Below are positions 1-64,000 of a DNA stretch of 64,000 nucleotides, piece by piece; position 1 is the first letter of the stretch, and each line of letters begins with the position of its first letter. The notes under the pieces were generated by a model. The model saw nothing but the letters and a program-made list of their open reading frames with translations. It was not told the origin of the DNA and did not search any database. The stretch covers positions 2,356,001 through 2,420,000 of the forward strand of contig NZ_CP023275.1 in the NCBI RefSeq assembly GCF_002309535.1, given 5' to 3'. This stretch comes from Sulfurospirillum diekertiae (GTDB lineage: Bacteria; Campylobacterota; Campylobacteria; Campylobacterales; Sulfurospirillaceae). A program made the position numbers and the translations under genes.

Positions 1-89
1 TTCGCTTCTAAAACTCTGAGTAACGTGACAGGAACGCTTGGTACTGCAATTGTTCGGCTCATGCCGATTTTTTCAATAATATATTCCAT
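1..89 (-). CDS. rplC: 50S ribosomal protein L3, N-terminal part (runs off the window)
   Basis: Only the first 29 or so codons are inside the window. Read on the minus strand they give MEYIIEKIGMSRTIAVPS, the usual start of bacterial L3, which binds 23S rRNA early in large-subunit assembly. Two ATG codons lie in tandem (positions 92 and 89). I chose the one at 89 because the AAGGGG ribosome binding site then sits at normal spacing. The gene follows rpsJ by 9 bases, the standard order of the S10 operon. Confidence 0.9.
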   Translation of the reverse strand, partial: MEYIIEKIGMSRTIAVPSVPVTLLRVLEA

Positions 90-98
90 CATTACCCC

Positions 99-410
99 TT
101 ATTTACCCATAGCTCTAACTTCAACATTGACTTCTGGAGCGAGGTCAAGTTTCATGAGTGAATCAACTGTATCCGTAGTCGCAGACACGATGTCAATCAT
201 ACGTGCATGGATTCTCATCTCAAATTGCTCTCTTGAAGTTTTATTTACGTGCGGAGATCTAAGCACTGTATAGCGCTTGACTTTTGTAGGCATAGGAATT
301 GGTCCGACAATTTCGGCTCCAGTTCGTTTAACAGCTTCAACGATAGCTGCAACAGATCTGTCTAAAACTCTATGGTCATACGCCTTGAGTTTAAGTCTAA
401 TTTTTTCCAT
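99..410 (-). CDS. rpsJ: 30S ribosomal protein S10
   Basis: A 103-residue protein of the usual S10 length, starting [17 protein letters not shown] and containing the conserved [20 protein letters not shown] block. S10 is part of the head of the 30S subunit and, in many bacteria, works with NusB in antitermination. It is the first gene of its operon here and is followed by rplC. An AGGGG ribosome binding site lies a few bases upstream of the ATG, and a good sigma70 promoter lies about 60-85 bases upstream. Confidence 0.97.
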
Positions 411-465
411 TTGTACCCCTGTAAAGAACTTGCCACCTTGAAGATGACCTAATTAAAGGACTGTG

Positions 466-494
466 ATTTTACAACAATAGATATCAAAAGTCAA
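466..494 (-). promoter_or_regulatory. sigma70 promoter of the S10 operon
   Basis: On the minus strand TTGACT (494-489) and TAAAAT (471-466) are separated by exactly 17 bases. This is close to the sigma70 consensus and fits a strong ribosomal promoter. Transcription would begin near 459, giving a leader of about 50 bases before rpsJ. Confidence 0.75.
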
Positions 495-578
495 CAAATA
501 TGGGGCTTTTTGTATTAAGAATAGTTATTTTATTTCCTTTTAATAAGGAAAGTTATACACTTTTTTCAAAGGAAAGAG

Positions 579-1652
579 ATGCAAACACTTCAATTTTTTT
601 ATGAAATGAATTTCAAAAACACACTCTTTTTTGATCGTAAAATTTCTATTACCCATAAAAAAAGCATTCTTTATGGACCACGGAAGAGTGGAAAAAGTCA
701 TCTGATTATTGATCATTTAAGTCATTATGAAAAAGGTAGCTACCTTTATATTGATTTTTCCGATGACCGCATTGAGACTCATTTAGTCGCTGAAAATCTA
801 GCCACTTTTGTGCAAAAAAATCGTATCAAACTGCTGGTAATAGAGCATTTTGACTTCTCTTTTGAACTTCCAAACGTCGATGAAATTTTACTGACAACTA
901 TCTTTACATGGAAAACACTTAAAGGCTATGATTCTCTCATACTTTTTCCACTCGATTTTGAAGAATTTATCTCTTTTGACAAAAAACACTCTAATATTGA
1001 ACATCTTTTTAACTTTTATACCAACAATGGAACATTTCCACAAATCGTGCAAAATAGTGAACAAAATTCCCAAAAACAGATGCAAGAGATGCTTCACCTA
1101 ATTTTAGGAGATACCACAACATTTCTCATCTACAAACGTTTATGTGAAATGCAAGGCTCAAAAATTTCACTTTTCCAGATTTATAATCATCTGAAAGTTT
1201 TTACAAAAATCTCCAAAGATAAGCTCTATGCCATAACCTCTGAACTCATCGATCAAAATCTTCTTTTTTTAGTAGAAAAATACAATCAACCAAGTAACAC
1301 GAAAAAAGTCTATCCTATTGATTTTGCGCTCAAAGATGCCCTGACCTTTAAAAAAGACTTTTTGAAGCGTTTTGAAAATATGGTTTTTTTAGAACTCATC
1401 AAGCGCGGTAAAAAAGTCTTTTACGAAGAAGGAATTGACTTTTATCTACCCGATGAATCCTTAGCTATTTTATGCGTAGGCTTTGCGACCACAGAGGCGA
1501 TTGAGATGAAACTTCAAAAGCTTTTACCCACTTTTTGGGCTTTACATGTAAAGCGTATTGAAGTCGTCACGCTGAGCAGTGAAAGTGCCAAAGACATTGA
1601 AGGATTTAGCTTTTCCATCGCCCCTTTTTGGGAATGGGCACTACAACTCTAA
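579..1652 (+). CDS. P-loop ATPase of the AAA_14/DUF4143-like type
   Basis: A 357-residue soluble protein. A Walker A loop, GPRKSGKS, lies near residues 33-40, and an LLVIEHFDF stretch near residue 90 looks like a Walker B strand. The C-terminal half resembles the winged-helix plus nuclease-fold tail of the archaeal-type ATPase family often annotated DUF4143. The cellular role of this family is not established. An AAAGGAAAGAG ribosome binding site precedes the ATG. The 3' end overlaps the converging phosphatase gene by 12 bases. The family assignment is by eye and moderate; the ATP-binding loop is clear. Confidence 0.7.
   Translation: MQTLQFFYEMNFKNTLFFDRKISITHKKSILYGPRKSGKSHLIIDHLSHYEKGSYLYIDFSDDRIETHLVAENLATFVQKNRIKLLVIEHFDFSFELPNVDEILLTTIFTWKTLKGYDSLILFPLDFEEFISFDKKHSNIEHLFNFYTNNGTFPQIVQNSEQNSQKQMQEMLHLILGDTTTFLIYKRLCEMQGSKISLFQIYNHLKVFTKISKDKLYAITSELIDQNLLFLVEKYNQPSNTKKVYPIDFALKDALTFKKDFLKRFENMVFLELIKRGKKVFYEEGIDFYLPDESLAILCVGFATTEAIEMKLQKLLPTFWALHVKRIEVVTLSSESAKDIEGFSFSIAPFWEWALQL
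1541..1552. repeat. Perfect TTTACATGTAAA palindrome inside the P-loop ATPase gene
   Basis: Read as Leu-His-Val-Lys. First of 17 perfect copies in the window. Confidence 0.85.
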
Positions 1653-2912
1653 AAAAGGTGTAATAAATTTTTGAATCGTAATGGCATTACCTTTTTTATT
1701 AAAATAGAAGTGATCTAAAAGTTTTCGAATAATCACAAATCCTCTACCATTAAATTTTTCAGCATTAATGACAATGTTTTTCAACACCATCGTATCAAAC
1801 CCTTCTCCTTGATCACTAATGGTCGCCTCAAAGAGTTGACGCTTTCCGCTTGGAAGAATTCCATACGTTATTTTGATTTTTTTGTGTTGATGTAGTTTTT
1901 CAAGACGTGCCATCTCATCATCAAATAAATTATGCTCTATCAAATAATTTTTATGCGCTTTATCAACGCCAAAGCTCCCGTGTTCTAAAGCATTGAGTAA
2001 CAGCTCTGAAAGTGTGAGCATAATCTGGCTCAACGTTTTACTGTCCACATCATGCTCTTTTAAATACTGCGAAATGGTTGTTAAAGATTCATCAATGGCT
2101 TCGTAGGTGCTTGCAATACGTAATGTTTCAAACTCTTTGGATCGTGCAAGCTTTTGAATATAAACGTAGGTCAAATCGTCATCACCTTTGCCAATACGTG
2201 CGCTCACTTTATCGCGAAAGTCTTTGACACAAATCGAATCAATAAAATCCTCCTTCAAGTAGGAAGCATATAACTTACCATCCGAGGTGCTACTCTCACT
2301 CAATCCATCACTGTAACAGAGCATTTTAGCAATAGGAATAGAAGGCAGACTCATCGTGCGCACATTCTCGGTAAAAATACTCAGTGGCGGATTATTACTG
2401 CGAATTGCTTGAAATTCATTTTCCTCACTTAAAATAAAAAAAGTCGGCATGCCACAGGATGCATACTTGATGATAGATTCTTGTATGTCATACTCGATCA
2501 GCACAATACTCATAATTTCTTCATCAAAAAGATTTTTTTGTAAAAACTTCAATGTCTTTTTAATCCAAACATCAAAGACAAAACCCTCTTCATCTTCCAA
2601 CTCATCAAAAAAATAGTTTAAAAATCGCGTGATCGCCATCGCACTCATCGCCGCGGAGAGTCCTTTACCCATTGCATCGGCGATAAAACCAACCAGCCTT
2701 CCGTCATTGGTCTTACGTAAAGAGTAGGTATCTCCGCTGAGTGTGCTGTGTGGTCTATAGGAAATATCCACACGTAAAAGTTCTTTCTTGCCATTTTTAG
2801 TAAGATCAATCTGTTGATAATAGAGGTCATTTTTAATGACAAAAAGCTCTTTGTTAAATGCTTTTTCAAGATCTTCTTTTTCGTGTAACATGGATAGACT
2901 CCTTTGGGACAT
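1641..2912 (-). CDS. SpoIIE/RsbU-type serine phosphatase with C-terminal HATPase domain
   Basis: 423 residues in two parts. Residues about 45-255 form a PP2C-like SpoIIE phosphatase: SGDTYS and IADAMGKGLSAAM match the two metal-binding motifs, and DDDLTYVYI matches the last one. Residues about 265-423 form a GHKL ATPase of the anti-sigma (RsbW) type, with LSELLLNALEHG, DQGEGFD and GRGFVIIRKL. Fusions like this usually control a STAS-domain partner by dephosphorylation and phosphorylation in one polypeptide. No receiver domain is present, so the input is unknown. It diverges from rnhB. Confidence 0.85.
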   Translation of the reverse strand: MSQRSLSMLHEKEDLEKAFNKELFVIKNDLYYQQIDLTKNGKKELLRVDISYRPHSTLSGDTYSLRKTNDGRLVGFIADAMGKGLSAAMSAMAITRFLNYFFDELEDEEGFVFDVWIKKTLKFLQKNLFDEEIMSIVLIEYDIQESIIKYASCGMPTFFILSEENEFQAIRSNNPPLSIFTENVRTMSLPSIPIAKMLCYSDGLSESSTSDGKLYASYLKEDFIDSICVKDFRDKVSARIGKGDDDLTYVYIQKLARSKEFETLRIASTYEAIDESLTTISQYLKEHDVDSKTLSQIMLTLSELLLNALEHGSFGVDKAHKNYLIEHNLFDDEMARLEKLHQHKKIKITYGILPSGKRQLFEATISDQGEGFDTMVLKNIVINAEKFNGRGFVIIRKLLDHFYFNKKGNAITIQKFITPFLEL

Positions 2913-2937
2913 TTTAGCAAATCTACACTAAACTTCG

Positions 2938-2949
2938 TTTACATGTAAA
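2938..2949. repeat. Perfect TTTACATGTAAA palindrome, intergenic
   Basis: A perfect copy between the divergent phosphatase and rnhB genes. Its right arm runs directly into the AAAGGAG ribosome binding site of rnhB. Confidence 0.9.
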
Positions 2950-2958
2950 GGAGTTTGA

Positions 2959-3507
2959 ATGTTATGTGGTATTGATGAAGCGGGACGTGGATGTTTAGCT
3001 GGTCCTTTGGTTGTAGCAGGAGCCATTTTAAAAGAGCCTGTCGTAGGACTTAACGATTCCAAACAACTCAGCGAAAAACAGCGTGAAGCTTTTTTTGAGA
3101 TATTACAGAGCAAAGCAGAATTTAAAATCGTCTTTTGCGATAACCTCATGGTTGATACCAAAGGCTTAAGTGCTTGTCTTAGGTACGCCATAAAAACAAT
3201 CAAAGCGCATTTTGAAGGTCATGATATTTTGATGGATGGTAACTGCAATTTTGGCGTATCTGGCATTACCACCATGATCAAAGCCGATGCCAAAGTACCT
3301 GAAGTGAGTGCGGCAAGTATTTTGGCTAAAGTGAGTCGTGACCGCTATATGTATGAAATTGCCTCTACGTATCCTCAGTATGAATTTGAAAAACACAAAG
3401 GTTATGGAAGTGCTTTACATGTCGAAAAAATTAAAGCCTTTGGATACTGCGAACTGCACCGTAAATCTTTCAAAATTAAATCACTTCTACAACCAACGCT
3501 TTTCTAA
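2959..3507 (+). CDS. rnhB: Ribonuclease HII
   Basis: 182 residues, the compact length seen in this phylum. The N-terminal MLCGIDEAGRGCLAGPLV block carries the catalytic Asp-Glu pair of type 2 RNase H, and KADAKVPEVSAASILAKV is the conserved central block. The enzyme nicks RNA in RNA-DNA hybrids, including single misincorporated ribonucleotides. The start is supported by AAAGGAG 6 bases upstream. RNase HI is also encoded in this window (7844-8269). Confidence 0.95.
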   Translation: MLCGIDEAGRGCLAGPLVVAGAILKEPVVGLNDSKQLSEKQREAFFEILQSKAEFKIVFCDNLMVDTKGLSACLRYAIKTIKAHFEGHDILMDGNCNFGVSGITTMIKADAKVPEVSAASILAKVSRDRYMYEIASTYPQYEFEKHKGYGSALHVEKIKAFGYCELHRKSFKIKSLLQPTLF

Positions 3508-3542
3508 TCACCTCTTATAAAGTTGATAACAAAAATCAAAAT

Positions 3543-3565
3543 AAAGCAAAGTCAAAGCTTTGTTT
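3543..3565 (+). terminator. Possible weak terminator of rnhB
   Basis: A 9-bp stem (AAAGCAAAG against CTTTGTTTC-like sequence, one G-U pair) a short distance after rnhB, followed by T-rich sequence. It is weak and overlaps the start of the Fur-like element. Confidence 0.3.
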
Positions 3566-3594
3566 CTCTATTATTTCAATAACAATTATCAAAA
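3566..3594. promoter_or_regulatory. Fur-box-like element upstream of feoAB
   Basis: A 29-base stretch containing CAATAACAATTATCA, which resembles an epsilonproteobacterial Fur box. All 29 bases recur exactly, in reverse complement, at 28454-28482 upstream of another metal-transport cassette. Its position 56-84 bases before feoA fits an operator overlapping the promoter. Binding by Fur is inferred from the motif and the genes. Confidence 0.65.
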
Positions 3595-3649
3595 CCTAAA
3601 AATACGCTTCTGTATGAAGTAGGTTTTGATAAAACAAAGGAGATAATTT

Positions 3650-3877
3650 ATGATCGATTTATCGCAAATCAACAAAAATCAAAAAGCGCATATTAAAAGC
3701 ATTCACGCGCAAAACACCCTCAAAAAACGTCTTCTCTCACTCGGACTGGGCATTGGCAAAGAGGTTGAAGTGGTCGAAACAAGCCTTCAAAAAAATACCA
3801 TTAAAGTTTCACTGGGCTATAGCTCTATTGCTTTGCGTTTTGATGAAGCCAAACTCATCGAAGTAGAGGTCGCCTAA
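3650..3877 (+). CDS. feoA: Ferrous iron transport protein A
   Basis: A 75-residue SH3-like FeoA protein. LKKRLLSLGLGIGKEVEV and the ALRFDEAKLIEVEV tail are typical of the family. FeoA is a small cytoplasmic partner of FeoB. An AAGGAGA ribosome binding site precedes the ATG. The stop codon overlaps the feoB start in a TAATG junction, so the two are translationally coupled. The upstream Fur-like element suggests induction under iron shortage. Confidence 0.93.
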   Translation: MIDLSQINKNQKAHIKSIHAQNTLKKRLLSLGLGIGKEVEVVETSLQKNTIKVSLGYSSIALRFDEAKLIEVEVA

Positions 3878-6039
3878 TGCAAAAAATAGTCATAGCTCTC
3901 GTAGGACAACCCAATGTGGGCAAAAGCCATCTTGCCAACGCGATGAGTGGATCAAACCTCAAAATCGGTAACTTTGCAGGCGTTACAGTAGAAAAAGCGA
4001 CCGCTCGTTTAAAAACAGAAGATTTCGCGATTGAGTTTATTGATCTTCCCGGTCTTTATTCTCTTGAAGATTTTTCGGCTGATGAGAAAGTCACCAAAGA
4101 TTTTTTACAAAAAGGTGAATACGATCTCATATTAAATGTTGTCGATTCTACCAACTTGGAACGCAATTTAATGCTGACAACCGAGTTGATGGAGCTTCAA
4201 AGAAAGATGGTCATTGCTTTAAATATGGACGATGAAGCCATTAAAGAAGGCATTGACATTGATGCGGAGACTATGAGCAAAATTCTCTCTGTTCCTTGCG
4301 TGCGTGTCTCTTCAAAAATTAAAACGAACATTGATATATTGATTGATCAGATTTTACATGTCACTAAAAATGCGTTCATTGCACCCAAATTGGTTTACAG
4401 CGATGAAGTCGAAGAGCAACTTCAAACGATCGTGCGTTTTTTAGAAGATAAACATTTTGCAACACCTCATTTTAGCAACCGTCAAATTGCAGTGGGACTT
4501 CTATGGCAAAAAAGAGAAATTTATGCGCTAATGCATGAACAACCTCTGTATGTTGAGTTGCACCCTCTTCTCAATAATGCCCTTGGACATGTTTACATGT
4601 ACGCTCAAAGTGAAGATATCGAAGAGATCATCAACCGTCAACATGGTGCGTTTAGTGCAGGGCTGAGTGCCGAAGTGCTTCATGTCACCAAAGTAATACG
4701 CAAAAATCTCACACAGACGATTGATGCGATTTTAATTCATAAACTTTTAGGGCTTCCAATCTTCATTTTCTTAATGTGGGGACTCTTTCAGCTCACCTTC
4801 ACGCTAGGGCGAATTCCGATGGACTGGATTGAAGCGAGTTTTGGCTGGCTGGCAGAGACCGTCGGAAGTACCATCAGTAATGAAGCAATGAAATCATTGA
4901 TTGCCGATGGTATCATCGCGGGTGTGGGCAGCGTTGTTATGTTTTTACCGAACATTATGATTTTGTTTTTAGGCATTGCATTGCTTGAAACGACAGGGTA
5001 TATGTCTAGAGCCGCTTTCTTGCTCGATGGCTTCTTCCATAAGTTTGGACTTCACGGCAAAAGCTTTGTACCGCTCGTCACAGGTTTTGGATGTTCCGTT
5101 CCCGCTTACATGGCTGCACGTACGTTGAAAAATAAAAAAGACCGTCTGCTGACGATGTTTATCATCGGTTTTATGAGTTGTGGCGCACGTCTTCCGGTCT
5201 ATGTACTTTTTGCTGGCGCTTTTTTTGAAGAAACAATGGCAGGAAATGTTCTCTTTGGGATTTACATCACTGGAGCACTCTTGGGGCTTATTGCCGCTAA
5301 AATCCTTCGTGTGAGTGCGTTTAAAGGTGAAGATGAACCTTTCGTTATGGAGATGCCAAAGTATCGTTTACCAAGTTTAAAGCTTTTATGGTTTGTGGTC
5401 TATTCAAAATCCCTGATGTATATCAAAAAAGCGGGTACGTTTATTTTGATGGCTTCCATGCTCATCTGGTTTATCAGTTCATACCCTAAGAACAGCCTGA
5501 TTGAAGAAGAATACGCTACTAAAATCGAGGCGTTACAGCCAAGTGCTCCTGAAGTTGAAGAGGCTACAAAAACCGTTGAGGAAGATAAAAGCGCTTCTTT
5601 GGAAGAGGCCACAAAAGCGTTAGAAAATGAAAAACGTGAGAAATTGATGGCGCAAACCTACCTTGGCATGATCGGTAAGACGATTGAGCCCGCTTTTGCA
5701 CCACTGGGCTTTGACTGGAAAATGAGTGTAGCGACATTCAGTGGACTAGCCGCTAAGGAGGTTATTGTTTCAACGCTCGGCGTTCTTTACTCTTTGGGTG
5801 ATGGCGTCAAAGAAGACGATGGTTCACTTCGTGCGATCATTACCGCCAATATCAGTTTTCAATCGGCAATGGCATTTATCGTCTTTGTCATGGTGTACTT
5901 ACCATGCCTTGCAGCAACCGCAGTCTTTGCGAAAGAAGCAGAAGAGGCACGCTATACCGTTTATCTCGTCATCTTTACCTTTGCGACAGCGTGGGTATTG
6001 GCCTTCTTGACCTATCAAGGATTGATGCTCCTTGCATAA
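3877..6039 (+). CDS. feoB: Ferrous iron transporter B
   Basis: A 720-residue inner-membrane Fe(II) transporter. The N-terminal G domain carries GQPNVGKS (G1, residues about 8-15), the switch GNFAGVTVEK and DLPGLYSL (G3). The membrane part has the two Cys-containing gate motifs GFGCSVPAYMAARTL and GFMSCGARLPVY. A Glu/Lys-rich insertion at roughly residues 545-590 (EEATKTVEEDKSASLEEAT) is predicted to be helical and lies in a loop between membrane segments. No separate feoC is visible. It is coupled to feoA and ends at a strong hairpin terminator. Confidence 0.96.
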   Translation: MQKIVIALVGQPNVGKSHLANAMSGSNLKIGNFAGVTVEKATARLKTEDFAIEFIDLPGLYSLEDFSADEKVTKDFLQKGEYDLILNVVDSTNLERNLMLTTELMELQRKMVIALNMDDEAIKEGIDIDAETMSKILSVPCVRVSSKIKTNIDILIDQILHVTKNAFIAPKLVYSDEVEEQLQTIVRFLEDKHFATPHFSNRQIAVGLLWQKREIYALMHEQPLYVELHPLLNNALGHVYMYAQSEDIEEIINRQHGAFSAGLSAEVLHVTKVIRKNLTQTIDAILIHKLLGLPIFIFLMWGLFQLTFTLGRIPMDWIEASFGWLAETVGSTISNEAMKSLIADGIIAGVGSVVMFLPNIMILFLGIALLETTGYMSRAAFLLDGFFHKFGLHGKSFVPLVTGFGCSVPAYMAARTLKNKKDRLLTMFIIGFMSCGARLPVYVLFAGAFFEETMAGNVLFGIYITGALLGLIAAKILRVSAFKGEDEPFVMEMPKYRLPSLKLLWFVVYSKSLMYIKKAGTFILMASMLIWFISSYPKNSLIEEEYATKIEALQPSAPEVEEATKTVEEDKSASLEEATKALENEKREKLMAQTYLGMIGKTIEPAFAPLGFDWKMSVATFSGLAAKEVIVSTLGVLYSLGDGVKEDDGSLRAIITANISFQSAMAFIVFVMVYLPCLAATAVFAKEAEEARYTVYLVIFTFATAWVLAFLTYQGLMLLA

Positions 6040-6044
6040 GTGAC

Positions 6045-6078
6045 ACGAGGTGGCTACTAAAGTTAGAAGCCACCTCGT
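6045..6078. terminator. Bidirectional terminator between feoB and aroC
   Basis: An 11-bp perfect stem, ACGAGGTGGCT (6045-6055) with AGCCACCTCGT (6068-6078), around a 12-base loop between two converging genes. T-rich sequence follows on the plus strand. Confidence 0.8.
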
Positions 6079-6081
6079 TAT

Positions 6082-7164
6082 TTATCGATTATAAACGTGT
6101 TTGAGATGTTCTATTTTGGACCCAAGGTTTAAAAGGAGCAGATCGGCAATCACCAAAGCTGCCATTGACTCAGCAACCACACTTCCTCGCACTGCGATGC
6201 ACGGATCATGTCTTCCTTTGAGATTACATGTAAGCGCATTCCCATCTTTATCGATTGTCTCTTGCGCAATAAAAATAGACGGTGTCGGCTTGAAATAGAC
6301 TTTACATGTAATGGTATCACCATTGCTCATGCCTCCTAAAATTCCACCGCTATGATTGGTTACAAAACCCTCTTTGGTAATTGCATCATTATTTTCTGAA
6401 CCTTTAAGCAAAGAGGCATGAAAACCCTCACCAATTTCGACCCCTTTCACGCCATTAATCCCCATCATCGCTTCGGCTAAAAGAGCGTCAAGTTTATAAT
6501 AAATCGGCTCGCCCAACCCTACAGGTGCGCCAATCACTTGAACCAGTGCCACACCACCCACGGAATCATGCGCATTTTTAGCCTCTAAAATTTTTGCTTT
6601 TTGTGCCTCTTCAACACTAGCATCAAGGGCATAAATCTCACTCTTTGCCACACGCTCAAAATCATAGCTTTTTGCTTCAATGCCACCAATGGCGCAAATA
6701 CCACTTTGAACCTTTACATGTAAAGTATTTAAAAGCAGTTTTGCAATCGCTCCAGCCGCTACTCGCGCCGCCGTTTCGCGTGCACTACTGCGCCCTCCTC
6801 CTCGGTAATCTCGAATGCCATATTTGGCAAAATAGGTAAAATCTGCATGCCCCGGGCGAAAAAGGTCTTTCACACTCTCATAATCACCACTTTTTTGGTT
6901 TTCATTGAAAATAACCATCGCAATGGGAGTTCCTGTGCTTTTGCCTTCAAATACACCACTTAAAATTTCGATGGTATCGCCCTCTTTTCGAGCGGTAGCA
7001 AATTTATTTTGACCGGGTTTGCGACGATCTAGCTCACTTTGGATAAAGCTCTCATCGATTCTCAAGCCTGCGGGTACGCCATCGACCACACAACCGATTG
7101 CCTTTCCATGCGACTCGCCAAAGGTTGTGAAACTAAATTTTTTGCCAAAGGTGTTGCTACTCAT
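6082..7164 (-). CDS. aroC: Chorismate synthase
   Basis: 360 residues, the normal length. Signature motifs include [18 protein letters not shown] near the start, RPGHADFTY, and [18 protein letters not shown]. It converts 5-enolpyruvylshikimate-3-phosphate to chorismate with reduced FMN, the last shared step of aromatic amino acid synthesis. It overlaps rnc by 4 bases. Three TTACATGTAA palindrome copies lie inside (6224, 6301, 6713). Confidence 0.96.
6713..6724. repeat. Perfect TTTACATGTAAA palindrome inside aroC
   Basis: A perfect copy within aroC, read there as Leu-His-Val-Lys. Confidence 0.85.
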
Positions 7165-7844
7165 CGGATCTCTTTTTTCAAAATTTCTAATGCCAACATC
7201 GCCGCTTTTTGTTGCGCCTCTTTTTTACTTTTACCACTGGCAATCGAGAGGTCACGACCACGGACGGAAACTGCTATCTCAAACTCTTTTTTATGATCGG
7301 GTCCAAAAGAGCGCACCAAGCGGTACTCCGGTGTCATCCCAAAATGGGCTTGTGTGAGCTCTTGTAAAGTGGTTTTATGGTCTCTGAAGATCGCATCCAT
7401 ATCGATTTTAGGGTACGCCTCTTCCAAAAGGGCAATCGCTAAATTTTTGGCTTTTTCAAGTCCAGCTTCAAGATAAAGCGCGCCAAGGATGGCTTCAAAC
7501 GCATTGGAGAGTAAAGAGGGTTTTTCACGTCCATTGTTGTTCTCTTCCGCTAAAGAGATGTAGATGTATTCACCTAAATGCAAGAGACGTGCAAGCTTTT
7601 CAAAGCTTTTTTCATTCACCAGTGAAGCGCGAAGTTTGGAGAGTTCACCTTCCGCAACCTGTGTAAACTCATGGTACAGATACTCCCCGACGATGAGATC
7701 AAGCACCGCATCGCCTAAAAACTCCAAACGCTCATTATTGTAAGGTTGTTTAGAACTTTTGTGCGTAAGTGCCTCGATTATCAGGTCTTGATCTTTAAAC
7801 TGATAACCCAAACGCTTCTGTAACGCCTCTAATTTTTTTTGCAT
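7161..7844 (-). CDS. rnc: Ribonuclease III
   Basis: 227 residues. The nuclease domain has the signature [16 protein letters not shown] and the second acidic block [15 protein letters not shown]-terminal double-stranded RNA binding domain ends [17 protein letters not shown]. It processes rRNA precursors and structured mRNAs. It overlaps aroC by 4 bases and rnhA by 1, so the three genes form one operon. Confidence 0.96.
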
Positions 7845-8269
7845 TATCTTTCCTTTATTTTCATTGCTTCTTCTTTAGCGATTCGGTCGCACATCTCGTT
7901 CTCGGCATGTCCATCATGTCCTCTCACCCAAATACCATGTACTTTATGGTTTTGGGAGACTTCCACATAACGTTGCCACATTTCTGGGTTCTTCACCTTA
8001 GCAAACGCTTTACGCTTCCACCCATCAAGCCATTCATTAATGCCTTTAATGACATAACTTGAATCGCTAATAAGCGTAACATCGCACGGTTCTTTAAGCG
8101 CAGCCAAGCCTTCAATGACGGCAAGCAGTTCCATCTGGTTATTGGTAGCATTTGCCATTCCACCACTGATAACGCGCTCGTTACTACCAAAACGTAAAAT
8201 GGCACAATAGCCCCCAGCCCCAGGATTTCCTAAGGAAGAGCCATCACAGAAAAGAGATATTTTCTTCAT
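7844..8269 (-). CDS. rnhA: Ribonuclease HI
   Basis: 141 residues. The four catalytic acids fit: [15 protein letters not shown] (first Asp), [10 protein letters not shown] (Glu), [11 protein letters not shown] (Asp), and the [11 protein letters not shown] end (last Asp). It degrades RNA in RNA-DNA hybrids. The start lies inside the 3' end of the TPR gene (26-base overlap), and the stop overlaps rnc. Confidence 0.95.
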
Positions 8270-9290
8270 CGTCTGCTTTGGTCAGTCTCGTGTGAATGGT
8301 TACGGTATTGATGCTTTGGCAATGAGGGCACCTGTAAAAATGAATCGGAAAAACTTGCTTGCATTCAGCACAAAGGTATTCAAAACCAAGACTCGCTTTA
8401 GTATAGCCAATGCTTTGAAGTTTTCCCAAAATATCAATCGCAAAGGGGGCTTCACTCTCTAGTGCTTCATAAGGGCGAAGTCCCCGCGCCATCGCAATTT
8501 GCTGCACTAAGGAATCTTTACATGTAAGGATGTCATACACCATCGGGTCAACGTACCATAAAAGATCAATCATCTCAGAAGAAGAGAGTGTTTCAAAAAA
8601 AGAAGACTCGATTTTAATGCCATTTTCTTGCAAGTATTCAAACACTTTTCGCTTTAAGAAAGGTGCTGTTTTAGAAAGTTCTAACAACTTTTCAACTTTC
8701 TGATTTTCTTTAAGACGACTCTCTTTAATCGTTTCAAGGGCTTTTAAATATGTTCGTTGTACATTTACTTTTGCCCCCAACTCTTCAAGTGAGTCTAGTA
8801 CCTCTTCGGCTTTAACATACTCTTGGAGCTGTTCATAGGCTACGGTTAAGTATTTGAGAGATTCAGCATTTCGAGGATGCAAACGCAATGACTCCAAAAA
8901 GACCTCAGAACTTCGTCGCAAAAAGCCTGCTTTAAAATAAGTCTTTCCGAGGGTTGAAAGTAGGTATTGCTTTTCGTCTTTGCCTTTAACGCGCTTAAGG
9001 GTAACAAGATAGATATTAATCGCTTTTTCATAATCGCCACTTTTGGCATAAGCATGTGCCAGTAAAGCCAAAGATTCTAAAGGAATAGAAGCGTCTTCTA
9101 AAAGCTTTTTATATTCGTTTTCATCGGTAACAATTTCAAATTTTTTAACAAATTTATCGATGCTCTGCTTCTCTTCTTTGTTCTTAAAAACACCCCACCA
9201 ATAGTTGGAAAAAGAGATGACAAAGACAATCGCAAACAAGATAATGACACCAAAAAGCGGATCACGATACGCTATAAAAAAATTATCCAA
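8244..9290 (-). CDS. TPR protein with N-terminal membrane anchor and C-terminal zinc ribbon (LapB/YciM-like layout)
   Basis: 348 residues. One transmembrane helix lies at about residues 10-30, followed by tetratricopeptide repeats (for example LALLAHAYAKSGDYEKAINI). A C-terminal rubredoxin-like metal site has LCAECKQVF and YRCPHCQSI. This order matches LapB/YciM, which in E. coli controls LpxC turnover and LPS synthesis. The same role here is an inference from layout only. It heads the minus-strand operon with rnhA, rnc and aroC. Confidence 0.8.
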   Translation of the reverse strand: MDNFFIAYRDPLFGVIILFAIVFVISFSNYWWGVFKNKEEKQSIDKFVKKFEIVTDENEYKKLLEDASIPLESLALLAHAYAKSGDYEKAINIYLVTLKRVKGKDEKQYLLSTLGKTYFKAGFLRRSSEVFLESLRLHPRNAESLKYLTVAYEQLQEYVKAEEVLDSLEELGAKVNVQRTYLKALETIKESRLKENQKVEKLLELSKTAPFLKRKVFEYLQENGIKIESSFFETLSSSEMIDLLWYVDPMVYDILTCKDSLVQQIAMARGLRPYEALESEAPFAIDILGKLQSIGYTKASLGFEYLCAECKQVFPIHFYRCPHCQSINTVTIHTRLTKADDEENISFL

Positions 9291-9329
9291 GACGTAAACC
9301 TTCGCATGTGAAGTTTGAAACAGAATTCT

Positions 9330-9351
9330 ATTATACCAAACTTGCTATAAT
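9330..9351. promoter_or_regulatory. Divergent -10 boxes for the TPR operon and dnaG
   Basis: On the plus strand TGCTATAAT (9343-9351) is an extended -10 whose start point would fall at about 9358. On the minus strand a TATAAT (9335-9330) serves the TPR gene with a leader of about 30 bases. The two boxes are only 10 bases apart, so the promoters overlap. Confidence 0.65.
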
Positions 9352-9357
9352 TTAACC

Positions 9358-11016
9358 ATGATAGATAAAACATCCATAGAGAATCTCAAACAACGTCTTG
9401 ATATTGTCGACGTCGTAGGCTCCTACTTAGAGCTGAAAAAAAATGGCGCTAACTATAAGTGTGTCTGCCCTTTTCACAACGACACCAGTCCTAGTCTTGT
9501 CGTGAGTCCTTCAAAGCAAATTTACCACTGTTTTGCCTGTGGCGCAGGTGGAGATAGTATCAAATTTGTGATGGAATACGAAAAGCTTTCTTACCCTGAA
9601 ACCATCGAAAAACTCGCCAATATGGTTAATTTTTCACTCTCCTATACCACAACAGATGGAATCAAAAAAGAAGATCGCAAACTGATGGAAACCTTGAATC
9701 TCTTCTACATCAAACAGCTTGATAAGACTCCTTTTGCCAAAGAGTATCTCATCAAACGAGGCATTTCCGAGGCCTCTGTTGAAAAATTTGAAATCGGCTA
9801 TGCACCTGCTTCCTTCGCCACGCTGGATTTTCTAAGCTCCCGTGGCTACGCGATGAGTGAAAGTATGGAATACGGTGTGGCAGGCATTGGTGAAAATAAT
9901 CAACCTTATGCTCGTTTTATTGAACGCGTCACCTTTCCCATCTATTCACCTAGTAACAGGCTTGTTGGCTTTGGCGGACGCACCCTTTCTAATCATCCCG
10001 CAAAGTATGTAAACTCACCCCAAACCAAACACTTTAATAAATCACAACTGCTGTATGGCTATCAACTCGCCAAAGAGGCTATTTACAAACAAAAAACCAT
10101 CATCATCACCGAAGGCTATTTGGACGTTATTATGCTGCATCAAGCTGGATTTACACATGCCGTGGCAACGCTTGGTACTGCCCTTACCAACGAGCATATT
10201 CCACTCATCACGAGGGGTGATCCTGAAGTAATCGTCGCGTATGATGGTGATGATGCAGGGATTAATGCGGCACTCAAAGCCTCTTTTTTACTGAGTGCTC
10301 ATGGTATCAAAGGTGGCGTGGTACTCTTTGGCAATGGTATGGACCCTGCTGACATGGTACAAAATGGTCTGATGGATGCCCTGAACCATCTTTTCCGCAC
10401 CCCTCAGCCCTTCATTGAGTTTGCATTAGAACGTATGGTGAAAAAATACAACCTCAAAGACCCTTTAGCCAAACAACAAGCACTCACCGAAGCAATGAGC
10501 TATCTTAAAACACTTCCACAAGCCGTTCAGGAGAGCTATACAGGGATGCTTTCTGAGAAATTGGGGCTTCATCACAATTTGGTGAAAATCCAAAGTCACA
10601 AACCCCAAAGACTTGATAAAAAAGAGCGTGCCTTTGAAGATATGCTAGAGCTGACCATCATCAAAACCATTTTGAGTGAGCCAAGTCTGATTGACACGGT
10701 ACTCGATACCATCGATAGTTCTATGTTCAAAACCCATCATGAAGAGTTCTCTTTACTTTTAGAAAATCAATTTGAACATCCAAAGCTGAGACGTATCATG
10801 TTGTGGGAAGATATTAAGGTGTACGATGAAAAATCACTCATCGCTTCCATGGTCGCATTTTTGTATCACTACTACAACGAAAAATTCCAAGAAATCAGAA
10901 TGGCAAAAGAGCTGAGCTACGATAAAAAACAGTTTTTGATCCGCAAAATTCAAGAAAAAATGATGAAATTAAAACAAGGTGAATTGGTTCCGTATGAAAG
11001 CATTAGTACTCTATAG
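9358..11016 (+). CDS. dnaG: DNA primase
   Basis: 552 residues. The CHC2 zinc finger is intact: Cys37, His40, Cys58, Cys61 with the expected spacing. The TOPRIM core follows (TEGYLDVIMLH, AYDGDDAGINA), then a C-terminal helicase-binding region. It makes RNA primers for replication. No Shine-Dalgarno sequence precedes the ATG, and the nearest -10 box places the transcript start at about the ATG itself, so translation may be leaderless. The 3' end overlaps the next gene. Confidence 0.95.
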   Translation: MIDKTSIENLKQRLDIVDVVGSYLELKKNGANYKCVCPFHNDTSPSLVVSPSKQIYHCFACGAGGDSIKFVMEYEKLSYPETIEKLANMVNFSLSYTTTDGIKKEDRKLMETLNLFYIKQLDKTPFAKEYLIKRGISEASVEKFEIGYAPASFATLDFLSSRGYAMSESMEYGVAGIGENNQPYARFIERVTFPIYSPSNRLVGFGGRTLSNHPAKYVNSPQTKHFNKSQLLYGYQLAKEAIYKQKTIIITEGYLDVIMLHQAGFTHAVATLGTALTNEHIPLITRGDPEVIVAYDGDDAGINAALKASFLLSAHGIKGGVVLFGNGMDPADMVQNGLMDALNHLFRTPQPFIEFALERMVKKYNLKDPLAKQQALTEAMSYLKTLPQAVQESYTGMLSEKLGLHHNLVKIQSHKPQRLDKKERAFEDMLELTIIKTILSEPSLIDTVLDTIDSSMFKTHHEEFSLLLENQFEHPKLRRIMLWEDIKVYDEKSLIASMVAFLYHYYNEKFQEIRMAKELSYDKKQFLIRKIQEKMMKLKQGELVPYESISTL

Positions 11017-11977
11017 TGGCGGGCTTGATAGCATGCTCGCAATGAAACTTTTAACAAATCAGGGCATTGAAGTGATTGCGCTGCATATCAACATTGGTTT
11101 TGGTGTCAAAGAAGACAACTACGATACCCTTAAAAGACGCGCAGCGATTGCAGGAGCGACGCTGGAAGTCATTGATGTTCGCGATGAATACCTTCAAAAA
11201 ATTCTCTTTAGTCCCAAATATGGCTACGGCAAACAATTCAACCCGTGCATTGACTGCCATGGGTTCATGTTTACAGTTGCCAAGGCACTCCTGCCTCGTT
11301 ACGGGGCTTCGTTTATTGCCACAGGCGAAGTTATTGGACAACGCCCTATGAGCCAAAATAAAGATGCTCTGAGGTTGGTCAAAAAAATCGCTAATGACAT
11401 TGATGAAGATTTGATTCTTCGTCCACTCTGTGCCCTCGTGATGGAAGAGACAAAGCCGGAACGTGAAGGGTGGGTCGATCGCAGTAAACTTTTAGGCTTT
11501 AATGGCAGAGGAAGAAATGCTCAACTTTCCCTTGCCAAAGAGTGGGGCTGGGAAGACTACCCTACACCTGCAGGGGGCTGTTTACTGACCGATGTTCAAT
11601 TTAGTATCCGCTTACGTGATTGTGTAACGCACGAAACGTTTGACAAAGAAGACATCGAAGTGCTTAAAAATGGCAGACATTTTAGATTGCCAGATGGCTC
11701 AAAACTCGTTGTGGGGCGTAACGAAAAAGAGAATGATATTATTGATAGTCTCCATAACCCTAAATTTAATCTTTTACATGTAAAAGAAGAGATGAATGCC
11801 CCTTCTTCCTTACTCTCAAAAAACGCTTCCAGTGCGGATGAAGCTCTAGCATGTCGTATTGTTTTAACTTTTACCAAAGCATTTCACGATCAAAATTATG
11901 CGCTTTGCATTGGCCAAAAACTTTTTCAATCATCACCGTTTAAAACAAAAGAAGATACCAAAAAATATCTTATATAG
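10994..11977 (+). CDS. PP-loop ATPase, tRNA thiouridylase-like
   Basis: 327 residues starting MKALVLYSGGLDSMLAMKLL, the PP-loop (SGGLDS) of the adenylating N-type ATPases used for tRNA thiolation (MnmA/ThiI relatives). Cys residues follow in FNPCIDCHGFMF and TPAGGCLLT. Proteins of this shape in the phylum are annotated as argininosuccinate-synthase-domain or tRNA sulfurtransferase-like; the exact substrate is not known to me. I chose the ATG at 10994 over a GTG at 10979 because the PP-loop strand begins right after it and an AAGGTGA site lies upstream. It overlaps dnaG by 23 bases. Confidence 0.75.
   Translation: MKALVLYSGGLDSMLAMKLLTNQGIEVIALHINIGFGVKEDNYDTLKRRAAIAGATLEVIDVRDEYLQKILFSPKYGYGKQFNPCIDCHGFMFTVAKALLPRYGASFIATGEVIGQRPMSQNKDALRLVKKIANDIDEDLILRPLCALVMEETKPEREGWVDRSKLLGFNGRGRNAQLSLAKEWGWEDYPTPAGGCLLTDVQFSIRLRDCVTHETFDKEDIEVLKNGRHFRLPDGSKLVVGRNEKENDIIDSLHNPKFNLLHVKEEMNAPSSLLSKNASSADEALACRIVLTFTKAFHDQNYALCIGQKLFQSSPFKTKEDTKKYLI
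11773..11784. repeat. Perfect TTTACATGTAAA palindrome inside the thiouridylase-like gene
   Basis: Part of a 14-base perfect palindrome, read as Leu-His-Val-Lys. The next core copy is 9.7 kb away. Confidence 0.85.
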
Positions 11978-12038
11978 TTTTTTAAAGATAATTTTTGTAC
12001 TATATTGCCTTATAGAATTACAATATGAGGATTATGAG

Positions 12039-12419
12039 ATGGGCTTATCAAACAAAATGATTTTTTTAGTCGTGGACGATTCAAAAATATCACGGAAATG
12101 GCTCATCGAGATGATTCCGAAGAAAATTGTAGAAAGTGCTGAAATTATCGAAGGATGTAATGGAGAAGAGGCCATTGAGCTGTATAAGCAGCACCAACCC
12201 GATATTGTTTTTTTAGATATTACAATGCCGGGAATAGATGGTTTTGAAGCGTTACAACATATCAAGGAGATCAACGCCGATGCACTTGTGGTCATGGTCT
12301 CAGCAGATCGCCAAAAAAGTACCAAAGAAAGAATTTTGAACTTAGGTGCTTCCGCCATTATTTCTAAACCGATTGATGAAGAAGAATTTCGCACAACATT
12401 ACTAAAGTTGGTATTTTAA
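12039..12419 (+). CDS. CheY-like single-domain response regulator
   Basis: 126 residues, one receiver domain: IFLVVDDSKISRKW (acidic pair), DIVFLDITMPGIDG (phosphoacceptor Asp), VMVSADRQ (Thr/Ser position) and SKPID (Lys). The upstream reading frame is open, but a TGAGG ribosome binding site places the start at 12039. It abuts the CheC gene (stop and start adjacent), so CheC is its likely phosphatase. Confidence 0.88.
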   Translation: MGLSNKMIFLVVDDSKISRKWLIEMIPKKIVESAEIIEGCNGEEAIELYKQHQPDIVFLDITMPGIDGFEALQHIKEINADALVVMVSADRQKSTKERILNLGASAIISKPIDEEEFRTTLLKLVF

Positions 12420-13025
12420 ATGACAAAATCGTCCTTTAATCCGCAACAAGAAGATATTTTAAAAGAACTCATCAACGTCTCTTTTGGACTTTCTGCCTCT
12501 TTGATTGGTGACATGTTGGATAACCGTGCTAAACTTCATATCCCTGAAATTTCTAGCATTGACATCCAATACTTAGATGATAAAATCATTGAAGTCTTGG
12601 ACAATGACTCTGAATTTTATCTCACAAAACAGCGCTTTTTAGGCTCTTTTAATGGTGAAGTTCTCTTTGTTTTCAATAACTATTCAGCCAAAGTATTTTG
12701 TAGCCTTTTACTCAAACAAGAGATCAGTGATGAAAACGATATTAAATCATCTATTATGGAACTTACTAACATTATTACATCTGCGTGCATTGGTAAATTC
12801 TGTGAAATTATTCATGGTGAAACCATCTTTAAAGTTCCATCCATTGAAAAACGCGACATCTCAGAAATGGACAAGTATGACAAGATCGAGGGGTATGACA
12901 ATGTTATTGTTATCAAAACAGCCTTGGATATTGAAAAAGAAAATATCTTAGGGCATATGTTTATCCTTCTTAACAACGAAATGTTAGAGCAACTAAAATG
13001 CACCATAGATAAGCTAGAACAATGA
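12420..13025 (+). CDS. cheC: CheC-type CheY-P phosphatase
   Basis: 201 residues with two copies of the CheC/FliY active-site pattern (D/S)-x3-E-x2-N-x22-P. The first is DILKELIN followed 22 residues later by Pro; the second is SSIMELTN followed 22 residues later by Pro. Both copies are complete, so both sites should be active. CheC removes phosphate from CheY and in Bacillus is stimulated by CheD. A CheD is encoded in the facing operon (17899-18375). It is packed between a CheY-like gene and a diguanylate cyclase (4-base overlap). Confidence 0.85.
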   Translation: MTKSSFNPQQEDILKELINVSFGLSASLIGDMLDNRAKLHIPEISSIDIQYLDDKIIEVLDNDSEFYLTKQRFLGSFNGEVLFVFNNYSAKVFCSLLLKQEISDENDIKSSIMELTNIITSACIGKFCEIIHGETIFKVPSIEKRDISEMDKYDKIEGYDNVIVIKTALDIEKENILGHMFILLNNEMLEQLKCTIDKLEQ

Positions 13026-14026
13026 TAAACTGCGAAAAAATAATTGACTCTATCAATGTGGGTATCTTGACGGTTGATACAGATCTCAACATCTACTACA
13101 TTAATAAGTGGTTTGCCGTTCACAATAATGTTGAAGCTGAGCATATTATAGGAAAAAATCTACTCTCGTTATTTGAATTAACTTCAGAGCGATTAAAATC
13201 GCTCAAACGTCACATCAAAGCGGCTTTGACACTGAACAGCCCCTCTTTTTTTACAGCAGATTCCAATGACTACCTTTTCCCCGTGAAAAACTCTATGACA
13301 ACAAAATCTATTTTTGAGTTTATGCAACAAGATGTTACCATCCTGCCCTACAACCTTGAAACAAAGCAAGTAACGATCCTAATTTATGATCAAACGGGAT
13401 TAATGGAAGAAAAATCACGCTGCCATAAAGAAAGTGAAGAATTGGCGAAAGCGGTAAAAATTGCCAATGCAACCATTCGAAAACTCGAAACCGCAAAAAG
13501 TAAACTTATTAAGCAAAAAGATATCATTTATAAACAAGCGCATTATGACCACTTAACCTCTTTGGCGAATCGTACACTGCTCAATCAAAGACTTCAACTT
13601 TTGGTGGAAAACAATCAATACAGTGGCAAAAAATTCGGAGTACTCTTCTTGGATCTGGATAATTTTAAAGAGATTAATGACTCAATGGGCCATGATGTTG
13701 GCGATATGATCCTCATTCATGTGGCAAAAACACTCCTCCTCACTACACGTAAATCAGATACGGTTGCACGTTTTGGAGGGGATGAATTTATTATTCTTAT
13801 TGATGAAATAGAAGAAATTAAAGCATTAGAACATATTGCTCAAAAACTGATTGATGCAATCCAGCAACCTATTAGAATACATCATTTAGATATTCATATT
13901 ACCATGAGCATAGGCATTAGTCTCTTCCCAGACTCAGGAAAAGACTTTAATCAACTGATTAAAAATGCTGACCTAGCACTCTATCTGGCTAAAGAATCAG
14001 GAAGAAATAACTTTAAAATATTTTAA
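13022..14026 (+). CDS. PAS-GGDEF diguanylate cyclase
   Basis: 334 residues. An N-terminal PAS-like domain (GILTVDTDLNIYYINKWF) is followed by a helical linker (about 135-165) and a GGDEF domain with the intact RFGGDEF signature. An RKSD inhibitory site (RxxD) lies five residues before it, so product inhibition is likely. It should make cyclic di-GMP in the cytoplasm. There are no membrane segments. The ATG overlaps the cheC stop by 4 bases, joining c-di-GMP synthesis to a CheY/CheC module. Confidence 0.9.
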   Translation: MINCEKIIDSINVGILTVDTDLNIYYINKWFAVHNNVEAEHIIGKNLLSLFELTSERLKSLKRHIKAALTLNSPSFFTADSNDYLFPVKNSMTTKSIFEFMQQDVTILPYNLETKQVTILIYDQTGLMEEKSRCHKESEELAKAVKIANATIRKLETAKSKLIKQKDIIYKQAHYDHLTSLANRTLLNQRLQLLVENNQYSGKKFGVLFLDLDNFKEINDSMGHDVGDMILIHVAKTLLLTTRKSDTVARFGGDEFIILIDEIEEIKALEHIAQKLIDAIQQPIRIHHLDIHITMSIGISLFPDSGKDFNQLIKNADLALYLAKESGRNNFKIF

Positions 14027-14060
14027 TATAGATAAATTGAGCTTGTTAAATTTAAAGTTA

Positions 14061-15359
14061 TTAAAAAAATTCTATTTCATCATCTCCACTTATATCTGCA
14101 CTTTTCTCTTCAAAAATAGCTTCGATCTGGATACACGAAGAGAGCAATGACGCATCAAGATAGTGGATATCGCGAGCAACTCTAGTAATAAAAACATTTT
14201 CTCTCCACGAGGAAAGATCATGCAAAAGGTTGAGAAGCATTGAAGATAGTTTTTTAACTTTTGTCTTTTCAAATTGATCTTCTGTCAAAGTTGCTAGAAA
14301 ATTGATGAGCGTTTGCACTGAAAAACCTAGATGAACAAAATCAACTAACTCGGCTAAAAGATCTGCATACTCTTGAAAATTCTCACAAATAATCGTAGCG
14401 GTTCGCTTATTAGGATCACGCTCAAAATCTAAAATAGCTTTATCTATCTCATCATTAATGATTTCAAGTCCATCAATTTTACCCATAAAAGAGATAACAT
14501 TGTTGTCAATATATTCTGTAGCAGACAACACATTATCATGCGTTTTTTCCAATACTTTTTTTGCCTCATCACTGATTTCGATGGTCGCTTTTTGAACTTT
14601 AAGAGGAGTCTTCTTTTCCATGTCAAGTTGAAAGGAGAGCATCTCTTTCGTTAAAATATATTTAGCATGAGCAAAATGTTTGAGTAAAATATTTTTAATA
14701 ATGCTATTTTTGATAGCGCCTTTGTGTAGTAACATCATATAGACTTTCTCAGGGCTTTCTTCCATGACAATGGTAAAAGACTGCTCATTTTTGAGCAACC
14801 ACAATCCAAAACCATAGATTAATCGCACACAATCACTCAAATCTAGAATATTCTTTTCACCATTGAGCCAATAGTCCCAAAATTCCCCCAAAGATTCTTC
14901 TTTTTCAATCCTAAAAGTCGTATTCCGACTATAAACCTTGGTATTGAAAGGATTTAAGACATTGGAAGCTGTTTTTGTTTCTTTATTCCGATGGCGAATA
15001 ATACGAATATAGTGCTTTATACGAGTGCAAAAAAGCTCGGCATCAATTGGTTTAGTCAGATAATCCTCTGCGCCTAAAGAGAGCATTTTATTTTTGGATG
15101 CCTGATCGTCAAGCGCACTCAAGGCAATAATCATACATTTTTTTTGTACTTGTCTAATAAGTTTTGTAGCCTCAAAACCATCCATATTAGGCATCATGAT
15201 ATCCATAAAAATAAGATCAAAGTTTTGTTTAACACACATCTCTACAGCAATTTGCCCATCTTCCGCTTCATATACTTCAACATTCTCTACCTCCTCAAGT
15301 AAAAGATTGAGAGTCAGTCTGTTGTTATCATTATCATCAACAATAAGCACTTTGAGCAT
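14061..15359 (-). CDS. Response regulator with long uncharacterised C-terminal region
   Basis: 432 residues. Residues 1-120 are a typical receiver: VLIVDDNDNNR, LIFMDIMMPNMDG, ALSALDDQ and TKPID. The remaining 300 residues contain no output domain I recognise; they look mostly helical, with a stretch (EISDEAKKVLEKTHDNVLSATEYIDN) that could be coiled coil. The acidic C-terminus SGDDEIEFF resembles the tails of the MCP and the degenerate kinase of the same operon. It is last in the chemotaxis operon and starts 1 base after the PAS kinase gene ends. Confidence 0.8.
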   Translation of the reverse strand: MLKVLIVDDNDNNRLTLNLLLEEVENVEVYEAEDGQIAVEMCVKQNFDLIFMDIMMPNMDGFEATKLIRQVQKKCMIIALSALDDQASKNKMLSLGAEDYLTKPIDAELFCTRIKHYIRIIRHRNKETKTASNVLNPFNTKVYSRNTTFRIEKEESLGEFWDYWLNGEKNILDLSDCVRLIYGFGLWLLKNEQSFTIVMEESPEKVYMMLLHKGAIKNSIIKNILLKHFAHAKYILTKEMLSFQLDMEKKTPLKVQKATIEISDEAKKVLEKTHDNVLSATEYIDNNVISFMGKIDGLEIINDEIDKAILDFERDPNKRTATIICENFQEYADLLAELVDFVHLGFSVQTLINFLATLTEDQFEKTKVKKLSSMLLNLLHDLSSWRENVFITRVARDIHYLDASLLSSCIQIEAIFEEKSADISGDDEIEFF

Positions 15360-15360
15360 A

Positions 15361-16872
15361 TTAGTCCTTTAGTTTTTTCGTTACAATAAATTTAGCGCCA
15401 CCCAAAGAAAGGGAATCTTCAATAATACAGCTAAAACCTAAATCTGCACAGAGTAATTTTACAAAATGGAGCCCTATCCCCGTACCTTTTTTTTCCATAT
15501 TGGTAATGCCACCCCAATTTTGTTCATAAAGTTCAAAAACACCCTCTTTATCAAGAATACCTTTGCCATCATCTTCCACGATAATTTCTACTTTTTCCTT
15601 ATCACATAATAAAAAAACTTCAACTAAAGAAGAGCCATATTTGATTGCATTGGAAAGAACATTAGCGATGATTTGTTTAAACCTAAACTCATCACTACTA
15701 ATAAAGGATTCACTGCCATCATCTTGAAAAATGATCTCTTTTTTATTTTCCATCGCCAATGCTTCATGTTTATCAATCACATCTTGGATACTCTCTTTGA
15801 GATTAAAAAGTGTATATGTATAATTTATTTTATGGTTTCGTAGTTTACTTAAATCTAAAATATGGGTAACATTGTCTAGCATCATAGAGGCACTTTTATA
15901 AATTTGTCCCAAGAGATGCATTCGCTTTTCTTTTGGAATCTCTTCAATGCGATGCATATTTTTATACAAATACTGCGAAAAATTAATGATGGCATTGAGT
16001 GGTGTTTTAAGCTCATGGGTAAATAAAATTAAAAAAGAATCTTTTGCTTCAGCAAGTTTTGTCTGCTCATGAACTTTAATTTCTCTTGCCTGAATAGCAC
16101 GACGTTCTTCTAACATTTGCGTAATATCACGTCTGATGGCAATATACTCTTCTATATTTCCATTACTCCTATTTCTATAGGGGATAATAATCGTATCGGC
16201 CCAGAAATCACTTCCGTCTTTATTAATATTTAAAACCCTCTCTCTCCAAACATGCCCCTGTTTGATCGTATCCCACATTGCGGTATATATTTCAAGCGCA
16301 TTAGAGGGATGCCTCATGAAACGATGGGTTTTACCAAGAACCTCTGCTTGCTTGTAGCCTGTCACCTTCGTAAAATTATCGTTAACATAAGTGATATTGC
16401 CATGAGAATCAGTTTGGGAAACAATAGAAGCGTCTATAAGAGAGTCAAAATACTGTATCCCTTTAGAAAGGACTTTTTTTCGAGCAATGACTTCTAGCCC
16501 ATTTCTTAAATACTCAAAAGCGTATTTTTTTTGTGTTTCAATACAAAAATTTTTCCCAGGAGCAAGCGTTCGAACCACTCCAAAACATTCATCATTACGT
16601 AAATCCAAAAAGAAAACCATCTCTATGTTAGGATAGAGTAGCTTTATTTCCTTTAATGTTTCAAGGTAACCTTTATCTTCGCAAGAAACTGTTCCAAAAA
16701 TAAAATCAATATTATTTTGAGTGCATATGTTTAAAATCTCTTCCATAGATTGTGCCACATATAAAAAGTGAGGAAGTTTTTTTGTATTGCGTATCAAAAT
16801 TTCATCATATGCCATCTCGCCTATAAAAAGTATTGATACCTTATTTTCATTAGAAAAAAAATCCATCACCAT
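15361..16872 (-). CDS. Cytoplasmic PAS sensor histidine kinase with degenerate N-terminal receiver-like domain
   Basis: 503 residues. Residues about 10-125 have a receiver-like alternation of strands and helices but lack the usual acidic pair and phosphoacceptor. A PAS domain of the aerotaxis type follows (ITYVNDNFTKVTGY, HPSNALEIYTAMWDTI). Then comes HisKA with an intact FTHELKTPLNAI histidine box and an HATPase (NVLSNAIKYG, DDGKGI, GTGIGLHFVKLL). No transmembrane segments. It probably phosphorylates the receiver protein encoded immediately downstream. Confidence 0.85.
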   Translation of the reverse strand: MVMDFFSNENKVSILFIGEMAYDEILIRNTKKLPHFLYVAQSMEEILNICTQNNIDFIFGTVSCEDKGYLETLKEIKLLYPNIEMVFFLDLRNDECFGVVRTLAPGKNFCIETQKKYAFEYLRNGLEVIARKKVLSKGIQYFDSLIDASIVSQTDSHGNITYVNDNFTKVTGYKQAEVLGKTHRFMRHPSNALEIYTAMWDTIKQGHVWRERVLNINKDGSDFWADTIIIPYRNRSNGNIEEYIAIRRDITQMLEERRAIQAREIKVHEQTKLAEAKDSFLILFTHELKTPLNAIINFSQYLYKNMHRIEEIPKEKRMHLLGQIYKSASMMLDNVTHILDLSKLRNHKINYTYTLFNLKESIQDVIDKHEALAMENKKEIIFQDDGSESFISSDEFRFKQIIANVLSNAIKYGSSLVEVFLLCDKEKVEIIVEDDGKGILDKEGVFELYEQNWGGITNMEKKGTGIGLHFVKLLCADLGFSCIIEDSLSLGGAKFIVTKKLKD

Positions 16873-16880
16873 CTTTGTTC

Positions 16881-17906
16881 CTAATGTGATAATTTTGAAA
16901 CAACGACATTGCTAATTTCACCCAGCGGTACCACAGAGTCAACTGCACCCAACTTAATCGCCTCTTTAGGCATTCCAAAGACGACACATGTCTCTTCGGA
17001 CTGCGCAATTGTTTTAGCCCCCGCCTGGTGCATATTGAACATTCCTTTAGCCCCGTCACTTCCCATACCTGTAAGGATAATTCCTAAGGCATTTGCTCCT
17101 GCCACTTTTGAAACCGAATTAAAAAGCACATCGACGCTAGGGCAATGACCACTGACTCTGCGACCCTCACCAATTTCGACAAAATACCTTGCACCCGAAC
17201 GCCGCAACACCATGTGTAAGCCTCCTTGTGCAATATAAGCCGTACCCATGGTCAAAAAGTCTCCATTTTTAGCGACTTTAACATCTATCTCACACAAAGA
17301 GTCCAACCTCGCGGCAAACGAACCTATAAAGCTATCAGGCATATGCTGAACAATAACAATAGCAGGTGAATTTTTTGGCATGCCCCGAAGGACAACTTTA
17401 AGCGCTTCGGTTCCTCCTGTACTTGAACCAATTGCTATCACTTTGTTAGTCGTTTCTGCAATACTCAGTCGGTTAGATAAGATGGTTGTATGAGGAATGA
17501 TTTTTTGAACTCTTGCATAAGAAGCATCTATCACTTTTTGGATAAGCTCATCGTGAATTTCATCTTTGCCATCGTAAATATTGGAATGAGGCTTTGCCAC
17601 ATAGTCTATAGCGCCAGCCTCTAATGCATCAAGGGTTACTTGTGCGCTTTTGCGTGTCAAAGAGGAAACCATAACGACAGGTGTTGGGAAATAAGTCATC
17701 AATTTTTGTAAAAATGTCACACCATCCATGCGCGGCATCTCGACATCTAAACAAACGACATTAGGTTTAAGCTCTATAATCATATCTCGTGCTATAAAGG
17801 CATCTGCAGCAAGACCAACGACCTCAATGCGCTTATCGCTCTCTAAAATCTCTCGTAAAATGTGCCTCGCGGTGGCGCTATCGTCCACAATTAAAACCCT
17901 AATCAT
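16881..17906 (-). CDS. cheB: Protein-glutamate methylesterase CheB
   Basis: 341 residues from the MIRVLIVDDSATARH start; the frame is open further upstream, but that start is the family norm and overlaps cheD by 8 bases. The receiver has VCLDVEMPRMDG. The C-terminal esterase has GSSTGGTEAL (Ser), VIVQHMP (His) and GMGSDGAKGM (Asp). It demethylates or deamidates receptor glutamates when phosphorylated, opposing CheR encoded in the same operon. Confidence 0.95.
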   Translation of the reverse strand: MIRVLIVDDSATARHILREILESDKRIEVVGLAADAFIARDMIIELKPNVVCLDVEMPRMDGVTFLQKLMTYFPTPVVMVSSLTRKSAQVTLDALEAGAIDYVAKPHSNIYDGKDEIHDELIQKVIDASYARVQKIIPHTTILSNRLSIAETTNKVIAIGSSTGGTEALKVVLRGMPKNSPAIVIVQHMPDSFIGSFAARLDSLCEIDVKVAKNGDFLTMGTAYIAQGGLHMVLRRSGARYFVEIGEGRRVSGHCPSVDVLFNSVSKVAGANALGIILTGMGSDGAKGMFNMHQAGAKTIAQSEETCVVFGMPKEAIKLGAVDSVVPLGEISNVVVSKLSH

Positions 17907-18375
17907 TTTCCATGATCTCATTTTGCACATATTTAAGAATAATTCTGTTGGCATCACTGATCATCATAATACGCCTACCATTATTTCCCCCCGTGTCTTC
18001 CGCTTTAATTGGGATAGTGTACTGTCTCAAAATCTCTTTGGCAATCATAATGTTTTTTTGTCCTATCATTTGCCCTTCAGTATTGGTTTTATGGATATTG
18101 GCGCCTCCAAAAATCTTAGCCTCCATATTACGCCTAGAACAGCCGATATTTTCCATATTTTCAATCATCTTAGGAATGGAAATATTGCCAAATTTTGGGC
18201 TTTCCAATCCATTGCCATTCCAAAGTGGTAAAAGGTAGTGGTTCATCGCTCCTATCATCTGTACTTTATCGTACAAACATACACCCACACAAGAGCCTAG
18301 TACCGTAACAATTTCTGTGGGATTGATGGCAATAAAAATTTCTCCAACATGGATGAATTTTCGTGATAACATCAA
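17899..18375 (-). CDS. cheD: Chemoreceptor glutamine deamidase CheD
   Basis: 158 residues. The catalytic Cys lies in TVLGSCVGVCLYD and the His in GAMNHYLLP, the two diagnostic blocks. CheD deamidates receptors and, in Bacillus, binds CheC. It overlaps cheB by 8 bases and the degenerate kinase gene by 4. The only CheC in the window is encoded in the converging operon at 12420-13025. Confidence 0.94.
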   Translation of the reverse strand: MMLSRKFIHVGEIFIAINPTEIVTVLGSCVGVCLYDKVQMIGAMNHYLLPLWNGNGLESPKFGNISIPKMIENMENIGCSRRNMEAKIFGGANIHKTNTEGQMIGQKNIMIAKEILRQYTIPIKAEDTGGNNGRRIMMISDANRIILKYVQNEIMEND

Positions 18376-19265
18376 AACTCTTTCATATCATCAAAGTCAT
18401 CAAACATAAATTCATTGCCACCTTCACCTAAAAGTGCTTCTGCCACGTTTTTCTCCTGAAGTTTAAGCACTACTGTAAATGTTGTTTTCTCTTCACTGGA
18501 TTCATAATCAATCTCGCCATCCAATGAATCGACTAAGGCATTGACAACACTAAGCCCCAAACCAAGACCTTCAACGGATTCCCTAGCTTTGCTCTTTTTA
18601 TCCACTTTTTTAAAGCGATTGAAAACCTCTTTTTTATACTCTTTCAAAATCATATCACCAGTATTGGTGATATCAATCACAAGATTTTTGCCTTTTATAT
18701 CTACATTGATCGTAATTTTTTTACCTCTAAAAGAGTATTCGCAGGCATTTGAAATGATATTAGAGAGAATGCAATGAAGCTTTTTGGTATCACTGATAAC
18801 AACCTCTTGCAAAGCGATATGGGACTCTATAACCAATGATTTTTCTTCTATCAAATAGGTAAAGGAACTTATTACTTCTTCAAAAAGTTTTTCCAGATCA
18901 ACTTCACTAAAATAACTGCCTATTTCTCCTGCTTCTATTTCTGCTGCCATAAAGATATTGGTCAGTTGAAAATTGAGCTTGAGCAATTCTGTATTTAAAA
19001 AGCTTTTAATTTTTTCAGTTTTGGGAGAATCTTCATTTTTTTGCATCATGGAAGAAAGATTAAGCAGTGAACTGACAGGGTTGTTAAATACATTTTTAAT
19101 CAACGATAAAAATTCTCCTTTTACAGAGTCCGTTTCTTTAAGCTTTTCATTGAGATCATACAACTTTTTAGTCGTAAATTCTAACTCTTCGAGCATGGTA
19201 TTTTTTTGCTCAAACCGTCTTTCTATCTCTTCTAATAATGCTTTATCACTTATAGTCTCAGTCAT
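18372..19265 (-). CDS. Histidine-kinase-like protein lacking the phosphoacceptor histidine
   Basis: 297 residues from the MTETISDKAL start, which begins one base after the cheR stop codon. An N-terminal helical part leads into FLSLIKNVFNNPVSSLL, which aligns with a HisKA box (FL-x4-HExRTPL) but has Asn where His should be. The HATPase looks intact: NIISNACEYS, DITNTGD and GLGLGLSVVNALVD. It may bind ATP without autophosphorylating and could act as a pseudokinase. The acidic C-terminus ending FDDMKEF resembles that of the MCP in the operon. No membrane segments. Confidence 0.8.
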   Translation of the reverse strand: MTETISDKALLEEIERRFEQKNTMLEELEFTTKKLYDLNEKLKETDSVKGEFLSLIKNVFNNPVSSLLNLSSMMQKNEDSPKTEKIKSFLNTELLKLNFQLTNIFMAAEIEAGEIGSYFSEVDLEKLFEEVISSFTYLIEEKSLVIESHIALQEVVISDTKKLHCILSNIISNACEYSFRGKKITINVDIKGKNLVIDITNTGDMILKEYKKEVFNRFKKVDKKSKARESVEGLGLGLSVVNALVDSLDGEIDYESSEEKTTFTVVLKLQEKNVAEALLGEGGNEFMFDDFDDMKEF

Positions 19266-19266
19266 T

Positions 19267-20085
19267 TTAAACCTTTTGATAAATTGATGCACTTCTGGAT
19301 TTAAATCCCGTTTTGATATCGGTGAGTGCTTCTGAACTTCCGATAAAAAGATACCCACCTGGTTGCAACATGTTATAAAATTTTTGTACTAAGGTCGCTT
19401 GTGTTGGTTTGTCAAAATAGATCATAACATTACGGCAAAAAATGATATCAAATTTTTTTTCTTTAAAAATATCATAATTACCCGTTACAAGATTAAATCC
19501 TCGAAAAACAATATGACGTTTGATTTTTTCATCGATTGTGTAAACGCTATTCTCGTTATGGTGTATTTTATTAAAATACTTGTTGAGATAAATATTTCCT
19601 AGTGATTCTACGGCTTTTTCACTGTAAACACCACTACTGGCTTCTTTTAAAACCCGCGGTGAAACATCGGTCGCTAAAATCTTTATGTCACTATTGGGGG
19701 CATTTTCTTCTAAAAACATAGCAATACTGTAAGGTTCTTCCCCTGTAGAGCATGCAGAAGACCAAATGCGAAGCTTATTATTTTTCTTCTCCATCATGGT
19801 TGATAGATTATTTTTCCAAAACTCCCACTGCTTTGATTCTCTAAAAAAGGAAGTTACATTTGTCGAGATTAAAGAGCAAAGGTATTCCAGTTCATGTCCA
19901 GTTTTGTCATTTACTAAAATGTTGTAATACTCGCTAAAATCATTAAGGTGCAGCAACTTAACCCTTTTAGCGAGTCGTGCTTGCACTAAATAAATTTTTT
20001 GCTCACCTAATGAAATACCAATATGTTCATAAATATAATGTTTAAATAGCTCAAACTCTTTTTTACTGAGAGTGAGCCGCTCCAT
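19267..20085 (-). CDS. cheR: Chemotaxis protein methyltransferase CheR
   Basis: 272 residues. An N-terminal helical domain is followed by the SAM-binding part with SSACSTGEEPYSIAM, ILATDVSPRVLKEA and FDIIFCRNVMIYFD. It methylates receptor glutamates. Its start overlaps the last base of cheA, and it is followed by the degenerate kinase. There is no C-terminal TPR extension. Confidence 0.95.
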   Translation of the reverse strand: MERLTLSKKEFELFKHYIYEHIGISLGEQKIYLVQARLAKRVKLLHLNDFSEYYNILVNDKTGHELEYLCSLISTNVTSFFRESKQWEFWKNNLSTMMEKKNNKLRIWSSACSTGEEPYSIAMFLEENAPNSDIKILATDVSPRVLKEASSGVYSEKAVESLGNIYLNKYFNKIHHNENSVYTIDEKIKRHIVFRGFNLVTGNYDIFKEKKFDIIFCRNVMIYFDKPTQATLVQKFYNMLQPGGYLFIGSSEALTDIKTGFKSRSASIYQKV

Positions 20086-22115
20086 TAGTACAGTTCTTCC
20101 ACATTCAAGATCAGTGCAACTTCACCGTTTCCCATAACTGCTCCGCCACTGACACCTTCCGTCTTGGCAAAAAACTCACCGAGTGTTTTAATAACAACTT
20201 GTTGACGACCAACCAGTTCATCTACTAAAAGGGCAAATTTGCCTTTATCATTTTCAATGCATACTAAAGTTGACTCCCAAGGGTTAGGAGAAGTGTGTTC
20301 AAGTTCTAAGGCTCGGGCTAATCTTATAATCGGTAATAATTCAGAACGTAATTGAACAAACTCTTCTTTACCGCCAGCAATATGCACGGATTCTTGTTGT
20401 GGCCTAAAAGATTCGATGATGGAAAGGGTTGGGATAATATAAATTTTATCCGAACATCGCACGATCATTCCATCAATAATTGCCAACGTTAGAGGTAAAA
20501 CAATCGAAAAGGTACTGCCCTTTCCTTCAGCAGAGACGATGTCAATTTTACCCCGTACGCCCTCAATGGCATTACGTACTACATCGAGCCCTACTCCTCG
20601 ACCAGAAAGATCGCTAATGGTATCGGCAGTTGAGAATCCAGGTTGCATAATGAGCCCAAAAACCTGTGCCTCACTCAGCTCATCATTCGCATTAATGATA
20701 CCTCTCTCTAAAGCTTTTTGATACACTTTTTGCTTATTAATACCACGACCATCATCGCGCACTTCAATAATGATATTGCCACCCTTGTGGTACGCACTCA
20801 GTGTTACAACACCTTCTTCTTCTTTACCTGCTTTTAGTCTATCGGAGGGCGTGCTTTCAATACCATGGTCAATAGAATTTCGAATAATATGAATAAGTGG
20901 GTCAGAGAGAGCTTCCACCATTGTCTTATCAATTTCGGTATCTTCTCCTTCAAGCACGAGATGAATGGGTTTATTGACTTTTTTGGATGAATCTCTCGCC
21001 ACTCTTTTCATCTTTTCAAAAGTGTCCCGAATCGGAATCATCCTCAGACCCATCACACGATTTTGAATTAATTTGGTAATTTTTGAGAGATTTTCAATGG
21101 TTTTCGTTACTTCAGCATCTTTGACTGCCTTGATTTTACCGTTTTCACCAAGATAGTTTTGGGCAATCACCAATTCGCCAATAGAGTCAAACAATTCATC
21201 AAGCTTTTGTGAATCTATTTTTAAAAAGCTTTTTTGCGCCACAACGGTTTTGCTCTTTTCTTCTTTTATCTCTTCTTTTACCTCAATTTTTTCTTCATCT
21301 TTGAAAACTTCCACTTCTTTTTGAGGAGGAGAAACGAGCGTTACTTCGAATTCTTCTGTTTCTAAAAAAGCAAATACATCTGCAATATCATCAACCATTT
21401 TGAGACTTGCAAGATAAACCGTTACTTCTTTGATTTCATTGTTTTCAGCATTGAAAGACTCAAGGTCATCGCATTGAGGAACCTGCCAAAAAGAGGAGAG
21501 AATTCTCCCTACATGTAAAAGGTTTTTGAAAAATAAAAAATGGTCAAAGCCCCGTAAATAAATATCGGTATCGAGTTTAAGTGTAATTTTGAAAAGCTTT
21601 TCATCCTTTTGTAAAGCACTGAAAAATTCTTCTTCATTTACTTTTTTTTGAGGAGTCATCTCAAAATCATCATTGCCAAATTCTAAAGCCAAGTCTTTAC
21701 ATGTGATGCTTTGTGGTTCTTCTTGACTCTTTACATGTAAAATAATATTGCGTATCTTTTCTAAACATATTTCGTAGCCCTCGGGGGTGCCACTTTTATC
21801 TTCAACTTCATAAACAAGCGTCTCTTTAATAACCGTAACGCCCTCTAAAAAGACATCGACATGACCAGCATTGGGTACTTCATCACTACTTCTAAAAAAA
21901 TCTAACACATCTTCAAAGTGGTGAACAAACTCTCCAAGACGAGAAAAGTTAAATGCATTGGCACTGCCCTTGAGTGTATGAACCCCTCTAAATATCTCAT
22001 TCAAGAGCCCTTTATCACTCGGAGATTCTTCAAAATTAAGGATATCAATATCCATCTTTTCGATAATCTCAGTGGCCTCTTCAATAAATATCTGTTTTAA
22101 TTTTTCTTTACTCAT
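20085..22115 (-). CDS. cheA: Chemotaxis histidine kinase CheA
   Basis: 676 residues. The Hpt domain carries His46 in GVHTLKGSANAF. A region with CheY-binding-like folds follows (about 170-270), then the dimerisation domain (FLKIDSQKLDELFDSIGELV), the HATPase (DPLIHIIRNSIDHGIES, VRDDGRGIN, GRGVGLDVV) and a CheW-like domain at the end. There is no C-terminal receiver, unlike the CheAY of the canonical Campylobacter/Helicobacter pathway. That supports this being a separate, accessory chemosensory system. Confidence 0.95.
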   Translation of the reverse strand: MSKEKLKQIFIEEATEIIEKMDIDILNFEESPSDKGLLNEIFRGVHTLKGSANAFNFSRLGEFVHHFEDVLDFFRSSDEVPNAGHVDVFLEGVTVIKETLVYEVEDKSGTPEGYEICLEKIRNIILHVKSQEEPQSITCKDLALEFGNDDFEMTPQKKVNEEEFFSALQKDEKLFKITLKLDTDIYLRGFDHFLFFKNLLHVGRILSSFWQVPQCDDLESFNAENNEIKEVTVYLASLKMVDDIADVFAFLETEEFEVTLVSPPQKEVEVFKDEEKIEVKEEIKEEKSKTVVAQKSFLKIDSQKLDELFDSIGELVIAQNYLGENGKIKAVKDAEVTKTIENLSKITKLIQNRVMGLRMIPIRDTFEKMKRVARDSSKKVNKPIHLVLEGEDTEIDKTMVEALSDPLIHIIRNSIDHGIESTPSDRLKAGKEEEGVVTLSAYHKGGNIIIEVRDDGRGINKQKVYQKALERGIINANDELSEAQVFGLIMQPGFSTADTISDLSGRGVGLDVVRNAIEGVRGKIDIVSAEGKGSTFSIVLPLTLAIIDGMIVRCSDKIYIIPTLSIIESFRPQQESVHIAGGKEEFVQLRSELLPIIRLARALELEHTSPNPWESTLVCIENDKGKFALLVDELVGRQQVVIKTLGEFFAKTEGVSGGAVMGNGEVALILNVEELY
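21730..21741. repeat. Perfect TTTACATGTAAA palindrome inside cheA
   Basis: A perfect copy read as Leu-His-Val-Lys in cheA. A further TACATGTA core lies at 21510-21517 in the same gene. Confidence 0.85.
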
Positions 22116-22377
22116 GTGTATTCCAATACATCATTCCAAAACTTTCTAAATCTAAAGAGAGGGTATTCATAAAATCTATTTTAAGAGAAGGCTTAACCTT
22201 CTTCATACAAAAAAGAAGTGAAAAAAGAGCCGAAGTAACAGGTAAGCCCGTTTCTGAACGAAGTAGTGAAATCTCTTCGATATAATTGAGCCTATCTTTG
22301 ACAAATACTTGCAATGCTTTGACCTCTTCTAAATCCATCTCTATATCTAATTCTAAGATATCACCATCAATACACAT
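22108..22377 (-). CDS. Small chemotaxis-operon protein, possibly STAS-like
   Basis: 89 residues, overlapping the start of cheA by 8 bases and lying just downstream of the MCP gene. I do not recognise it with certainty. The pattern (ELDIEMDLEEVKALQVFVKDRL and IDFMNTLSLDLESFGMMYW) resembles a short STAS-type strand-helix fold as found next to some cheA genes. No membrane segment and no signal peptide. The overlap with cheA argues it is a real gene with a role in the same complex. Confidence 0.6.
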   Translation of the reverse strand: MCIDGDILELDIEMDLEEVKALQVFVKDRLNYIEEISLLRSETGLPVTSALFSLLFCMKKVKPSLKIDFMNTLSLDLESFGMMYWNTHE

Positions 22378-22404
22378 ATCAAAACCTTTACTACAAGCTT
22401 TTTA

Positions 22405-22428
22405 CAAGGAGATTATTTCATCTCCTTG
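22405..22428. terminator. Hairpin between the MCP gene and the small pre-cheA gene
   Basis: A 9-bp perfect stem CAAGGAGAT / ATCTCCTTG around a 6-base loop. Read in the operon direction no U-run follows, so it is more likely an attenuator or mRNA processing/stability element that separates abundant MCP message from the downstream che genes than a full terminator. Confidence 0.5.
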
Positions 22429-22440
22429 CGAAGATTTATT

Positions 22441-24426
22441 CTAAAATTCCTTGAGATCGCTTTCTTCTAGAGGAAAAACATCTTCATTAGTGCGTCGTGA
22501 AGTTGTGGATGACGGCTTATTGATAGGCTTTTTACTGATTGCTGACATTGAAAGTCGTTTAGGAGATATACTCGGTGTTGAAATTCTTTTGATATTTGAA
22601 GGAGCACGATTTTCTTTCCCCATGTCAAACCCTGCAAGCAATGCTAATTCTGAAACATTATCAAGCATAGAGAGCGCTTGAGCATTTAGCTCTTCTGCAG
22701 CAGCGGCTGTCTCTTCAGAAGCGGAAGCATTTTGTTGTGTGATTTGATCTACTGAACCCATTGCTGTGGCAATTTGATTCATTCCTTCCGCTTGCTCTTT
22801 CGCAGAAATGGCAATCTCTCCGATAAGATCTGATGTCTTTTTAATGCCATTTAAAATATCTTCAAAAGACTCTTTGGTTTTATTGGCAACTTCGGTTCCA
22901 GCTTTCACTTGGTCGATACTCGCTTCAATAATGCCCGTAATTTCTTTAGCCGCCCCTGCACTTCTCTCTGCTAGGTTTTTGACTTCTTCTGCAACTACGG
23001 CAAAGCCCAGTCCATGTTCACCAGCACGTGCAGCCTCAACGGCAGCATTCAGTGCCAAAAGATTGGTTTGAAAAGCTATTTCATCAATTGTTTTGATAAT
23101 TTTGGCTATTTTTTGAGAAGAAGCAGTGATTTGCTCCATCGCAGTCATCAGTTCTATCACCCTGTGGTTACCGACTTTTGCAGCATCATTGGAGTGCTGT
23201 GCTAGAATATTAGCTTCTCGTGAATTATCCGCATTTTGATTATTGCTAGCAGTCGCTTCTTCAATCGTTGCGCTAACCTCTTCGACACTACTCGCTTGAG
23301 AACTCGCGCCTTCCGCTAACGAAACGGATGCTGAGCTAATTTGTTCACTGGCACTGACCACTTGGGTTGTCCCCTCAGAAAGCGATTTCACTGCATCTGT
23401 GACGATTTTAACAATACTTCGTATAATAAACAGTGCAACAATAGAACTTATAATCAATGCTACAATCAACCCAACAATCATGATCCAAGAAGCAACACTT
23501 AATGAACTATTTGATTCATTAGAAATATCTTTGACATTTTTAAGTCCCAAATCTTGAACAGCTTCGGCAGAATTTAACACATCAACGGATATTCTTACTA
23601 AATTTTTGCCTTGATTGGATGATTCTTGCATAATACTTATAAAACCTTTAAGCGCACCTTCATAGGCTTTCGCAGAAGCTTCAATATTTTTGAGCTGTTC
23701 CAAGTTAACGGGGCGCACTGTTGTAGCTCTCATTTGTGCAATATTTTTATAAATACTCTCAAATTTACCAACGGCTGTATCTAATAAAGAAACATCATTT
23801 TTGACCTGTGCTCTTTGCCCAGCGATTCTTGCTTCCGTAGCAATTGATATCACATTATTAATCAAAGCTATTTTTTCATATCGATCCCAAAGTTTTGTCT
23901 TATCCGCTTTATCTTCTAAATCTTGCTTAAGTTGTTCTTGCTGAGAATCAACATAGGCCACGGTACTTTTTATAAAAGCAGCGGCATTCTCAACCATTGC
24001 CGAATCTAATATTTTCTTTTTTGCTAAGGTTTTTTCGCTCTGCTCTGTCCATGTTTGATATTCATCTAGTGATTTCGAAGCAGACTTCTCTTCCTGCAAT
24101 AATTCTTTAAGGTTATTTTTTTTGCCAAGTTCTTCAGCTTGAGAAAGGTATTTTTTGAGTTCTGTAAAATTTTTCTTGACATTGACAAGAACGGTCTCAT
24201 CATCATTTAAAACAAATGCGCGCATGTCGTAACGTATTTCATTGGCCGTTTTAAAGATGTTAGAGGCAACATCTACTCCTGGGACATAAACATTTGAGAG
24301 TTTTTCAGCCCCACTTGCCGCATTACGCATGTTAACAACCCCTATAATACCTAACACCACGGTGATAAATACTAAAATGCTAAAGCCAATCGTAATTCTC
24401 TTTCCTAACGTCATATTGTTGCCCAT
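22441..24426 (-). CDS. Methyl-accepting chemotaxis protein
   Basis: 661 residues. A transmembrane helix near residues 10-32 and a second near 310-335 bracket a helical periplasmic sensor of the four-helix-bundle type. The hairpin tip IDEIAFQTNLLALNAAVEAARAGEHGLGFAVVAEEV is well conserved. A clear HAMP domain is not evident right after the second helix. The C-terminus is a Ser/Pro/Lys-rich linker ending FPLEESDLKEF, not the enterobacterial NWETF type. It is the only receptor in this operon and probably its dedicated input. Ligand unknown. Confidence 0.93.
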   Translation of the reverse strand: MGNNMTLGKRITIGFSILVFITVVLGIIGVVNMRNAASGAEKLSNVYVPGVDVASNIFKTANEIRYDMRAFVLNDDETVLVNVKKNFTELKKYLSQAEELGKKNNLKELLQEEKSASKSLDEYQTWTEQSEKTLAKKKILDSAMVENAAAFIKSTVAYVDSQQEQLKQDLEDKADKTKLWDRYEKIALINNVISIATEARIAGQRAQVKNDVSLLDTAVGKFESIYKNIAQMRATTVRPVNLEQLKNIEASAKAYEGALKGFISIMQESSNQGKNLVRISVDVLNSAEAVQDLGLKNVKDISNESNSSLSVASWIMIVGLIVALIISSIVALFIIRSIVKIVTDAVKSLSEGTTQVVSASEQISSASVSLAEGASSQASSVEEVSATIEEATASNNQNADNSREANILAQHSNDAAKVGNHRVIELMTAMEQITASSQKIAKIIKTIDEIAFQTNLLALNAAVEAARAGEHGLGFAVVAEEVKNLAERSAGAAKEITGIIEASIDQVKAGTEVANKTKESFEDILNGIKKTSDLIGEIAISAKEQAEGMNQIATAMGSVDQITQQNASASEETAAAAEELNAQALSMLDNVSELALLAGFDMGKENRAPSNIKRISTPSISPKRLSMSAISKKPINKPSSTTSRRTNEDVFPLEESDLKEF

Positions 24427-24429
24427 TCT

Positions 24430-24933
24430 CTATCCTTTATCACTGATTGTTTTACTTAAATTTTGAACTAAACTCAACTCTTCTTCACCAAAAAGTGCCA
24501 CTAAATCAAGTATCATTACGACTTTATTTTTCTGTTTGGCCATATTTTCTATGAACCTTGTATCTATATTGGAACCAAATTCAGGTGGCGGAGAAATATT
24601 TTCATCATCTACATTGACCACTTCTTCGACTTTATCGACAATAAAACCAATGTTCTTGCCCTCAATCGTGATAATGACAATAGCCGTATACATCTGTGGT
24701 TCAACCTCTGGCATATCAAACTTAGCACGCATATCCACTACAGGAATGATATTGCCTCGTAAATTCATGACCCCTTTGATAAACTTGGGTGTTTTAGGCA
24801 CTGGAGTTGTCTTCATCATTGCAATAATTTCTTTGACATCGGAGATCTTGACACCATAAATCTCTTCTTCAAGATAGAAAGTAAGAAATCGATTTGCCAC
24901 GCTTCCAACACCTTTAATCTTTTTTTCTTCCAT
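24430..24933 (-). CDS. cheW: Chemotaxis coupling protein CheW
   Basis: 167 residues. The CheW fold is shown by FLTFYLEEEIYGVKISDVKEI, GVMNLRGNIIPVVDMRAKF and IGFIVDKVEEVVNVD. It links the receptor to CheA. It lies between cheY and the MCP gene with only a few bases on either side. Confidence 0.94.
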   Translation of the reverse strand: MEEKKIKGVGSVANRFLTFYLEEEIYGVKISDVKEIIAMMKTTPVPKTPKFIKGVMNLRGNIIPVVDMRAKFDMPEVEPQMYTAIVIITIEGKNIGFIVDKVEEVVNVDDENISPPPEFGSNIDTRFIENMAKQKNKVVMILDLVALFGEEELSLVQNLSKTISDKG

Positions 24934-24934
24934 T

Positions 24935-25321
24935 TTAGAGTCCTAATACCATCGTTATAGCTTTCACAAGCTTTTCATCACTAAAAGGTTTTACCATCCA
25001 ACCTGTTACACCAATGGATTTACCTCTTGCCTTCATTTCAGGAGAACTCTCTGTTGTTAAAATAAGTATAGGTCTATTTTTAAATTTTTCATGGGATTTT
25101 AACTGCTCTGAAAGGTCAAGTCCACTCATCTGAGCCATATTAATGTCACTAATGAGAAGGTCATAATTTTCAGCACCTCCAAGAAGTGCTTCTAAAAGTT
25201 CAGCAGGATTGAGATACGTTGCAAATTCGATAACCCCTTTTCCTATCATATCTTCAAGTGCCATCTCAGCAGTCGCCAAAATTGTTTTAGAATCATCGAC
25301 TAAAATTACACGTTTACTCAC
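24935..25321 (-). CDS. cheY: CheY-type response regulator
   Basis: 128 residues: VILVDDSKTILATAEMAL, DLLISDINMAQMSGLD (phosphoacceptor Asp), LTTESSPE (Thr) and VKPFSDEKL (Lys). It is the first gene of the minus-strand operon and has a strong CAAGGAGA ribosome binding site. It is the most likely output of CheA in this operon, though two other receivers are encoded nearby. Confidence 0.92.
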   Translation of the reverse strand: MSKRVILVDDSKTILATAEMALEDMIGKGVIEFATYLNPAELLEALLGGAENYDLLISDINMAQMSGLDLSEQLKSHEKFKNRPILILTTESSPEMKARGKSIGVTGWMVKPFSDEKLVKAITMVLGL

Positions 25322-25512
25322 AAAATCTCCTTGCCTATGACATTTACTTAACTATACATAAATGGGAATTAAAAAATAATTAACGTTTAAGATAAATACC
25401 GCAGTGTAATAAAACAAACCCATGTTTATAAAAATACTCTCATTGTACCAAAATCATAAAAACGGAACTTCTTTTGCTTAAAAACAGATAACCTAATAAA
25501 GAAGGAAAACAC

Positions 25513-26019
25513 ATGCGTTTGCATTTGAGTTCTGATTGTATCACAGTTAATATTCCTGAAAGCTCATCACACTTTTTACATGTAAGTAAAACGTTGTCCC
25601 AAAAATTTACTAAATCTTTTTGGGTTAATGATACACTTATTAATTTTTCGACACCCAAAGAAGAAAAAAAAAGAAAAGAATTTCTTACTTCTTTATACTA
25701 CATATGTGCGCGTACCTCACAAACTCACAATTTGGCATTTTTGCAAAAACTTGTTGCGATGTATAATAAACCTATTAAAGTCGTCAAAAAAGTCGTAAAG
25801 GAAATGATTATTCATCAACCATATACTCTGGATAAATACTATAAAATTCTTGAAGTTTCGCAAACAGAAAGCCTACAAACCATTCGTAAAAAATATCTCC
25901 ACCTCGCCAAAATATGTCATCCAGATCACCAAGATACCTCATCTGTTGAAAAGTTTCAACAAATTCAAGAAGCCTACGAAACGATTAAAGAACAAAAGCG
26001 TAAAAAAATAGCTGCCTAG
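25513..26019 (+). CDS. J-domain (DnaJ-like) protein
   Basis: 168 residues. The C-terminal J domain (about 108-165) contains KYYKILEVSQTESLQTIRKK and the obligatory His-Pro-Asp in AKICHPDHQDTS. The N-terminal 100 residues are unlike known J-protein parts and may bind a specific client. It should stimulate a DnaK-type Hsp70. It is a single gene with the tRNA-Ala gene downstream. A palindrome copy (TTTACATGTAAG) lies at 25575. Confidence 0.82.
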   Translation: MRLHLSSDCITVNIPESSSHFLHVSKTLSQKFTKSFWVNDTLINFSTPKEEKKRKEFLTSLYYICARTSQTHNLAFLQKLVAMYNKPIKVVKKVVKEMIIHQPYTLDKYYKILEVSQTESLQTIRKKYLHLAKICHPDHQDTSSVEKFQQIQEAYETIKEQKRKKIAA

Positions 26020-26062
26020 AGCTTTTCTTAAGCTTTGCTTGGTTACAATCATGTCTCTTTTT

Positions 26063-26138
26063 GGGGTGTTAGCTCAGCTGGGAGAGCGCAACGCTGGCAG
26101 CGTTGAGGTCAGGGGTTCGATCCCCCTACACTCCACCA
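26063..26138 (+). tRNA. tRNA-Ala (anticodon GGC)
   Basis: A 76-nt cloverleaf with CCA encoded. The acceptor stem GGGGTGT pairs with ACACTCC through a G3:U70 wobble, the alanine identity element. The D arm is GCTC/GAGC, the anticodon stem CAACG/CGTTG with GGC at 26096-26098, and the T arm AGGGG TTCGATC CCCCT. It reads GCC and GCU codons. A TACAAT -10 box lies at 26044. Confidence 0.97.
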
Positions 26139-26318
26139 TTCTTCAAGTCATTTTCTCAAATATACCTCTTTATGCACGCTGAACAAGTCATTGAACCCTT
26201 CTTCTTTCAGCTCATTTGGCAAATTTCATTTCTACACTTTTTATTTTTTTTATAGGCTATAGAGGAGTATACTTAAGCAATTAGTGCACTGGCATTCATT
26301 TTTGAGGAGATTATAAAA

Positions 26319-26963
26319 ATGGAAAATACATCCCATAAAATCATCACTATTAGTCGCCAAATAGGTAGTGGTGGTGCTTATGTTGGGCAACAATTGGCGA
26401 AAAAACTTAATTTTAGTTATGTTGACCGAGAAATCATCTCTCAAGCAGCTAAAGAATTTTCCATGCTTGAAGAAGATCTAGAATCACGTGATGAAAAAGT
26501 ACCCTCTTTTTGGCAATCCTTCTTACAATCTAGCATTTGCAGCCCCGATGTTTATCTGCCACCACAAGTTTTTGTTCCCACAGAAGAGGCTATTTTTAAA
26601 GTTGAATCTGAAATTATTAAAGGTATTGCCAAAGATCGTTCTGCCATTATTATAGGAAGATGTGGCTCACATATTTTGCGCGACAATCCAAATCATATCA
26701 GTATTTTTTTACACGCAGAAAGTCAATTTCGTCAAAAACGCATTAAAGCGCTATACCATCTTTCAAATATTGAAGCACATAAAATGCTGGAGCAAAGCGA
26801 TGATGAACGTGCTCGTTACCATCAATTACTCACAGGAAAATCATGGTGCGATGCCACACAATACGATCTTTGTATGAATACAAGCAAACTAGGGATTGAC
26901 TTCAGTATAGAGCTCATTGCACAGATATTAAACACTCATAGCCCTCTTTTAGATTCAAGATAG
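26319..26963 (+). CDS. Cytidylate-kinase-like family protein
   Basis: 214 residues. The P-loop-like start ITISRQIGSGGAYVGQQLAKKL and the following FSYVDREIISQAAKEF are typical of the cytidylate-kinase-like family (Pfam Cytidylate_kin2), which is distinct from true Cmk. IIIGRCGSHILRDNPNHISIFLHA gives the conserved central block. Substrate not established for this family. A GAGGAGA site precedes the ATG. It is a single-gene unit ending in a strong terminator. Confidence 0.82.
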   Translation: MENTSHKIITISRQIGSGGAYVGQQLAKKLNFSYVDREIISQAAKEFSMLEEDLESRDEKVPSFWQSFLQSSICSPDVYLPPQVFVPTEEAIFKVESEIIKGIAKDRSAIIIGRCGSHILRDNPNHISIFLHAESQFRQKRIKALYHLSNIEAHKMLEQSDDERARYHQLLTGKSWCDATQYDLCMNTSKLGIDFSIELIAQILNTHSPLLDSR

Positions 26964-26986
26964 AGAGACCCCAACTCTCTCTATCT
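26958..26986. terminator. Terminator between the kinase-like gene and the porin gene
   Basis: An 11-bp perfect stem AGATAGAGAGA / TCTCTCTATCT with a 7-base loop, followed by TTTC. It includes the stop codon of the upstream gene and lies between converging genes. Confidence 0.8.
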
Positions 26987-26995
26987 TTTCATATT

Positions 26996-28123
26996 TTAAA
27001 ACTTATAGGCGATATGCGCTTTAATGGCATTATAGCTTTCATCGTTGTTGTCGTTATCAATATTGGCATAAATCATCGAAGCTTCAAGGTTTTTGATGAT
27101 CTCATATCCAATAGTCAAGTTAAGCTCTTTCTCTCTGATTTTATCCCCTGAAGTTTCATCTAAATAGCTCGTGCTACCGTAAATGGCACCCAGCTTAATG
27201 CCTTCAATTTCATATGCTGCACTTATATAAGGTGTTTTAGCATCTTTATCAAACGTATGATTGTGCTCTTCAAAAGGTAATTGATCGCCAAACTCCCCAA
27301 GCCCTGCCATGCCATCTTTATTCACTTTAATATACCCAAGCGCTAATTTCGCACCCAAAAAGTCAACACCTTGTTCTACTTGAGCAAAAGAACCATCTAA
27401 CGTGCCTACAACATCGCTGTTAATTGTTACATAATGCGCCATGGTAATCGTTTTAAACGCTTCACTTGGCTCTAAGGTCACGGTCGCTTTAAGACCGTAA
27501 GCACTCAAAAGATTATCGCCATAATAAAGATAAGGATTGAGTTCCAGCGCTTCAATCGGCGTGTATTTGAGATCTAACATATAGATGCCATTGTTATTAT
27601 TGAGTTTACTAAACGCTTCAGAAACTTCATCGATGTCCACAACCGAGTATTTACGTGCCCATGCCATATTGAAAACAAGATTTTCAATGCCTTTAAATTC
27701 AAATGTCGCACCCTCGATATAATCGGTCAACCAATTAAAATCCACTGCTTGGCGACCAAGAACGACTTTTCCCATACCATCATGCTCAATCTTGATGTAA
27801 GCTTGAGAAAGGACACTTTGGTCGGCTATAGCATTTTTATAATCACCGTCGTTTTTTTCACTGGTTTTGACACTACCCCACCCAGAAACGCCTAAACTAA
27901 CGCCGTATAATGGTGCTGTCTCAAACCCCACATTTAAATATCCATTTGAAAAACCACTATCCGCGGTGGTACCTTTGGCATTATTAGATTGCCCAAACCA
28001 ACCAAGAGTACTTTCTATTTTGCCTTGTGTAAAAACCTCTTCCAAATTGGTAGCCTCGCTTGCGATACTTAAACTACTTCCTAAAACCATCGCCATAATC
28101 ATATGTGAATAGCGTAACTGCAT
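26996..28123 (-). CDS. Outer membrane porin
   Basis: 375 residues with an N-terminal signal peptide (MVLGSSLSIASEA cleavage region). The body alternates polar and apolar residues as in beta-barrels, with repeated Gly/aromatic strands, and ends IKAHIAYKF, a C-terminal Phe recognised by the BAM machinery. It looks like the Opr-type porins of this phylum. Solute unknown. Divergent from nothing; the DUF2325 gene lies just upstream on the same strand. Confidence 0.85.
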   Translation of the reverse strand: MQLRYSHMIMAMVLGSSLSIASEATNLEEVFTQGKIESTLGWFGQSNNAKGTTADSGFSNGYLNVGFETAPLYGVSLGVSGWGSVKTSEKNDGDYKNAIADQSVLSQAYIKIEHDGMGKVVLGRQAVDFNWLTDYIEGATFEFKGIENLVFNMAWARKYSVVDIDEVSEAFSKLNNNNGIYMLDLKYTPIEALELNPYLYYGDNLLSAYGLKATVTLEPSEAFKTITMAHYVTINSDVVGTLDGSFAQVEQGVDFLGAKLALGYIKVNKDGMAGLGEFGDQLPFEEHNHTFDKDAKTPYISAAYEIEGIKLGAIYGSTSYLDETSGDKIREKELNLTIGYEIIKNLEASMIYANIDNDNNDESYNAIKAHIAYKF

Positions 28124-28137
28124 CTATTAACTCCTTT

Positions 28138-28443
28138 TTATTTTTCGAACATACAACCATTTGGGCTGTATTTTTTACAAAGCTCACAAAAGACAGAACT
28201 TTCACTGCGCTTTGCACAGATAAATTCAATGGCCTTTCGTTTTGCCTCGCTTTTAAATTTATTCATCGCATTGTGATTTAGAAAATTCGTCAACATGATG
28301 ACCAGATGAACATCTTGCGGAATATCTTTTTTCACGACAGAAGGATTTCGCGCATCCCAATGTGTGATTTTCTCAAAAGAGAAATCTTGCAATACCGACG
28401 CTATCGAATCAATTTTATCTCCACCTATGACAAGTACCGACAT
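28138..28443 (-). CDS. DUF2325 family protein
   Basis: 101 residues beginning MSVLVIGGDKIDSIASVL, the Rossmann-like start of DUF2325. It has Cys residues in FICAKRS and VFCELCKKYSPNGCMF that could bind metal or a cluster. The family has no settled function. Its promoter region carries the 29-bp Fur-like element shared with feoAB, so iron control is likely. The porin gene lies 14 bases downstream on the same strand. Confidence 0.7.
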   Translation of the reverse strand: MSVLVIGGDKIDSIASVLQDFSFEKITHWDARNPSVVKKDIPQDVHLVIMLTNFLNHNAMNKFKSEAKRKAIEFICAKRSESSVFCELCKKYSPNGCMFEK

Positions 28444-28453
28444 CCTTTCTCCT

Positions 28454-28482
28454 TTTTGATAATTGTTATTGAAATAATAGAG
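28454..28482. promoter_or_regulatory. Fur-box-like element, exact copy of the feoAB one
   Basis: The reverse complement of 3566-3594 over all 29 bases, with TGATAATTGTTATTGA at its core. It sits between the divergent DUF2325 and NicO genes and could control both. Confidence 0.65.
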
Positions 28483-28506
28483 TATCTTTGCTTAATTTCT
28501 TTTAAA

Positions 28507-28525
28507 TTTGATAATAAATATCAAA
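28507..28525. promoter_or_regulatory. Second Fur-like inverted repeat
   Basis: TTTGATA and TATCAAA separated by 5 bases give a 19-bp inverted repeat of Fur-box size, 80-98 bases before the NicO start. A short ACGCTTCTGTA sequence follows at 28564, also present at 3604 before feoA. Confidence 0.45.
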
Positions 28526-28604
28526 TAATGAACTAAAAAAACTTATTTATCTTTTTCACAATGACGCTTCTGTACAATAACCTTTACTTATTTTGGAGAC
28601 TCAC

Positions 28605-29351
28605 ATGCTTTCATCCCTCGCTATCAGTTTTGCTGAAGCAAACCACTATTTCAATACCGAACTTTCTTCTCATTTCCGAGCCATTGACGATGGAAATCTA
28701 ATGCCTATGTTGCTTATTTTTCTGCTCTCTTTTGGTTATGGTGTGGTACATGCCATTGGTCCAGGTCATGGTAAAGCACTTGTTGCGGGTTATCTTTTAG
28801 CCAACCCCACCAAACGCTCTCACGTGTTTCAAATAGGCTTTTTAATCGCTATCGTTCATGCCCTTTCTGCCCTTGTGGTGACACTGGCGGCAACGTATCT
28901 GATTCAAATCAGTGCGATGAAATTTTTTCGTCAAGTCAATCCACCTCTGTTTCAAATTTCAGGTGCACTGATTGTCCTCATGGGATGCTGGTTACTTTAC
29001 GATGTTTGGCGCTCACGCACAATGACAAAAGAGAGTGTTCGCCCACAAAAAAGCCGTTTTGGGGTCGTTGTATTAGCCGGTGTCGTTCCCTGCCCTGGCG
29101 TTATTACCCTTTGCTTTTTTGCCATTACGTTAGGGCATATTACTATAGGAATGATCGCTGCCATCTTTATGAGCCTTGGTATGGGACTTACCATTTCGCT
29201 TGCAGGTTTATTGGTCAATGTCATGCAAAAGACGAAACCTGTTATCACTCAGCCACGTTGGTTCTGGGCATTGCGCCTTTTGGGTGTTCTCATCGTTATA
29301 GGACTGGGACTATTGTTTTTGCTCAACCCAGTTTCAACCAGAGCTTTTTAA
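28605..29351 (+). CDS. NicO-family metal transporter
   Basis: 248 residues with about six membrane helices. The key motif VVHAIGPGHGKALVAGYLL and a second VVPCPGVITLCFF are signatures of the NicO/RcnA family, which moves nickel or cobalt. The His-rich loop of RcnA is missing. I chose the ATG at 28605 because a GGAG site lies 7 bases upstream; an in-frame TTG at 28593 has no such support. First gene of a three-gene cassette. Confidence 0.82.
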   Translation: MLSSLAISFAEANHYFNTELSSHFRAIDDGNLMPMLLIFLLSFGYGVVHAIGPGHGKALVAGYLLANPTKRSHVFQIGFLIAIVHALSALVVTLAATYLIQISAMKFFRQVNPPLFQISGALIVLMGCWLLYDVWRSRTMTKESVRPQKSRFGVVVLAGVVPCPGVITLCFFAITLGHITIGMIAAIFMSLGMGLTISLAGLLVNVMQKTKPVITQPRWFWALRLLGVLIVIGLGLLFLLNPVSTRAF

Positions 29352-29354
29352 AGC

Positions 29355-30788
29355 ATGCTTCGAAAGTTTCTCTTAGCCTTTTTGATGCTTGCCCTTCCTT
29401 ACAACCTTTTTGCCTGTGCATTGTGTGCTTTATACACCCCATCGGCTACGGTAATTATCACCATGAACGGAACGCCTTCAAAAGTTGAAACCATTACCTT
29501 TGAATGGACATTTACACAAGATTTCATCAATACTCTCTTAGCACGTTACGATGAAAATCACAATAACAAACTCGATCCCAAAGAGCTAGAGCGTATCAAA
29601 ATTATTTTGGAAAATTACATCGCAAAGCGCCATTATCTGACAACCATCGAATACCTCAGTGTAGCGCGACCTAATCAAGACGATGTGAAGAAAATACCTT
29701 TACATGTAAAAACAAAAAATCTCTTTTTAGACGGTGACACGCTCATTTTTCGCTTTACCACCGAGGTCAATCAAGCAGTGACAGCAGGCGATGAACTCTC
29801 CTTTGTGACCGAAGACAAGGAAGAGTATTTTAAATTTTTAGTGCACAATGTGACCTATACGATAGAAAAACCCTTTACTATGGAATTCAATATTTTTAAC
29901 CATATTGCTTTTACCAAAATTACCACGGGCATGCCAGCGGAGGCAAATATCACTGCGCCCATCATGACGGCTAAAGAAGCGTCAATACCTCCTGTGGTAG
30001 AGCAACCGCTTCCAACATCTATGTCATGGCTTCAATCACGATTAACCCATATGCAGCAGAATATTCAAGAAGCCATCACCAATCTCACAGAGAAAGGAAC
30101 ACTTTTAGCCTATGCCCTTTTCTTAGGCACATCTTTTTTATACGGCCTGCTTCATGCCGCGGGTCCAGGACACGGTAAAGCGTTGGTCAGCTCTTATCTT
30201 TTTGCCTCAGATCATCGCTATACCAAAGCATTGAGCATGGCTGCACTCATTGGCATTGTGCATACGTTTGCCGCTTTTTTGCTCACACTCGTCATTTACG
30301 GACTTTTTGATCTCTTCTTTAATGCTTTTTTTACCAACGTGACGTACTATGCGACGAAACTCTCAGCGCTGATGATTATTGCCATTGCGGGTTATTTAGG
30401 GTGGCAAAAAATCAAAGCGTTTCAGGCATTTAAACAGACTCCTAAAATCGTCTCATTTTCCGAACACCCTTTTACATGTAAATGCTCTGCCTGTTCACCA
30501 AAGTCGCAAAGTACCGATTGGGGCGTAGTTTTAAGCGCTGGAGTCATTCCGTGCCCGGGAACGATTACGATCTTTATTTTTGCACTCAATACGGGAGCGT
30601 ACCTTCTAGGTTTTTTAGCCGCTCTTAGCATGAGTTTAGGGATGAGTAGCGTCATCGCTATAACAGCGATTGCTTCGGTCTTTACCAAAAATCGTTTTCA
30701 AACCAAAAGCCCAAAAATTCTCATTTACAGTGAGAGCATCAGTCTTAGTATTATGCTGATTCTTGGCTTTATTTTATTGATTGCTTAA
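29355..30788 (+). CDS. DUF1007-NicO fusion transporter
   Basis: 477 residues. A signal peptide (residues 1-20) is followed by a periplasmic DUF1007 domain that includes the EF-hand-like loop YDENHNNKLDPKEL. Then comes a NicO membrane domain with LLHAAGPGHGKALVSSYLF and VIPCPGTITIFIF. It is a fusion of the two families encoded separately by its neighbours, so it may be the centre of the transporter. It starts 3 bases after the first NicO gene. Two perfect palindrome copies lie inside. Confidence 0.8.
   Translation: MLRKFLLAFLMLALPYNLFACALCALYTPSATVIITMNGTPSKVETITFEWTFTQDFINTLLARYDENHNNKLDPKELERIKIILENYIAKRHYLTTIEYLSVARPNQDDVKKIPLHVKTKNLFLDGDTLIFRFTTEVNQAVTAGDELSFVTEDKEEYFKFLVHNVTYTIEKPFTMEFNIFNHIAFTKITTGMPAEANITAPIMTAKEASIPPVVEQPLPTSMSWLQSRLTHMQQNIQEAITNLTEKGTLLAYALFLGTSFLYGLLHAAGPGHGKALVSSYLFASDHRYTKALSMAALIGIVHTFAAFLLTLVIYGLFDLFFNAFFTNVTYYATKLSALMIIAIAGYLGWQKIKAFQAFKQTPKIVSFSEHPFTCKCSACSPKSQSTDWGVVLSAGVIPCPGTITIFIFALNTGAYLLGFLAALSMSLGMSSVIAITAIASVFTKNRFQTKSPKILIYSESISLSIMLILGFILLIA
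29699..29710. repeat. Perfect TTTACATGTAAA palindrome inside the DUF1007-NicO gene
   Basis: Read as Leu-His-Val-Lys. Confidence 0.85.
30471..30482. repeat. Perfect TTTACATGTAAA palindrome inside the DUF1007-NicO gene
   Basis: Read in another frame as Phe-Thr-Cys-Lys, so the DNA sequence, not the peptide, is conserved. Confidence 0.85.
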
Positions 30789-30797
30789 GGAGTGGTT

Positions 30798-31313
30798 GTG
30801 TTTACTCGCTTCATTTTTTTCATCTGTTGTCTTAACACTTTTTTAGTGGCACATCCGCATATTTTTATTGATACCCAAGTGCAAGTTTTGCCTGAAAAGA
30901 TCATTATCGTATGGAGCTTTGATGAGATGACTTCTGCTATGCTCATGGACGATTACGACAAAAATAAAAACAAAAAGCTCGACCCTGACGAAGTTGCTTT
31001 TATGGAAAAAGATCACTTTAGAACGTTAGAGCCTTACAGTTATTTTATCCATATGTCCGATGGAAAAGATGAGTTTGACCTTAAACGTATCATCGAATTC
31101 ACAGCCTCTTTTGAAAACAAAAAACTCATCTACGCCTTCGCCATTCCCAAACCAAAACTGAAAAAATACGAACTGCGTTTTTACGATGCGGAGATGTATG
31201 TAGCGCTCATTTTAAAAAATGAGTGGCTTACATGTAAAGAACCCGTTAAGTGTAAAATTGAAGGGTATGATGCCGATTTTTATTATGCCTATAAGGTGAT
31301 GGTTCAAGAATAA
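30798..31313 (+). CDS. Periplasmic DUF1007 family protein
   Basis: 171 residues with a signal peptide and the mature start AHPHIFIDTQVQVL typical of DUF1007. It contains the EF-hand-like loop DYDKNKNKKLDPDEV. DUF1007 proteins accompany NicO transporters and are thought to be their periplasmic metal-handling partners. A GTG at 30798 is placed 5 bases after TAAGGAG; another in-frame GTG at 30792 overlaps that site and is less likely. Confidence 0.8.
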   Translation: MFTRFIFFICCLNTFLVAHPHIFIDTQVQVLPEKIIIVWSFDEMTSAMLMDDYDKNKNKKLDPDEVAFMEKDHFRTLEPYSYFIHMSDGKDEFDLKRIIEFTASFENKKLIYAFAIPKPKLKKYELRFYDAEMYVALILKNEWLTCKEPVKCKIEGYDADFYYAYKVMVQE

Positions 31314-31361
31314 TGCAGTACTATTCTTATAAATTTTTATAACGTCTCAAAAGGAGCAAAG

Positions 31362-31988
31362 ATGCCACTCGATCTTTGGACATTTTTAATTGCTATTACC
31401 TTGCTTACAATGACCCCAGGGGCTGATACGATGATCGTTATTCGCAATACCGTACGTGGTGGAGCAAAAGATGGGCTTGTTTCAAGTTTGGGAATTTGTT
31501 CAGGTCTTTTTGTGCATGCAACACTTTCAGCGGTAGGTATTTCAGCGATTTTACTCTATTCAGCAACCGCATTTACTATTTTGAAAAGTGTGGGAGCGCT
31601 CTACTTGCTTTGGCTGGGATTTAACTCATTCAAATCATTTTGGAATGCAAAAGGCGTTCATCAAAAGCACATTGCTCCAAAACCTTTTCGTTTTTTGAGC
31701 TCTTTACAAGAGGGTTTTTTATCCAATGTTCTCAATCCCAAAGCGATCATTTTTTATATGGCATTTTTACCACAATTTATTTCACATGAGAGCTCCGTCC
31801 TTGGGCAATCACTCTTTCTCGCATTTTTACACTTTGTTGTAGGAACGATCTGGCAGGCGATTTTGGTCTACACCATTGTCTCTGCCAATGGCTTTATCAC
31901 GAAAAAAAGTGTCCGTCAAAGCTTAGATGCCATCTCAGGAACGGTTATGATAGCGCTTGGTATTACGCTCTTTTTGGAAAAACGCTAA
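31362..31988 (+). CDS. LysE/RhtB-family amino acid exporter
   Basis: 208 residues, about six membrane helices, with TMTPGADTMIVIRNTVRGG and LSNVLNPKAIIFYMAFLPQF, the two family blocks. Exports an amino acid or derivative; substrate unknown. AAAGGAG precedes the ATG. It converges on the epimerase gene with a 4-base overlap. A paralogue lies at 36540-37163. Confidence 0.88.
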   Translation: MPLDLWTFLIAITLLTMTPGADTMIVIRNTVRGGAKDGLVSSLGICSGLFVHATLSAVGISAILLYSATAFTILKSVGALYLLWLGFNSFKSFWNAKGVHQKHIAPKPFRFLSSLQEGFLSNVLNPKAIIFYMAFLPQFISHESSVLGQSLFLAFLHFVVGTIWQAILVYTIVSANGFITKKSVRQSLDAISGTVMIALGITLFLEKR

Positions 31989-32803
31989 ACCAAAATCTTT
32001 CGAAGCGAGCTCTCTAAATCCGGATATTGAAACACAAATCCTTTTTCAAGTAAACTCTTAGGGTAAACCTCTTTGCTATCCAGTAAAACCGTTGAACCTT
32101 CTCCAAAAAGCAGTTTGATCACAAACGAGGGTACGGGCAAAAAAGTGGGGCGATGCAACACTTTACCCAAGGTCTTCGTAAAATCGTAATTACTCAGTGG
32201 TTGTGGTGCAGTGGCATTATAAATACCCTCGCATTGGTGCTCTAACACAAAAGCGTAAATGGCAACAAGATCATCGAGATCAATCCAGCTGGTCATCATC
32301 CATCCATCACCAATGATGCCTCCAAGCCCCAGTTTAAAGGCGGGTAACATTTTGGCAAGTGCACCACCATCCGCACCCAAGACGACACCAAAACGTAAAA
32401 TAGTGGTGCGTTTCGTACATTTTAAAGCTTCCGCTTCCCAATCCTGCGCCAGTTTTCCTAAAAAATCATCCCCAAGTAAGCGCATGCTCTCATCACACGG
32501 CACATTATTCGGGTAAATACCTACCGCAGAGGTGGAGATAAAATGCTCTATTTTGCTTTGATTGATTGCTTCAACCAACTTTTTGGTTGTCTCAATGCGA
32601 CTTGCATAAAGCACTTTTTTATACGCCTCATTCCATCTTGCAACAATGGGCGCACCTGCGAGATTAAAAACTGCGTCTACTCCTTCAAGTTTTTGTTGGA
32701 TCGCTTTTACATCATCTTTGCGTTCAATGACTACAAAATCAGGAAATCTCTTTTTCAGTGCATTGGCAACAAAACCGCTCGCTCCGCTGATGGCTACTTT
32801 CAT
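31985..32803 (-). CDS. TIGR01777/SDR39U1-type epimerase (YfcH-like)
   Basis: 272 residues of an extended short-chain dehydrogenase: the NAD(P) loop is VAISGASGFVANAL, and VDAVFNLAGAPI, STSAVGIYP and ATAPQPLSNYDF are the family blocks. Activity is not known for the family. It is the last gene of the minus-strand operon after the NosL-like gene, with only 1 base between them, but may be unrelated in function. Confidence 0.82.
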   Translation of the reverse strand: MKVAISGASGFVANALKKRFPDFVVIERKDDVKAIQQKLEGVDAVFNLAGAPIVARWNEAYKKVLYASRIETTKKLVEAINQSKIEHFISTSAVGIYPNNVPCDESMRLLGDDFLGKLAQDWEAEALKCTKRTTILRFGVVLGADGGALAKMLPAFKLGLGGIIGDGWMMTSWIDLDDLVAIYAFVLEHQCEGIYNATAPQPLSNYDFTKTLGKVLHRPTFLPVPSFVIKLLFGEGSTVLLDSKEVYPKSLLEKGFVFQYPDLESSLRKILV

Positions 32804-32804
32804 T

Positions 32805-33314
32805 TTAGTGTCCTTGTAAGTGTTGACGTATTTTAGGATCGCTCATATTTTCACCCCTGAGCATGCGAAGACGCATCTCATTAAAGTCTATTATGCCTTC
32901 TTTTTTCTGTTGTTCATACGCCCCAAAGCCATAATGCATAGGGGTTTCATCATTGATCGCATAAGAGGCTTTGAACGCATCGATATAACGATGGGTGTCA
33001 TTACTGAACACCCACATCGTAACGCTTTGAGGCTCTATCTTTTGCTCTTTAAGCCATAAAATAGCACACCCAACATCATCAAAAAAGTGTGTTTTAGAAT
33101 CTCCCGTGACAATTTGTGCCGTGTGCTTTTTACCCACAAGATACATGTGACACTCAGGACATTGAATGGTATTGTCCTTAAATTCTAAGGCGACTTTGGC
33201 ACTATTGGCTTTATCGGTTGGCAATTGATGCTTTACATGTAAAAACCAAAAGAGTCCACCAAGGGCAAGAAGCGGAAAGATAATCAGCACACCCATAAAA
33301 ATAGTTTTCTTCAC
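32805..33314 (-). CDS. NosL-like metal-binding protein
   Basis: 169 residues. An N-terminal membrane helix is followed by IQCPECHMYLVGKKHTAQI and FFDDVGCAILWL, which match the Cys/Met copper site and the FDD...C block of NosL. NosL delivers copper to nitrous oxide reductase, but no nosZ is visible here. The longer open frame upstream overlaps the previous gene. A GTG at 33314 overlaps that gene's stop (GTGA), a standard coupling, so I start there. Confidence 0.75.
   Translation of the reverse strand: MKKTIFMGVLIIFPLLALGGLFWFLHVKHQLPTDKANSAKVALEFKDNTIQCPECHMYLVGKKHTAQIVTGDSKTHFFDDVGCAILWLKEQKIEPQSVTMWVFSNDTHRYIDAFKASYAINDETPMHYGFGAYEQQKKEGIIDFNEMRLRMLRGENMSDPKIRQHLQGH
33232..33243. repeat. 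Perfect TTTACATGTAAA palindrome inside the NosL-like gene
   Basis: Read as Leu-His-Val-Lys near the membrane anchor. Confidence 0.85.
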
Positions 33315-34273
33315 AACCAAACTCCATTCCGTATAAAATAGATGACAGGGTAACTTGTTATGATCAAGAGATAAAGTGCACACAGTATTAAAGAGGCTCT
33401 CATAAAACGCGGTTGTGCCGTGTGTGACACCAGCGCTAAAATGCCTCCACCAATGCCATAAAACGTGCCTGCAAATAAAAGTGTGTAAAGCGCATACCCC
33501 ACATAATAATAATCCCTTTGCAATAAGCAAAACGGACAACGGTGTGTGGGAAGTTCATACACATACGGGCTAAAAAAGACAATTAACGCAATGATTGAAA
33601 AAATTAGAAACATACCATTGGCAAAAATCATTAAAGGCGTATGTTTCAACCCATACGCAAGCACCATCAGTCCAAAGAAGCCATAGAAAAGCCAAACCCA
33701 TAATGAAGCATCTACTGCAAATAACAAAGAGATGTACGAACTGCTTGATGCAGAAAAAAGTGTCCCGCAGCAACTAACGATCTTACTGATATTCAGCCCT
33801 GCAAAGAATGCTATCTCCAATCCGATCTCTGCAAAGAGGGGAACTGAGAAAATGACAAACAGAATAAATTTGAGCTTGGTGTAAGGGAGTTTCTCATCAT
33901 GAATATCAGCAGCGTGAAGCAATAACCAAAAGCCAAACAGATACAGATTTAACAGTTTAAACAGTGTAAAATACAACCCAAAGTCCACCGAATTGACCAC
34001 GCCACTCGCACACATAGCACCGGTGATGATCGTAGAGAGCTTATCGCACGTGTAGATAAAAAAAGCAAACAAAGGCAGTTTGAGCATAAAGATGTATTTG
34101 ATCATGGTCGAAACCAAAGCGCTCTGCTTGGATAGGGTGTATTGAAGGGAGGTAGTTGCTTGATTGTCCCACTTGAGTGCTATGCGAAAGCCAATCACCA
34201 AGGCAATTACGCCAAAGAAGAGAAAAATAGCATCCAAAATAAGCAGTGAGATAATCTCAGGAGTTAAACTCAT
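33311..34273 (-). CDS. Polytopic membrane protein with DsbB-like CxxC motif
   Basis: 320 residues with about eight membrane helices. I do not recognise a named family. HRCPFCLLQRDYYY near residue 245 resembles the CPLCxxQR redox motif of DsbB, and a CCG pair lies near residue 170, so it may handle thiols or metal. It overlaps the ABC ATPase gene and the NosL-like gene by 4 bases each, so it is probably made together with them as part of one membrane complex. Confidence 0.65.
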   Translation of the reverse strand: MSLTPEIISLLILDAIFLFFGVIALVIGFRIALKWDNQATTSLQYTLSKQSALVSTMIKYIFMLKLPLFAFFIYTCDKLSTIITGAMCASGVVNSVDFGLYFTLFKLLNLYLFGFWLLLHAADIHDEKLPYTKLKFILFVIFSVPLFAEIGLEIAFFAGLNISKIVSCCGTLFSASSSSYISLLFAVDASLWVWLFYGFFGLMVLAYGLKHTPLMIFANGMFLIFSIIALIVFFSPYVYELPTHRCPFCLLQRDYYYVGYALYTLLFAGTFYGIGGGILALVSHTAQPRFMRASLILCALYLLIITSYPVIYFIRNGVWL

Positions 34274-34938
34274 ACGATAAGCTCGCCGTTATGTATTTCA
34301 ATGATTTGATCCACAAACCCCAAATCAAAAAAGAGCGGATCATGGGTTGCGATGAGGAGGGTCACTCCTTTTTGTTTGAGTTTCTCAAGCGTGGCTATCA
34401 GTTCATGTGAAAGCTTTTCATCCAGATTGGCGGTGGGCTCATCGGCTAAGATGATTAAGGGATCGTTGATTAAAGAGCGTGCGATGGCGACACGTTGTTG
34501 CTCACCTCCTGAGAGGCGATTGATTCGCATCTTTGCTTTATGCGCTATGCCACACTGCTCCATCACTGCTTTGGCTTTGCTCTCGAGTACATGCAAAGAA
34601 AGGTTCTCAGGAATCAAAGGTGTCATGATATTTTCAAGAGCACTCAGATGGGCTATGAGGTGATACTTTTGAAAGATAAATCCTATTTTCTGCCGTCGAA
34701 GAGCGGCACTAAAATGCTCAGGGAGTTTGGAAATCTCCTTCCCATCCACACGCACTTCACCCTGAGAGGGTTGCATCAGCCCTGCAATTAAAGAGAGTAA
34801 GGTACTCTTGCCACTACCACTGGATCCCTTGAGTACCACACACTCCCCACGCTTTACATGTAAAGAGATATTGGTAAGGGCATGAATGCTCTCATCGCCT
34901 TGTATAAAGCTTTTACTCACCTCTTTAATCCAAATCAT
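34270..34938 (-). CDS. ABC transporter ATP-binding protein (LolD/MacB type)
   Basis: 222 residues. Walker A GSSGSGKSTLLSL, signature LSGGEQQRVAIARSL, Walker B LIILADEPTANLD and the H-loop ATHD are all present. The length and QQR signature place it in the LolD/MacB/FtsE class that works with FtsX-like permeases. It overlaps the permease gene by 4 bases. Confidence 0.93.
   Translation of the reverse strand: MIWIKEVSKSFIQGDESIHALTNISLHVKRGECVVLKGSSGSGKSTLLSLIAGLMQPSQGEVRVDGKEISKLPEHFSAALRRQKIGFIFQKYHLIAHLSALENIMTPLIPENLSLHVLESKAKAVMEQCGIAHKAKMRINRLSGGEQQRVAIARSLINDPLIILADEPTANLDEKLSHELIATLEKLKQKGVTLLIATHDPLFFDLGFVDQIIEIHNGELIV
34853..34864. repeat. Perfect TTTACATGTAAA palindrome inside the ABC ATPase gene
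   Basis: Read as Leu-His-Val-Lys just before the Walker A strand. Confidence 0.85.
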
Positions 34939-36122
34939 CGCATCACCTCGTCAGCATCTAAGCTTGAAGCTCGCCATGCGGGAATCAGGGTAGCAGCGAT
35001 GTAAATAGGAACACTTAGTAGAAATAGTAAAAAGGGCATTGCAAAATCGATATGAAAAGGTAATATAAAAGCAGGTTTAAGCTCGGAGTAACCCATAAAA
35101 ACATTACGCAAAAGAGGTGCTTGCATGCCATAGACGTAAAAAAGCGAAAACGCGATGCCGACTAAAAAAGCACTCATAGCAAGGATAAAGCTCTCATAAA
35201 ACTTCTCTTGTAAAATATCATCACTGCTCCAGCCAATCGCTTTGAGTATGCCGATTTCCTTTTTCTCTTCCGAACTTAGACCACTGGTTTTATCGTAGAT
35301 GATGATAAAAAAGGCAAAAGCACAGACACTAAAAAGAGAGAGAAAGAAACCACTTTTATAATCAAAAATATTCTGATAACTGACTCTAATATCATCTTGG
35401 GTAATAGCACGCAGATCAGGGAAACGCGTGGTGATTTTCTGCACGATGGTAGGGATCTCTTTCACATTGGCCACTTTCACTACAATATCGGTCGCTTTGC
35501 TCTCATCCATCCCAAAAATGGCGTACGCGAGCTTTTTAGGCACAAGGATAAGATCATTGGATTCAAGCGCTAGGTCTGAATTAAAAACACCTGCGATGGA
35601 AACCTTTTGCCATTTGCCCTCACTGGTGACAAAGTTGAAAAAGTCGGTGTAGTAATTCTCACTCAAGACTTTTTTAACCCCAACACCGATGATCATTGCT
35701 TGTTGGCTCTCCAACAGTTTTAGATCGAAATGCTGTGTGAGTTTCGACAGTATTTGGGAGTATTGCTCTTCATATGCATCAACACCAACCACCGAGAAAT
35801 TCACACCCGCGGGCTTGAAGTAGTAGTAGCCCCATACACGAGGCGTTACAGAACTAATCCCTTCAATATCCAAAAGGGCATCCACACAACTGATGGGCAC
35901 ATCACTCTGTTTCCCCGCAACAAAACGTTGCAAGGTAATCTGCGGCAAGGTTTTAAGGGTTGTATTCAGTTCCAGTTTAATGGCATCGGCGATCATCAAC
36001 ACCGAAGAGAGCAAGAAGATGAGCAGACTTAAGATCAAAAAGATGAAAAAGCTTTTACTCGCACGACGAAGGAGAGAGCGAATGGCGTAATCGAGCAGTA
36101 AGAAATTAGGTTTAAAAAACAC
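34935..36122 (-). CDS. FtsX/MacB-like ABC permease
   Basis: 395 residues. One membrane helix near residues 25-45, a large periplasmic domain (about 50-260) and three C-terminal helices with the GILKAIGWSSDDIL coupling segment give the FtsX/MacB topology. Such permeases act on lipoproteins, peptides or envelope proteins rather than pumping small ions. It overlaps the small upstream gene by 11 bases and the ATPase gene by 4. Confidence 0.88.
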   Translation of the reverse strand: MFFKPNFLLLDYAIRSLLRRASKSFFIFLILSLLIFLLSSVLMIADAIKLELNTTLKTLPQITLQRFVAGKQSDVPISCVDALLDIEGISSVTPRVWGYYYFKPAGVNFSVVGVDAYEEQYSQILSKLTQHFDLKLLESQQAMIIGVGVKKVLSENYYTDFFNFVTSEGKWQKVSIAGVFNSDLALESNDLILVPKKLAYAIFGMDESKATDIVVKVANVKEIPTIVQKITTRFPDLRAITQDDIRVSYQNIFDYKSGFFLSLFSVCAFAFFIIIYDKTSGLSSEEKKEIGILKAIGWSSDDILQEKFYESFILAMSAFLVGIAFSLFYVYGMQAPLLRNVFMGYSELKPAFILPFHIDFAMPFLLFLLSVPIYIAATLIPAWRASSLDADEVMR

Positions 36123-36423
36123 GGTCTATCCTTGAAGGATTTGCATTGGGTGCATAGTGATAGACAAAGGTGGATGGAAAATACTCTAAGAGTTCAGGGG
36201 ATTCATTGAAGTAGGAGAAAACATCACTCAGACTTCGGTGACGCACATAGTGTGCTTCACTCACTAAAGCTAAATCAGGTAGTCCTACCAATGCGATTAA
36301 TTCTTCTTTACATGTAATCTTTTGGCAAGTGAGTGCATGCGTCTTGGAGAAGTAAAATGCTTGTGCCATTATCGTGACGCAAACCGTGAAAAATAGTGTT
36401 AAAAACGTGACCCGCGCAACCAT
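36112..36423 (-). CDS. Small exported protein of the ABC/NosL operon
   Basis: 103 residues with an N-terminal hydrophobic helix (VTFLTLFFTVCVTIMAQAF) that is either a signal peptide or an anchor, and two Cys residues in LTCQKITCKEE. Not recognised. It is first in the operon and overlaps the permease start by 11 bases. A palindrome copy (36307-36318) encodes the ITCKEE stretch. Confidence 0.6.
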   Translation of the reverse strand: MVARVTFLTLFFTVCVTIMAQAFYFSKTHALTCQKITCKEELIALVGLPDLALVSEAHYVRHRSLSDVFSYFNESPELLEYFPSTFVYHYAPNANPSRIDRVF

Positions 36424-36539
36424 CGCATCTCCTCTAACCTAAGCGAAGATTGTACCACATGAACGCTCTTTTATCAATACCCTCTAAGCCATTTTGGATT
36501 ACAATACCCTCTTTAAAAAGCTTCTGTTAAGGACGTTTT

Positions 36540-37163
36540 ATGCAACTCGATATTTGGCTCACGATGCTCGTTGCCTCTATTCTTATTAGTGTCTCTCCTG
36601 GGGCTGGGGCGGTTGTCTCCATGAACTATGGACTTAAATACGGACTTAAACGCTCGTATGCAGCTATTATGGGGCTTCAAGTAGGTCTTTTTGTGCAAAC
36701 GTTTATTGTCGTCATAGGATTAGGCTCTCTCATCATGAGTTCGCTGCTTCTTTTTAATATCATCAAGTGGATTGGTGTGGTGTACTTGGTCTTTTTGGGA
36801 GTTATGAAGTTTATTGAAAAGCCACACTTACCAGATGACACAGCTAAAATCAAAGCTTTTTCGGCTTCCAAAGCGTTTATTCAAGCCACGCTGATTAACC
36901 TGACCAATATCAAAGCAACCGTCTTTTTGGTGGCGTTTATTCCACAGTTTTTAAACCCAAACAAACCACTTCTTGGGCAATTTGCTATTATCTGTGCAAC
37001 GCTCATTTGTGTGGACATTATCGTTATGACAGGCTATAGCTCGTTAGCCTCACGACTTAAAAACGTCATCAAATCTATTCGTGCCATTAAGATTCAAAAC
37101 CGCCTTACAGGAGCTTTTTTGCTTCTTGCTGCCTTTTTTATCTCAACGGCAAAACGCGCTTAA
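36540..37163 (+). CDS. LysE/RhtB-family exporter, second copy
   Basis: 207 residues, LysE family: ILISVSPGAGAVVSMNYGL and INLTNIKATVFLVAFIPQFLNP. It is only distantly similar to the paralogue at 31362-31988. Substrate unknown. Converges on the arsenate-reductase-like gene with a 4-base overlap. Confidence 0.87.
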   Translation: MQLDIWLTMLVASILISVSPGAGAVVSMNYGLKYGLKRSYAAIMGLQVGLFVQTFIVVIGLGSLIMSSLLLFNIIKWIGVVYLVFLGVMKFIEKPHLPDDTAKIKAFSASKAFIQATLINLTNIKATVFLVAFIPQFLNPNKPLLGQFAIICATLICVDIIVMTGYSSLASRLKNVIKSIRAIKIQNRLTGAFLLLAAFFISTAKRA

Positions 37164-37501
37164 GCAAATTTTTTCGCGTACACTTCTTCATCAAAACCTA
37201 CTAAAAGCGTTCCATCTTCACACTCGACGATGGGGCGTTTAAACAGCAGTTGCTCTCTTAAAAGCCAACCTCTTTTTTCTGCATCGTCCATCTCTTTACT
37301 AAGTCCCAATGTCTTAAACTTCGTCCCTTTGGTATTGAAAATCACCGACATCGGCTGACAACTAAGCCACTCTTGAAGCTTTGCTTCGCTGATCTGTGTA
37401 CTTTTAAGATCGACAAAGGTATAAGGAACAACCTTCGCTTTAAAAAAAGCAATCGCTTTTTTCACACTTCCACACGTAGTAATACCATACACTTTGATCA
37501 T
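37160..37501 (-). CDS. ArsC/Spx-family (YffB-like) protein
   Basis: 113 residues with a thioredoxin-like fold: VYGITTCGSVKKAIAFF (single active-site Cys) and LLFKRPIVECEDGTLLVGF. The family includes arsenate reductases and Spx, but the length and the missing Arg-rich site fit the YffB branch, whose function is unsettled. Overlaps the diguanylate cyclase gene by 4 bases. Confidence 0.82.
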   Translation of the reverse strand: MIKVYGITTCGSVKKAIAFFKAKVVPYTFVDLKSTQISEAKLQEWLSCQPMSVIFNTKGTKFKTLGLSKEMDDAEKRGWLLREQLLFKRPIVECEDGTLLVGFDEEVYAKKFA

Positions 37502-39600
37502 ACATTCTCCTTATAGAATTCTATGCAATTTCGCCCTTTTTGTTTGGCTTGATACATTGCTTTATCCGCTTCACTAAAAATAGTTTCTTGATGCTGCTTT
37601 TTATCGCTAAATAACGTAATTCCAATACTCGCTGTACATTGGTGATGAATGACTTTTTCATCCTCTTCTTCCTGCAATGCAATCACGTACGGTGCGCTTA
37701 CATGTAAAAGAATAGAAGAAGCAATTTTGATAGCCTCTTCTTGGGCAATATACTCTTCTAGGCTTAAATTTTCCACTGCAATTAAGAATTCATCTCCACC
37801 AAAACGAGCAACGACATCCACATCACGCACGCAGGTTTTTAAGCGTTTAGCTACGTCAACGAGGAGCACATCTCCCGCTTTATGTCCAAAAGCATCGTTA
37901 AGGGGTTTGAAATTATCCAAATCCAGTACCAAAAGAGCCCCATACTGTTTTATTCGCTTTGCGTGTGATAGCATCATCGTAAAGCGTTCATGAAACAATC
38001 GTCGATTGGGTAACTGCGTTAAAGAATCATGATAAGCGAGCTCACGGATAAGCTCTTCGGTTTTTTTACGCTCTGTAATGTCCGTAGAAATACCACACAA
38101 TGCGTAGACACTCCCATCTTCACGTAGAAGTGGGATTTTCGTTGAAAGACAGGTTATTGCTCTTTCTGTATGCTTGCTGGTGAGGTGTTCTTCGATCGTC
38201 ACTTTGCGCCCGTATTCGATGACTTCCCTATCTGCTTTTCGAAGAGCTTGAATGGTTGGGTCATCAAAAAAATCTTCATCGGTTTTTCCAACAACTTCAA
38301 TTAAATCACAATGCTTTCGGTTAGCATAAATATAACGATACTGTGTATCTTTAATGTAAATAAACGCTTCAAGGCTCTCTAAAATCGTATTGAGTTTCGC
38401 TTCACTTTGCATCAATCCTAATGTGCGTTCTTGGATTTTCTCTTCTAACGCTCTATTATTAGAGCGTACATACTCTATCATCGTGCTAAACTGTTGCGAA
38501 AGGTCTTTAATTTCAGCACTCCCAACAGGATGAAGGTCAATCTCGTAATGGCCATGTTCAATGGCTTGCATGTTCGTTTTTAAGCGATTCAAAGGATTAA
38601 GAATTAACGTGCGTAGCTGGTAACCAACGGCGATCAATGCAATTAAAAAAAGTGCACTGAGCAGGGGAAAGATGGAAAAATCTTTAACCGCATCAAGCTC
38701 TTTTGCGTCAATAAGCGTTAAGCTAAACCAATCAATTTCGTGAAGATACGTCAATCCTAAAAGCTTTTTGACATCACCATACTCTACCCAAATAGTACGT
38801 ATTTCATCGGGATGCGTACTTAAATAGCTAACAGCTTCACGGATAGCATCTTTATCTTGCTGACGAACAAACAATGTATCAATCTTTTGATATGTTCCCG
38901 TAGTGTTTTTGTGACTCAGATAATCACTAAGTTTTGTACTGCGTTCCAGTTGAATATCCAAATAACGGTTGATAAAAAAGTTTTGAATTCCCTCTTGTTC
39001 AACGCCAACAGACTCTCGTACAAAACGGGTAAAATCCAGTCCCGTCCCAACAACACCAACCACTTTGTTATGGATTACCAAATCATAGTTAAGCCAGATA
39101 TAGGTGTGTTTAAGGACCTCATCGGTATCAACATTAATGCGATACGCTTGATTATCGGCGATAACATTATAAAACCATGCATCATTTTTTGAAGCAGGTG
39201 AAAGTTTATACTGAAGTTCCTTGCCTGCATAACTATTTTTTGCATCATTAAAATAGTAGTTTTCACTTTTAACAAAAGCAGCAAAATAACTTTTACTTTG
39301 AAATTTTTGTCGATACGATTCTAAAATGGCCAAACCATTTTTGCGCTTACTTTCATTCGTATCATCCAGTGCCATAGCGAGAATAGCAGGCTCATTTGCC
39401 ATTTCTTGAATAATCTCATGCTCTTGCAATAGAGGAAGAAGGGTGCGATTTTTATCAAAAATAATCTGTTTTTTAATAAACCGTTCTGCCCATTTTTCAT
39501 TGACCTTATCCAATAATATCTCCGTGTAAAACCAAACACTCAAAGAGAAAAAAAGAAACAGCGCTAGCATAAAAATAAATAGTTTCCCTTTTATACGCAT
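37498..39600 (-). CDS. Membrane diguanylate cyclase (dCache-HAMP-PAS-GGDEF)
   Basis: 700 residues. A membrane helix at about 8-28 and another near 310-330 enclose a periplasmic double-Cache sensor (FAAFVKSENYYFNDAKNSY, VVGVVGTGLDFTRF). HAMP, PAS (SLEAFIYIKDTQYRYIYANR) and GGDEF (RFGGDEFLIAVENL) domains follow. An RDVD inhibitory site precedes the catalytic motif. It should make c-di-GMP in response to an extracellular ligand. Confidence 0.93.
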   Translation of the reverse strand: MRIKGKLFIFMLALFLFFSLSVWFYTEILLDKVNEKWAERFIKKQIIFDKNRTLLPLLQEHEIIQEMANEPAILAMALDDTNESKRKNGLAILESYRQKFQSKSYFAAFVKSENYYFNDAKNSYAGKELQYKLSPASKNDAWFYNVIADNQAYRINVDTDEVLKHTYIWLNYDLVIHNKVVGVVGTGLDFTRFVRESVGVEQEGIQNFFINRYLDIQLERSTKLSDYLSHKNTTGTYQKIDTLFVRQQDKDAIREAVSYLSTHPDEIRTIWVEYGDVKKLLGLTYLHEIDWFSLTLIDAKELDAVKDFSIFPLLSALFLIALIAVGYQLRTLILNPLNRLKTNMQAIEHGHYEIDLHPVGSAEIKDLSQQFSTMIEYVRSNNRALEEKIQERTLGLMQSEAKLNTILESLEAFIYIKDTQYRYIYANRKHCDLIEVVGKTDEDFFDDPTIQALRKADREVIEYGRKVTIEEHLTSKHTERAITCLSTKIPLLREDGSVYALCGISTDITERKKTEELIRELAYHDSLTQLPNRRLFHERFTMMLSHAKRIKQYGALLVLDLDNFKPLNDAFGHKAGDVLLVDVAKRLKTCVRDVDVVARFGGDEFLIAVENLSLEEYIAQEEAIKIASSILLHVSAPYVIALQEEEDEKVIHHQCTASIGITLFSDKKQHQETIFSEADKAMYQAKQKGRNCIEFYKENV

Positions 39601-39702
39601 CTGCGCTTCCTTATATTTCTCGTTTTGAACATTATAACAGTTATACGTAACAAATAAAAATCAAAAAATGGTTTTAATTTAGACCTATAAGTATCTTTAT
39701 CC

Positions 39703-39708
39703 TATAAT
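39703..39708 (+). promoter_or_regulatory. -10 box of rarD
   Basis: CCTATAAT 30 bases before the chosen rarD start. It places transcription at about 39715, after the earlier in-frame ATG at 39710, and so supports the later start at 39740. Confidence 0.55.
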
Positions 39709-39739
39709 AATGAATACTCTTTATAACAAAGTTGGAACA

Positions 39740-40636
39740 ATGAACAATCTCTCGAAAGAGACACAAGGCTACATCTACGCTCTTTTAGCGTTTGTTTTCT
39801 GGGGTTTAATCCCGATCTATTTTAAACTGATTGCTTCAGTATCTGCCGCAGAAATACTCGCACACCGTATTATCTGGTCTGTGGTACTGCTCTTTGGTAT
39901 GATTATTGTGAGTCGTCAATTCGGTGCATTTACTCTTCTGATTCGAGATATTCATAAAATCAAATACCTCGTACTCTCCGCTCTTTTGGTTTCGCTGAAT
40001 TGGTTGGTATTCATTTGGGCAGTCAGTCATAATATGATTGCCGAATCCAGTCTTGGCTATTACATTAATCCGCTGGTGAATTTTGCTTTGGGCATCCTCT
40101 TTTTTAAAGATCGCCCTACGTTTTGGCAAAAAATTGCTATTGCCTTAGCTTTCAGTGCCATTGTGTACCAAGCAGTCACCCTTGGGTCTATTCCTGTCGT
40201 TTCATTGGTTTTAGCATTTAGTTTTGGCTTTTATGGACTGATTCGTAAACAGATTAACCTTCCTGCTATGACAGGACTGTACATCGAAACACTGATTTTA
40301 CTCCCTTTGGCACTGCTCTATTTTGGGTATTTAGTGGCGACACACCAAAATGCGTTTGTCTTTCCTCCCAATGCAATTTCGTGGCTTTTACTTTTAGCCG
40401 GTTTTATCACTGTTGTTCCGCTTTTATGGTTTAACGCGGCGGCTACACGCATCTCTCTCATTCACTTAGGCTTTTTCCAATACATTAGCCCTACCGTTTC
40501 CTTTTTGTTAGCTATTTTTGTTTATGATGAGATTTTAGTTCCCGAAAAGCTCACCAGTTTTGTGCTCATTTGGATTGCACTTGCTATCTTTAGCATGGAT
40601 GGATACCTAAAAAAGAGACGTACCAAAGAGGTCTAA
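39740..40636 (+). CDS. rarD: RarD-type EamA transporter
   Basis: 298 residues from MNNLSKETQGYIYALLAF, with about ten membrane helices. FVFWGLIPIYFKLIA, HRIIWS and WAVSHNMIAESSLGYYINPL are the conserved RarD blocks. A drug/metabolite-type permease; RarD substrates are not defined. Directly followed by the response regulator gene (stop and ATG adjacent). Confidence 0.9.
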   Translation: MNNLSKETQGYIYALLAFVFWGLIPIYFKLIASVSAAEILAHRIIWSVVLLFGMIIVSRQFGAFTLLIRDIHKIKYLVLSALLVSLNWLVFIWAVSHNMIAESSLGYYINPLVNFALGILFFKDRPTFWQKIAIALAFSAIVYQAVTLGSIPVVSLVLAFSFGFYGLIRKQINLPAMTGLYIETLILLPLALLYFGYLVATHQNAFVFPPNAISWLLLLAGFITVVPLLWFNAAATRISLIHLGFFQYISPTVSFLLAIFVYDEILVPEKLTSFVLIWIALAIFSMDGYLKKRRTKEV

Positions 40637-41311
40637 ATGAAAGTTTTGATCGTAGAAGATGATACTAAAATCGCCGCTTTTTTAAAAAAAGGGTTAGAGG
40701 AAGAGTATTTTTGTGTTGATATCTGCGATAACGGCGAAGATGCCATCTATTTATCAGGGATGAATGCCTACGATGTCATCATCTTGGATATTATGATCAA
40801 AGGGCTACAAGGCGATCAAGTTTGTCAAAAATTACGAGAGCAAAAAATTGCTATTCCCATCATTATGCTCAGTGCTAAAAGTACGATCAGCGACAAAGTC
40901 AGTCTGCTCAACTTGGGTGCAGATGATTATCTGACCAAACCTTTTAGCTTTGACGAACTACTCGCACGCATTCATGTGCAACTCCGAAAGCATGATCACA
41001 AAGAAGTGCTTCTTAGCGTAGGCGATCTTATACTTAACCCTCTTACCAAAACCGTCACACGAGGAAGCGAGGCTATTGCTTTGACGGCTAAAGAGTATGT
41101 CCTTTTAGAATACCTGATGCGCCATAAAAATGCCATCATTGAAGAACGCCTTTTAGAAGAACAAATTTTTAGCATGGAACAGAGTATCCAAAGTAATATA
41201 CTCAATGTTTACATGTACCGCTTACGCACCAAAATTGATAAAAATTTTGAGCTCAAACTCATTAAAACCTATCGTAACCAAGGATACACGATCAGTGATG
41301 CAACGCTTTAA
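40637..41311 (+). CDS. OmpR-family response regulator
   Basis: 224 residues. Receiver (VLIVEDDTKIAAFLKKGL, VIILDIMIKGLQG, TKPFSFDELLARI) and a C-terminal winged-helix DNA-binding domain (LTAKEYVLLEYLMRH, VYMYRLRTKID). It overlaps the kinase gene by 14 bases. With the kinase and the downstream phosphoethanolamine transferase it resembles a PmrAB/EptA layout. Confidence 0.92.
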   Translation: MKVLIVEDDTKIAAFLKKGLEEEYFCVDICDNGEDAIYLSGMNAYDVIILDIMIKGLQGDQVCQKLREQKIAIPIIMLSAKSTISDKVSLLNLGADDYLTKPFSFDELLARIHVQLRKHDHKEVLLSVGDLILNPLTKTVTRGSEAIALTAKEYVLLEYLMRHKNAIIEERLLEEQIFSMEQSIQSNILNVYMYRLRTKIDKNFELKLIKTYRNQGYTISDATL

Positions 41312-42692
41312 AAACCTCAAGTTCAGACTTCTTGCAACGCTTGGTACTGTTTTATTTGCACTTTTTTATGGCTTTGGGTACATTGTTGTGCATTCGCTTG
41401 AAAGCTCTTATCAGCAAACATCAGAAGCAACGCTTTTTGCGGTGCTTAAAGATATTAAACATGATTTTAATTTAGATCCTAGCAAAGAGATCATTTTCAA
41501 TGACAATAAACAAGAATTTAATATGCCCATCTTATACGCACAAGTGGTTGCATATGACAGTTTATCCAATACGCCTACCGTCATTCAACGCTCAAATGAT
41601 CTTAAAGAAAGAACACTGAAAATAGAACCTAGTATTATTCAACAAATCTTTGAACGCCCAAATGAAATTGTCTTTTCAACCATGTCCGATTCAAATCTAA
41701 CACAACAAAAAATCTATATTGGCACACTGCTCTTAGCACAAAATGAAGACCAAATACTCTTTTTACAGTGTGCTATGCCCTATGACAAGCATACGCCACA
41801 AGTCAAAGAGATGACCTCTACCCTTTGGGCGGGACTTTCTTCATTACTTATGATCATTTTAGTATTGGCCTCTATTTTAATCTCAAAATCACTCCAAAAT
41901 GTTCAAAAGGTGACAAATACTGCCAAAGAAATCAGTACGCAGGATTTGCACTCTACGATTCCTCAAACCCATATTGCCTACGAGATTGATGATTTAATTG
42001 CCACATTTAACACACTGCTTAATGAACTTCAAAATGCGTATGCCCAAGTCAAGCAGTTTGGTCAAAATGCTTCTCATGAGCTTAAAACTCCTCTTACAAT
42101 TATCCAAGGTGAAGTTGATATAGGACTTCGTAAAGAGCGCACTATTGAAGAGTATCAACGTATTTTGCACAAAGTTGCCAAAGAGGTCAGTACCCTTCAT
42201 GCGGTCATTGAAAAAATTCTCTTTTTGTCCAGTACCACTAAAAACGATCTCAAAAACCATTTTAGTGAAGTCTATTTAGACGAGGTTTTGCTGGATGCCA
42301 TCGAAGAAAAACGCCTTATCTGCGAACAAAGGCATATCACATTACACCTCAATTCATTTGAAGCGCTTAGCGTACAAGGCAATGCAGCACTGTTGAAAAT
42401 TGCGATCACTAATCTTCTCGATAATGCTATCAAATACTCGCCCAGCCCTTCGACGATTACAATCTCACTTTTTTCGCATGAGCTTCAGATACGCGATGAA
42501 GGAATGGGCATCAAAGAAGAAGATTTAACCCATGTTTTTGAGCAGTTCTACAGAGGGGATAAGGGCAACCAAAATATTCAAGGCAGTGGTCTTGGTCTTG
42601 CGATTGTCAAAAATATTCTTGATTTACATGACTTTACTATTACGCTTCAAAGTCAAGAGGGAGTTGGAACGACCGTTGTTATAACTTTTTAA
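41298..42692 (+). CDS. Membrane sensor histidine kinase
   Basis: 464 residues from MQRFKNLKFRLLATLG. Two membrane helices (about 8-30 and 178-200) flank a periplasmic loop of about 145 residues. A HAMP domain, HisKA (GQNASHELKTPLTII) and HATPase (NLLDNAIKYSPS, RDEGMGI, GSGLGLAIV) follow. It should phosphorylate the overlapping OmpR-type regulator. The frame is open upstream; the start was chosen at the first Met after the regulator's domain ends. Confidence 0.92.
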   Translation: MQRFKNLKFRLLATLGTVLFALFYGFGYIVVHSLESSYQQTSEATLFAVLKDIKHDFNLDPSKEIIFNDNKQEFNMPILYAQVVAYDSLSNTPTVIQRSNDLKERTLKIEPSIIQQIFERPNEIVFSTMSDSNLTQQKIYIGTLLLAQNEDQILFLQCAMPYDKHTPQVKEMTSTLWAGLSSLLMIILVLASILISKSLQNVQKVTNTAKEISTQDLHSTIPQTHIAYEIDDLIATFNTLLNELQNAYAQVKQFGQNASHELKTPLTIIQGEVDIGLRKERTIEEYQRILHKVAKEVSTLHAVIEKILFLSSTTKNDLKNHFSEVYLDEVLLDAIEEKRLICEQRHITLHLNSFEALSVQGNAALLKIAITNLLDNAIKYSPSPSTITISLFSHELQIRDEGMGIKEEDLTHVFEQFYRGDKGNQNIQGSGLGLAIVKNILDLHDFTITLQSQEGVGTTVVITF

Positions 42693-42756
42693 TTCATCTT
42701 TATTTCATTTAAACATGCTAAAATCTTTTTATATTATACTTTTAAGGATCATTGGC

Positions 42757-44313
42757 ATGCCTTTTAAACTCCTAGCGTCCCACTCTCAAAGAGCAATCGC
42801 ATTACTAGCTTTAGGTATTGTCGCTTTTTATAACATCACTTTTTTTTCAAAGCTTTTTCATTTTGCGATCAATGAAGAAAATTATCTCATAGCTCTTAGT
42901 TCCCCTTTTATTTTAATGCTGATGCTCGTTTGTATCCTCAATGTTTTGCTCCTTTTAACGCATAAAACACTCTTTAAAGTTATGCTGGTGACGCTTATTT
43001 TTGCAGGAGCTCTTAGCAGTTATTTCATTGATACCTTTGGCACGATTATTGATACCAATATGTACACCAATATGATGCAAACCGATAGCGCTGAAATACT
43101 CGATCTTTTCACAACGAAGCTTTTTATCTATCTAGGCTGTGCAAGCCTTCTCTCTTTTTGGGTGCTGTTTAAAGCTCCTTTTGCTTTTTCAAGCTACACT
43201 AAAGAGTTTATTCAAAAAGCATTTGTTGCGCTGCTTTCATTTCTCATAATCGCAGGGCTCTATATGAGTCTTAGTAAATCCTACAGTACCTTTTTTAGAA
43301 ACCACAATGAGCTGAAGATGTATATCAACCCAGCGTATCCCATCGCTTCTTTTGTCAAATTTGTTTATGCTAAATTGAAACCCAAACCTACTTTTATGGC
43401 GATTGCAATGGATGCTACACGTCAAAGCAGTGAAAAGAAAAAATTGGTGGTGTTTGTTTTAGGGGAAACGGCACGCGCACGCAATTTTCAACTTAACGGT
43501 TATGACGTTCCTACCAATCCTCTCCTCAGCAAACGAGACGATATCGTCAATCTTCCTAATTTTGCCTCTTGCGGTACGGCGACGGCTATCTCGGTACCAT
43601 GCATGTTTTCTAAATTTAGCAGAAATGATTGGAGTGATGACAAAGCTTACACGGAAAATATTGTCGATGTTCTCGCTCGTACAGGGGTTCGTATTATCTG
43701 GAGAGACAACAATTCCGGTGCGGATAAAGAGATCGCAAAACGTATGAGCGATGTTGTGCAATACGGAGGACGTGATTTTGATAGCGTGCTTTTAAAAGAT
43801 TTTCAAGCCAATATTGACAAGCAGTACGAAGACACCTTCATTGTTCTACATCAAGAGGGCAGTCATGGACCAACCTATTTTAAGCGTTATCCTGAAGCCT
43901 TTAAAAAATTTACCCCAACCTGTGACACGCAAGAGCTTGATAAATGTACTCAAGAACAGATTGTGAATACGTATAATAATACGATTCTCTACACCGATTA
44001 CATCGTTAATGAGACCATTAATCTGCTCAAAGCCAACGAAGACAAATATGAGACAACCCTCATTTATATCTCAGACCATGGTGAATCACTCGGTGAAAAT
44101 GGTGTTTATCTGCATGGATTACCTTATATGATTGCACCTGAAGATCAAAAACACGTGCCTGCCCTATTCTATTTCGGCGATAAAGCCAAGCGTGAATTTT
44201 TACATGTAAAAGCCAATGAACGCTTTTCACAAGACAATCTTTTCCACACACTCCTAGGTCTTTTTGCTGTCAAAACAAGTGAATACAAGCCAACTCTTGA
44301 TCTCTTGCACTAG
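42757..44313 (+). CDS. eptA: Phosphoethanolamine transferase, EptA/MCR family
   Basis: 518 residues from the ATG at 42757, which has AAGGA at good spacing. Five N-terminal membrane helices precede a periplasmic sulfatase-fold domain. Metal and catalytic residues fit: FVLGETARARNF (Glu near 237), SCGTATAISVPCMF (nucleophilic Thr near 274), HQEGSHGPTY and ISDHGESLGE. It adds phosphoethanolamine to lipid A or other envelope targets. Proximity to the two-component pair (64-base gap) suggests control by it. Confidence 0.9.
   Translation: MPFKLLASHSQRAIALLALGIVAFYNITFFSKLFHFAINEENYLIALSSPFILMLMLVCILNVLLLLTHKTLFKVMLVTLIFAGALSSYFIDTFGTIIDTNMYTNMMQTDSAEILDLFTTKLFIYLGCASLLSFWVLFKAPFAFSSYTKEFIQKAFVALLSFLIIAGLYMSLSKSYSTFFRNHNELKMYINPAYPIASFVKFVYAKLKPKPTFMAIAMDATRQSSEKKKLVVFVLGETARARNFQLNGYDVPTNPLLSKRDDIVNLPNFASCGTATAISVPCMFSKFSRNDWSDDKAYTENIVDVLARTGVRIIWRDNNSGADKEIAKRMSDVVQYGGRDFDSVLLKDFQANIDKQYEDTFIVLHQEGSHGPTYFKRYPEAFKKFTPTCDTQELDKCTQEQIVNTYNNTILYTDYIVNETINLLKANEDKYETTLIYISDHGESLGENGVYLHGLPYMIAPEDQKHVPALFYFGDKAKREFLHVKANERFSQDNLFHTLLGLFAVKTSEYKPTLDLLH
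44199..44210. repeat. Perfect TTTACATGTAAA palindrome inside the transferase gene
   Basis: Part of a 14-base perfect palindrome (one more T and A at each end), read as Leu-His-Val-Lys. Confidence 0.85.
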
Positions 44314-44324
44314 GGCTTTTGATC

Positions 44325-44336
44325 TTTACATGTAAA
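44325..44336. repeat. Perfect TTTACATGTAAA palindrome, intergenic
   Basis: Between the transferase gene and the glycosylase gene, 12 bases before the glycosylase ATG and 126 bases after the previous copy. Confidence 0.9.
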
Positions 44337-44347
44337 GCAAAAAATGT

Positions 44348-44821
44348 ATGAAACACTCGTTTGATCCCATTTATGATACCAACTCGAAAGTGCTTATTTT
44401 AGGTACTTTTCCTTCCGTTAAGTCACGTGAACAAAACTTTTATTATGGACATCCACAAAACCGTTTTTGGAAAGTGATTGCCGCATTAACCCACACGCCA
44501 CTGCCGATAAGCATTGAAGAAAAAAAAGCAATGTTGTTACATCATGGCATTGCACTTTGGGATGTGATTGAAAGTTGTGATATCACAGGCTCAAGCGATA
44601 GTAGTATTAAAAATGTGGTGCCGATGGATTTTTCGAACATACTCCATCACACTCCTATAACCCACATTTATGCCAATGGAGCTACCGCGTTTAAACTCTT
44701 CCAAAAATACTGTGAAACCACCACAGGCATCAACATCATTAAACTTCCATCCACGAGTCCTGCCAATGCTGCCTTTTCGTTCGAAAAACTCTTACACGAA
44801 TGGAGCATTCTCAAAATATAA
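44348..44821 (+). CDS. DNA-deoxyinosine glycosylase (UDG family 6)
   Basis: 157 residues of the uracil-DNA-glycosylase superfamily: VLILGTFPSVKSREQNFYYG (GTFPS motif) and IIKLPSTSPANAAF (the second active-site loop). The pattern matches the hypoxanthine-DNA glycosylase group. It would excise deaminated adenine. The end runs close to the EAL gene's promoter. Confidence 0.82.
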   Translation: MKHSFDPIYDTNSKVLILGTFPSVKSREQNFYYGHPQNRFWKVIAALTHTPLPISIEEKKAMLLHHGIALWDVIESCDITGSSDSSIKNVVPMDFSNILHHTPITHIYANGATAFKLFQKYCETTTGINIIKLPSTSPANAAFSFEKLLHEWSILKI

Positions 44822-44855
44822 ATAGTATCTTTGATTTTTTTAATCAGCCCCGTGT

Positions 44856-44861
44856 TATAAT
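44856..44861 (+). promoter_or_regulatory. Extended -10 promoter of the EAL gene
   Basis: TGTTATAAT with TTGATT about 19 bases upstream. The start point near 44868 gives a short leader before the GTG start at 44890. Confidence 0.55.
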
Positions 44862-44889
44862 AGAAATCATACTATTGAAGGAATTATGC

Positions 44890-46077
44890 GTGGTTTATGA
44901 GCTTATACAAGACAACCGTATTCACATCCATTTTCAACCGATTGTCTCTATCCGCAGTGCCAAAGTCATTGGGTATGAAGCACTGATGCGCGCCTTTGAT
45001 GAAAACAATGAACCCCTCTCCCCTATCTTTGTTTTTGAGCAAGCCAAAAGCGAAAACCTCACGTTTGAACTTGATAAGTACGCACGGATTAAGGCATTAG
45101 AGCGTTTTAAGTCCATTTTAGATGCCAATAACGAAGTGCTCTTATTTCTCAATTTTGAATCTCACCTGCTTGATAGCCATATTAGCTTTGCCGACTTTGC
45201 TTTTTACACTCTTGCCAATGATCTTGGCATTCCTCCTTCGCGTATTGTGATTGAGATCAAAGAGTACCAAATCAAAGACAGTGAACGTCTCAAACAGTTC
45301 TGTGATTTTTACAAAGACCATGGCTTTCTGATTGCTCTTGATGATTTTGGCGCAGGTAATGCCAACTTTGACCGCATCTCTACGGTTCGCCCCCATATTG
45401 TCAAAGTCGATCGTTCCATCGTTTTTAATGTACATAATAATTTCATTCACAAAGAGATTTTAAAATCCATCGCCAATATGTGCTTTAATATCGGTGCACT
45501 CGTCCTTGCAGAAGGGGTTGAAGAAGAAGAGGAGATCTTACGCTCTTTAAAACTTGATATCGACCTCTTTCAAGGTTTTTGGTTTGCCAGACCCAGTGCC
45601 ACGATTTGTGACAAAACCCTTTTAGATAAAAAAATTACCTACATTGGAGAGAAGCACACCCAAAATGTTAAAACGTCCATGCAACACAAAGAATTCTTAA
45701 TCGAAAGTGCTAAAGCCTATACCCATACAATTATTGAGTCTATTAAAACAACCCATCAAACGAATCTTTTTGATTTTCTGAAAAAATTTGACATCATTGA
45801 AGCCATTTATTGCATTAATGCCACTACAGGCATACAAGAGGGTAACACCTTTATCAGTGCCGATACCAACGAGTTTTTCCAACCTGCACGAGATGGTGAC
45901 AATCATGCGCTCAAAGAGTATTTTTACATTACTAAAGAATCAAAACGGGGCAATTATCTCAGTCAAAAGTACATTTCCCGTGCATCGGGTCGCATGTGTC
46001 GTACTTTTGCTCAAAAATTTGTCTTAGATAACCATGAACACATTCTCTGTTTGGATCTTAAAGTACAAACGCTTTAG
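44890..46077 (+). CDS. EAL-domain c-di-GMP phosphodiesterase with C-terminal Cache-like domain
   Basis: 395 residues from a GTG start with AAGGA 7 bases upstream; the open frame reaches further back but crosses the promoter. The EAL domain has IHFQPIVSIRSAKVIGYEALMR, IVIEIKEYQ, ALDDFGAGNANF, VKVDRSIV and LAEGVEEEEE, so the catalytic residues look complete. The C-terminal 130 residues (YISRASGRMCRTFA) resemble a cytoplasmic Cache/YkuI-C type sensor. It should degrade the c-di-GMP made by the cyclases in this window. Its 3' end overlaps apbE by 20 bases. Confidence 0.88.
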   Translation: MVYELIQDNRIHIHFQPIVSIRSAKVIGYEALMRAFDENNEPLSPIFVFEQAKSENLTFELDKYARIKALERFKSILDANNEVLLFLNFESHLLDSHISFADFAFYTLANDLGIPPSRIVIEIKEYQIKDSERLKQFCDFYKDHGFLIALDDFGAGNANFDRISTVRPHIVKVDRSIVFNVHNNFIHKEILKSIANMCFNIGALVLAEGVEEEEEILRSLKLDIDLFQGFWFARPSATICDKTLLDKKITYIGEKHTQNVKTSMQHKEFLIESAKAYTHTIIESIKTTHQTNLFDFLKKFDIIEAIYCINATTGIQEGNTFISADTNEFFQPARDGDNHALKEYFYITKESKRGNYLSQKYISRASGRMCRTFAQKFVLDNHEHILCLDLKVQTL

Positions 46078-46885
46078 ACATATGTTTGGGTAAACTCAAC
46101 GTCGGATTGACTAAAAGTGCGGTACTCCAAACACCTGCATCCACCGTTGTTGGAGCAATAATACTCATTTGAGCATACCTCTGTTCACTGTGAGGTGAGA
46201 TAATATGCGAAAAGCGGTGTTCCTCAATCGCCGTATAACGTTTGGAATGCCCCGACGTACACAGTGATGCATCTCTTAACATTACCGTTGCGACATTCAC
46301 ATCAGGCTTTTTGGGGTCTTGAATACCAATACACCAAGGCTCATCATGGCACATTCCATACGCCGCAATATCGCCTCCAAAATTCACCAAGGCTGAGCTA
46401 ATTCCCATCGTTTGAAGTCGCATGATGGTCTGATCTACCGCATACTCTTTGACAATACCTCCCAAATCAATCTGCGTATAAGGATTTGAAAAATAAAGCC
46501 TCTCACCTTCAAGGCTTAATGCAGTAAAGTTAGCAAAAGGTGTTAATTTAGCACTTATCGCTTGGTATTCGTGCAATGAAATTGCTTTTTGCGCTTGTTT
46601 GAGTGTTCCAGCAAGAGCAATATCAAAAGCACCTTGCGTTAGACGTGCATAAAACAACGCTAACGCTAAAAGGGCGGAAAGCTCTTTGCTAAGAGTGAAG
46701 GTATCGCTTTGACGGTGGTTGATAGCATAAATTTCGGAGGTAACATCAAAAAAACTGTACTGTTTTTGCAGGTATTTGACATCTGTTAACAAAGAAGCAA
46801 GGATGCGATCTCCCTCTTCTTTGGTTGCAACGTCAAATTGAAGTTCACACGGTGTTGTAAAGGCTGAAAAATGAGCGATATACAC
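46058..46885 (-). CDS. apbE: FAD:protein FMN transferase
   Basis: 275 residues. YTQIDLGGIVKEYAVDQ, ALVNFGGDIAAYG and the Thr/Asp-containing IIAPTTVDAGVWSTALLV end are ApbE blocks. No obvious lipoprotein signal is visible, so it may act in the cytoplasm or be exported another way. It attaches FMN covalently to proteins, for example of NQR/RNF complexes or flavin-based reductases. Confidence 0.87.
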   Translation of the reverse strand: MYIAHFSAFTTPCELQFDVATKEEGDRILASLLTDVKYLQKQYSFFDVTSEIYAINHRQSDTFTLSKELSALLALALFYARLTQGAFDIALAGTLKQAQKAISLHEYQAISAKLTPFANFTALSLEGERLYFSNPYTQIDLGGIVKEYAVDQTIMRLQTMGISSALVNFGGDIAAYGMCHDEPWCIGIQDPKKPDVNVATVMLRDASLCTSGHSKRYTAIEEHRFSHIISPHSEQRYAQMSIIAPTTVDAGVWSTALLVNPTLSLPKHMSKAFVL

Positions 46886-46896
46886 CGTGTTAAATT

Positions 46897-47361
46897 TTAG
46901 GCGATAAGGCTTGCGTTGCTGCTTGTGGTTGTATCGGTGCTGCCGTATGCTGCCAAAATCTTTTGTAACAAGCTTGATTGCAAATCTTCAATTGATTTTT
47001 TAGTGGATGTTTGCGTTGCAGAAGCATCATCCGATGACTGAGCTTGTTTTAAAGCGCTTAAAAGCTCATCCGAGCTGATCGTACCATCTTTGTTGGTGTC
47101 AAGAGCACTAAAGATTTGATCGGCATTGCTAGAACTTGTACTGGTATTGCTTGAATTACCCGACAATGAATCAATAGCTTGCTGAAATTCCGACTTATCA
47201 ATGCTGTTGTTATTGTTGGTATCCATTGATGTCATCAGTGTTGATGCCATCTGGCTCATAACATTGCCAAAATCTTGTGATGATGAGGACATGCTACTTG
47301 CACTGCTTTGACTATGAACATTACTGCTATAAGATGACGTAAGACTATTGCCGATTGTCAT
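46897..47361 (-). CDS. EF-hand calcium-binding protein, Ser/Asn-rich
   Basis: 154 residues. Two good EF-hand loops: DTNNNNSIDKSEF and DTNKDGTISSDEL, with oxygen ligands at the normal positions. The remainder is rich in Ser, Thr and Asn (SSYSSNVHSQSSASSMSSSS), as in secreted or surface proteins, though no classical signal peptide is seen. Function unknown. Immediately upstream of apbE in the same direction. Confidence 0.75.
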   Translation of the reverse strand: MTIGNSLTSSYSSNVHSQSSASSMSSSSQDFGNVMSQMASTLMTSMDTNNNNSIDKSEFQQAIDSLSGNSSNTSTSSSNADQIFSALDTNKDGTISSDELLSALKQAQSSDDASATQTSTKKSIEDLQSSLLQKILAAYGSTDTTTSSNASLIA

Positions 47362-47443
47362 ATGAAACTCCTCTTTACTGCCATAAAACTTTTACACTAT
47401 TTTACAGCAACAATAGTAACTGAAAAGTAACAAAAGACTCTTA

Positions 47444-48211
47444 TTACGCATAATACGCTAAAAGAGCCACCCCAAAAAAAATACGATAAATACCAAAAGA
47501 GACAAAGGTATAATTTTGTAAAAATCGTACAAAGAGTTTGATGGTAAAATACGCGGTAATAAATGCTACCACAAATCCAACCCCTAAAACGATGAGATTG
47601 TCAACATTAAATTCGTTATAATTTTTAACAATACTATATCCTGTTGCAGCACTCATAACAGGAAAAGCGAGTAAAAAGGAAAACTCCGCACTGGCTTTGC
47701 GTGTCAATCCTACAAACATAGCGCCCAAGATAGTTGAACCAGCCCTACTTGTTCCAGGAACCAGTCCTGCAAGTTGTGCTAAACCAATGAGAAATGCCTG
47801 TTTATAGCTTACTTTTTCAACATCATTGATAAAATGCTCTTTGGGTTTATAGTACTTCTCCGCAATTAAGAAAATCACACCGCCCACAATAAACATCGTC
47901 GCAACAATTTCAACACTAAAAAGCGTTTTAATCTGTTTTGCAAATAAAAATCCAACGATACCAATCGGTAAAAATGCGACTGCAAGTTTCTTCCAAAGTT
48001 CTATTTTTTTGAGCGTAAACTTCTCTTTGTACGCTAAAACAACTGCCATAATGGCCGCAAACTGAATGATAATCTCATACGCCTTCGTAACCGTGTCCTG
48101 TTTAATGCCTAAAAAATCTGCCGTAACGATCATATGCCCCGTTGAAGAAACAGGCAAAAACTCAGTGAAACCCTCTACGATTCCCATAATAATTGATTGC
48201 AAAATATCCAC
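47444..48211 (-). CDS. uppP: Undecaprenyl-diphosphatase
   Basis: 255 residues from a GTG at 48211 preceded by TAGGA; an upstream in-frame ATG (48256) would add a poorly conserved segment. GFTEFLPVSSTGHMI and LVPGTSRAGSTI are the BacA/UppP active-site blocks, and about eight membrane helices are present. It recycles the lipid carrier for peptidoglycan and gives bacitracin tolerance in other species. Confidence 0.92.
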   Translation of the reverse strand: MDILQSIIMGIVEGFTEFLPVSSTGHMIVTADFLGIKQDTVTKAYEIIIQFAAIMAVVLAYKEKFTLKKIELWKKLAVAFLPIGIVGFLFAKQIKTLFSVEIVATMFIVGGVIFLIAEKYYKPKEHFINDVEKVSYKQAFLIGLAQLAGLVPGTSRAGSTILGAMFVGLTRKASAEFSFLLAFPVMSAATGYSIVKNYNEFNVDNLIVLGVGFVVAFITAYFTIKLFVRFLQNYTFVSFGIYRIFFGVALLAYYA

Positions 48212-48286
48212 AAAAAATCCTACATGTAAAATAAAAAAAGATTGTAACATAAGCAATGTTATAATCTTTTTTAGGCACTAAAACTT

Positions 48287-48298
48287 TTTACATGTAAA
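48287..48298. repeat. Perfect TTTACATGTAAA palindrome, intergenic
   Basis: Between divergent uppP and the flavin reductase gene. Its right arm continues into the AAAGGA ribosome binding site of the reductase. Confidence 0.9.
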
Positions 48299-48307
48299 GG
48301 AAAACCT

Positions 48308-48880
48308 ATGCTTTTAGATTTCTCAAAACTTGACACCACCAACATCTATAAACTCATCTCCAACACCGTCACCCCACGTCCTATTGCATGGATCAGCACC
48401 GAACACAATGGCATCACCAACCTTGCCCCTTTTAGCTATTTTATTCCCCTCTCTTCCGAGCCTCCGATGCTCATTGTCTCCATCGGTAAAAAAGAAGACG
48501 GTAGCCCCAAGGATACGCTGGCTAACTTTTTGAATGGCTCGAGAGCAACGATCAATTTTGTCTCCAAAGAGCTCAAAGATGTCATGAGCCAAAGTGCGAC
48601 GTCACTTGCGTATGAGCAGAGCGAATTTGAGCAATTTGGCATTAGCGGACACAAAGTGTTGCCAAACTACCCGATGGTTGTGGAAGGAACACATGCTGTG
48701 TTCTTTTGCAGTTTTGTCAAAACTATGCCCATCGAAGGCAGTGAAACCACACCGTGTTTGCTGCTTGTGGAGTACGCATATTACGCTGATGGTGTCATTG
48801 ACAAAGCTTTACATGTAAAGCTGGATAACATAGGACGCGTAGGCTCAAAATTTTTGGTCGATGGCTCGCTCGTATTATAA
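48308..48880 (+). CDS. Flavin reductase-like FMN-binding protein
   Basis: 190 residues: TPRPIAWISTEHNGITNLAPFSYF and PPMLIVSIGKKEDGSPKDTLANF are the FMN-binding blocks of the flavin reductase/flavoredoxin family. It may transfer electrons or reduce free flavin. Partner unknown. A perfect palindrome at 48808 lies inside. Confidence 0.85.
   Translation: MLLDFSKLDTTNIYKLISNTVTPRPIAWISTEHNGITNLAPFSYFIPLSSEPPMLIVSIGKKEDGSPKDTLANFLNGSRATINFVSKELKDVMSQSATSLAYEQSEFEQFGISGHKVLPNYPMVVEGTHAVFFCSFVKTMPIEGSETTPCLLLVEYAYYADGVIDKALHVKLDNIGRVGSKFLVDGSLVL
48808..48819. repeat. Perfect TTTACATGTAAA palindrome inside the flavin reductase gene
   Basis: Read as Leu-His-Val-Lys. Confidence 0.85.
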
Positions 48881-48958
48881 ACTTAAATAAAAATAATTTT
48901 TAAAGATTAAACTTTTTTTAATGTCGAGTCGATTACAATACATTCATAATTGCTGTTA

Positions 48959-48973
48959 GTCTAAGGCTTAGAC
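48959..48973. promoter_or_regulatory. Perfect inverted repeat before the double-cubane gene
   Basis: GTCTAAGGCTTAGAC: two 6-base arms around GGC, about 85 bases before the ATG. It could be an operator or a small hairpin. A TACAAT box lies about 20 bases upstream. Confidence 0.4.
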
Positions 48974-49009
48974 GTACATGAAGTAGCATCTTTTTTTCTG
49001 CTTACCCTC

Positions 49010-49021
49010 TTTACATGTAAA
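49010..49021. repeat. Perfect TTTACATGTAAA palindrome, intergenic
   Basis: 35 bases before the double-cubane protein ATG, preceded by CCCTC as at 56863 and TCCTC at 51168. Confidence 0.9.
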
Positions 49022-49056
49022 CTCCACAGCACTACATTTTCATACAAGGAAAGACA

Positions 49057-50376
49057 ATGGGTGTTGAACTCCATAAAGATTTACTCTCAAGTATCGGTGT
49101 TGACGTAGAGCGTCATGCAAAGATGATGGGCATGGGACTTGCAGGCTATCAAGCAGGTTTTATGAGCCAACCCAATCGCCCCAAAGCGATGGCGTATTTT
49201 GATTGGTTTATGAGCGAAATCCAAGCTGAGCGTATCGCTGAGATTAATGCGCTTAAAGCACAAAAAAAACCTGCCGTGGGGACGTTTTGTATCTTCGTCC
49301 CTGAAGAGATCGTCGTAGGTGCTGGTGGAGCATGTTTTGGGCTGTGTGGCGGAGCCAATCCTCCTATCGCGGACGCGGAGAGCGAACTGCCTCGTAACAT
49401 CTGCCCGCTCATCAAATCCGCATACGGTTTTAAACTCCAACACACCTGTGCGTACACACAATCCGCCGATTTTATCTACGGTGAGACCACCTGTGAAGCG
49501 AAGAAAAAAACATGGGAGCTTTTGGGAAAACATCACCCTGTGCATGTCATGAACATTCCGCATATGAAGCGCGAAAAAGATCTTAAAATGTGGCAAGAAG
49601 AGATCAAAGAGTTTAAAGAGCACATCGAAGAAGTCAGTGAGCGAAAACTCAGCCTTGCGGAGATGCTTGAGGGCGTTAAAGTCATCAACGCCAAACGCGA
49701 CGCGATGAAACGTCTTGACACACTTCGTGGTATGCACCCCGACATCATGCCTATTAGCGGCAAAGACGCGCTTTTCATCAGCCAAATGAGCTTTTTAGAT
49801 GATCCAAAACGCTTCACCGAAAAAGTAAATGAACTCTGTGATGAACTGGATGTTCGCATCAAAGGAAAAGTGAGCGTTTTTCCTGAAAATACGCCTCGTA
49901 TCATGGTTCTAGGCACACCTATCGCGCCACCAAACTGGAAACTTCACACCGCAGTTGAAGGATCAGGGGCGTGTATCATCAACGAAGAAGGCTGCATCGG
50001 ACATCGTTACTTTAAAGACAATGTGGACATCGAAGGTGTTCAAAGCGAGGACGAGCTTTACGAGCGTCTGATGAAACGCTACTCCAAAATCGACTGCGCT
50101 TGTTTCACGCCAAATACAGGCAGAACCGACAAAATCGTCCAAATGTATAAAGATAGAAAAGCCGATGGTGTGATTTATTACACGCTCTCTTTCTGCCACA
50201 CGTACAATGTCGAGTCTCACCTTGTAACCGAAGCACTCGCCAAAGAAGGCATTCCGTGCCTCGTCATTGAGTCGGATTACTCGCCAGAAGATGCTGGACA
50301 AATCAAAACCCGTGTTGAAGCCTTTTTGGAGAGCATCACGTTTAAACAAAAAGCCGAAGTGTTCGCAAACAAATAA
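49057..50376 (+). CDS. 2-hydroxyacyl-CoA dehydratase-family protein, double-cubane cluster type
   Basis: 439 residues. The fold blocks GTFCIFVPEEIVVGAGG, CFGLCGGANP and QHTCAYTQSADFIYGETTC belong to the HgdB/FldBC family of iron-sulfur proteins. It has 13 Cys in all (for example 93, 97, 131, 146, 306, 313, 347, 349). As a single-subunit version encoded with its own activator, it most resembles the double-cubane cluster proteins described from Carboxydothermus, whose physiological substrate is unknown. No CoA-transferase gene is nearby, which argues against an ordinary dehydratase. Coupled to the activator by a TAATG overlap. Confidence 0.82.
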   Translation: MGVELHKDLLSSIGVDVERHAKMMGMGLAGYQAGFMSQPNRPKAMAYFDWFMSEIQAERIAEINALKAQKKPAVGTFCIFVPEEIVVGAGGACFGLCGGANPPIADAESELPRNICPLIKSAYGFKLQHTCAYTQSADFIYGETTCEAKKKTWELLGKHHPVHVMNIPHMKREKDLKMWQEEIKEFKEHIEEVSERKLSLAEMLEGVKVINAKRDAMKRLDTLRGMHPDIMPISGKDALFISQMSFLDDPKRFTEKVNELCDELDVRIKGKVSVFPENTPRIMVLGTPIAPPNWKLHTAVEGSGACIINEEGCIGHRYFKDNVDIEGVQSEDELYERLMKRYSKIDCACFTPNTGRTDKIVQMYKDRKADGVIYYTLSFCHTYNVESHLVTEALAKEGIPCLVIESDYSPEDAGQIKTRVEAFLESITFKQKAEVFANK

Positions 50377-51134
50377 TGTTTTGGGGCGTAGATATAGGCT
50401 CAACCTATACAAAAATCATCGGCATTGGCAAAGAGCGGGAGATCGTCGATATGACGGTCATCCCGACCATCTTCAATCAAGACAAAATCGTGGGTGAGTA
50501 TCTAGCAGACAAAGAGGTTAAGATGCTCGTCGCCACAGGCTACGGACGGCATATGCTAGCAGATTCGCATGGCGCACCCGTCATCTCCGAGATCAAAGCC
50601 CACGCCAAAGGGGCGTACTTTTTTCATAACGACGTCAAAACCGTCATCGACTTAGGCGGACAAGACAGCAAAGTCATCAAAATGGGCGATGACGGTGGCT
50701 TTACCGACTTTCGCATGAACGACAAGTGTGCGGCAGGGACGGGCAAATTCTTAGAAATCGCCGCGAATCGTTTAGGCTTAGACATGCAAACCTTCGCCAA
50801 CGCAGGCTTTGAACACGACAAGGAACTGACCATTTCGAGCATGTGCGCTGTTTTTGCCGAATCTGAGGTCATCTCGCTGATCGCCAAAAAAGAAAGCTTA
50901 GCGAACATCTGCTATGGTGTGCACGAATCCATCGCCTCTAGGCTAGCGTCGATGGCGAAGAAATTTGTACTCAATCCAAACGACTGCATCGTCTTTAGCG
51001 GCGGTGGCGCACTCAATCCTTTTTTACATCACATGTTAGAGCTTAAACTCGAACGCAAAATCCTCATCCCAAAACACCCCCAACTTATGGGCGCAGTGGG
51101 AGCGGCACTTTCGGGGTTTGAGGTGGTAAATTAG
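50376..51134 (+). CDS. BadF/HgdC-type ATPase activator of the dehydratase-family protein
   Basis: 252 residues of the ASKHA ATPase fold: WGVDIGSTYTKIIGIG, IDLGGQDSKVIKMG and VFSGGGALNPF. The two Cys that bridge a [4Fe-4S] cluster across the dimer are in NDKCAAGTGKF and SMCAVFAESE. It drives low-potential electrons into the partner cluster using ATP. Its start overlaps the stop of the partner gene. Confidence 0.9.
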   Translation: MFWGVDIGSTYTKIIGIGKEREIVDMTVIPTIFNQDKIVGEYLADKEVKMLVATGYGRHMLADSHGAPVISEIKAHAKGAYFFHNDVKTVIDLGGQDSKVIKMGDDGGFTDFRMNDKCAAGTGKFLEIAANRLGLDMQTFANAGFEHDKELTISSMCAVFAESEVISLIAKKESLANICYGVHESIASRLASMAKKFVLNPNDCIVFSGGGALNPFLHHMLELKLERKILIPKHPQLMGAVGAALSGFEVVN

Positions 51135-51161
51135 AGCATCAGAATGATTTTTTGATGTTCT
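51133..51161 (+). terminator. Weak hairpin after the activator gene
   Basis: A 9-bp stem with one G-U pair (AGAGCATCA / TGATGTTCT) that begins in the stop codon. No strong T-run follows directly; CCTCTTT and a perfect palindrome come next. Confidence 0.35.
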
Positions 51162-51167
51162 ATCCTC

Positions 51168-51179
51168 TTTACATGTAAA
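51168..51179. repeat. Perfect TTTACATGTAAA palindrome, intergenic
   Basis: Between the converging activator and binding-protein genes, one base from the latter's stop codon. Confidence 0.9.
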
Positions 51180-51180
51180 G

Positions 51181-52251
51181 CTATCGTAGCAAGGTTTTTT
51201 CAGCGCCATCTAAAATCATCTTAATCTCATCATCCGATGCCCTATAGTGGTAAAACGTTTTGTAAAACTGCTTGACCTCTTGCTCCATCGAAATAGCTGA
51301 GAAGCGCTCGGGGTAAAACATTTTCCCAAGCCACAGTGGTTGCAAAGCACCCTCGGCACTGCGGACGGACCAGAGGTAAACACCTGTTGGCACGACATAG
51401 ACGCGCTTATTTTTGATTGCATCCAGTGTTTGAAAAGCGGGGTTATTCACGATCACATCGCGACTTGTGTTGCTATTGGTGATGATGACATCAGGATTCC
51501 AAACTAAAACCTGTTCAGCGTTGATGATCTTCACCATATCATTGGAGTCGATCGCGTAGTCACGCGCAACATTGTTCCCACCTGCGATTTTGATGTACTG
51601 CGCACCAATATCACTATCGTTGATTGTTGAGTAATTGCCTGCCGAAAAGTTAAGCGCCAAAACATTGAGTTTTTGGGAAATCGTGGAAGTGCGTCTTTCA
51701 ACCATTTGAAGCATCATTTCATAGTAGTCGTTGAATACTTGTGCTTTTTGAGGGGCATCGTCTCCTAAAATTTCGGCAATTAAACGAATACTCTCCTTGA
51801 TCTCCGCAATGGTGGCAAAGTTACTGATCTTAACAACAGCTATGCCTGAAGCTTTAAGTTGCGCAACATTGGCTTCACTGAGAAAAAACGATGTCGGTCC
51901 AAAAACAACTTGTGTTTTAGAAGCAATAAGTGATTCAATGCTTGAGGGAAGAGTAGTGCTTGAGCTGTTTTGCTTTAAAGAGGGGAAGATTTTGTAAAAC
52001 ATTTCAGAGAGTCTGGGAACACTGGAGGCTATTTTCTGCTCACCGCCCAACATACATGTCACTTGGGCAAAAGCACCAATCAGCGGTGTAACTCTTTTTA
52101 CATGTAAAGGAACAGCAACTTCTTTTCCATCGCTGTCTTTAACTATGCGAAACCCATCATCGGCGTAACTGAGCGAAGAACAAAGCAAACATACAAACAG
52201 TACAATGCCATGCAGTGCTCTCATTGTCTGTCTCAAAGTTTGATTTCGCAT
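51181..52251 (-). CDS. Periplasmic binding protein of the iron-complex/B12 type
   Basis: 356 residues. A signal peptide (ALHGIVLFVCLLCSSLSYA) precedes a two-lobed Peripla_BP_2 fold: FRIVKDSDGKEVAVPLHVKRV at the start and NPDVIITNSNTSRDV, VYVVPTGVYLW later. It should deliver a metal complex to an ABC importer, but no permease or ATPase gene is seen in the window. The start at 52251 is uncertain; 52263 and 52224 are also possible. It overlaps the methyltransferase gene. Confidence 0.82.
   Translation of the reverse strand: MRNQTLRQTMRALHGIVLFVCLLCSSLSYADDGFRIVKDSDGKEVAVPLHVKRVTPLIGAFAQVTCMLGGEQKIASSVPRLSEMFYKIFPSLKQNSSSTTLPSSIESLIASKTQVVFGPTSFFLSEANVAQLKASGIAVVKISNFATIAEIKESIRLIAEILGDDAPQKAQVFNDYYEMMLQMVERRTSTISQKLNVLALNFSAGNYSTINDSDIGAQYIKIAGGNNVARDYAIDSNDMVKIINAEQVLVWNPDVIITNSNTSRDVIVNNPAFQTLDAIKNKRVYVVPTGVYLWSVRSAEGALQPLWLGKMFYPERFSAISMEQEVKQFYKTFYHYRASDDEIKMILDGAEKTLLR
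52097..52108. repeat. Perfect TTTACATGTAAA palindrome inside the binding-protein gene
   Basis: Read as Leu-His-Val-Lys. Confidence 0.85.
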
Positions 52252-53069
52252 GGTTTCCACCACATAACGTAGGTTTTAGTTTTACGAAGTAAATGCACTC
52301 TACCATCATCTAAAATATTTAAATAGCGATCTACATTCATACGATACCGCTCTTCATGTTCTGGTAAAATGGTTCCTAAAAAACGCAAATCTTCATACGC
52401 CTCTTCATTGGAAGTGTAAAATCGTTCAAACCCATCATCCAAAACCACAACACTAGGATTTGCGCCCATGTCATAGATCATATTAAATGTCACATTATAA
52501 TCAAACATGCGCGCATCGGGACGTGGTTTGAGTAGTGGAATATCAGTGATGCCCTCTAAAAAATCGAGTTGAATTTCCCTAAGGCTTGGAGCATTGGCAA
52601 AGCTCATTACAAAGACATATTTGGTCGCAATTTGGTTAAGTTTGATAAGATCAAACATACCTACAGAGCGTGAAGCTACGGCAATATCATGCTTTCCAAT
52701 TTTTTCTACAGCATCCTCATCGAGCCAACTTTTAAACAGTGGCTTGACATTATCTAACCCCTCTTTTTTGACGTTGTACATGCAACGCTCTAACATTTTT
52801 TCATACGCATCCACGCAGGTGACAGATTTGGCTTTACGCGCCATTGGAACAGTTAATCTTCCAGGCCCACTGCCGATATCCACGACGGTATCTTCTTTTG
52901 TAATCAACATGGTATCGACCTGTTTTTGCGTAAATGCCTTTTCTAGCTTTGCCATACCATCGTACATCTCTGTGATTGTATTCCAATCAATCTCTGGCAT
53001 CTTAAGACCTCCTTGCATCGCAAAACGATTGCGATGCAGGAATTCCCAGTTTACTAAACCATTCATCAT
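52233..53069 (-). CDS. Class I SAM-dependent methyltransferase
   Basis: 278 residues. The SAM loop is VVDIGSGPGRLTVPMA, with VTCVDAYEKMLERC as the acidic loop. The C-terminal half (about 140-278) is not one I can assign. It sits between a TonB receptor gene and a periplasmic binding protein gene with tight spacing, so it may modify a metal chelate or corrinoid taken up by them, or sense it. No target can be read from the sequence. Confidence 0.8.
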   Translation of the reverse strand: MMNGLVNWEFLHRNRFAMQGGLKMPEIDWNTITEMYDGMAKLEKAFTQKQVDTMLITKEDTVVDIGSGPGRLTVPMARKAKSVTCVDAYEKMLERCMYNVKKEGLDNVKPLFKSWLDEDAVEKIGKHDIAVASRSVGMFDLIKLNQIATKYVFVMSFANAPSLREIQLDFLEGITDIPLLKPRPDARMFDYNVTFNMIYDMGANPSVVVLDDGFERFYTSNEEAYEDLRFLGTILPEHEERYRMNVDRYLNILDDGRVHLLRKTKTYVMWWKPCEIKL

Positions 53070-53072
53070 GAC

Positions 53073-55169
53073 TTAAAACTTGACTTCGATAGAGGCTGTA
53101 ACATTGCGACCATCCCCTAAAAACAGTGTTGTCGTACCTGCCGTAGCGTCACCATCTAACCCTGAGACATTACCAGCAAAAATACCTGCCCAATATTTTT
53201 CATTGGTAATATTATTGACAGAAAGTCTTAAAATAGTTTTATCTCCAAATAATTGCTTCGTAGCATACCTCGCACCTATATCCGTTGTAAAGTATGAGTC
53301 AGCCCACTCAGTATTGGCAGGGTCAATTGCTCTTTTGCCCGTATAGTGAAAATTACTACTCAAGACCAACTCTTTATAACTTGGGACGGTATATTCTGCT
53401 AAAAGATTTGCTTGCCATTCAGGCATACCAATGGCTTGTTTATTATCAATATTCGCTATTTTTGCCCCTGTTATGTCTGTATCCATATAGGTAATACCTC
53501 CAAATAAGGCAACCGATTCAGCAACTTTTCCAGAAGCCATAAACTCAACACCTTGGTTAGTTTGATCGCCTTGTATTTCATAAATACCATCATAACCTAG
53601 ATAAGCCGTTGGGCGCTTGATTTGGAAAAGAGCTGCGGAGAGATCAACACGGTCTAAAGAGAGTTTAGAACCTATCTCATACTGCTTGCTACGATAAGGA
53701 TCAAGAATAAACGTTTTACCAGAATACGTCACGGGATCAAACTGCTGTAAACTGTCGGCATACGTGACATAAAAGCTAAGATTTTTCAACGGTTTGTAGA
53801 TCAAGCTTGCCGCATAGCTGTAACCATCTTTGGATATTTCACTGGTCGTAGCTCCCGTTGTAGCATATGCATCTTTATCGATCCAGCTTTTACTTGTGGA
53901 GAGAACCGTCTGCCACTGGTCGTTCAGCTTAATCGTATCCGCTAACGTCAAACTTTCTACATCGGTTGTTGAAGAGACATAGCGTCTAGAGCCATCTGCA
54001 CCATAAATATCCCAACGATAGCCATTACCGCCTAGTGCAAGGTCATGTTCTAAACCCAAAAAGTTTTGCTCTGTTGTCACATACCCCATCCAACTATCAA
54101 GATCAAATCGTGCTGCCATAGGCGATACGGAGACAACAGCTGGCGTATACGTTCCTGCATTAGAATTAAAGGTACTCGAACCAATATACATATTTCTATC
54201 TGCTCTTTGATTCAGATAACCTGCCTCCGCATGCCAATTATCGGCTATCTCATATTTGAGTTTGGTACTGTAGGTCGTTGTCGTTATCTCTCGACCTCCA
54301 TTGTTTGGTCCATACTTTTTGTCAGTAGCATCAAAGGCATCGGGAAGCGTGTATTTTGCTACACCAAGAGCAGTATATGGCATAAGATATGAGCTTGAAT
54401 AGCCCTCTTTAATGTAATTGTAATAACTAAAGTTCGTCTCTAATGTCAAGCGCTCTGTTAGGTGAAAGTCCAGTCCTAGAGAGACAAGCTTTCTTCGTAA
54501 AGCACTATTGTCGACATAACCTTCTCCGTCCCCACCAATCACAACGGCACGGTAACCAATGGCATCATTTGCCATGCCACCAACATCTGCCATTGCTTCG
54601 CCGTAGCCTTTGTAACCATAGGTCATTTTTACAGAATTTTCATAATCTGCGGTAGGACGTTTACGTGTAAAACTATAAATTCCTGAGGGGGCTGTTGGAC
54701 CGTAAAGAGCACCCGCAAGCCCATTGATAATTTGTAAATCATCAAACATTTCCATTGCGGTAGCGGTAGTAGAAACGATATGCAATCCATCCCAGAAACT
54801 GTTTGCAACGACTTCTCCGCGCATTCCTCTGGTTTGGGGGCGACCTAAATCTGCTCCGCCACGGTACTCAATTTGTGCAGAAGGAATGTACTTAACAACA
54901 TCTTCCAAGCCCATTGCTTGACCATTTTCACTTAATTCTTTAGGAATCGTATTGATTTGATACGGTGTATCGATTGCTTTTTTCTTGCCCAATGGTCCAA
55001 CAGTGACGTTTTTATCCAAGAAACCATCCGAAATACCATCGTTGTTTACCATATTGACTTGTGTTGCCGTCGTTTCAACTGCATCTAACTTATACACATC
55101 CGCATGCAAAGTCAATGGAAATACCACTATGGCTACCATGACGCTTAAATTTAGCCTTTTATTGCTCAT
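53073..55169 (-). CDS. TonB-dependent outer membrane receptor
   Basis: 698 residues from the second Met (55169). A signal peptide is followed by the plug domain (YQINTIPKELSENGQAMGLEDVVKYIPS, RGMRGEVVANSFWDGL) and a 22-strand-type barrel ending in ITASIEVKF with a terminal Phe. It resembles siderophore receptors. An ATG at 55181 is also in frame, but the ribosome binding site would abut it. First gene of an operon with the methyltransferase and binding protein. Confidence 0.9.
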   Translation of the reverse strand: MSNKRLNLSVMVAIVVFPLTLHADVYKLDAVETTATQVNMVNNDGISDGFLDKNVTVGPLGKKKAIDTPYQINTIPKELSENGQAMGLEDVVKYIPSAQIEYRGGADLGRPQTRGMRGEVVANSFWDGLHIVSTTATAMEMFDDLQIINGLAGALYGPTAPSGIYSFTRKRPTADYENSVKMTYGYKGYGEAMADVGGMANDAIGYRAVVIGGDGEGYVDNSALRRKLVSLGLDFHLTERLTLETNFSYYNYIKEGYSSSYLMPYTALGVAKYTLPDAFDATDKKYGPNNGGREITTTTYSTKLKYEIADNWHAEAGYLNQRADRNMYIGSSTFNSNAGTYTPAVVSVSPMAARFDLDSWMGYVTTEQNFLGLEHDLALGGNGYRWDIYGADGSRRYVSSTTDVESLTLADTIKLNDQWQTVLSTSKSWIDKDAYATTGATTSEISKDGYSYAASLIYKPLKNLSFYVTYADSLQQFDPVTYSGKTFILDPYRSKQYEIGSKLSLDRVDLSAALFQIKRPTAYLGYDGIYEIQGDQTNQGVEFMASGKVAESVALFGGITYMDTDITGAKIANIDNKQAIGMPEWQANLLAEYTVPSYKELVLSSNFHYTGKRAIDPANTEWADSYFTTDIGARYATKQLFGDKTILRLSVNNITNEKYWAGIFAGNVSGLDGDATAGTTTLFLGDGRNVTASIEVKF

Positions 55170-55333
55170 AAGTTCATCCATCCTTTTCGTTATTCTTTAA
55201 AATATATAACGGTTATTTAACTCTTAAATTACTTAAACATGCGTTAAATACATTTTAAGTGTTTATAAAAAAATCACAAAAATGAATAAAATTTAATCAC
55301 TTGCTTTAAAAGAGATGAACGAAAAAATTAACC

Positions 55334-55345
55334 TTTACATGTAAA
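55334..55345. repeat. Perfect TTTACATGTAAA palindrome in the aspartase promoter region
   Basis: Ends 21 bases before the TATAAT box, so it covers about -46 to -34 of the predicted promoter. Confidence 0.9.
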
Positions 55346-55366
55346 GATATTGCAACCCTTGAATGC

Positions 55367-55372
55367 TATAAT
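55367..55372 (+). promoter_or_regulatory. Extended -10 promoter of the first aspartase gene
   Basis: TGCTATAAT with no good -35 box. Transcription would start near 55379, about 33 bases before the GTG start. Confidence 0.6.
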
Positions 55373-55411
55373 GAGTTTATAAAATGAGACTTAAACTCAA
55401 GGAGCAAATAC

Positions 55412-56842
55412 GTGCGTACTCGAATCGAGCATGATCTTATCGGCGATAAAGAGATTTCTAACGAATGTTATTATGGTGTTCAAACGGCGCGTGCTATGGA
55501 GAATTTTCACATTACAGGTGTCACGCTTGGAAGCTTCCCCACTTTTCTTGAATCCATTGCCAAAGTTAAAAAAGCGGCGGCTTTGGCCAATTATGAGTTA
55601 AATCTTCTGAGCGAACTTAAAAAAAATGCGATTGTTGAAGCGTGCGATGCCATCATTGCAGGTAAATTCCACGATCAATTTGTGGTCGATATGATCCAAG
55701 GGGGGGCGGGGACTTCGACCAATATGAATGCTAATGAAGTCATCGCTAACATTGGTTTGGAGATTTTGGGACACGAAAAAGGTGACTACAAATACCTGCA
55801 TCCCAACAACGATGTCAACCTCTCACAATCGACCAATGATGCCTACCCAACTGCCCTTCGCGTCGCACTCTATGAAAAATTGGGCGAACTGACCGAGTCC
55901 ATGAACATCATCAAAAACTCGTTTGCTAAAAAAGCGAGTGAGTTCAAAGATGTCATTAAAATGGGTCGAACCCAACTGCAAGATGCCGTGCCGATGACGC
56001 TTGAGCAAGAGTTTCGCACTTATGCTGTCATGATCGGCGAAGACATACAAAGGGTGCATGAAGCAAGGCAATTGGTGCGCGAGATCAACATGGGTGCAAC
56101 AGCGATTGGCACAGGCATTAACGCGCATCCTGATTATGCCAAGATGGTTGAAGCCAAACTGCAAGAGGTGACGGGTCGTCCTTTTATTACTGCGGGCGAT
56201 CTCATTGAAGCGACCCAAGACACGGGCGCTTACGTGCAAATCTCCGGTGTTTTAAAACGCGTTGCCACCAAAATGTCTAAAATCTGCAACGATTTAAGGC
56301 TTTTAAGTTCAGGGCCACGCACCGGTTTTGGCGAGATCAACCTGCCTGCGATGCAACCCGGAAGTTCCATCATGCCCGGTAAAGTCAATCCCGTCATTCC
56401 CGAAGTCGTGAACCAAGTCTGTTTTCAAGTCATCGGTACGGACATTGCCGTGACGATGGCGTGCGAAGCGGGACAACTGCAACTCAATGTCTTTGAGCCA
56501 CTCATTGCTTACAATCTTTTTAACTCGGTCAATATGATGAAAAATGCCTTTGAAGCACTCGCGTACACGTGTGTCGATGGCATTACGGCGAACAAAGAGC
56601 GATGTAAAGCTTTGGTGCTTAATAGCATCGGACTTGTCACCGCACTCAATCCGTATTTAGGCTATGAAAACTCGACGATCGTCGCAAAAGAGGCGTTAGA
56701 GACAGGCGGTTCTGTCTATGACATCGTTTTAGAAAAAGGCTTACTAGACAAAGAACAACTCGATGAAATCATCAAACCAGAAAACATGATCCAACCCCAC
56801 AATTTCGGGCTTTCCGAAAAAAGCAAATTTAATAAAGTTTAA
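55412..56842 (+). CDS. aspA: Aspartate ammonia-lyase, first copy
   Basis: 476 residues from a GTG with AAGGAG upstream. The fumarase/aspartase signature GSSIMPGKVNP is intact, as are GGAGTSTNMNANEV and GRTQLQDAVPMTLEQEF. It splits aspartate into fumarate and ammonia. The protein is almost the same as that of the second copy downstream, but synonymous codons differ strongly: this gene uses many GC-ending codons (GCG, GCC, ACG). It has a C-terminal extension of 8 residues. Followed by its own terminator. Confidence 0.95.
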   Translation: MRTRIEHDLIGDKEISNECYYGVQTARAMENFHITGVTLGSFPTFLESIAKVKKAAALANYELNLLSELKKNAIVEACDAIIAGKFHDQFVVDMIQGGAGTSTNMNANEVIANIGLEILGHEKGDYKYLHPNNDVNLSQSTNDAYPTALRVALYEKLGELTESMNIIKNSFAKKASEFKDVIKMGRTQLQDAVPMTLEQEFRTYAVMIGEDIQRVHEARQLVREINMGATAIGTGINAHPDYAKMVEAKLQEVTGRPFITAGDLIEATQDTGAYVQISGVLKRVATKMSKICNDLRLLSSGPRTGFGEINLPAMQPGSSIMPGKVNPVIPEVVNQVCFQVIGTDIAVTMACEAGQLQLNVFEPLIAYNLFNSVNMMKNAFEALAYTCVDGITANKERCKALVLNSIGLVTALNPYLGYENSTIVAKEALETGGSVYDIVLEKGLLDKEQLDEIIKPENMIQPHNFGLSEKSKFNKV

Positions 56843-56845
56843 GAT

Positions 56846-56865
56846 TGAGGGCGTTTTGCCCTCTT
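56846..56865 (+). terminator. Terminator after the first aspartase gene
   Basis: A GAGGGC / GCCCTC stem with a 5-base loop followed by TTT. The T-run is at the same time the first arm of a TTTACATGTAAC palindrome copy (56863-56874). Confidence 0.75.
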
Positions 56866-57001
56866 TACATGTAACCATTTTCTACACTTAATTTTTATAT
56901 ATTTAAATTAGTATTATTCTTTCAATTTTTTTTCAAAAAGTCATTTTCAAGTCTCTTTAGAGGTTTAAACTTCCACTACCTTTAAATCTTAAGGAGACAA
57001 A

Positions 57002-58408
57002 ATGTCAACTAGAATCGAACACGATCTAATCGGTGATAAAGAAATATCAAATGAGTGTTATTATGGCGTTCAAACAGCTCGCGCTGCTGAGAACTTTCAC
57101 ATTACTGGAATTACGCTTGAAAAATTCCCAACCTTTATTACATGCCTAGCAAAAGTTAAAAAAGCAGCAGCTCTTGCCAACCATGAGCTTGGACTTCTTG
57201 CGGAAAACAAAAAAAATGTTATCTGTGAAGCATGTGATGAGATTATCGGTGGTCAATACCATAACCAATTTGTGGTCGACATGTTCCAAGGTGGAGCGGG
57301 TACTTCTACAAATATGAACGCAAACGAAGTTATCGCAAATATTGGACTTGAAAAACTAGGTCACAAAAAAGGTGAATACAAATACCTTCACCCAAACAAT
57401 GATGTTAACCTTTCTCAATCAACTAATGATGCCTACCCAACAGCACTTCGTGTTGCTCTTTTTGAAAAACTCGGTGAACTGACCGTTTCGATGAGCATCA
57501 TCAAAAATTCATTTGCAAAAAAAGCAGTTGAGTTTAAAGATGTCATTAAAATGGGTCGTACTCAACTTCAAGATGCTGTTCCAATGACTTTGGAGCAAGA
57601 ATTTCGTACGTATGCCGTTATGATCGGTGAAGATATTCAACGTGTCATCGAAGCACAACAATTGATGCGTGAGATGAACCTTGGCGCAACTGCTATTGGT
57701 ACTGGTATCAATGCGCACCCAAATTACTCAAAAACCGTTGAAGCCAAACTCCAAGAAGTAACTGGTCGTCCATTTATCACGGCGGGTGACCTTGTCGAAG
57801 CAACCCAAGATACAGGTGCTTATGTACAAATCTCTGGTGTTCTTAAACGTGTCGCTACCAAAATGTCAAAAATTTGTAATGACCTTCGTCTTTTAAGTTC
57901 AGGACCAAGAACTGGCTTTGGCGAAATCAATCTTCCAGCAATGCAACCAGGCAGTTCTATCATGCCAGGTAAAGTCAATCCTGTTATCCCTGAAGTCGTT
58001 AACCAAGTCTGTTTCCAAGTCATTGGTACCGATGTTTCTGTTACGATGGCATGTGAAGCAGGTCAACTTCAACTCAACGTATTTGAGCCTGTTATTGCGT
58101 ACAACCTTTTCACGTCCGTTAACATGATGAAAAACGCATTTGAGACATTGGCATACACCTGTGTTGATGGCATTACAGCCAATCCTGATCGATGTAAAGC
58201 ACTCGTACTTAACAGTATTGGTCTTGTTACAGCGCTTAATCCATTTATCGGTTATGAAAACTCAACTTCTGTCGCTAAAGAAGCACTCGAAACAGGTGGT
58301 TCTGTTTATGACATCGTTCTTGCACGTGGTCTTTTAGCCAAAGCAGAACTTGATGACATTATCAAACCAGAGAACATGATTAAACCTCGTAGTTACGATA
58401 AAAAATAG
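57002..58408 (+). CDS. aspA: Aspartate ammonia-lyase, second copy
   Basis: 468 residues, the standard length. The same signature motifs as in the first copy are present (GSSIMPGKVNP, GRTQLQDAVPMTLEQEF). Codons here are the AT-ending, strongly biased set of a highly expressed gene in this genome. A TTAAGGAGAC ribosome binding site precedes the ATG. It lies directly before the dicarboxylate transporter gene, which exports succinate while importing aspartate or fumarate. Probably the main aspartase. Confidence 0.95.
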   Translation: MSTRIEHDLIGDKEISNECYYGVQTARAAENFHITGITLEKFPTFITCLAKVKKAAALANHELGLLAENKKNVICEACDEIIGGQYHNQFVVDMFQGGAGTSTNMNANEVIANIGLEKLGHKKGEYKYLHPNNDVNLSQSTNDAYPTALRVALFEKLGELTVSMSIIKNSFAKKAVEFKDVIKMGRTQLQDAVPMTLEQEFRTYAVMIGEDIQRVIEAQQLMREMNLGATAIGTGINAHPNYSKTVEAKLQEVTGRPFITAGDLVEATQDTGAYVQISGVLKRVATKMSKICNDLRLLSSGPRTGFGEINLPAMQPGSSIMPGKVNPVIPEVVNQVCFQVIGTDVSVTMACEAGQLQLNVFEPVIAYNLFTSVNMMKNAFETLAYTCVDGITANPDRCKALVLNSIGLVTALNPFIGYENSTSVAKEALETGGSVYDIVLARGLLAKAELDDIIKPENMIKPRSYDKK

Positions 58409-58414
58409 CCTTCC

Positions 58415-58467
58415 GTGCCACAAGGAAGGCAACTTCCTTTCACACATTACTCACTTCCTTGTGGCAC
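58415..58467. repeat. Inverted repeat between the second aspartase gene and dcuA
   Basis: Two 14-base arms, GTGCCACAAGGAAG (58415-58428) and CTTCCTTGTGGCAC (58454-58467), around 25 bases. A T-rich stretch follows. It could act as a partial terminator or mRNA-stability hairpin. Confidence 0.6.
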
Positions 58468-58538
58468 CTGATTTCTTTGATTACTTCAAAAAAGCGATGA
58501 AAGAAGTTTACTAAGAAGATATATTAAAAGGAGTTACC

Positions 58539-59840
58539 ATGTTATGGTTAGAAATTATCGTCGTTCTTGCTGCCATCTTTTTTGGTGCAAGACTAGGTAG
58601 TATTGGTATCGGATATGCAGGAGGATTGGGTGTTTTAGTTTTGACACTGGGTCTTGGGCTAAAATTAGGGTCGATTCCTATCGATGTTATTTTGATTATT
58701 ATGTCTGTTATTGCAGCCATTGGTGCAATGCAAGTAGCGGGCGGACTTGACTATATGGTCAGTATCGCTGAGAAAATCTTGCGTAAAAACCCTAAACAAA
58801 TCACTATTCTTGCCCCTATCGTAACGTATGTTATGACATTTTTTGCAGGTACGGGCCATACAGCGTTTTCTACGCTTCCCGTTATTGCCGAAGTGGCAAA
58901 AGAGCAAGGCATTCGCCCTTCTCGCCCACTGAGCATTGCTGTTGTTGCTTCTCAAGTTGCCATTACAGCTTCTCCAATTTCTGCTGCCGTTGTCTTTTTA
59001 AGCGGTGTTATGGAAAAACAAGGTATTGGTTATTTAGAGCTATTAGCCGTTTTAATCCCATCTTCTTTCCTAGCCTGTATGTGTGCGGCGTTTGTGGCGA
59101 ACTTCTTGGGCAAAGATCTTAAAGATGATCCAATCTATCAAGACAGACTCGCAAAAGGCCTCGTAAAAACCAGAGGCGCTACCCAACTTGAAATCAAACC
59201 CGGTGCGAAGCTCTCTGTAGCGATCTTTTTAGTCTCTATTTTAGCCGTTGTTACCTATGCAACCTTAATTAGTGACAAAATAGGCGTAATCAAAAACCCT
59301 GTTTTACCACGTAATGAAGCCATTATGCTTTTCATGTTTGCAGCAGCAACGTTCATCTCTTTCTTTACCAAAATTGATGCAGCTCAAGTGCTTAACTCTG
59401 CAACATTTAAATCAGGTATGAGTGCTTGTATTTGTGTTTTGGGTGTTGCATGGCTTGGTGATACCTTTGTTGTCAATCACATCAAAGAGATTAAAGCAAT
59501 TGCAGGTGATTTATTGAACGTCTATCCTTGGCTACTCGCAGTGGTTCTTTTCTTTGCAAGTACCCTTCTTTATTCTCAAGCATCTACCGCTAAAGCTTTG
59601 ATTCCAAGTGCTATCTTACTCGGTGTTTCACCACTCACGATTGTTGCTTCATTTGCAGCGGTCAGTGCGCTTTTCGTACTTCCTACGTATCCAACACTGA
59701 TTGCAGCGGTTGAGATGGATGATACAGGATCAACCCGCATTGGTAAATATGTCTTTAACCATCCATTTGTTATTCCTGGAACCATTGCGATTGCTCTTTC
59801 TGTTATTTTTGCCTTTGTTATCGGCGGTATGATCTTATAA
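58539..59840 (+). CDS. dcuA: Anaerobic C4-dicarboxylate transporter
   Basis: 433 residues, about ten membrane helices. GAMQVAGGLDYMVSIAEKIL and FFAGTGHTAFSTLPVIAEVAKEQ are Dcu-family blocks; the length is the same as E. coli DcuA. It exchanges aspartate, fumarate or malate for succinate across the inner membrane. AAAAGGAG precedes the ATG. DcuA rather than DcuB is chosen from its place next to aspA and asparaginase, so it is moderate on that point. Confidence 0.9.
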   Translation: MLWLEIIVVLAAIFFGARLGSIGIGYAGGLGVLVLTLGLGLKLGSIPIDVILIIMSVIAAIGAMQVAGGLDYMVSIAEKILRKNPKQITILAPIVTYVMTFFAGTGHTAFSTLPVIAEVAKEQGIRPSRPLSIAVVASQVAITASPISAAVVFLSGVMEKQGIGYLELLAVLIPSSFLACMCAAFVANFLGKDLKDDPIYQDRLAKGLVKTRGATQLEIKPGAKLSVAIFLVSILAVVTYATLISDKIGVIKNPVLPRNEAIMLFMFAAATFISFFTKIDAAQVLNSATFKSGMSACICVLGVAWLGDTFVVNHIKEIKAIAGDLLNVYPWLLAVVLFFASTLLYSQASTAKALIPSAILLGVSPLTIVASFAAVSALFVLPTYPTLIAAVEMDDTGSTRIGKYVFNHPFVIPGTIAIALSVIFAFVIGGMIL

Positions 59841-59853
59841 TTTTTGCCTTCTT

Positions 59854-59874
59854 ATCGGCTCTTGAAGAGCCGAT
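59854..59874. terminator. Hairpin between dcuA and the asparaginase gene
   Basis: An 8-bp stem ATCGGCTC / GAGCCGAT with a 5-base loop. No T-run follows, so it is probably an attenuator allowing part of the transcripts through. A palindrome copy (ATTACATGTAAA, 59879) follows directly. Confidence 0.55.
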
Positions 59875-59889
59875 TATGATTACATGTAA

Positions 59890-60966
<1,077 letters not shown>

Positions 60967-61004
60967 GAAGTTACTCCATCTCTCTTGGCGGAGGGGTGAA
61001 GAAC

Positions 61005-61023
61005 TTTACATGTATGTTATAAT
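61005..61023 (+). promoter_or_regulatory. Palindrome next to an extended -10 box
   Basis: TTTACATGTATG (61005-61016) directly abuts the TGTTATAAT extended -10 (61015-61023) of the sensor kinase gene. Confidence 0.55.
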
Positions 61024-61049
61024 ATCTATAAAAAAGAGAACATAGACCG

Positions 61050-62900
61050 ATGAAAAAATTCATACTATTTTTTTCTGTTCTTCTTTTCCTTAGCCAATCT
61101 TCTCTCTTTGCACACGATAAAAAAATTCTTGTTATCAATTCCTATCATAAAGGTTTTCAGTGGAGCGATGATGTCCTCTCTGGTATGGAAGAGGTCTTTT
61201 ACAACCATCCTGAGATTACTATCAATATTTTATACATGGACTCTAAGCGTGTGAGCTCAGAAGAATACTACGCAAAACTAAGAGAGCTTTATAAACTCCA
61301 ACTCAAAAATCAAAAATATGACCTCATCGTTGCTGTTGATAAATTTGCCTATGATTTTTTGATTAAATACTACCATGAACTTTTTACAGATGAACCCATC
61401 GTCTTTACAGGGCTTGAACAATTTGTTGTCGAAGATGTCCAAAAACAAGGACTTGATGATCGCATCTACGGTATTTTAGAAAAACGCTCCATTCCTGAGA
61501 GCATTCCCATGATCGCACACATGATGCCCAATCTTAAAAAACTTTACATTATTAACGATGCGAGTGCCAATGGCGATGACTCTGAGCCGTTTATTCAACA
61601 GGCAATGAGTGAGCACCATAATCAATTTGAGATCGAGTATATCCGTCAATCAACACTTGAAGAACTTGAAGAACGCTTTTCCAAGCCCAACAAAGATGAA
61701 GCAGTCTTTTTTGTTCGCTTTTATAATGATAAATATGGCAATCTGTATAAAAATAGCCAAATCGCATCCATGATAAACAAAAGCGCTTTACCTGTTTTTA
61801 TTACCGATACTCTTTTTATCGGTAAAGGAGCGTTGGGCGGCAAACTTGTTCCTGTTAAAAATGTTGGTATTGCTACAGGTGAAATGTCCATTGATGTTTT
61901 AGATAAAAAAATTCCTCCTTTACATGTAATGACGATGGTAGATTATATTTATCAATTTGATGTCCAAAAAATCAAACAGTTTGAAGTCTATCCCAATGCA
62001 GCAGTCAAAGATTTTGAACTGGTCAATGCACCACTGACCTTTTTTGATAAACACCGTAAATTTATTGATGCTGTTTTTTTAATCTCTCCTTTTCTGCTCT
62101 TTCTCATTTTAGGTCTTATCCACAATATTTACATGCGCGTACGCAGTGAAAAAGAGCTCAAAGCCATTGAACTCCAAAAAAACAAACATCAGCAATTCAT
62201 CATTCAACAATCTAAATTAGCCGAAATTGGTGAAGTTTTTTCTTCCATTGCCCACCAATGGAAAAATCCACTGGTAGAGATTGCCACCCTTACGCAAGAG
62301 CATTTTTATAACTATGAAGATGAAGGAGATGAGCAAAGTAACCAGTATGTGCATGACATTATGGTGCAAGTACGTTATATGACAGATACCATCAATGACT
62401 TTCAAAAATTTATCATGCCCTCATCCACGAAAACCGTCTTTGATGTGAGTGAAGCCATTGATACTATGCTCAAAATCATCAATCACAATATCAAGTATAA
62501 CTATATTGATGTGAGCATCGATATAAGCCATGCAACCAATCTCATGGTCAGTGGCTATAAAAATGAGTTTATGCAAACCCTGCTCAATGTGGTGAACAAT
62601 GCCAAAGATCAGATCAAAGAAAGCAGAGATGCCAAGCATATTCAACGAGGTTCTATTCGTATTATCATCTACAATCACGCAAAAAATGTTATTATTGAAA
62701 TCCATGACAATGCAGGGGGTATTCCCATTGAATGTATTGCAAATGTTTTTGATGCCTACTTTACCACCAAAGATCATGGACATGGCATCGGACTTTATAT
62801 GTCAAAGCTCATTATTGAAGATAAAATGGGCGGAAGAATTCAAGCAAGTAATGCAGATGATGGCGCTTGCTTTACAATTACCTTAGGAAACGCAACATGA
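61050..62900 (+). CDS. Sensor histidine kinase with periplasmic ABC-substrate-binding-like domain
   Basis: 616 residues. A signal/anchor helix (FILFFSVLLFLSQSSLFA) leads to a periplasmic domain (about 25-320) of the type found in uncharacterised ABC substrate-binding proteins (ILVINSYHKGFQWSDDVLSG). A second membrane helix lies near 345-370. A HisKA-like box has IAHQWKNPLVEI with the His, and the HATPase has NVVNNAKDQI, DNAGGIP and GHGIGLYMSKLI. It overlaps the regulator by an ATGA junction. The ligand could be an amino or organic acid given its neighbours. Confidence 0.88.
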   Translation: MKKFILFFSVLLFLSQSSLFAHDKKILVINSYHKGFQWSDDVLSGMEEVFYNHPEITINILYMDSKRVSSEEYYAKLRELYKLQLKNQKYDLIVAVDKFAYDFLIKYYHELFTDEPIVFTGLEQFVVEDVQKQGLDDRIYGILEKRSIPESIPMIAHMMPNLKKLYIINDASANGDDSEPFIQQAMSEHHNQFEIEYIRQSTLEELEERFSKPNKDEAVFFVRFYNDKYGNLYKNSQIASMINKSALPVFITDTLFIGKGALGGKLVPVKNVGIATGEMSIDVLDKKIPPLHVMTMVDYIYQFDVQKIKQFEVYPNAAVKDFELVNAPLTFFDKHRKFIDAVFLISPFLLFLILGLIHNIYMRVRSEKELKAIELQKNKHQQFIIQQSKLAEIGEVFSSIAHQWKNPLVEIATLTQEHFYNYEDEGDEQSNQYVHDIMVQVRYMTDTINDFQKFIMPSSTKTVFDVSEAIDTMLKIINHNIKYNYIDVSIDISHATNLMVSGYKNEFMQTLLNVVNNAKDQIKESRDAKHIQRGSIRIIIYNHAKNVIIEIHDNAGGIPIECIANVFDAYFTTKDHGHGIGLYMSKLIIEDKMGGRIQASNADDGACFTITLGNAT

Positions 62901-63544
62901 AAATACTGGTTCTTGAAGATAACGAACGCCTTGCCAATGTCATCAAAAGTGTCCTGATTAAAGAAGGCTATCATGTCGATCTTTTTCTGGATGGTGAAAA
63001 AGCATTGGATGCACTCAACAATGGCTATCACTGCTTTATCTTAGATATTAATGTCCCTTCCATCGATGGACTCTCTATCTTAGAGACGGTGCGTATCTAC
63101 CATAAAGAGATTCCTGCCATCATCATGAGTTCGAACCACGATCTGGAGAAAATACAAGCTTCTTACGAGATCGGCTGTGATGATTACCTCAAAAAACCTT
63201 TCTTTATCTACGAATTGGTACAGAAGGTGAAAAAACTCTGTCACAAACCCTCTTCTACGATCGCTTTATGGATCGGATATACCTATGACTATGTCAATCA
63301 TCGCTTGTTTGATCCAAACAATGAAGAGATAAAATTGGCTAAAAAAGAGGGGAAATTTTTAGACCTTTTCATCAAAGACAGGCACCGTGTCATTACATTT
63401 AGCGAACTGGAAGAGTATGTCTGGGAAGGGGAAGAGACGAGTATCCTTAACATGCGAGCTCTCATTAAACGGTTACGCAGAAAATTACCTGATGGAGCAA
63501 TAGAGATGATTAAAGAGGTTGGATACAGGCTAGGAGAATTGTAA
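62897..63544 (+). CDS. OmpR-family response regulator
   Basis: 215 residues from MKILVLEDNERLANV, coupled by ATGA to the kinase. Receiver: CFILDINVPSIDG, IIMSSNHD, LKKPFFIYELV. The C-terminal winged helix is present (KEGKFLDLFIKDRHRVI, MRALIKRLRRKLPDG). The likely targets are the adjacent asparagine/aspartate genes, but that is a guess from position. Confidence 0.9.
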   Translation: MKILVLEDNERLANVIKSVLIKEGYHVDLFLDGEKALDALNNGYHCFILDINVPSIDGLSILETVRIYHKEIPAIIMSSNHDLEKIQASYEIGCDDYLKKPFFIYELVQKVKKLCHKPSSTIALWIGYTYDYVNHRLFDPNNEEIKLAKKEGKFLDLFIKDRHRVITFSELEEYVWEGEETSILNMRALIKRLRRKLPDGAIEMIKEVGYRLGEL

Positions 63545-63615
63545 ACTTTCAACCATTGTTTAAGCTTGATGACCCCATGCACATATAGTATAGTAAACCC
63601 TGTATCCAGAACCCA

Positions 63616-64000
63616 TCACATGAGCGCTTCAATCCACATCACAAGTTTTTGGAAGCTTTCAGGTTCTTTATTGGACAAAAAGAGTGCTGGTTTATTTTTA
63701 CGATTTTCACTGACATCCGTATGCATTTGAGCCATATCGACCCCTACGTAAGGCGCTAAATCCGTTTTATTGACCACCAAAAGGTCACTGAAAAGCAGCC
63801 CTGCCCCTTTTTTGCGAGGAATATCCCCGCCTTGTGCAACATCTATCACATACATGTAATAATCAATCAACTCATACGAAAACGTTGCTGAAAGATTATC
63901 CCCGCCACTTTCAACAAAAAGAATGTCTAAAGGAAATTCCTTTTGAAGTGCTTCACAAGCTTTTTGATTCATAGAAATATCATCACGAATTGCCGTATGC
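63616..64000 (-). CDS. ureG: Urease accessory GTPase UreG, C-terminal part (start beyond the window)
   Basis: 128 codons of the C-terminal two-thirds. HTAIRDDISMNQK, LDILFVESGGDNLSATFSYEL and FSDLLVVNKTDLAPYVG are UreG blocks, distinct from HypB. UreG is the GTPase that loads nickel into urease. The gene continues past the right end without a stop, so other ure genes are expected there. A palindrome core lies at 63851-63858. Confidence 0.88.
   Translation of the reverse strand, partial: HTAIRDDISMNQKACEALQKEFPLDILFVESGGDNLSATFSYELIDYYMYVIDVAQGGDIPRKKGAGLLFSDLLVVNKTDLAPYVGVDMAQMHTDVSENRKNKPALFLSNKEPESFQKLVMWIEALM

Follow-up and report, generated by a model that had tools for sequence, protein, structure and literature searches.

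A five-gene cassette of Sulfurospirillum that couples a Type VII ABC transporter to a NosL-family protein, a candidate copper-assembly machine

A cassette of five overlapping genes in Sulfurospirillum diekertiae, encoding an FtsX-like permease, a LolD/FtsE/MacB-type ATPase, an eight-helix membrane protein (TM8), a NosL-family protein (NL5) and a small signal-anchored protein (P1), recurs in many Campylobacterota, inside two copper-enzyme clusters and alone, and is therefore probably a little-studied copper-loading machine for respiratory enzymes. The cassette lies on the minus strand (36423..32805) of the window, the 64,000-nucleotide stretch of DNA analysed here. Successive genes overlap by 11, 4, 4 and 4 bases (Table 1), confirming the original prediction of overlaps of 4 to 11 bases; the start proposed there, 31985, was too far out, since it takes in a TIGR01777/YfcH epimerase gene (31985-32803) that lies outside the cassette and is missing from the copy in the nos operon of the same genome.

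Table 1. Positions in the window of the cassette genes and associated features.
Feature	Position	Strand	Basis
P1, small signal-anchored protein	36112-36423	-	ORF, hydropathy, family alignment
FtsX-like permease, MacB/LolCE type	34935-36122	-	PF02687 E=5e-11, hydropathy
LolD/FtsE/MacB-type ATPase	34270-34938	-	TIGR02211 match, Walker A and signature
TM8, eight-helix CPFCLLQR membrane protein	33311-34273	-	49-member alignment, AF2 model
NL5, NosL-family copper chaperone (putative)	32805-33314	-	GTG start; identity to nosL product, motif, AF2 fold
Promoter of the stand-alone cassette (predicted), TTGATA-17-TACAAT, TG before the -10 hexamer	36449..36477	-	
DNA homology with the nos-operon copy of the same genome	32798..36402	-	95.9%, no gaps

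NL5 is 43% identical to the product of the genome's own nosL (E=6e-28) and carries the motifs CPECHM (CXXCXM) and TPMHYGFGA, in which C56 and M58 of the CXM and M127 of TPMxYGFGA are invariant in 42 sequences. CXM is the Cu(I) motif of NosL, with the form CXXCXM in clade II, and NosL is a chaperone of Cu(I) destined for CuZ (PMC6530538). The best fold matches of NL5 in the PDB were NosL and NosDFYL, and its AF2 model aligned with NosL 7og7 by Foldseek at E=2.4e-4, probability 1.00 and TMt 0.63. The earlier NosL-like assignment is thus upheld by motif, sequence and fold, and NL5 is, on its sequence and predicted model, a real NosL homologue. NL5 did not reach the gathering cut-off of PF05573 (13.9 bits, cut-off 24), which we ascribe to the limits of the model and do not read as exclusion, because the nosL product (L006) also misses it and yet aligns to NL5. 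We used the GTG start for NL5, the TTG start at 33539 given by the ORF finder being spurious. The NL5 copies of the mcc-type Sulfurospirillum cassettes lack the CXM, and to judge from the sequences copper binding there may therefore fall to a two-domain NosL protein.

The permease passes the PF02687 cut-off, while its MacB_PCD match falls under the cut-off. It has four hydrophobic segments, with a periplasmic domain of ~210 aa between TM1 and TM2-4, and thus the features by which a Type VII ABC permease is recognized, namely an FtsX C-terminal domain, four TM-like segments and a periplasmic domain after TM1. In the ATPase, the Walker A sequence GSSGSGKST and the signature LSGGE are both intact. 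The ATPase scored 211 bits against TIGR02211 (E=1.5e-62; cut-off 308), so it is not LolD itself, and the permease scored 52 bits against the LolCE NCBIfam equivalog (cut-off 362). With both equivalog cut-offs missed, we rejected the cassette as LolCDE proper; of the proposed FtsX-LolD transporter, an FtsX-like permease and a LolD/FtsE-type ATPase remain. LolCDE, MacB, FtsEX and YbbAP-TesA (PMC12646458) likewise combine a four-TM FtsX-type permease that has a periplasmic domain with a LolD/FtsE-type ATPase and with partners that define the function. The cassette differs from them in its partners, a NosL chaperone and TM8, which accompany none of the four E. coli systems, and in scoring below the LolCE, LolD, FtsE and MacB cut-offs. 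P1 has a single N-terminal hydrophobic segment by hydropathy and, in the family alignment, the signature GLPDLAxSTEAxYIRHRSLSD...FPSTFxY; it matched no Pfam or NCBIfam family. The cysteine that had been singled out in this small exported protein is not conserved across the alignment.

TM8 has five cysteines and one histidine that are invariant in 49 of 49 diverse members: C88 (GAMC), C168-C169, H244, C246 and C249 (PTHxCPFC). The AF2 model (pLDDT 89) places these residues in alternate, same-side loops, and the five cysteines are probably periplasmic. TM8 matched no Pfam family, and neither profile search nor fold search found a relative in the PDB. The eight helices and the CPFCLLQR motif were as originally described; the likeness to DsbB is one of motif only. 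TM8 shares with the DsbB/VKOR thiol oxidases a CXXC followed by Q(R/K) before a helix, but differs from them in its eight helices, in its extra invariant cysteines and in giving no profile or fold match. Membership of DsbB was rejected (hhalign probability 0.7% over 21 columns; no Pfam DsbB match). Membership of VKOR was not supported either, with weak matches in just two of the 49 members (E=0.002, below the cut-off), a negative hhalign comparison with a single VKOR sequence and no match in the PDB fold search. With this clear and testable pattern of cysteines, TM8 would found a new family of membrane proteins.

The affinities of the permease and ATPase raise the possibility of a Lol-like role in lipoprotein sorting, with copper entering solely through the cargo. 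The permease resembles LolCE most closely, and the ATPase LolD; LolCDE is itself the most familiar system of this ABC class (PMC8333309). NL5 relatives in many genera are lipoproteins with a lipobox, and the nosL product is lipoprotein-like. However, NL5 of the window is anchored in the membrane by an N-terminal helix with no lipobox cysteine, and so is no Lol cargo; the five invariant cysteines of TM8 have no part in sorting, and the scores lie far under the LolD and LolCE cut-offs. We consider a sorting role unlikely.

The source genome encodes a complete nos operon, with nosZ at G000:C1:958732 followed by nosBDGC1C2HFLY, and a 96%-identical copy of the five genes lies between its nosL and nosY. 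The stretch of homology between the window and nos copies coincides almost exactly with the cassette itself. A further, diverged copy is found in the cluster for MccA, a haem-copper sulfite reductase, in the same genome. The absence of nosZ noted in the original prediction is true of the window but not of the genome. The suggestion of a possible new system apart from nos fared less well: the cassette cannot be set apart from nos when such a copy sits within that operon, and the insertion has been in print since 2016, when Ross et al. (PMC4794192) drew it as unnamed genes. The cavolei insertion matches that of our source genome in position and in the kind of its five genes; the available part of that paper names only an ABC permease and ATPase and gives no function, mcc link or stand-alone copies. 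It also shows nos clusters without the insertion in W. succinogenes, S. arsenophilum and S. Am-N (PMC4794192).

The TM8 scan kept 80 loci, apparently all from Campylobacterota. Gene order around TM8 is non-random in the 102 distinct loci with enough flank: LolD is directly upstream in 96% and FtsX in 95%, and 90% have a member of the NosL family encoded within 8 kb, so the five genes are borne out as a conserved unit by order and co-occurrence. An HMM match to P1 precedes FtsX in 74% of loci. The cassette resides inside nos operons in 37% of the 102 loci and in the mcc cluster in five loci plus a genome (L227) that we take to be Wolinella succinogenes. The latter has the same order, NosL2x-FtsX-LolD-TM8-NL5, with FtsX to NL5 at 10636-13881 of L227, presumably corresponding, by count, to the published MccH to MccL; it differs in that the mcc TM8 proteins form a separate clade of one origin. 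No mcc-type TM8 was found on plasmids. The mcc cluster also has a CcsA1 haem lyase-type gene. The predicted link with copper enzymes is thus seen for two of them, nos and mcc, and the TM8 tree has at least 15 supported context switches.

Among 147 TM8-bearing Campylobacterales genomes, nosZ is missing from 54, and 43 of the 147 have neither NosZ nor MccA. In genomes with neither enzyme, NosL was present in 41 of 43 with TM8 versus 6 of 115 without it, across 13 family codes. The original prediction had named a lack of co-occurrence, or constant company of nosZ, as evidence against it; the genes co-occur, and more than a third of the genomes are without nosZ. Conversely, 29 genomes have NosZ without TM8 which, together with the nos clusters that lack the insertion, indicates that NosZ does not as a rule depend on the cassette. 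FtsX-LolD-TM8 stands without an adjoining NosL gene in four loci of Arcobacter type (L072, L080, L086, L088). In about 10% of loci the gene after NL5 is a DsbD_2 gene. No common enzyme neighbour was seen in the nosZ-less loci, where neighbours vary by family. The cbb3 oxidase was considered as a client and set aside: CcoN occurs in 255 of 299 genomes, many of which have no TM8, and the comparison is therefore uninformative. One nosZ-less locus (L073) adjoins both a two-component system and a putative RND efflux operon of the CusABC type. Some other loci adjoin two-component genes.

Such neighbours, and the MacB type of the permease, would fit a role in copper tolerance, in which the ABC complex would rid the periplasm of Cu(I) scavenged by NosL domains, in the way that MacAB deals with drugs. 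The cassette, however, has no gene for a MacA-like adaptor or TolC, and its place within nos and mcc operons speaks for enzyme assembly, making efflux quite unlikely. We regard as highly unlikely a third reading, thiol-redox or haem maturation for multihaem or haem-copper cytochromes with the NosL proteins as mere neighbours. MccA, as an octahaem cytochrome, would suit such a role, and so would the CPxC motif, the DsbD_2 neighbours, CcsA1 and the c-haem that Campylobacterota NosZ carries (PMC4794192); but the NosL link persists in genomes without either enzyme, TM8 has a single invariant histidine, and many genomes with CcoN are without TM8.

The predicted promoter of the window copy agrees with the consensus at 10 of 12 positions, its first hexamer starting at 36477 and its second ending at 36449, ~26 bases before the first ATG of the cassette. 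Both hexamers and the TG are unchanged in all 12 stand-alone orthologues, and the promoter is absent upstream of all five nos-operon copies examined. At the stand-alone locus, omega is about 0.05-0.14 for FtsX, LolD, TM8 and NL5, close to that of the flanking genes. As judged by these sequence comparisons, the stand-alone copy is under purifying selection and has its own conserved promoter sequence. That it is a decaying, functionless remnant of a nos operon is very unlikely. In its favour, the same DUF1731 gene marks the end of complete nos operons in L056 and L057, and in L050, which has no nosZ, the cassette is still followed by nosY-NL156; but low omega, the private promoter and five intact genes at nearly all stand-alone Sulfurospirillum loci examined argue against decay.

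We therefore favour, by a modest balance of probability, a Type VII (mechanotransmission; FtsX/MacB/LolCDE-class) ABC machine that acts with NL5 and TM8 to assemble Cu(I) into exported respiratory copper enzymes, with NosZ, MccA and further enzymes as clients. The force of ATP hydrolysis would be sent to the periplasmic side with no pumping of a substrate, and the force-transmitting complex would work with the NL5 chaperone and TM8 to pass on or release Cu(I), whose thiol ligands the complex may keep reduced. The Cu(I) would be destined for insertion into the exported enzymes, and the cassette would stand next to NosDFY as a second ABC machine for copper assembly, serving NosZ, MccA and at least one more client. 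We infer the physical complex, Cu(I) as its cargo, the direction of transfer, the redox role of TM8 and the identity of the third client. The closest parallel is the NosDFY-NosL system, an ABC machine maturing N2O reductase (PDB 7znq, 7osg). Both systems pair an ABC transporter with a NosL chaperone in one operon and share a link to the same enzyme, and NL5 matched the NosL chain of the 7znq and 7osg complexes. The cassette is nevertheless not NosDFY: its permease is of the FtsX/MacB type and not NosY, it has no NosD, and TM8 and P1 have no counterpart there. It also occurs with MccA or with neither enzyme, and both machines coexist in the source genome.

Copper supply to N2O reductase decides the microbial removal of the greenhouse gas N2O, and to our knowledge NosDFY-NosL is the only delivery route to this enzyme that has been studied in depth. 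If the proposal is true, NosL chaperones would serve more clients than NosZ and the Type VII ABC class would gain a new function. W. succinogenes, the apparent carrier of an mcc copy, makes the hypothesis testable. More tentatively, FtsX-LolD-TM8-NosL might be a general Cu(I) assembly machine of the Campylobacterota, in which TM8 would receive or reduce Cu(I) and hand it on through NosL chaperones to several unrelated cuproenzymes, the module being recruited operon by operon.

The five overlapping genes of the original prediction proved to be real and tightly packed, with overlaps of 11, 4, 4 and 4 bases; the span first assigned to them held the cassette but also took in an unrelated epimerase gene. 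In order, they encode a small anchored protein (P1), an FtsX-like permease, a LolD/FtsE-type ATPase, an eight-helix membrane protein with a CPFCLLQR motif (TM8) and a NosL-like protein (NL5). NL5 begins with a GTG codon, and a longer TTG frame was rejected as spurious. In nearly all Sulfurospirillum loci, NicO-type and DUF1007 genes lie upstream of the LysE gene that adjoins the cassette.

The S. diekertiae genome, a single contig of 2,814,086 bases, holds two further copies. The first (L037) is located inside a complete operon for N2O reductase (nos), between nosL and nosY, and its DNA is 95.9% identical to the window copy with no gaps. The homology block stops at the cassette borders, so all five genes were transferred or converted together. 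The third copy (L038) ends the gene cluster of the haem-copper sulfite reductase MccA (mcc), and its TM8 is 36% identical. We found 98.3% and 99.1% identity between the window and nos copies within each of two other genomes, compared to mostly 75-88% between window copies of different species, which means that the copies underwent gene conversion or were duplicated recently more than once. G277 and G139 carry an old pair, with 67% identity between the window and nos copies. In another genome of the species (L041), a transposase-like gene has disrupted the mcc cluster and nosZ is also missing; both cassettes are nonetheless intact.

The window copy is under purifying selection. Omega against orthologues was about 0.05-0.14 for FtsX, LolD, TM8 and NL5 in most comparisons, near the values of flanking genes, and was also low against nosZ-less genomes (L049, L051); it was slightly higher against the same-species locus L040, where divergence is low. 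A predicted promoter (TTGATA-17-TACAAT, with TG ahead of the -10) is identical in 12/12 stand-alone orthologues, in spacers otherwise diverged, and is missing from the five nos copies examined. In L056 and L057, the DUF1731 gene found next after the window cassette marks the end of a nos operon, so nos operons and the cassette have used a common site.

TM8 is present in 147 of 299 Campylobacterales genomes, NosZ in 122 and MccA in 36 as counted here. TM8 and NosZ are correlated (93 genomes with both; odds ratio 7.3); 54 genomes carry TM8 without NosZ, and 43, from 13 family codes and with 34 at least 90% complete, have neither NosZ nor MccA. Some NosZ-less genomes reflect assembly gaps or recent losses: G105 still has nosHFLY, G271 still has nosY, and G078, with MccA, retains nosY. 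The 43 nonetheless include the single-contig genomes G008, G096, G209, G235 and G291. NosL is found in 145 of the 147 TM8 genomes; where NosZ and MccA are both absent, it occurs in 41/43 genomes with TM8 versus 6/115 without, a pattern covering 13 families in counts that take related genomes as independent. Diverged MccA homologues (49-53%) occur in TM8-less genomes (G060, G072, G085, G144, G166, G188, G199, G262); the cassette may not be needed there, or these may not be copper enzymes. Scanning 84,980 species gave 534 relatives, of which the best 80 apparently all belong to Campylobacterota, one record being labelled only 'Proteobacteria' and two only 'bacterium'. In a draw across the phylum, TM8 was present in 106 of 298 genomes, one of which (G359) has two copies, one in an mcc cluster (L227).

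Among 144 distinct TM8 loci, the 102 with sufficient flank have LolD (96%), FtsX (95%) and P1 (74%) as neighbours of TM8, NL5/NosL downstream in 64%, a two-domain NosL protein (NOSL2x) upstream in 55%, some NosL-family gene within 8 kb in 90% and a DsbD_2 gene in 10%. Of these loci, 37% lie in nos operons, 4% in mcc clusters and 59% in neither, the stand-alone call depending on the flank length at hand. The TM8 tree, a quick tree with some long branches, requires 22 context changes, about 15 forced by well-supported branches, with almost every change a switch between the nos and stand-alone settings. The mcc clade arose once (support 98). In several NOSL2x members the linker resembles a cytochrome c domain without the haem motif. 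Directly before NOSL2x and the cassette, four loci of one family (L097, L098, L099, L117) carry a two-component system and ExbB-ExbD-TonB-like genes, which suggests outer-membrane copper uptake; no receptor gene was seen in these four loci. Three families (L085, L068, L106) share further genes downstream of the cassette, for a 421-aa multi-helix protein, a 110-aa protein and a DUF59-like protein.

Positions of features in the window and in fetched loci; mcc gene names in L038 were assigned from sequence reading and gene order
Locus	Position	Strand	Feature
Window	28593-31313		Two NicO-type nickel/cobalt transporter genes (one with fused DUF1007-like domain), one DUF1007 gene
Window	31985-32803		Epimerase gene
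Window	36423 to 32805	minus	Cassette, P1 to NL5
Window	32798-36402		Block homologous to the nos copy (95.9%)
Window	33314	minus	NL5 start
L037 genome	958732		nosZ, upstream in the same nos operon
L038			MccA, peptidyl-prolyl isomerase, NrfC/D-like proteins, CcsA1, two-domain NosL, ahead of the third copy
L038	8390-9256		NOSL2x
L039	7530-8660		NOSL2x
L099	11693-12883		NOSL2x
L041	1-1107		IS21-type transposase-like gene replacing MccA and MccB, cutting into MccC
L073 (nosZ-less genome)	1-5029		CusABC-type RND efflux operon-like genes and two-component system, then cassette
L085	11039-12932		421-aa multi-helix protein (no Pfam match), 110-aa protein, DUF59-like protein
L227 (G359, mcc)	13897-14289		Thioredoxin-like gene with CPYC, after NL5
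L228 (G359)	8122-10921		Second FtsX-LolD-TM8 core, adjoining a two-component system, no adjacent NosL gene

TM8 residues C88, C168, C169, H244, C246 and C249 are kept in 49/49 diverse members, and searches of Pfam, PDB sequences and PDB folds gave no match. The AF2 model (pLDDT 89) predicts eight helices with the cysteines in loops 2, 4 and 6 on one side, and a slight K/R excess at odd loops together with the NosL link tentatively suggests that this side might be periplasmic. P1 represents a new family of small anchored proteins with no conserved Cys. The permease and ATPase belong to the Type VII class, with scores under the cut-off of every named member. NL5 has the CXXCXM motif of clade II NosL and the further Met that is conserved in NosL. 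Across 42 sequences, C56, M58 and M127 never vary, which is the Cys/Met conservation reported for NosL (PMC6530538). The top PDB matches of its AF2 model (pLDDT 94.8) are NosL 7og7 and NosDFYL complexes, and NL5 carries a lipobox in other genera.

The cassette genes have been seen before, since the nos insertion is drawn, genes unnamed, in Ross et al. 2016 (PMC4794192) and the W. succinogenes mcc cluster was published by Kern et al. 2011, as cited in PMC3765806. Our literature search, with most subscription journals outside its scope, found no paper uniting the nos and mcc genes as one system, reporting the stand-alone distribution or describing TM8. PMC13068155 discusses a parallel case without NosZ, the NosDFY-NosL system of Parageobacillus. 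The Cu(I) for CuZ is supplied by NosL (PMC6530538), Type VII ABC systems transmit force without moving a substrate (PMC12646458) and MccA is listed as a haem-copper enzyme (PMC7558416). We propose that FtsX-LolD would drive conformational steps in TM8 and NL5 by which Cu(I) is handed over, that the TM8 cysteines may act in binding or reduction, and that the client would be set by the operon in which the cassette sits.
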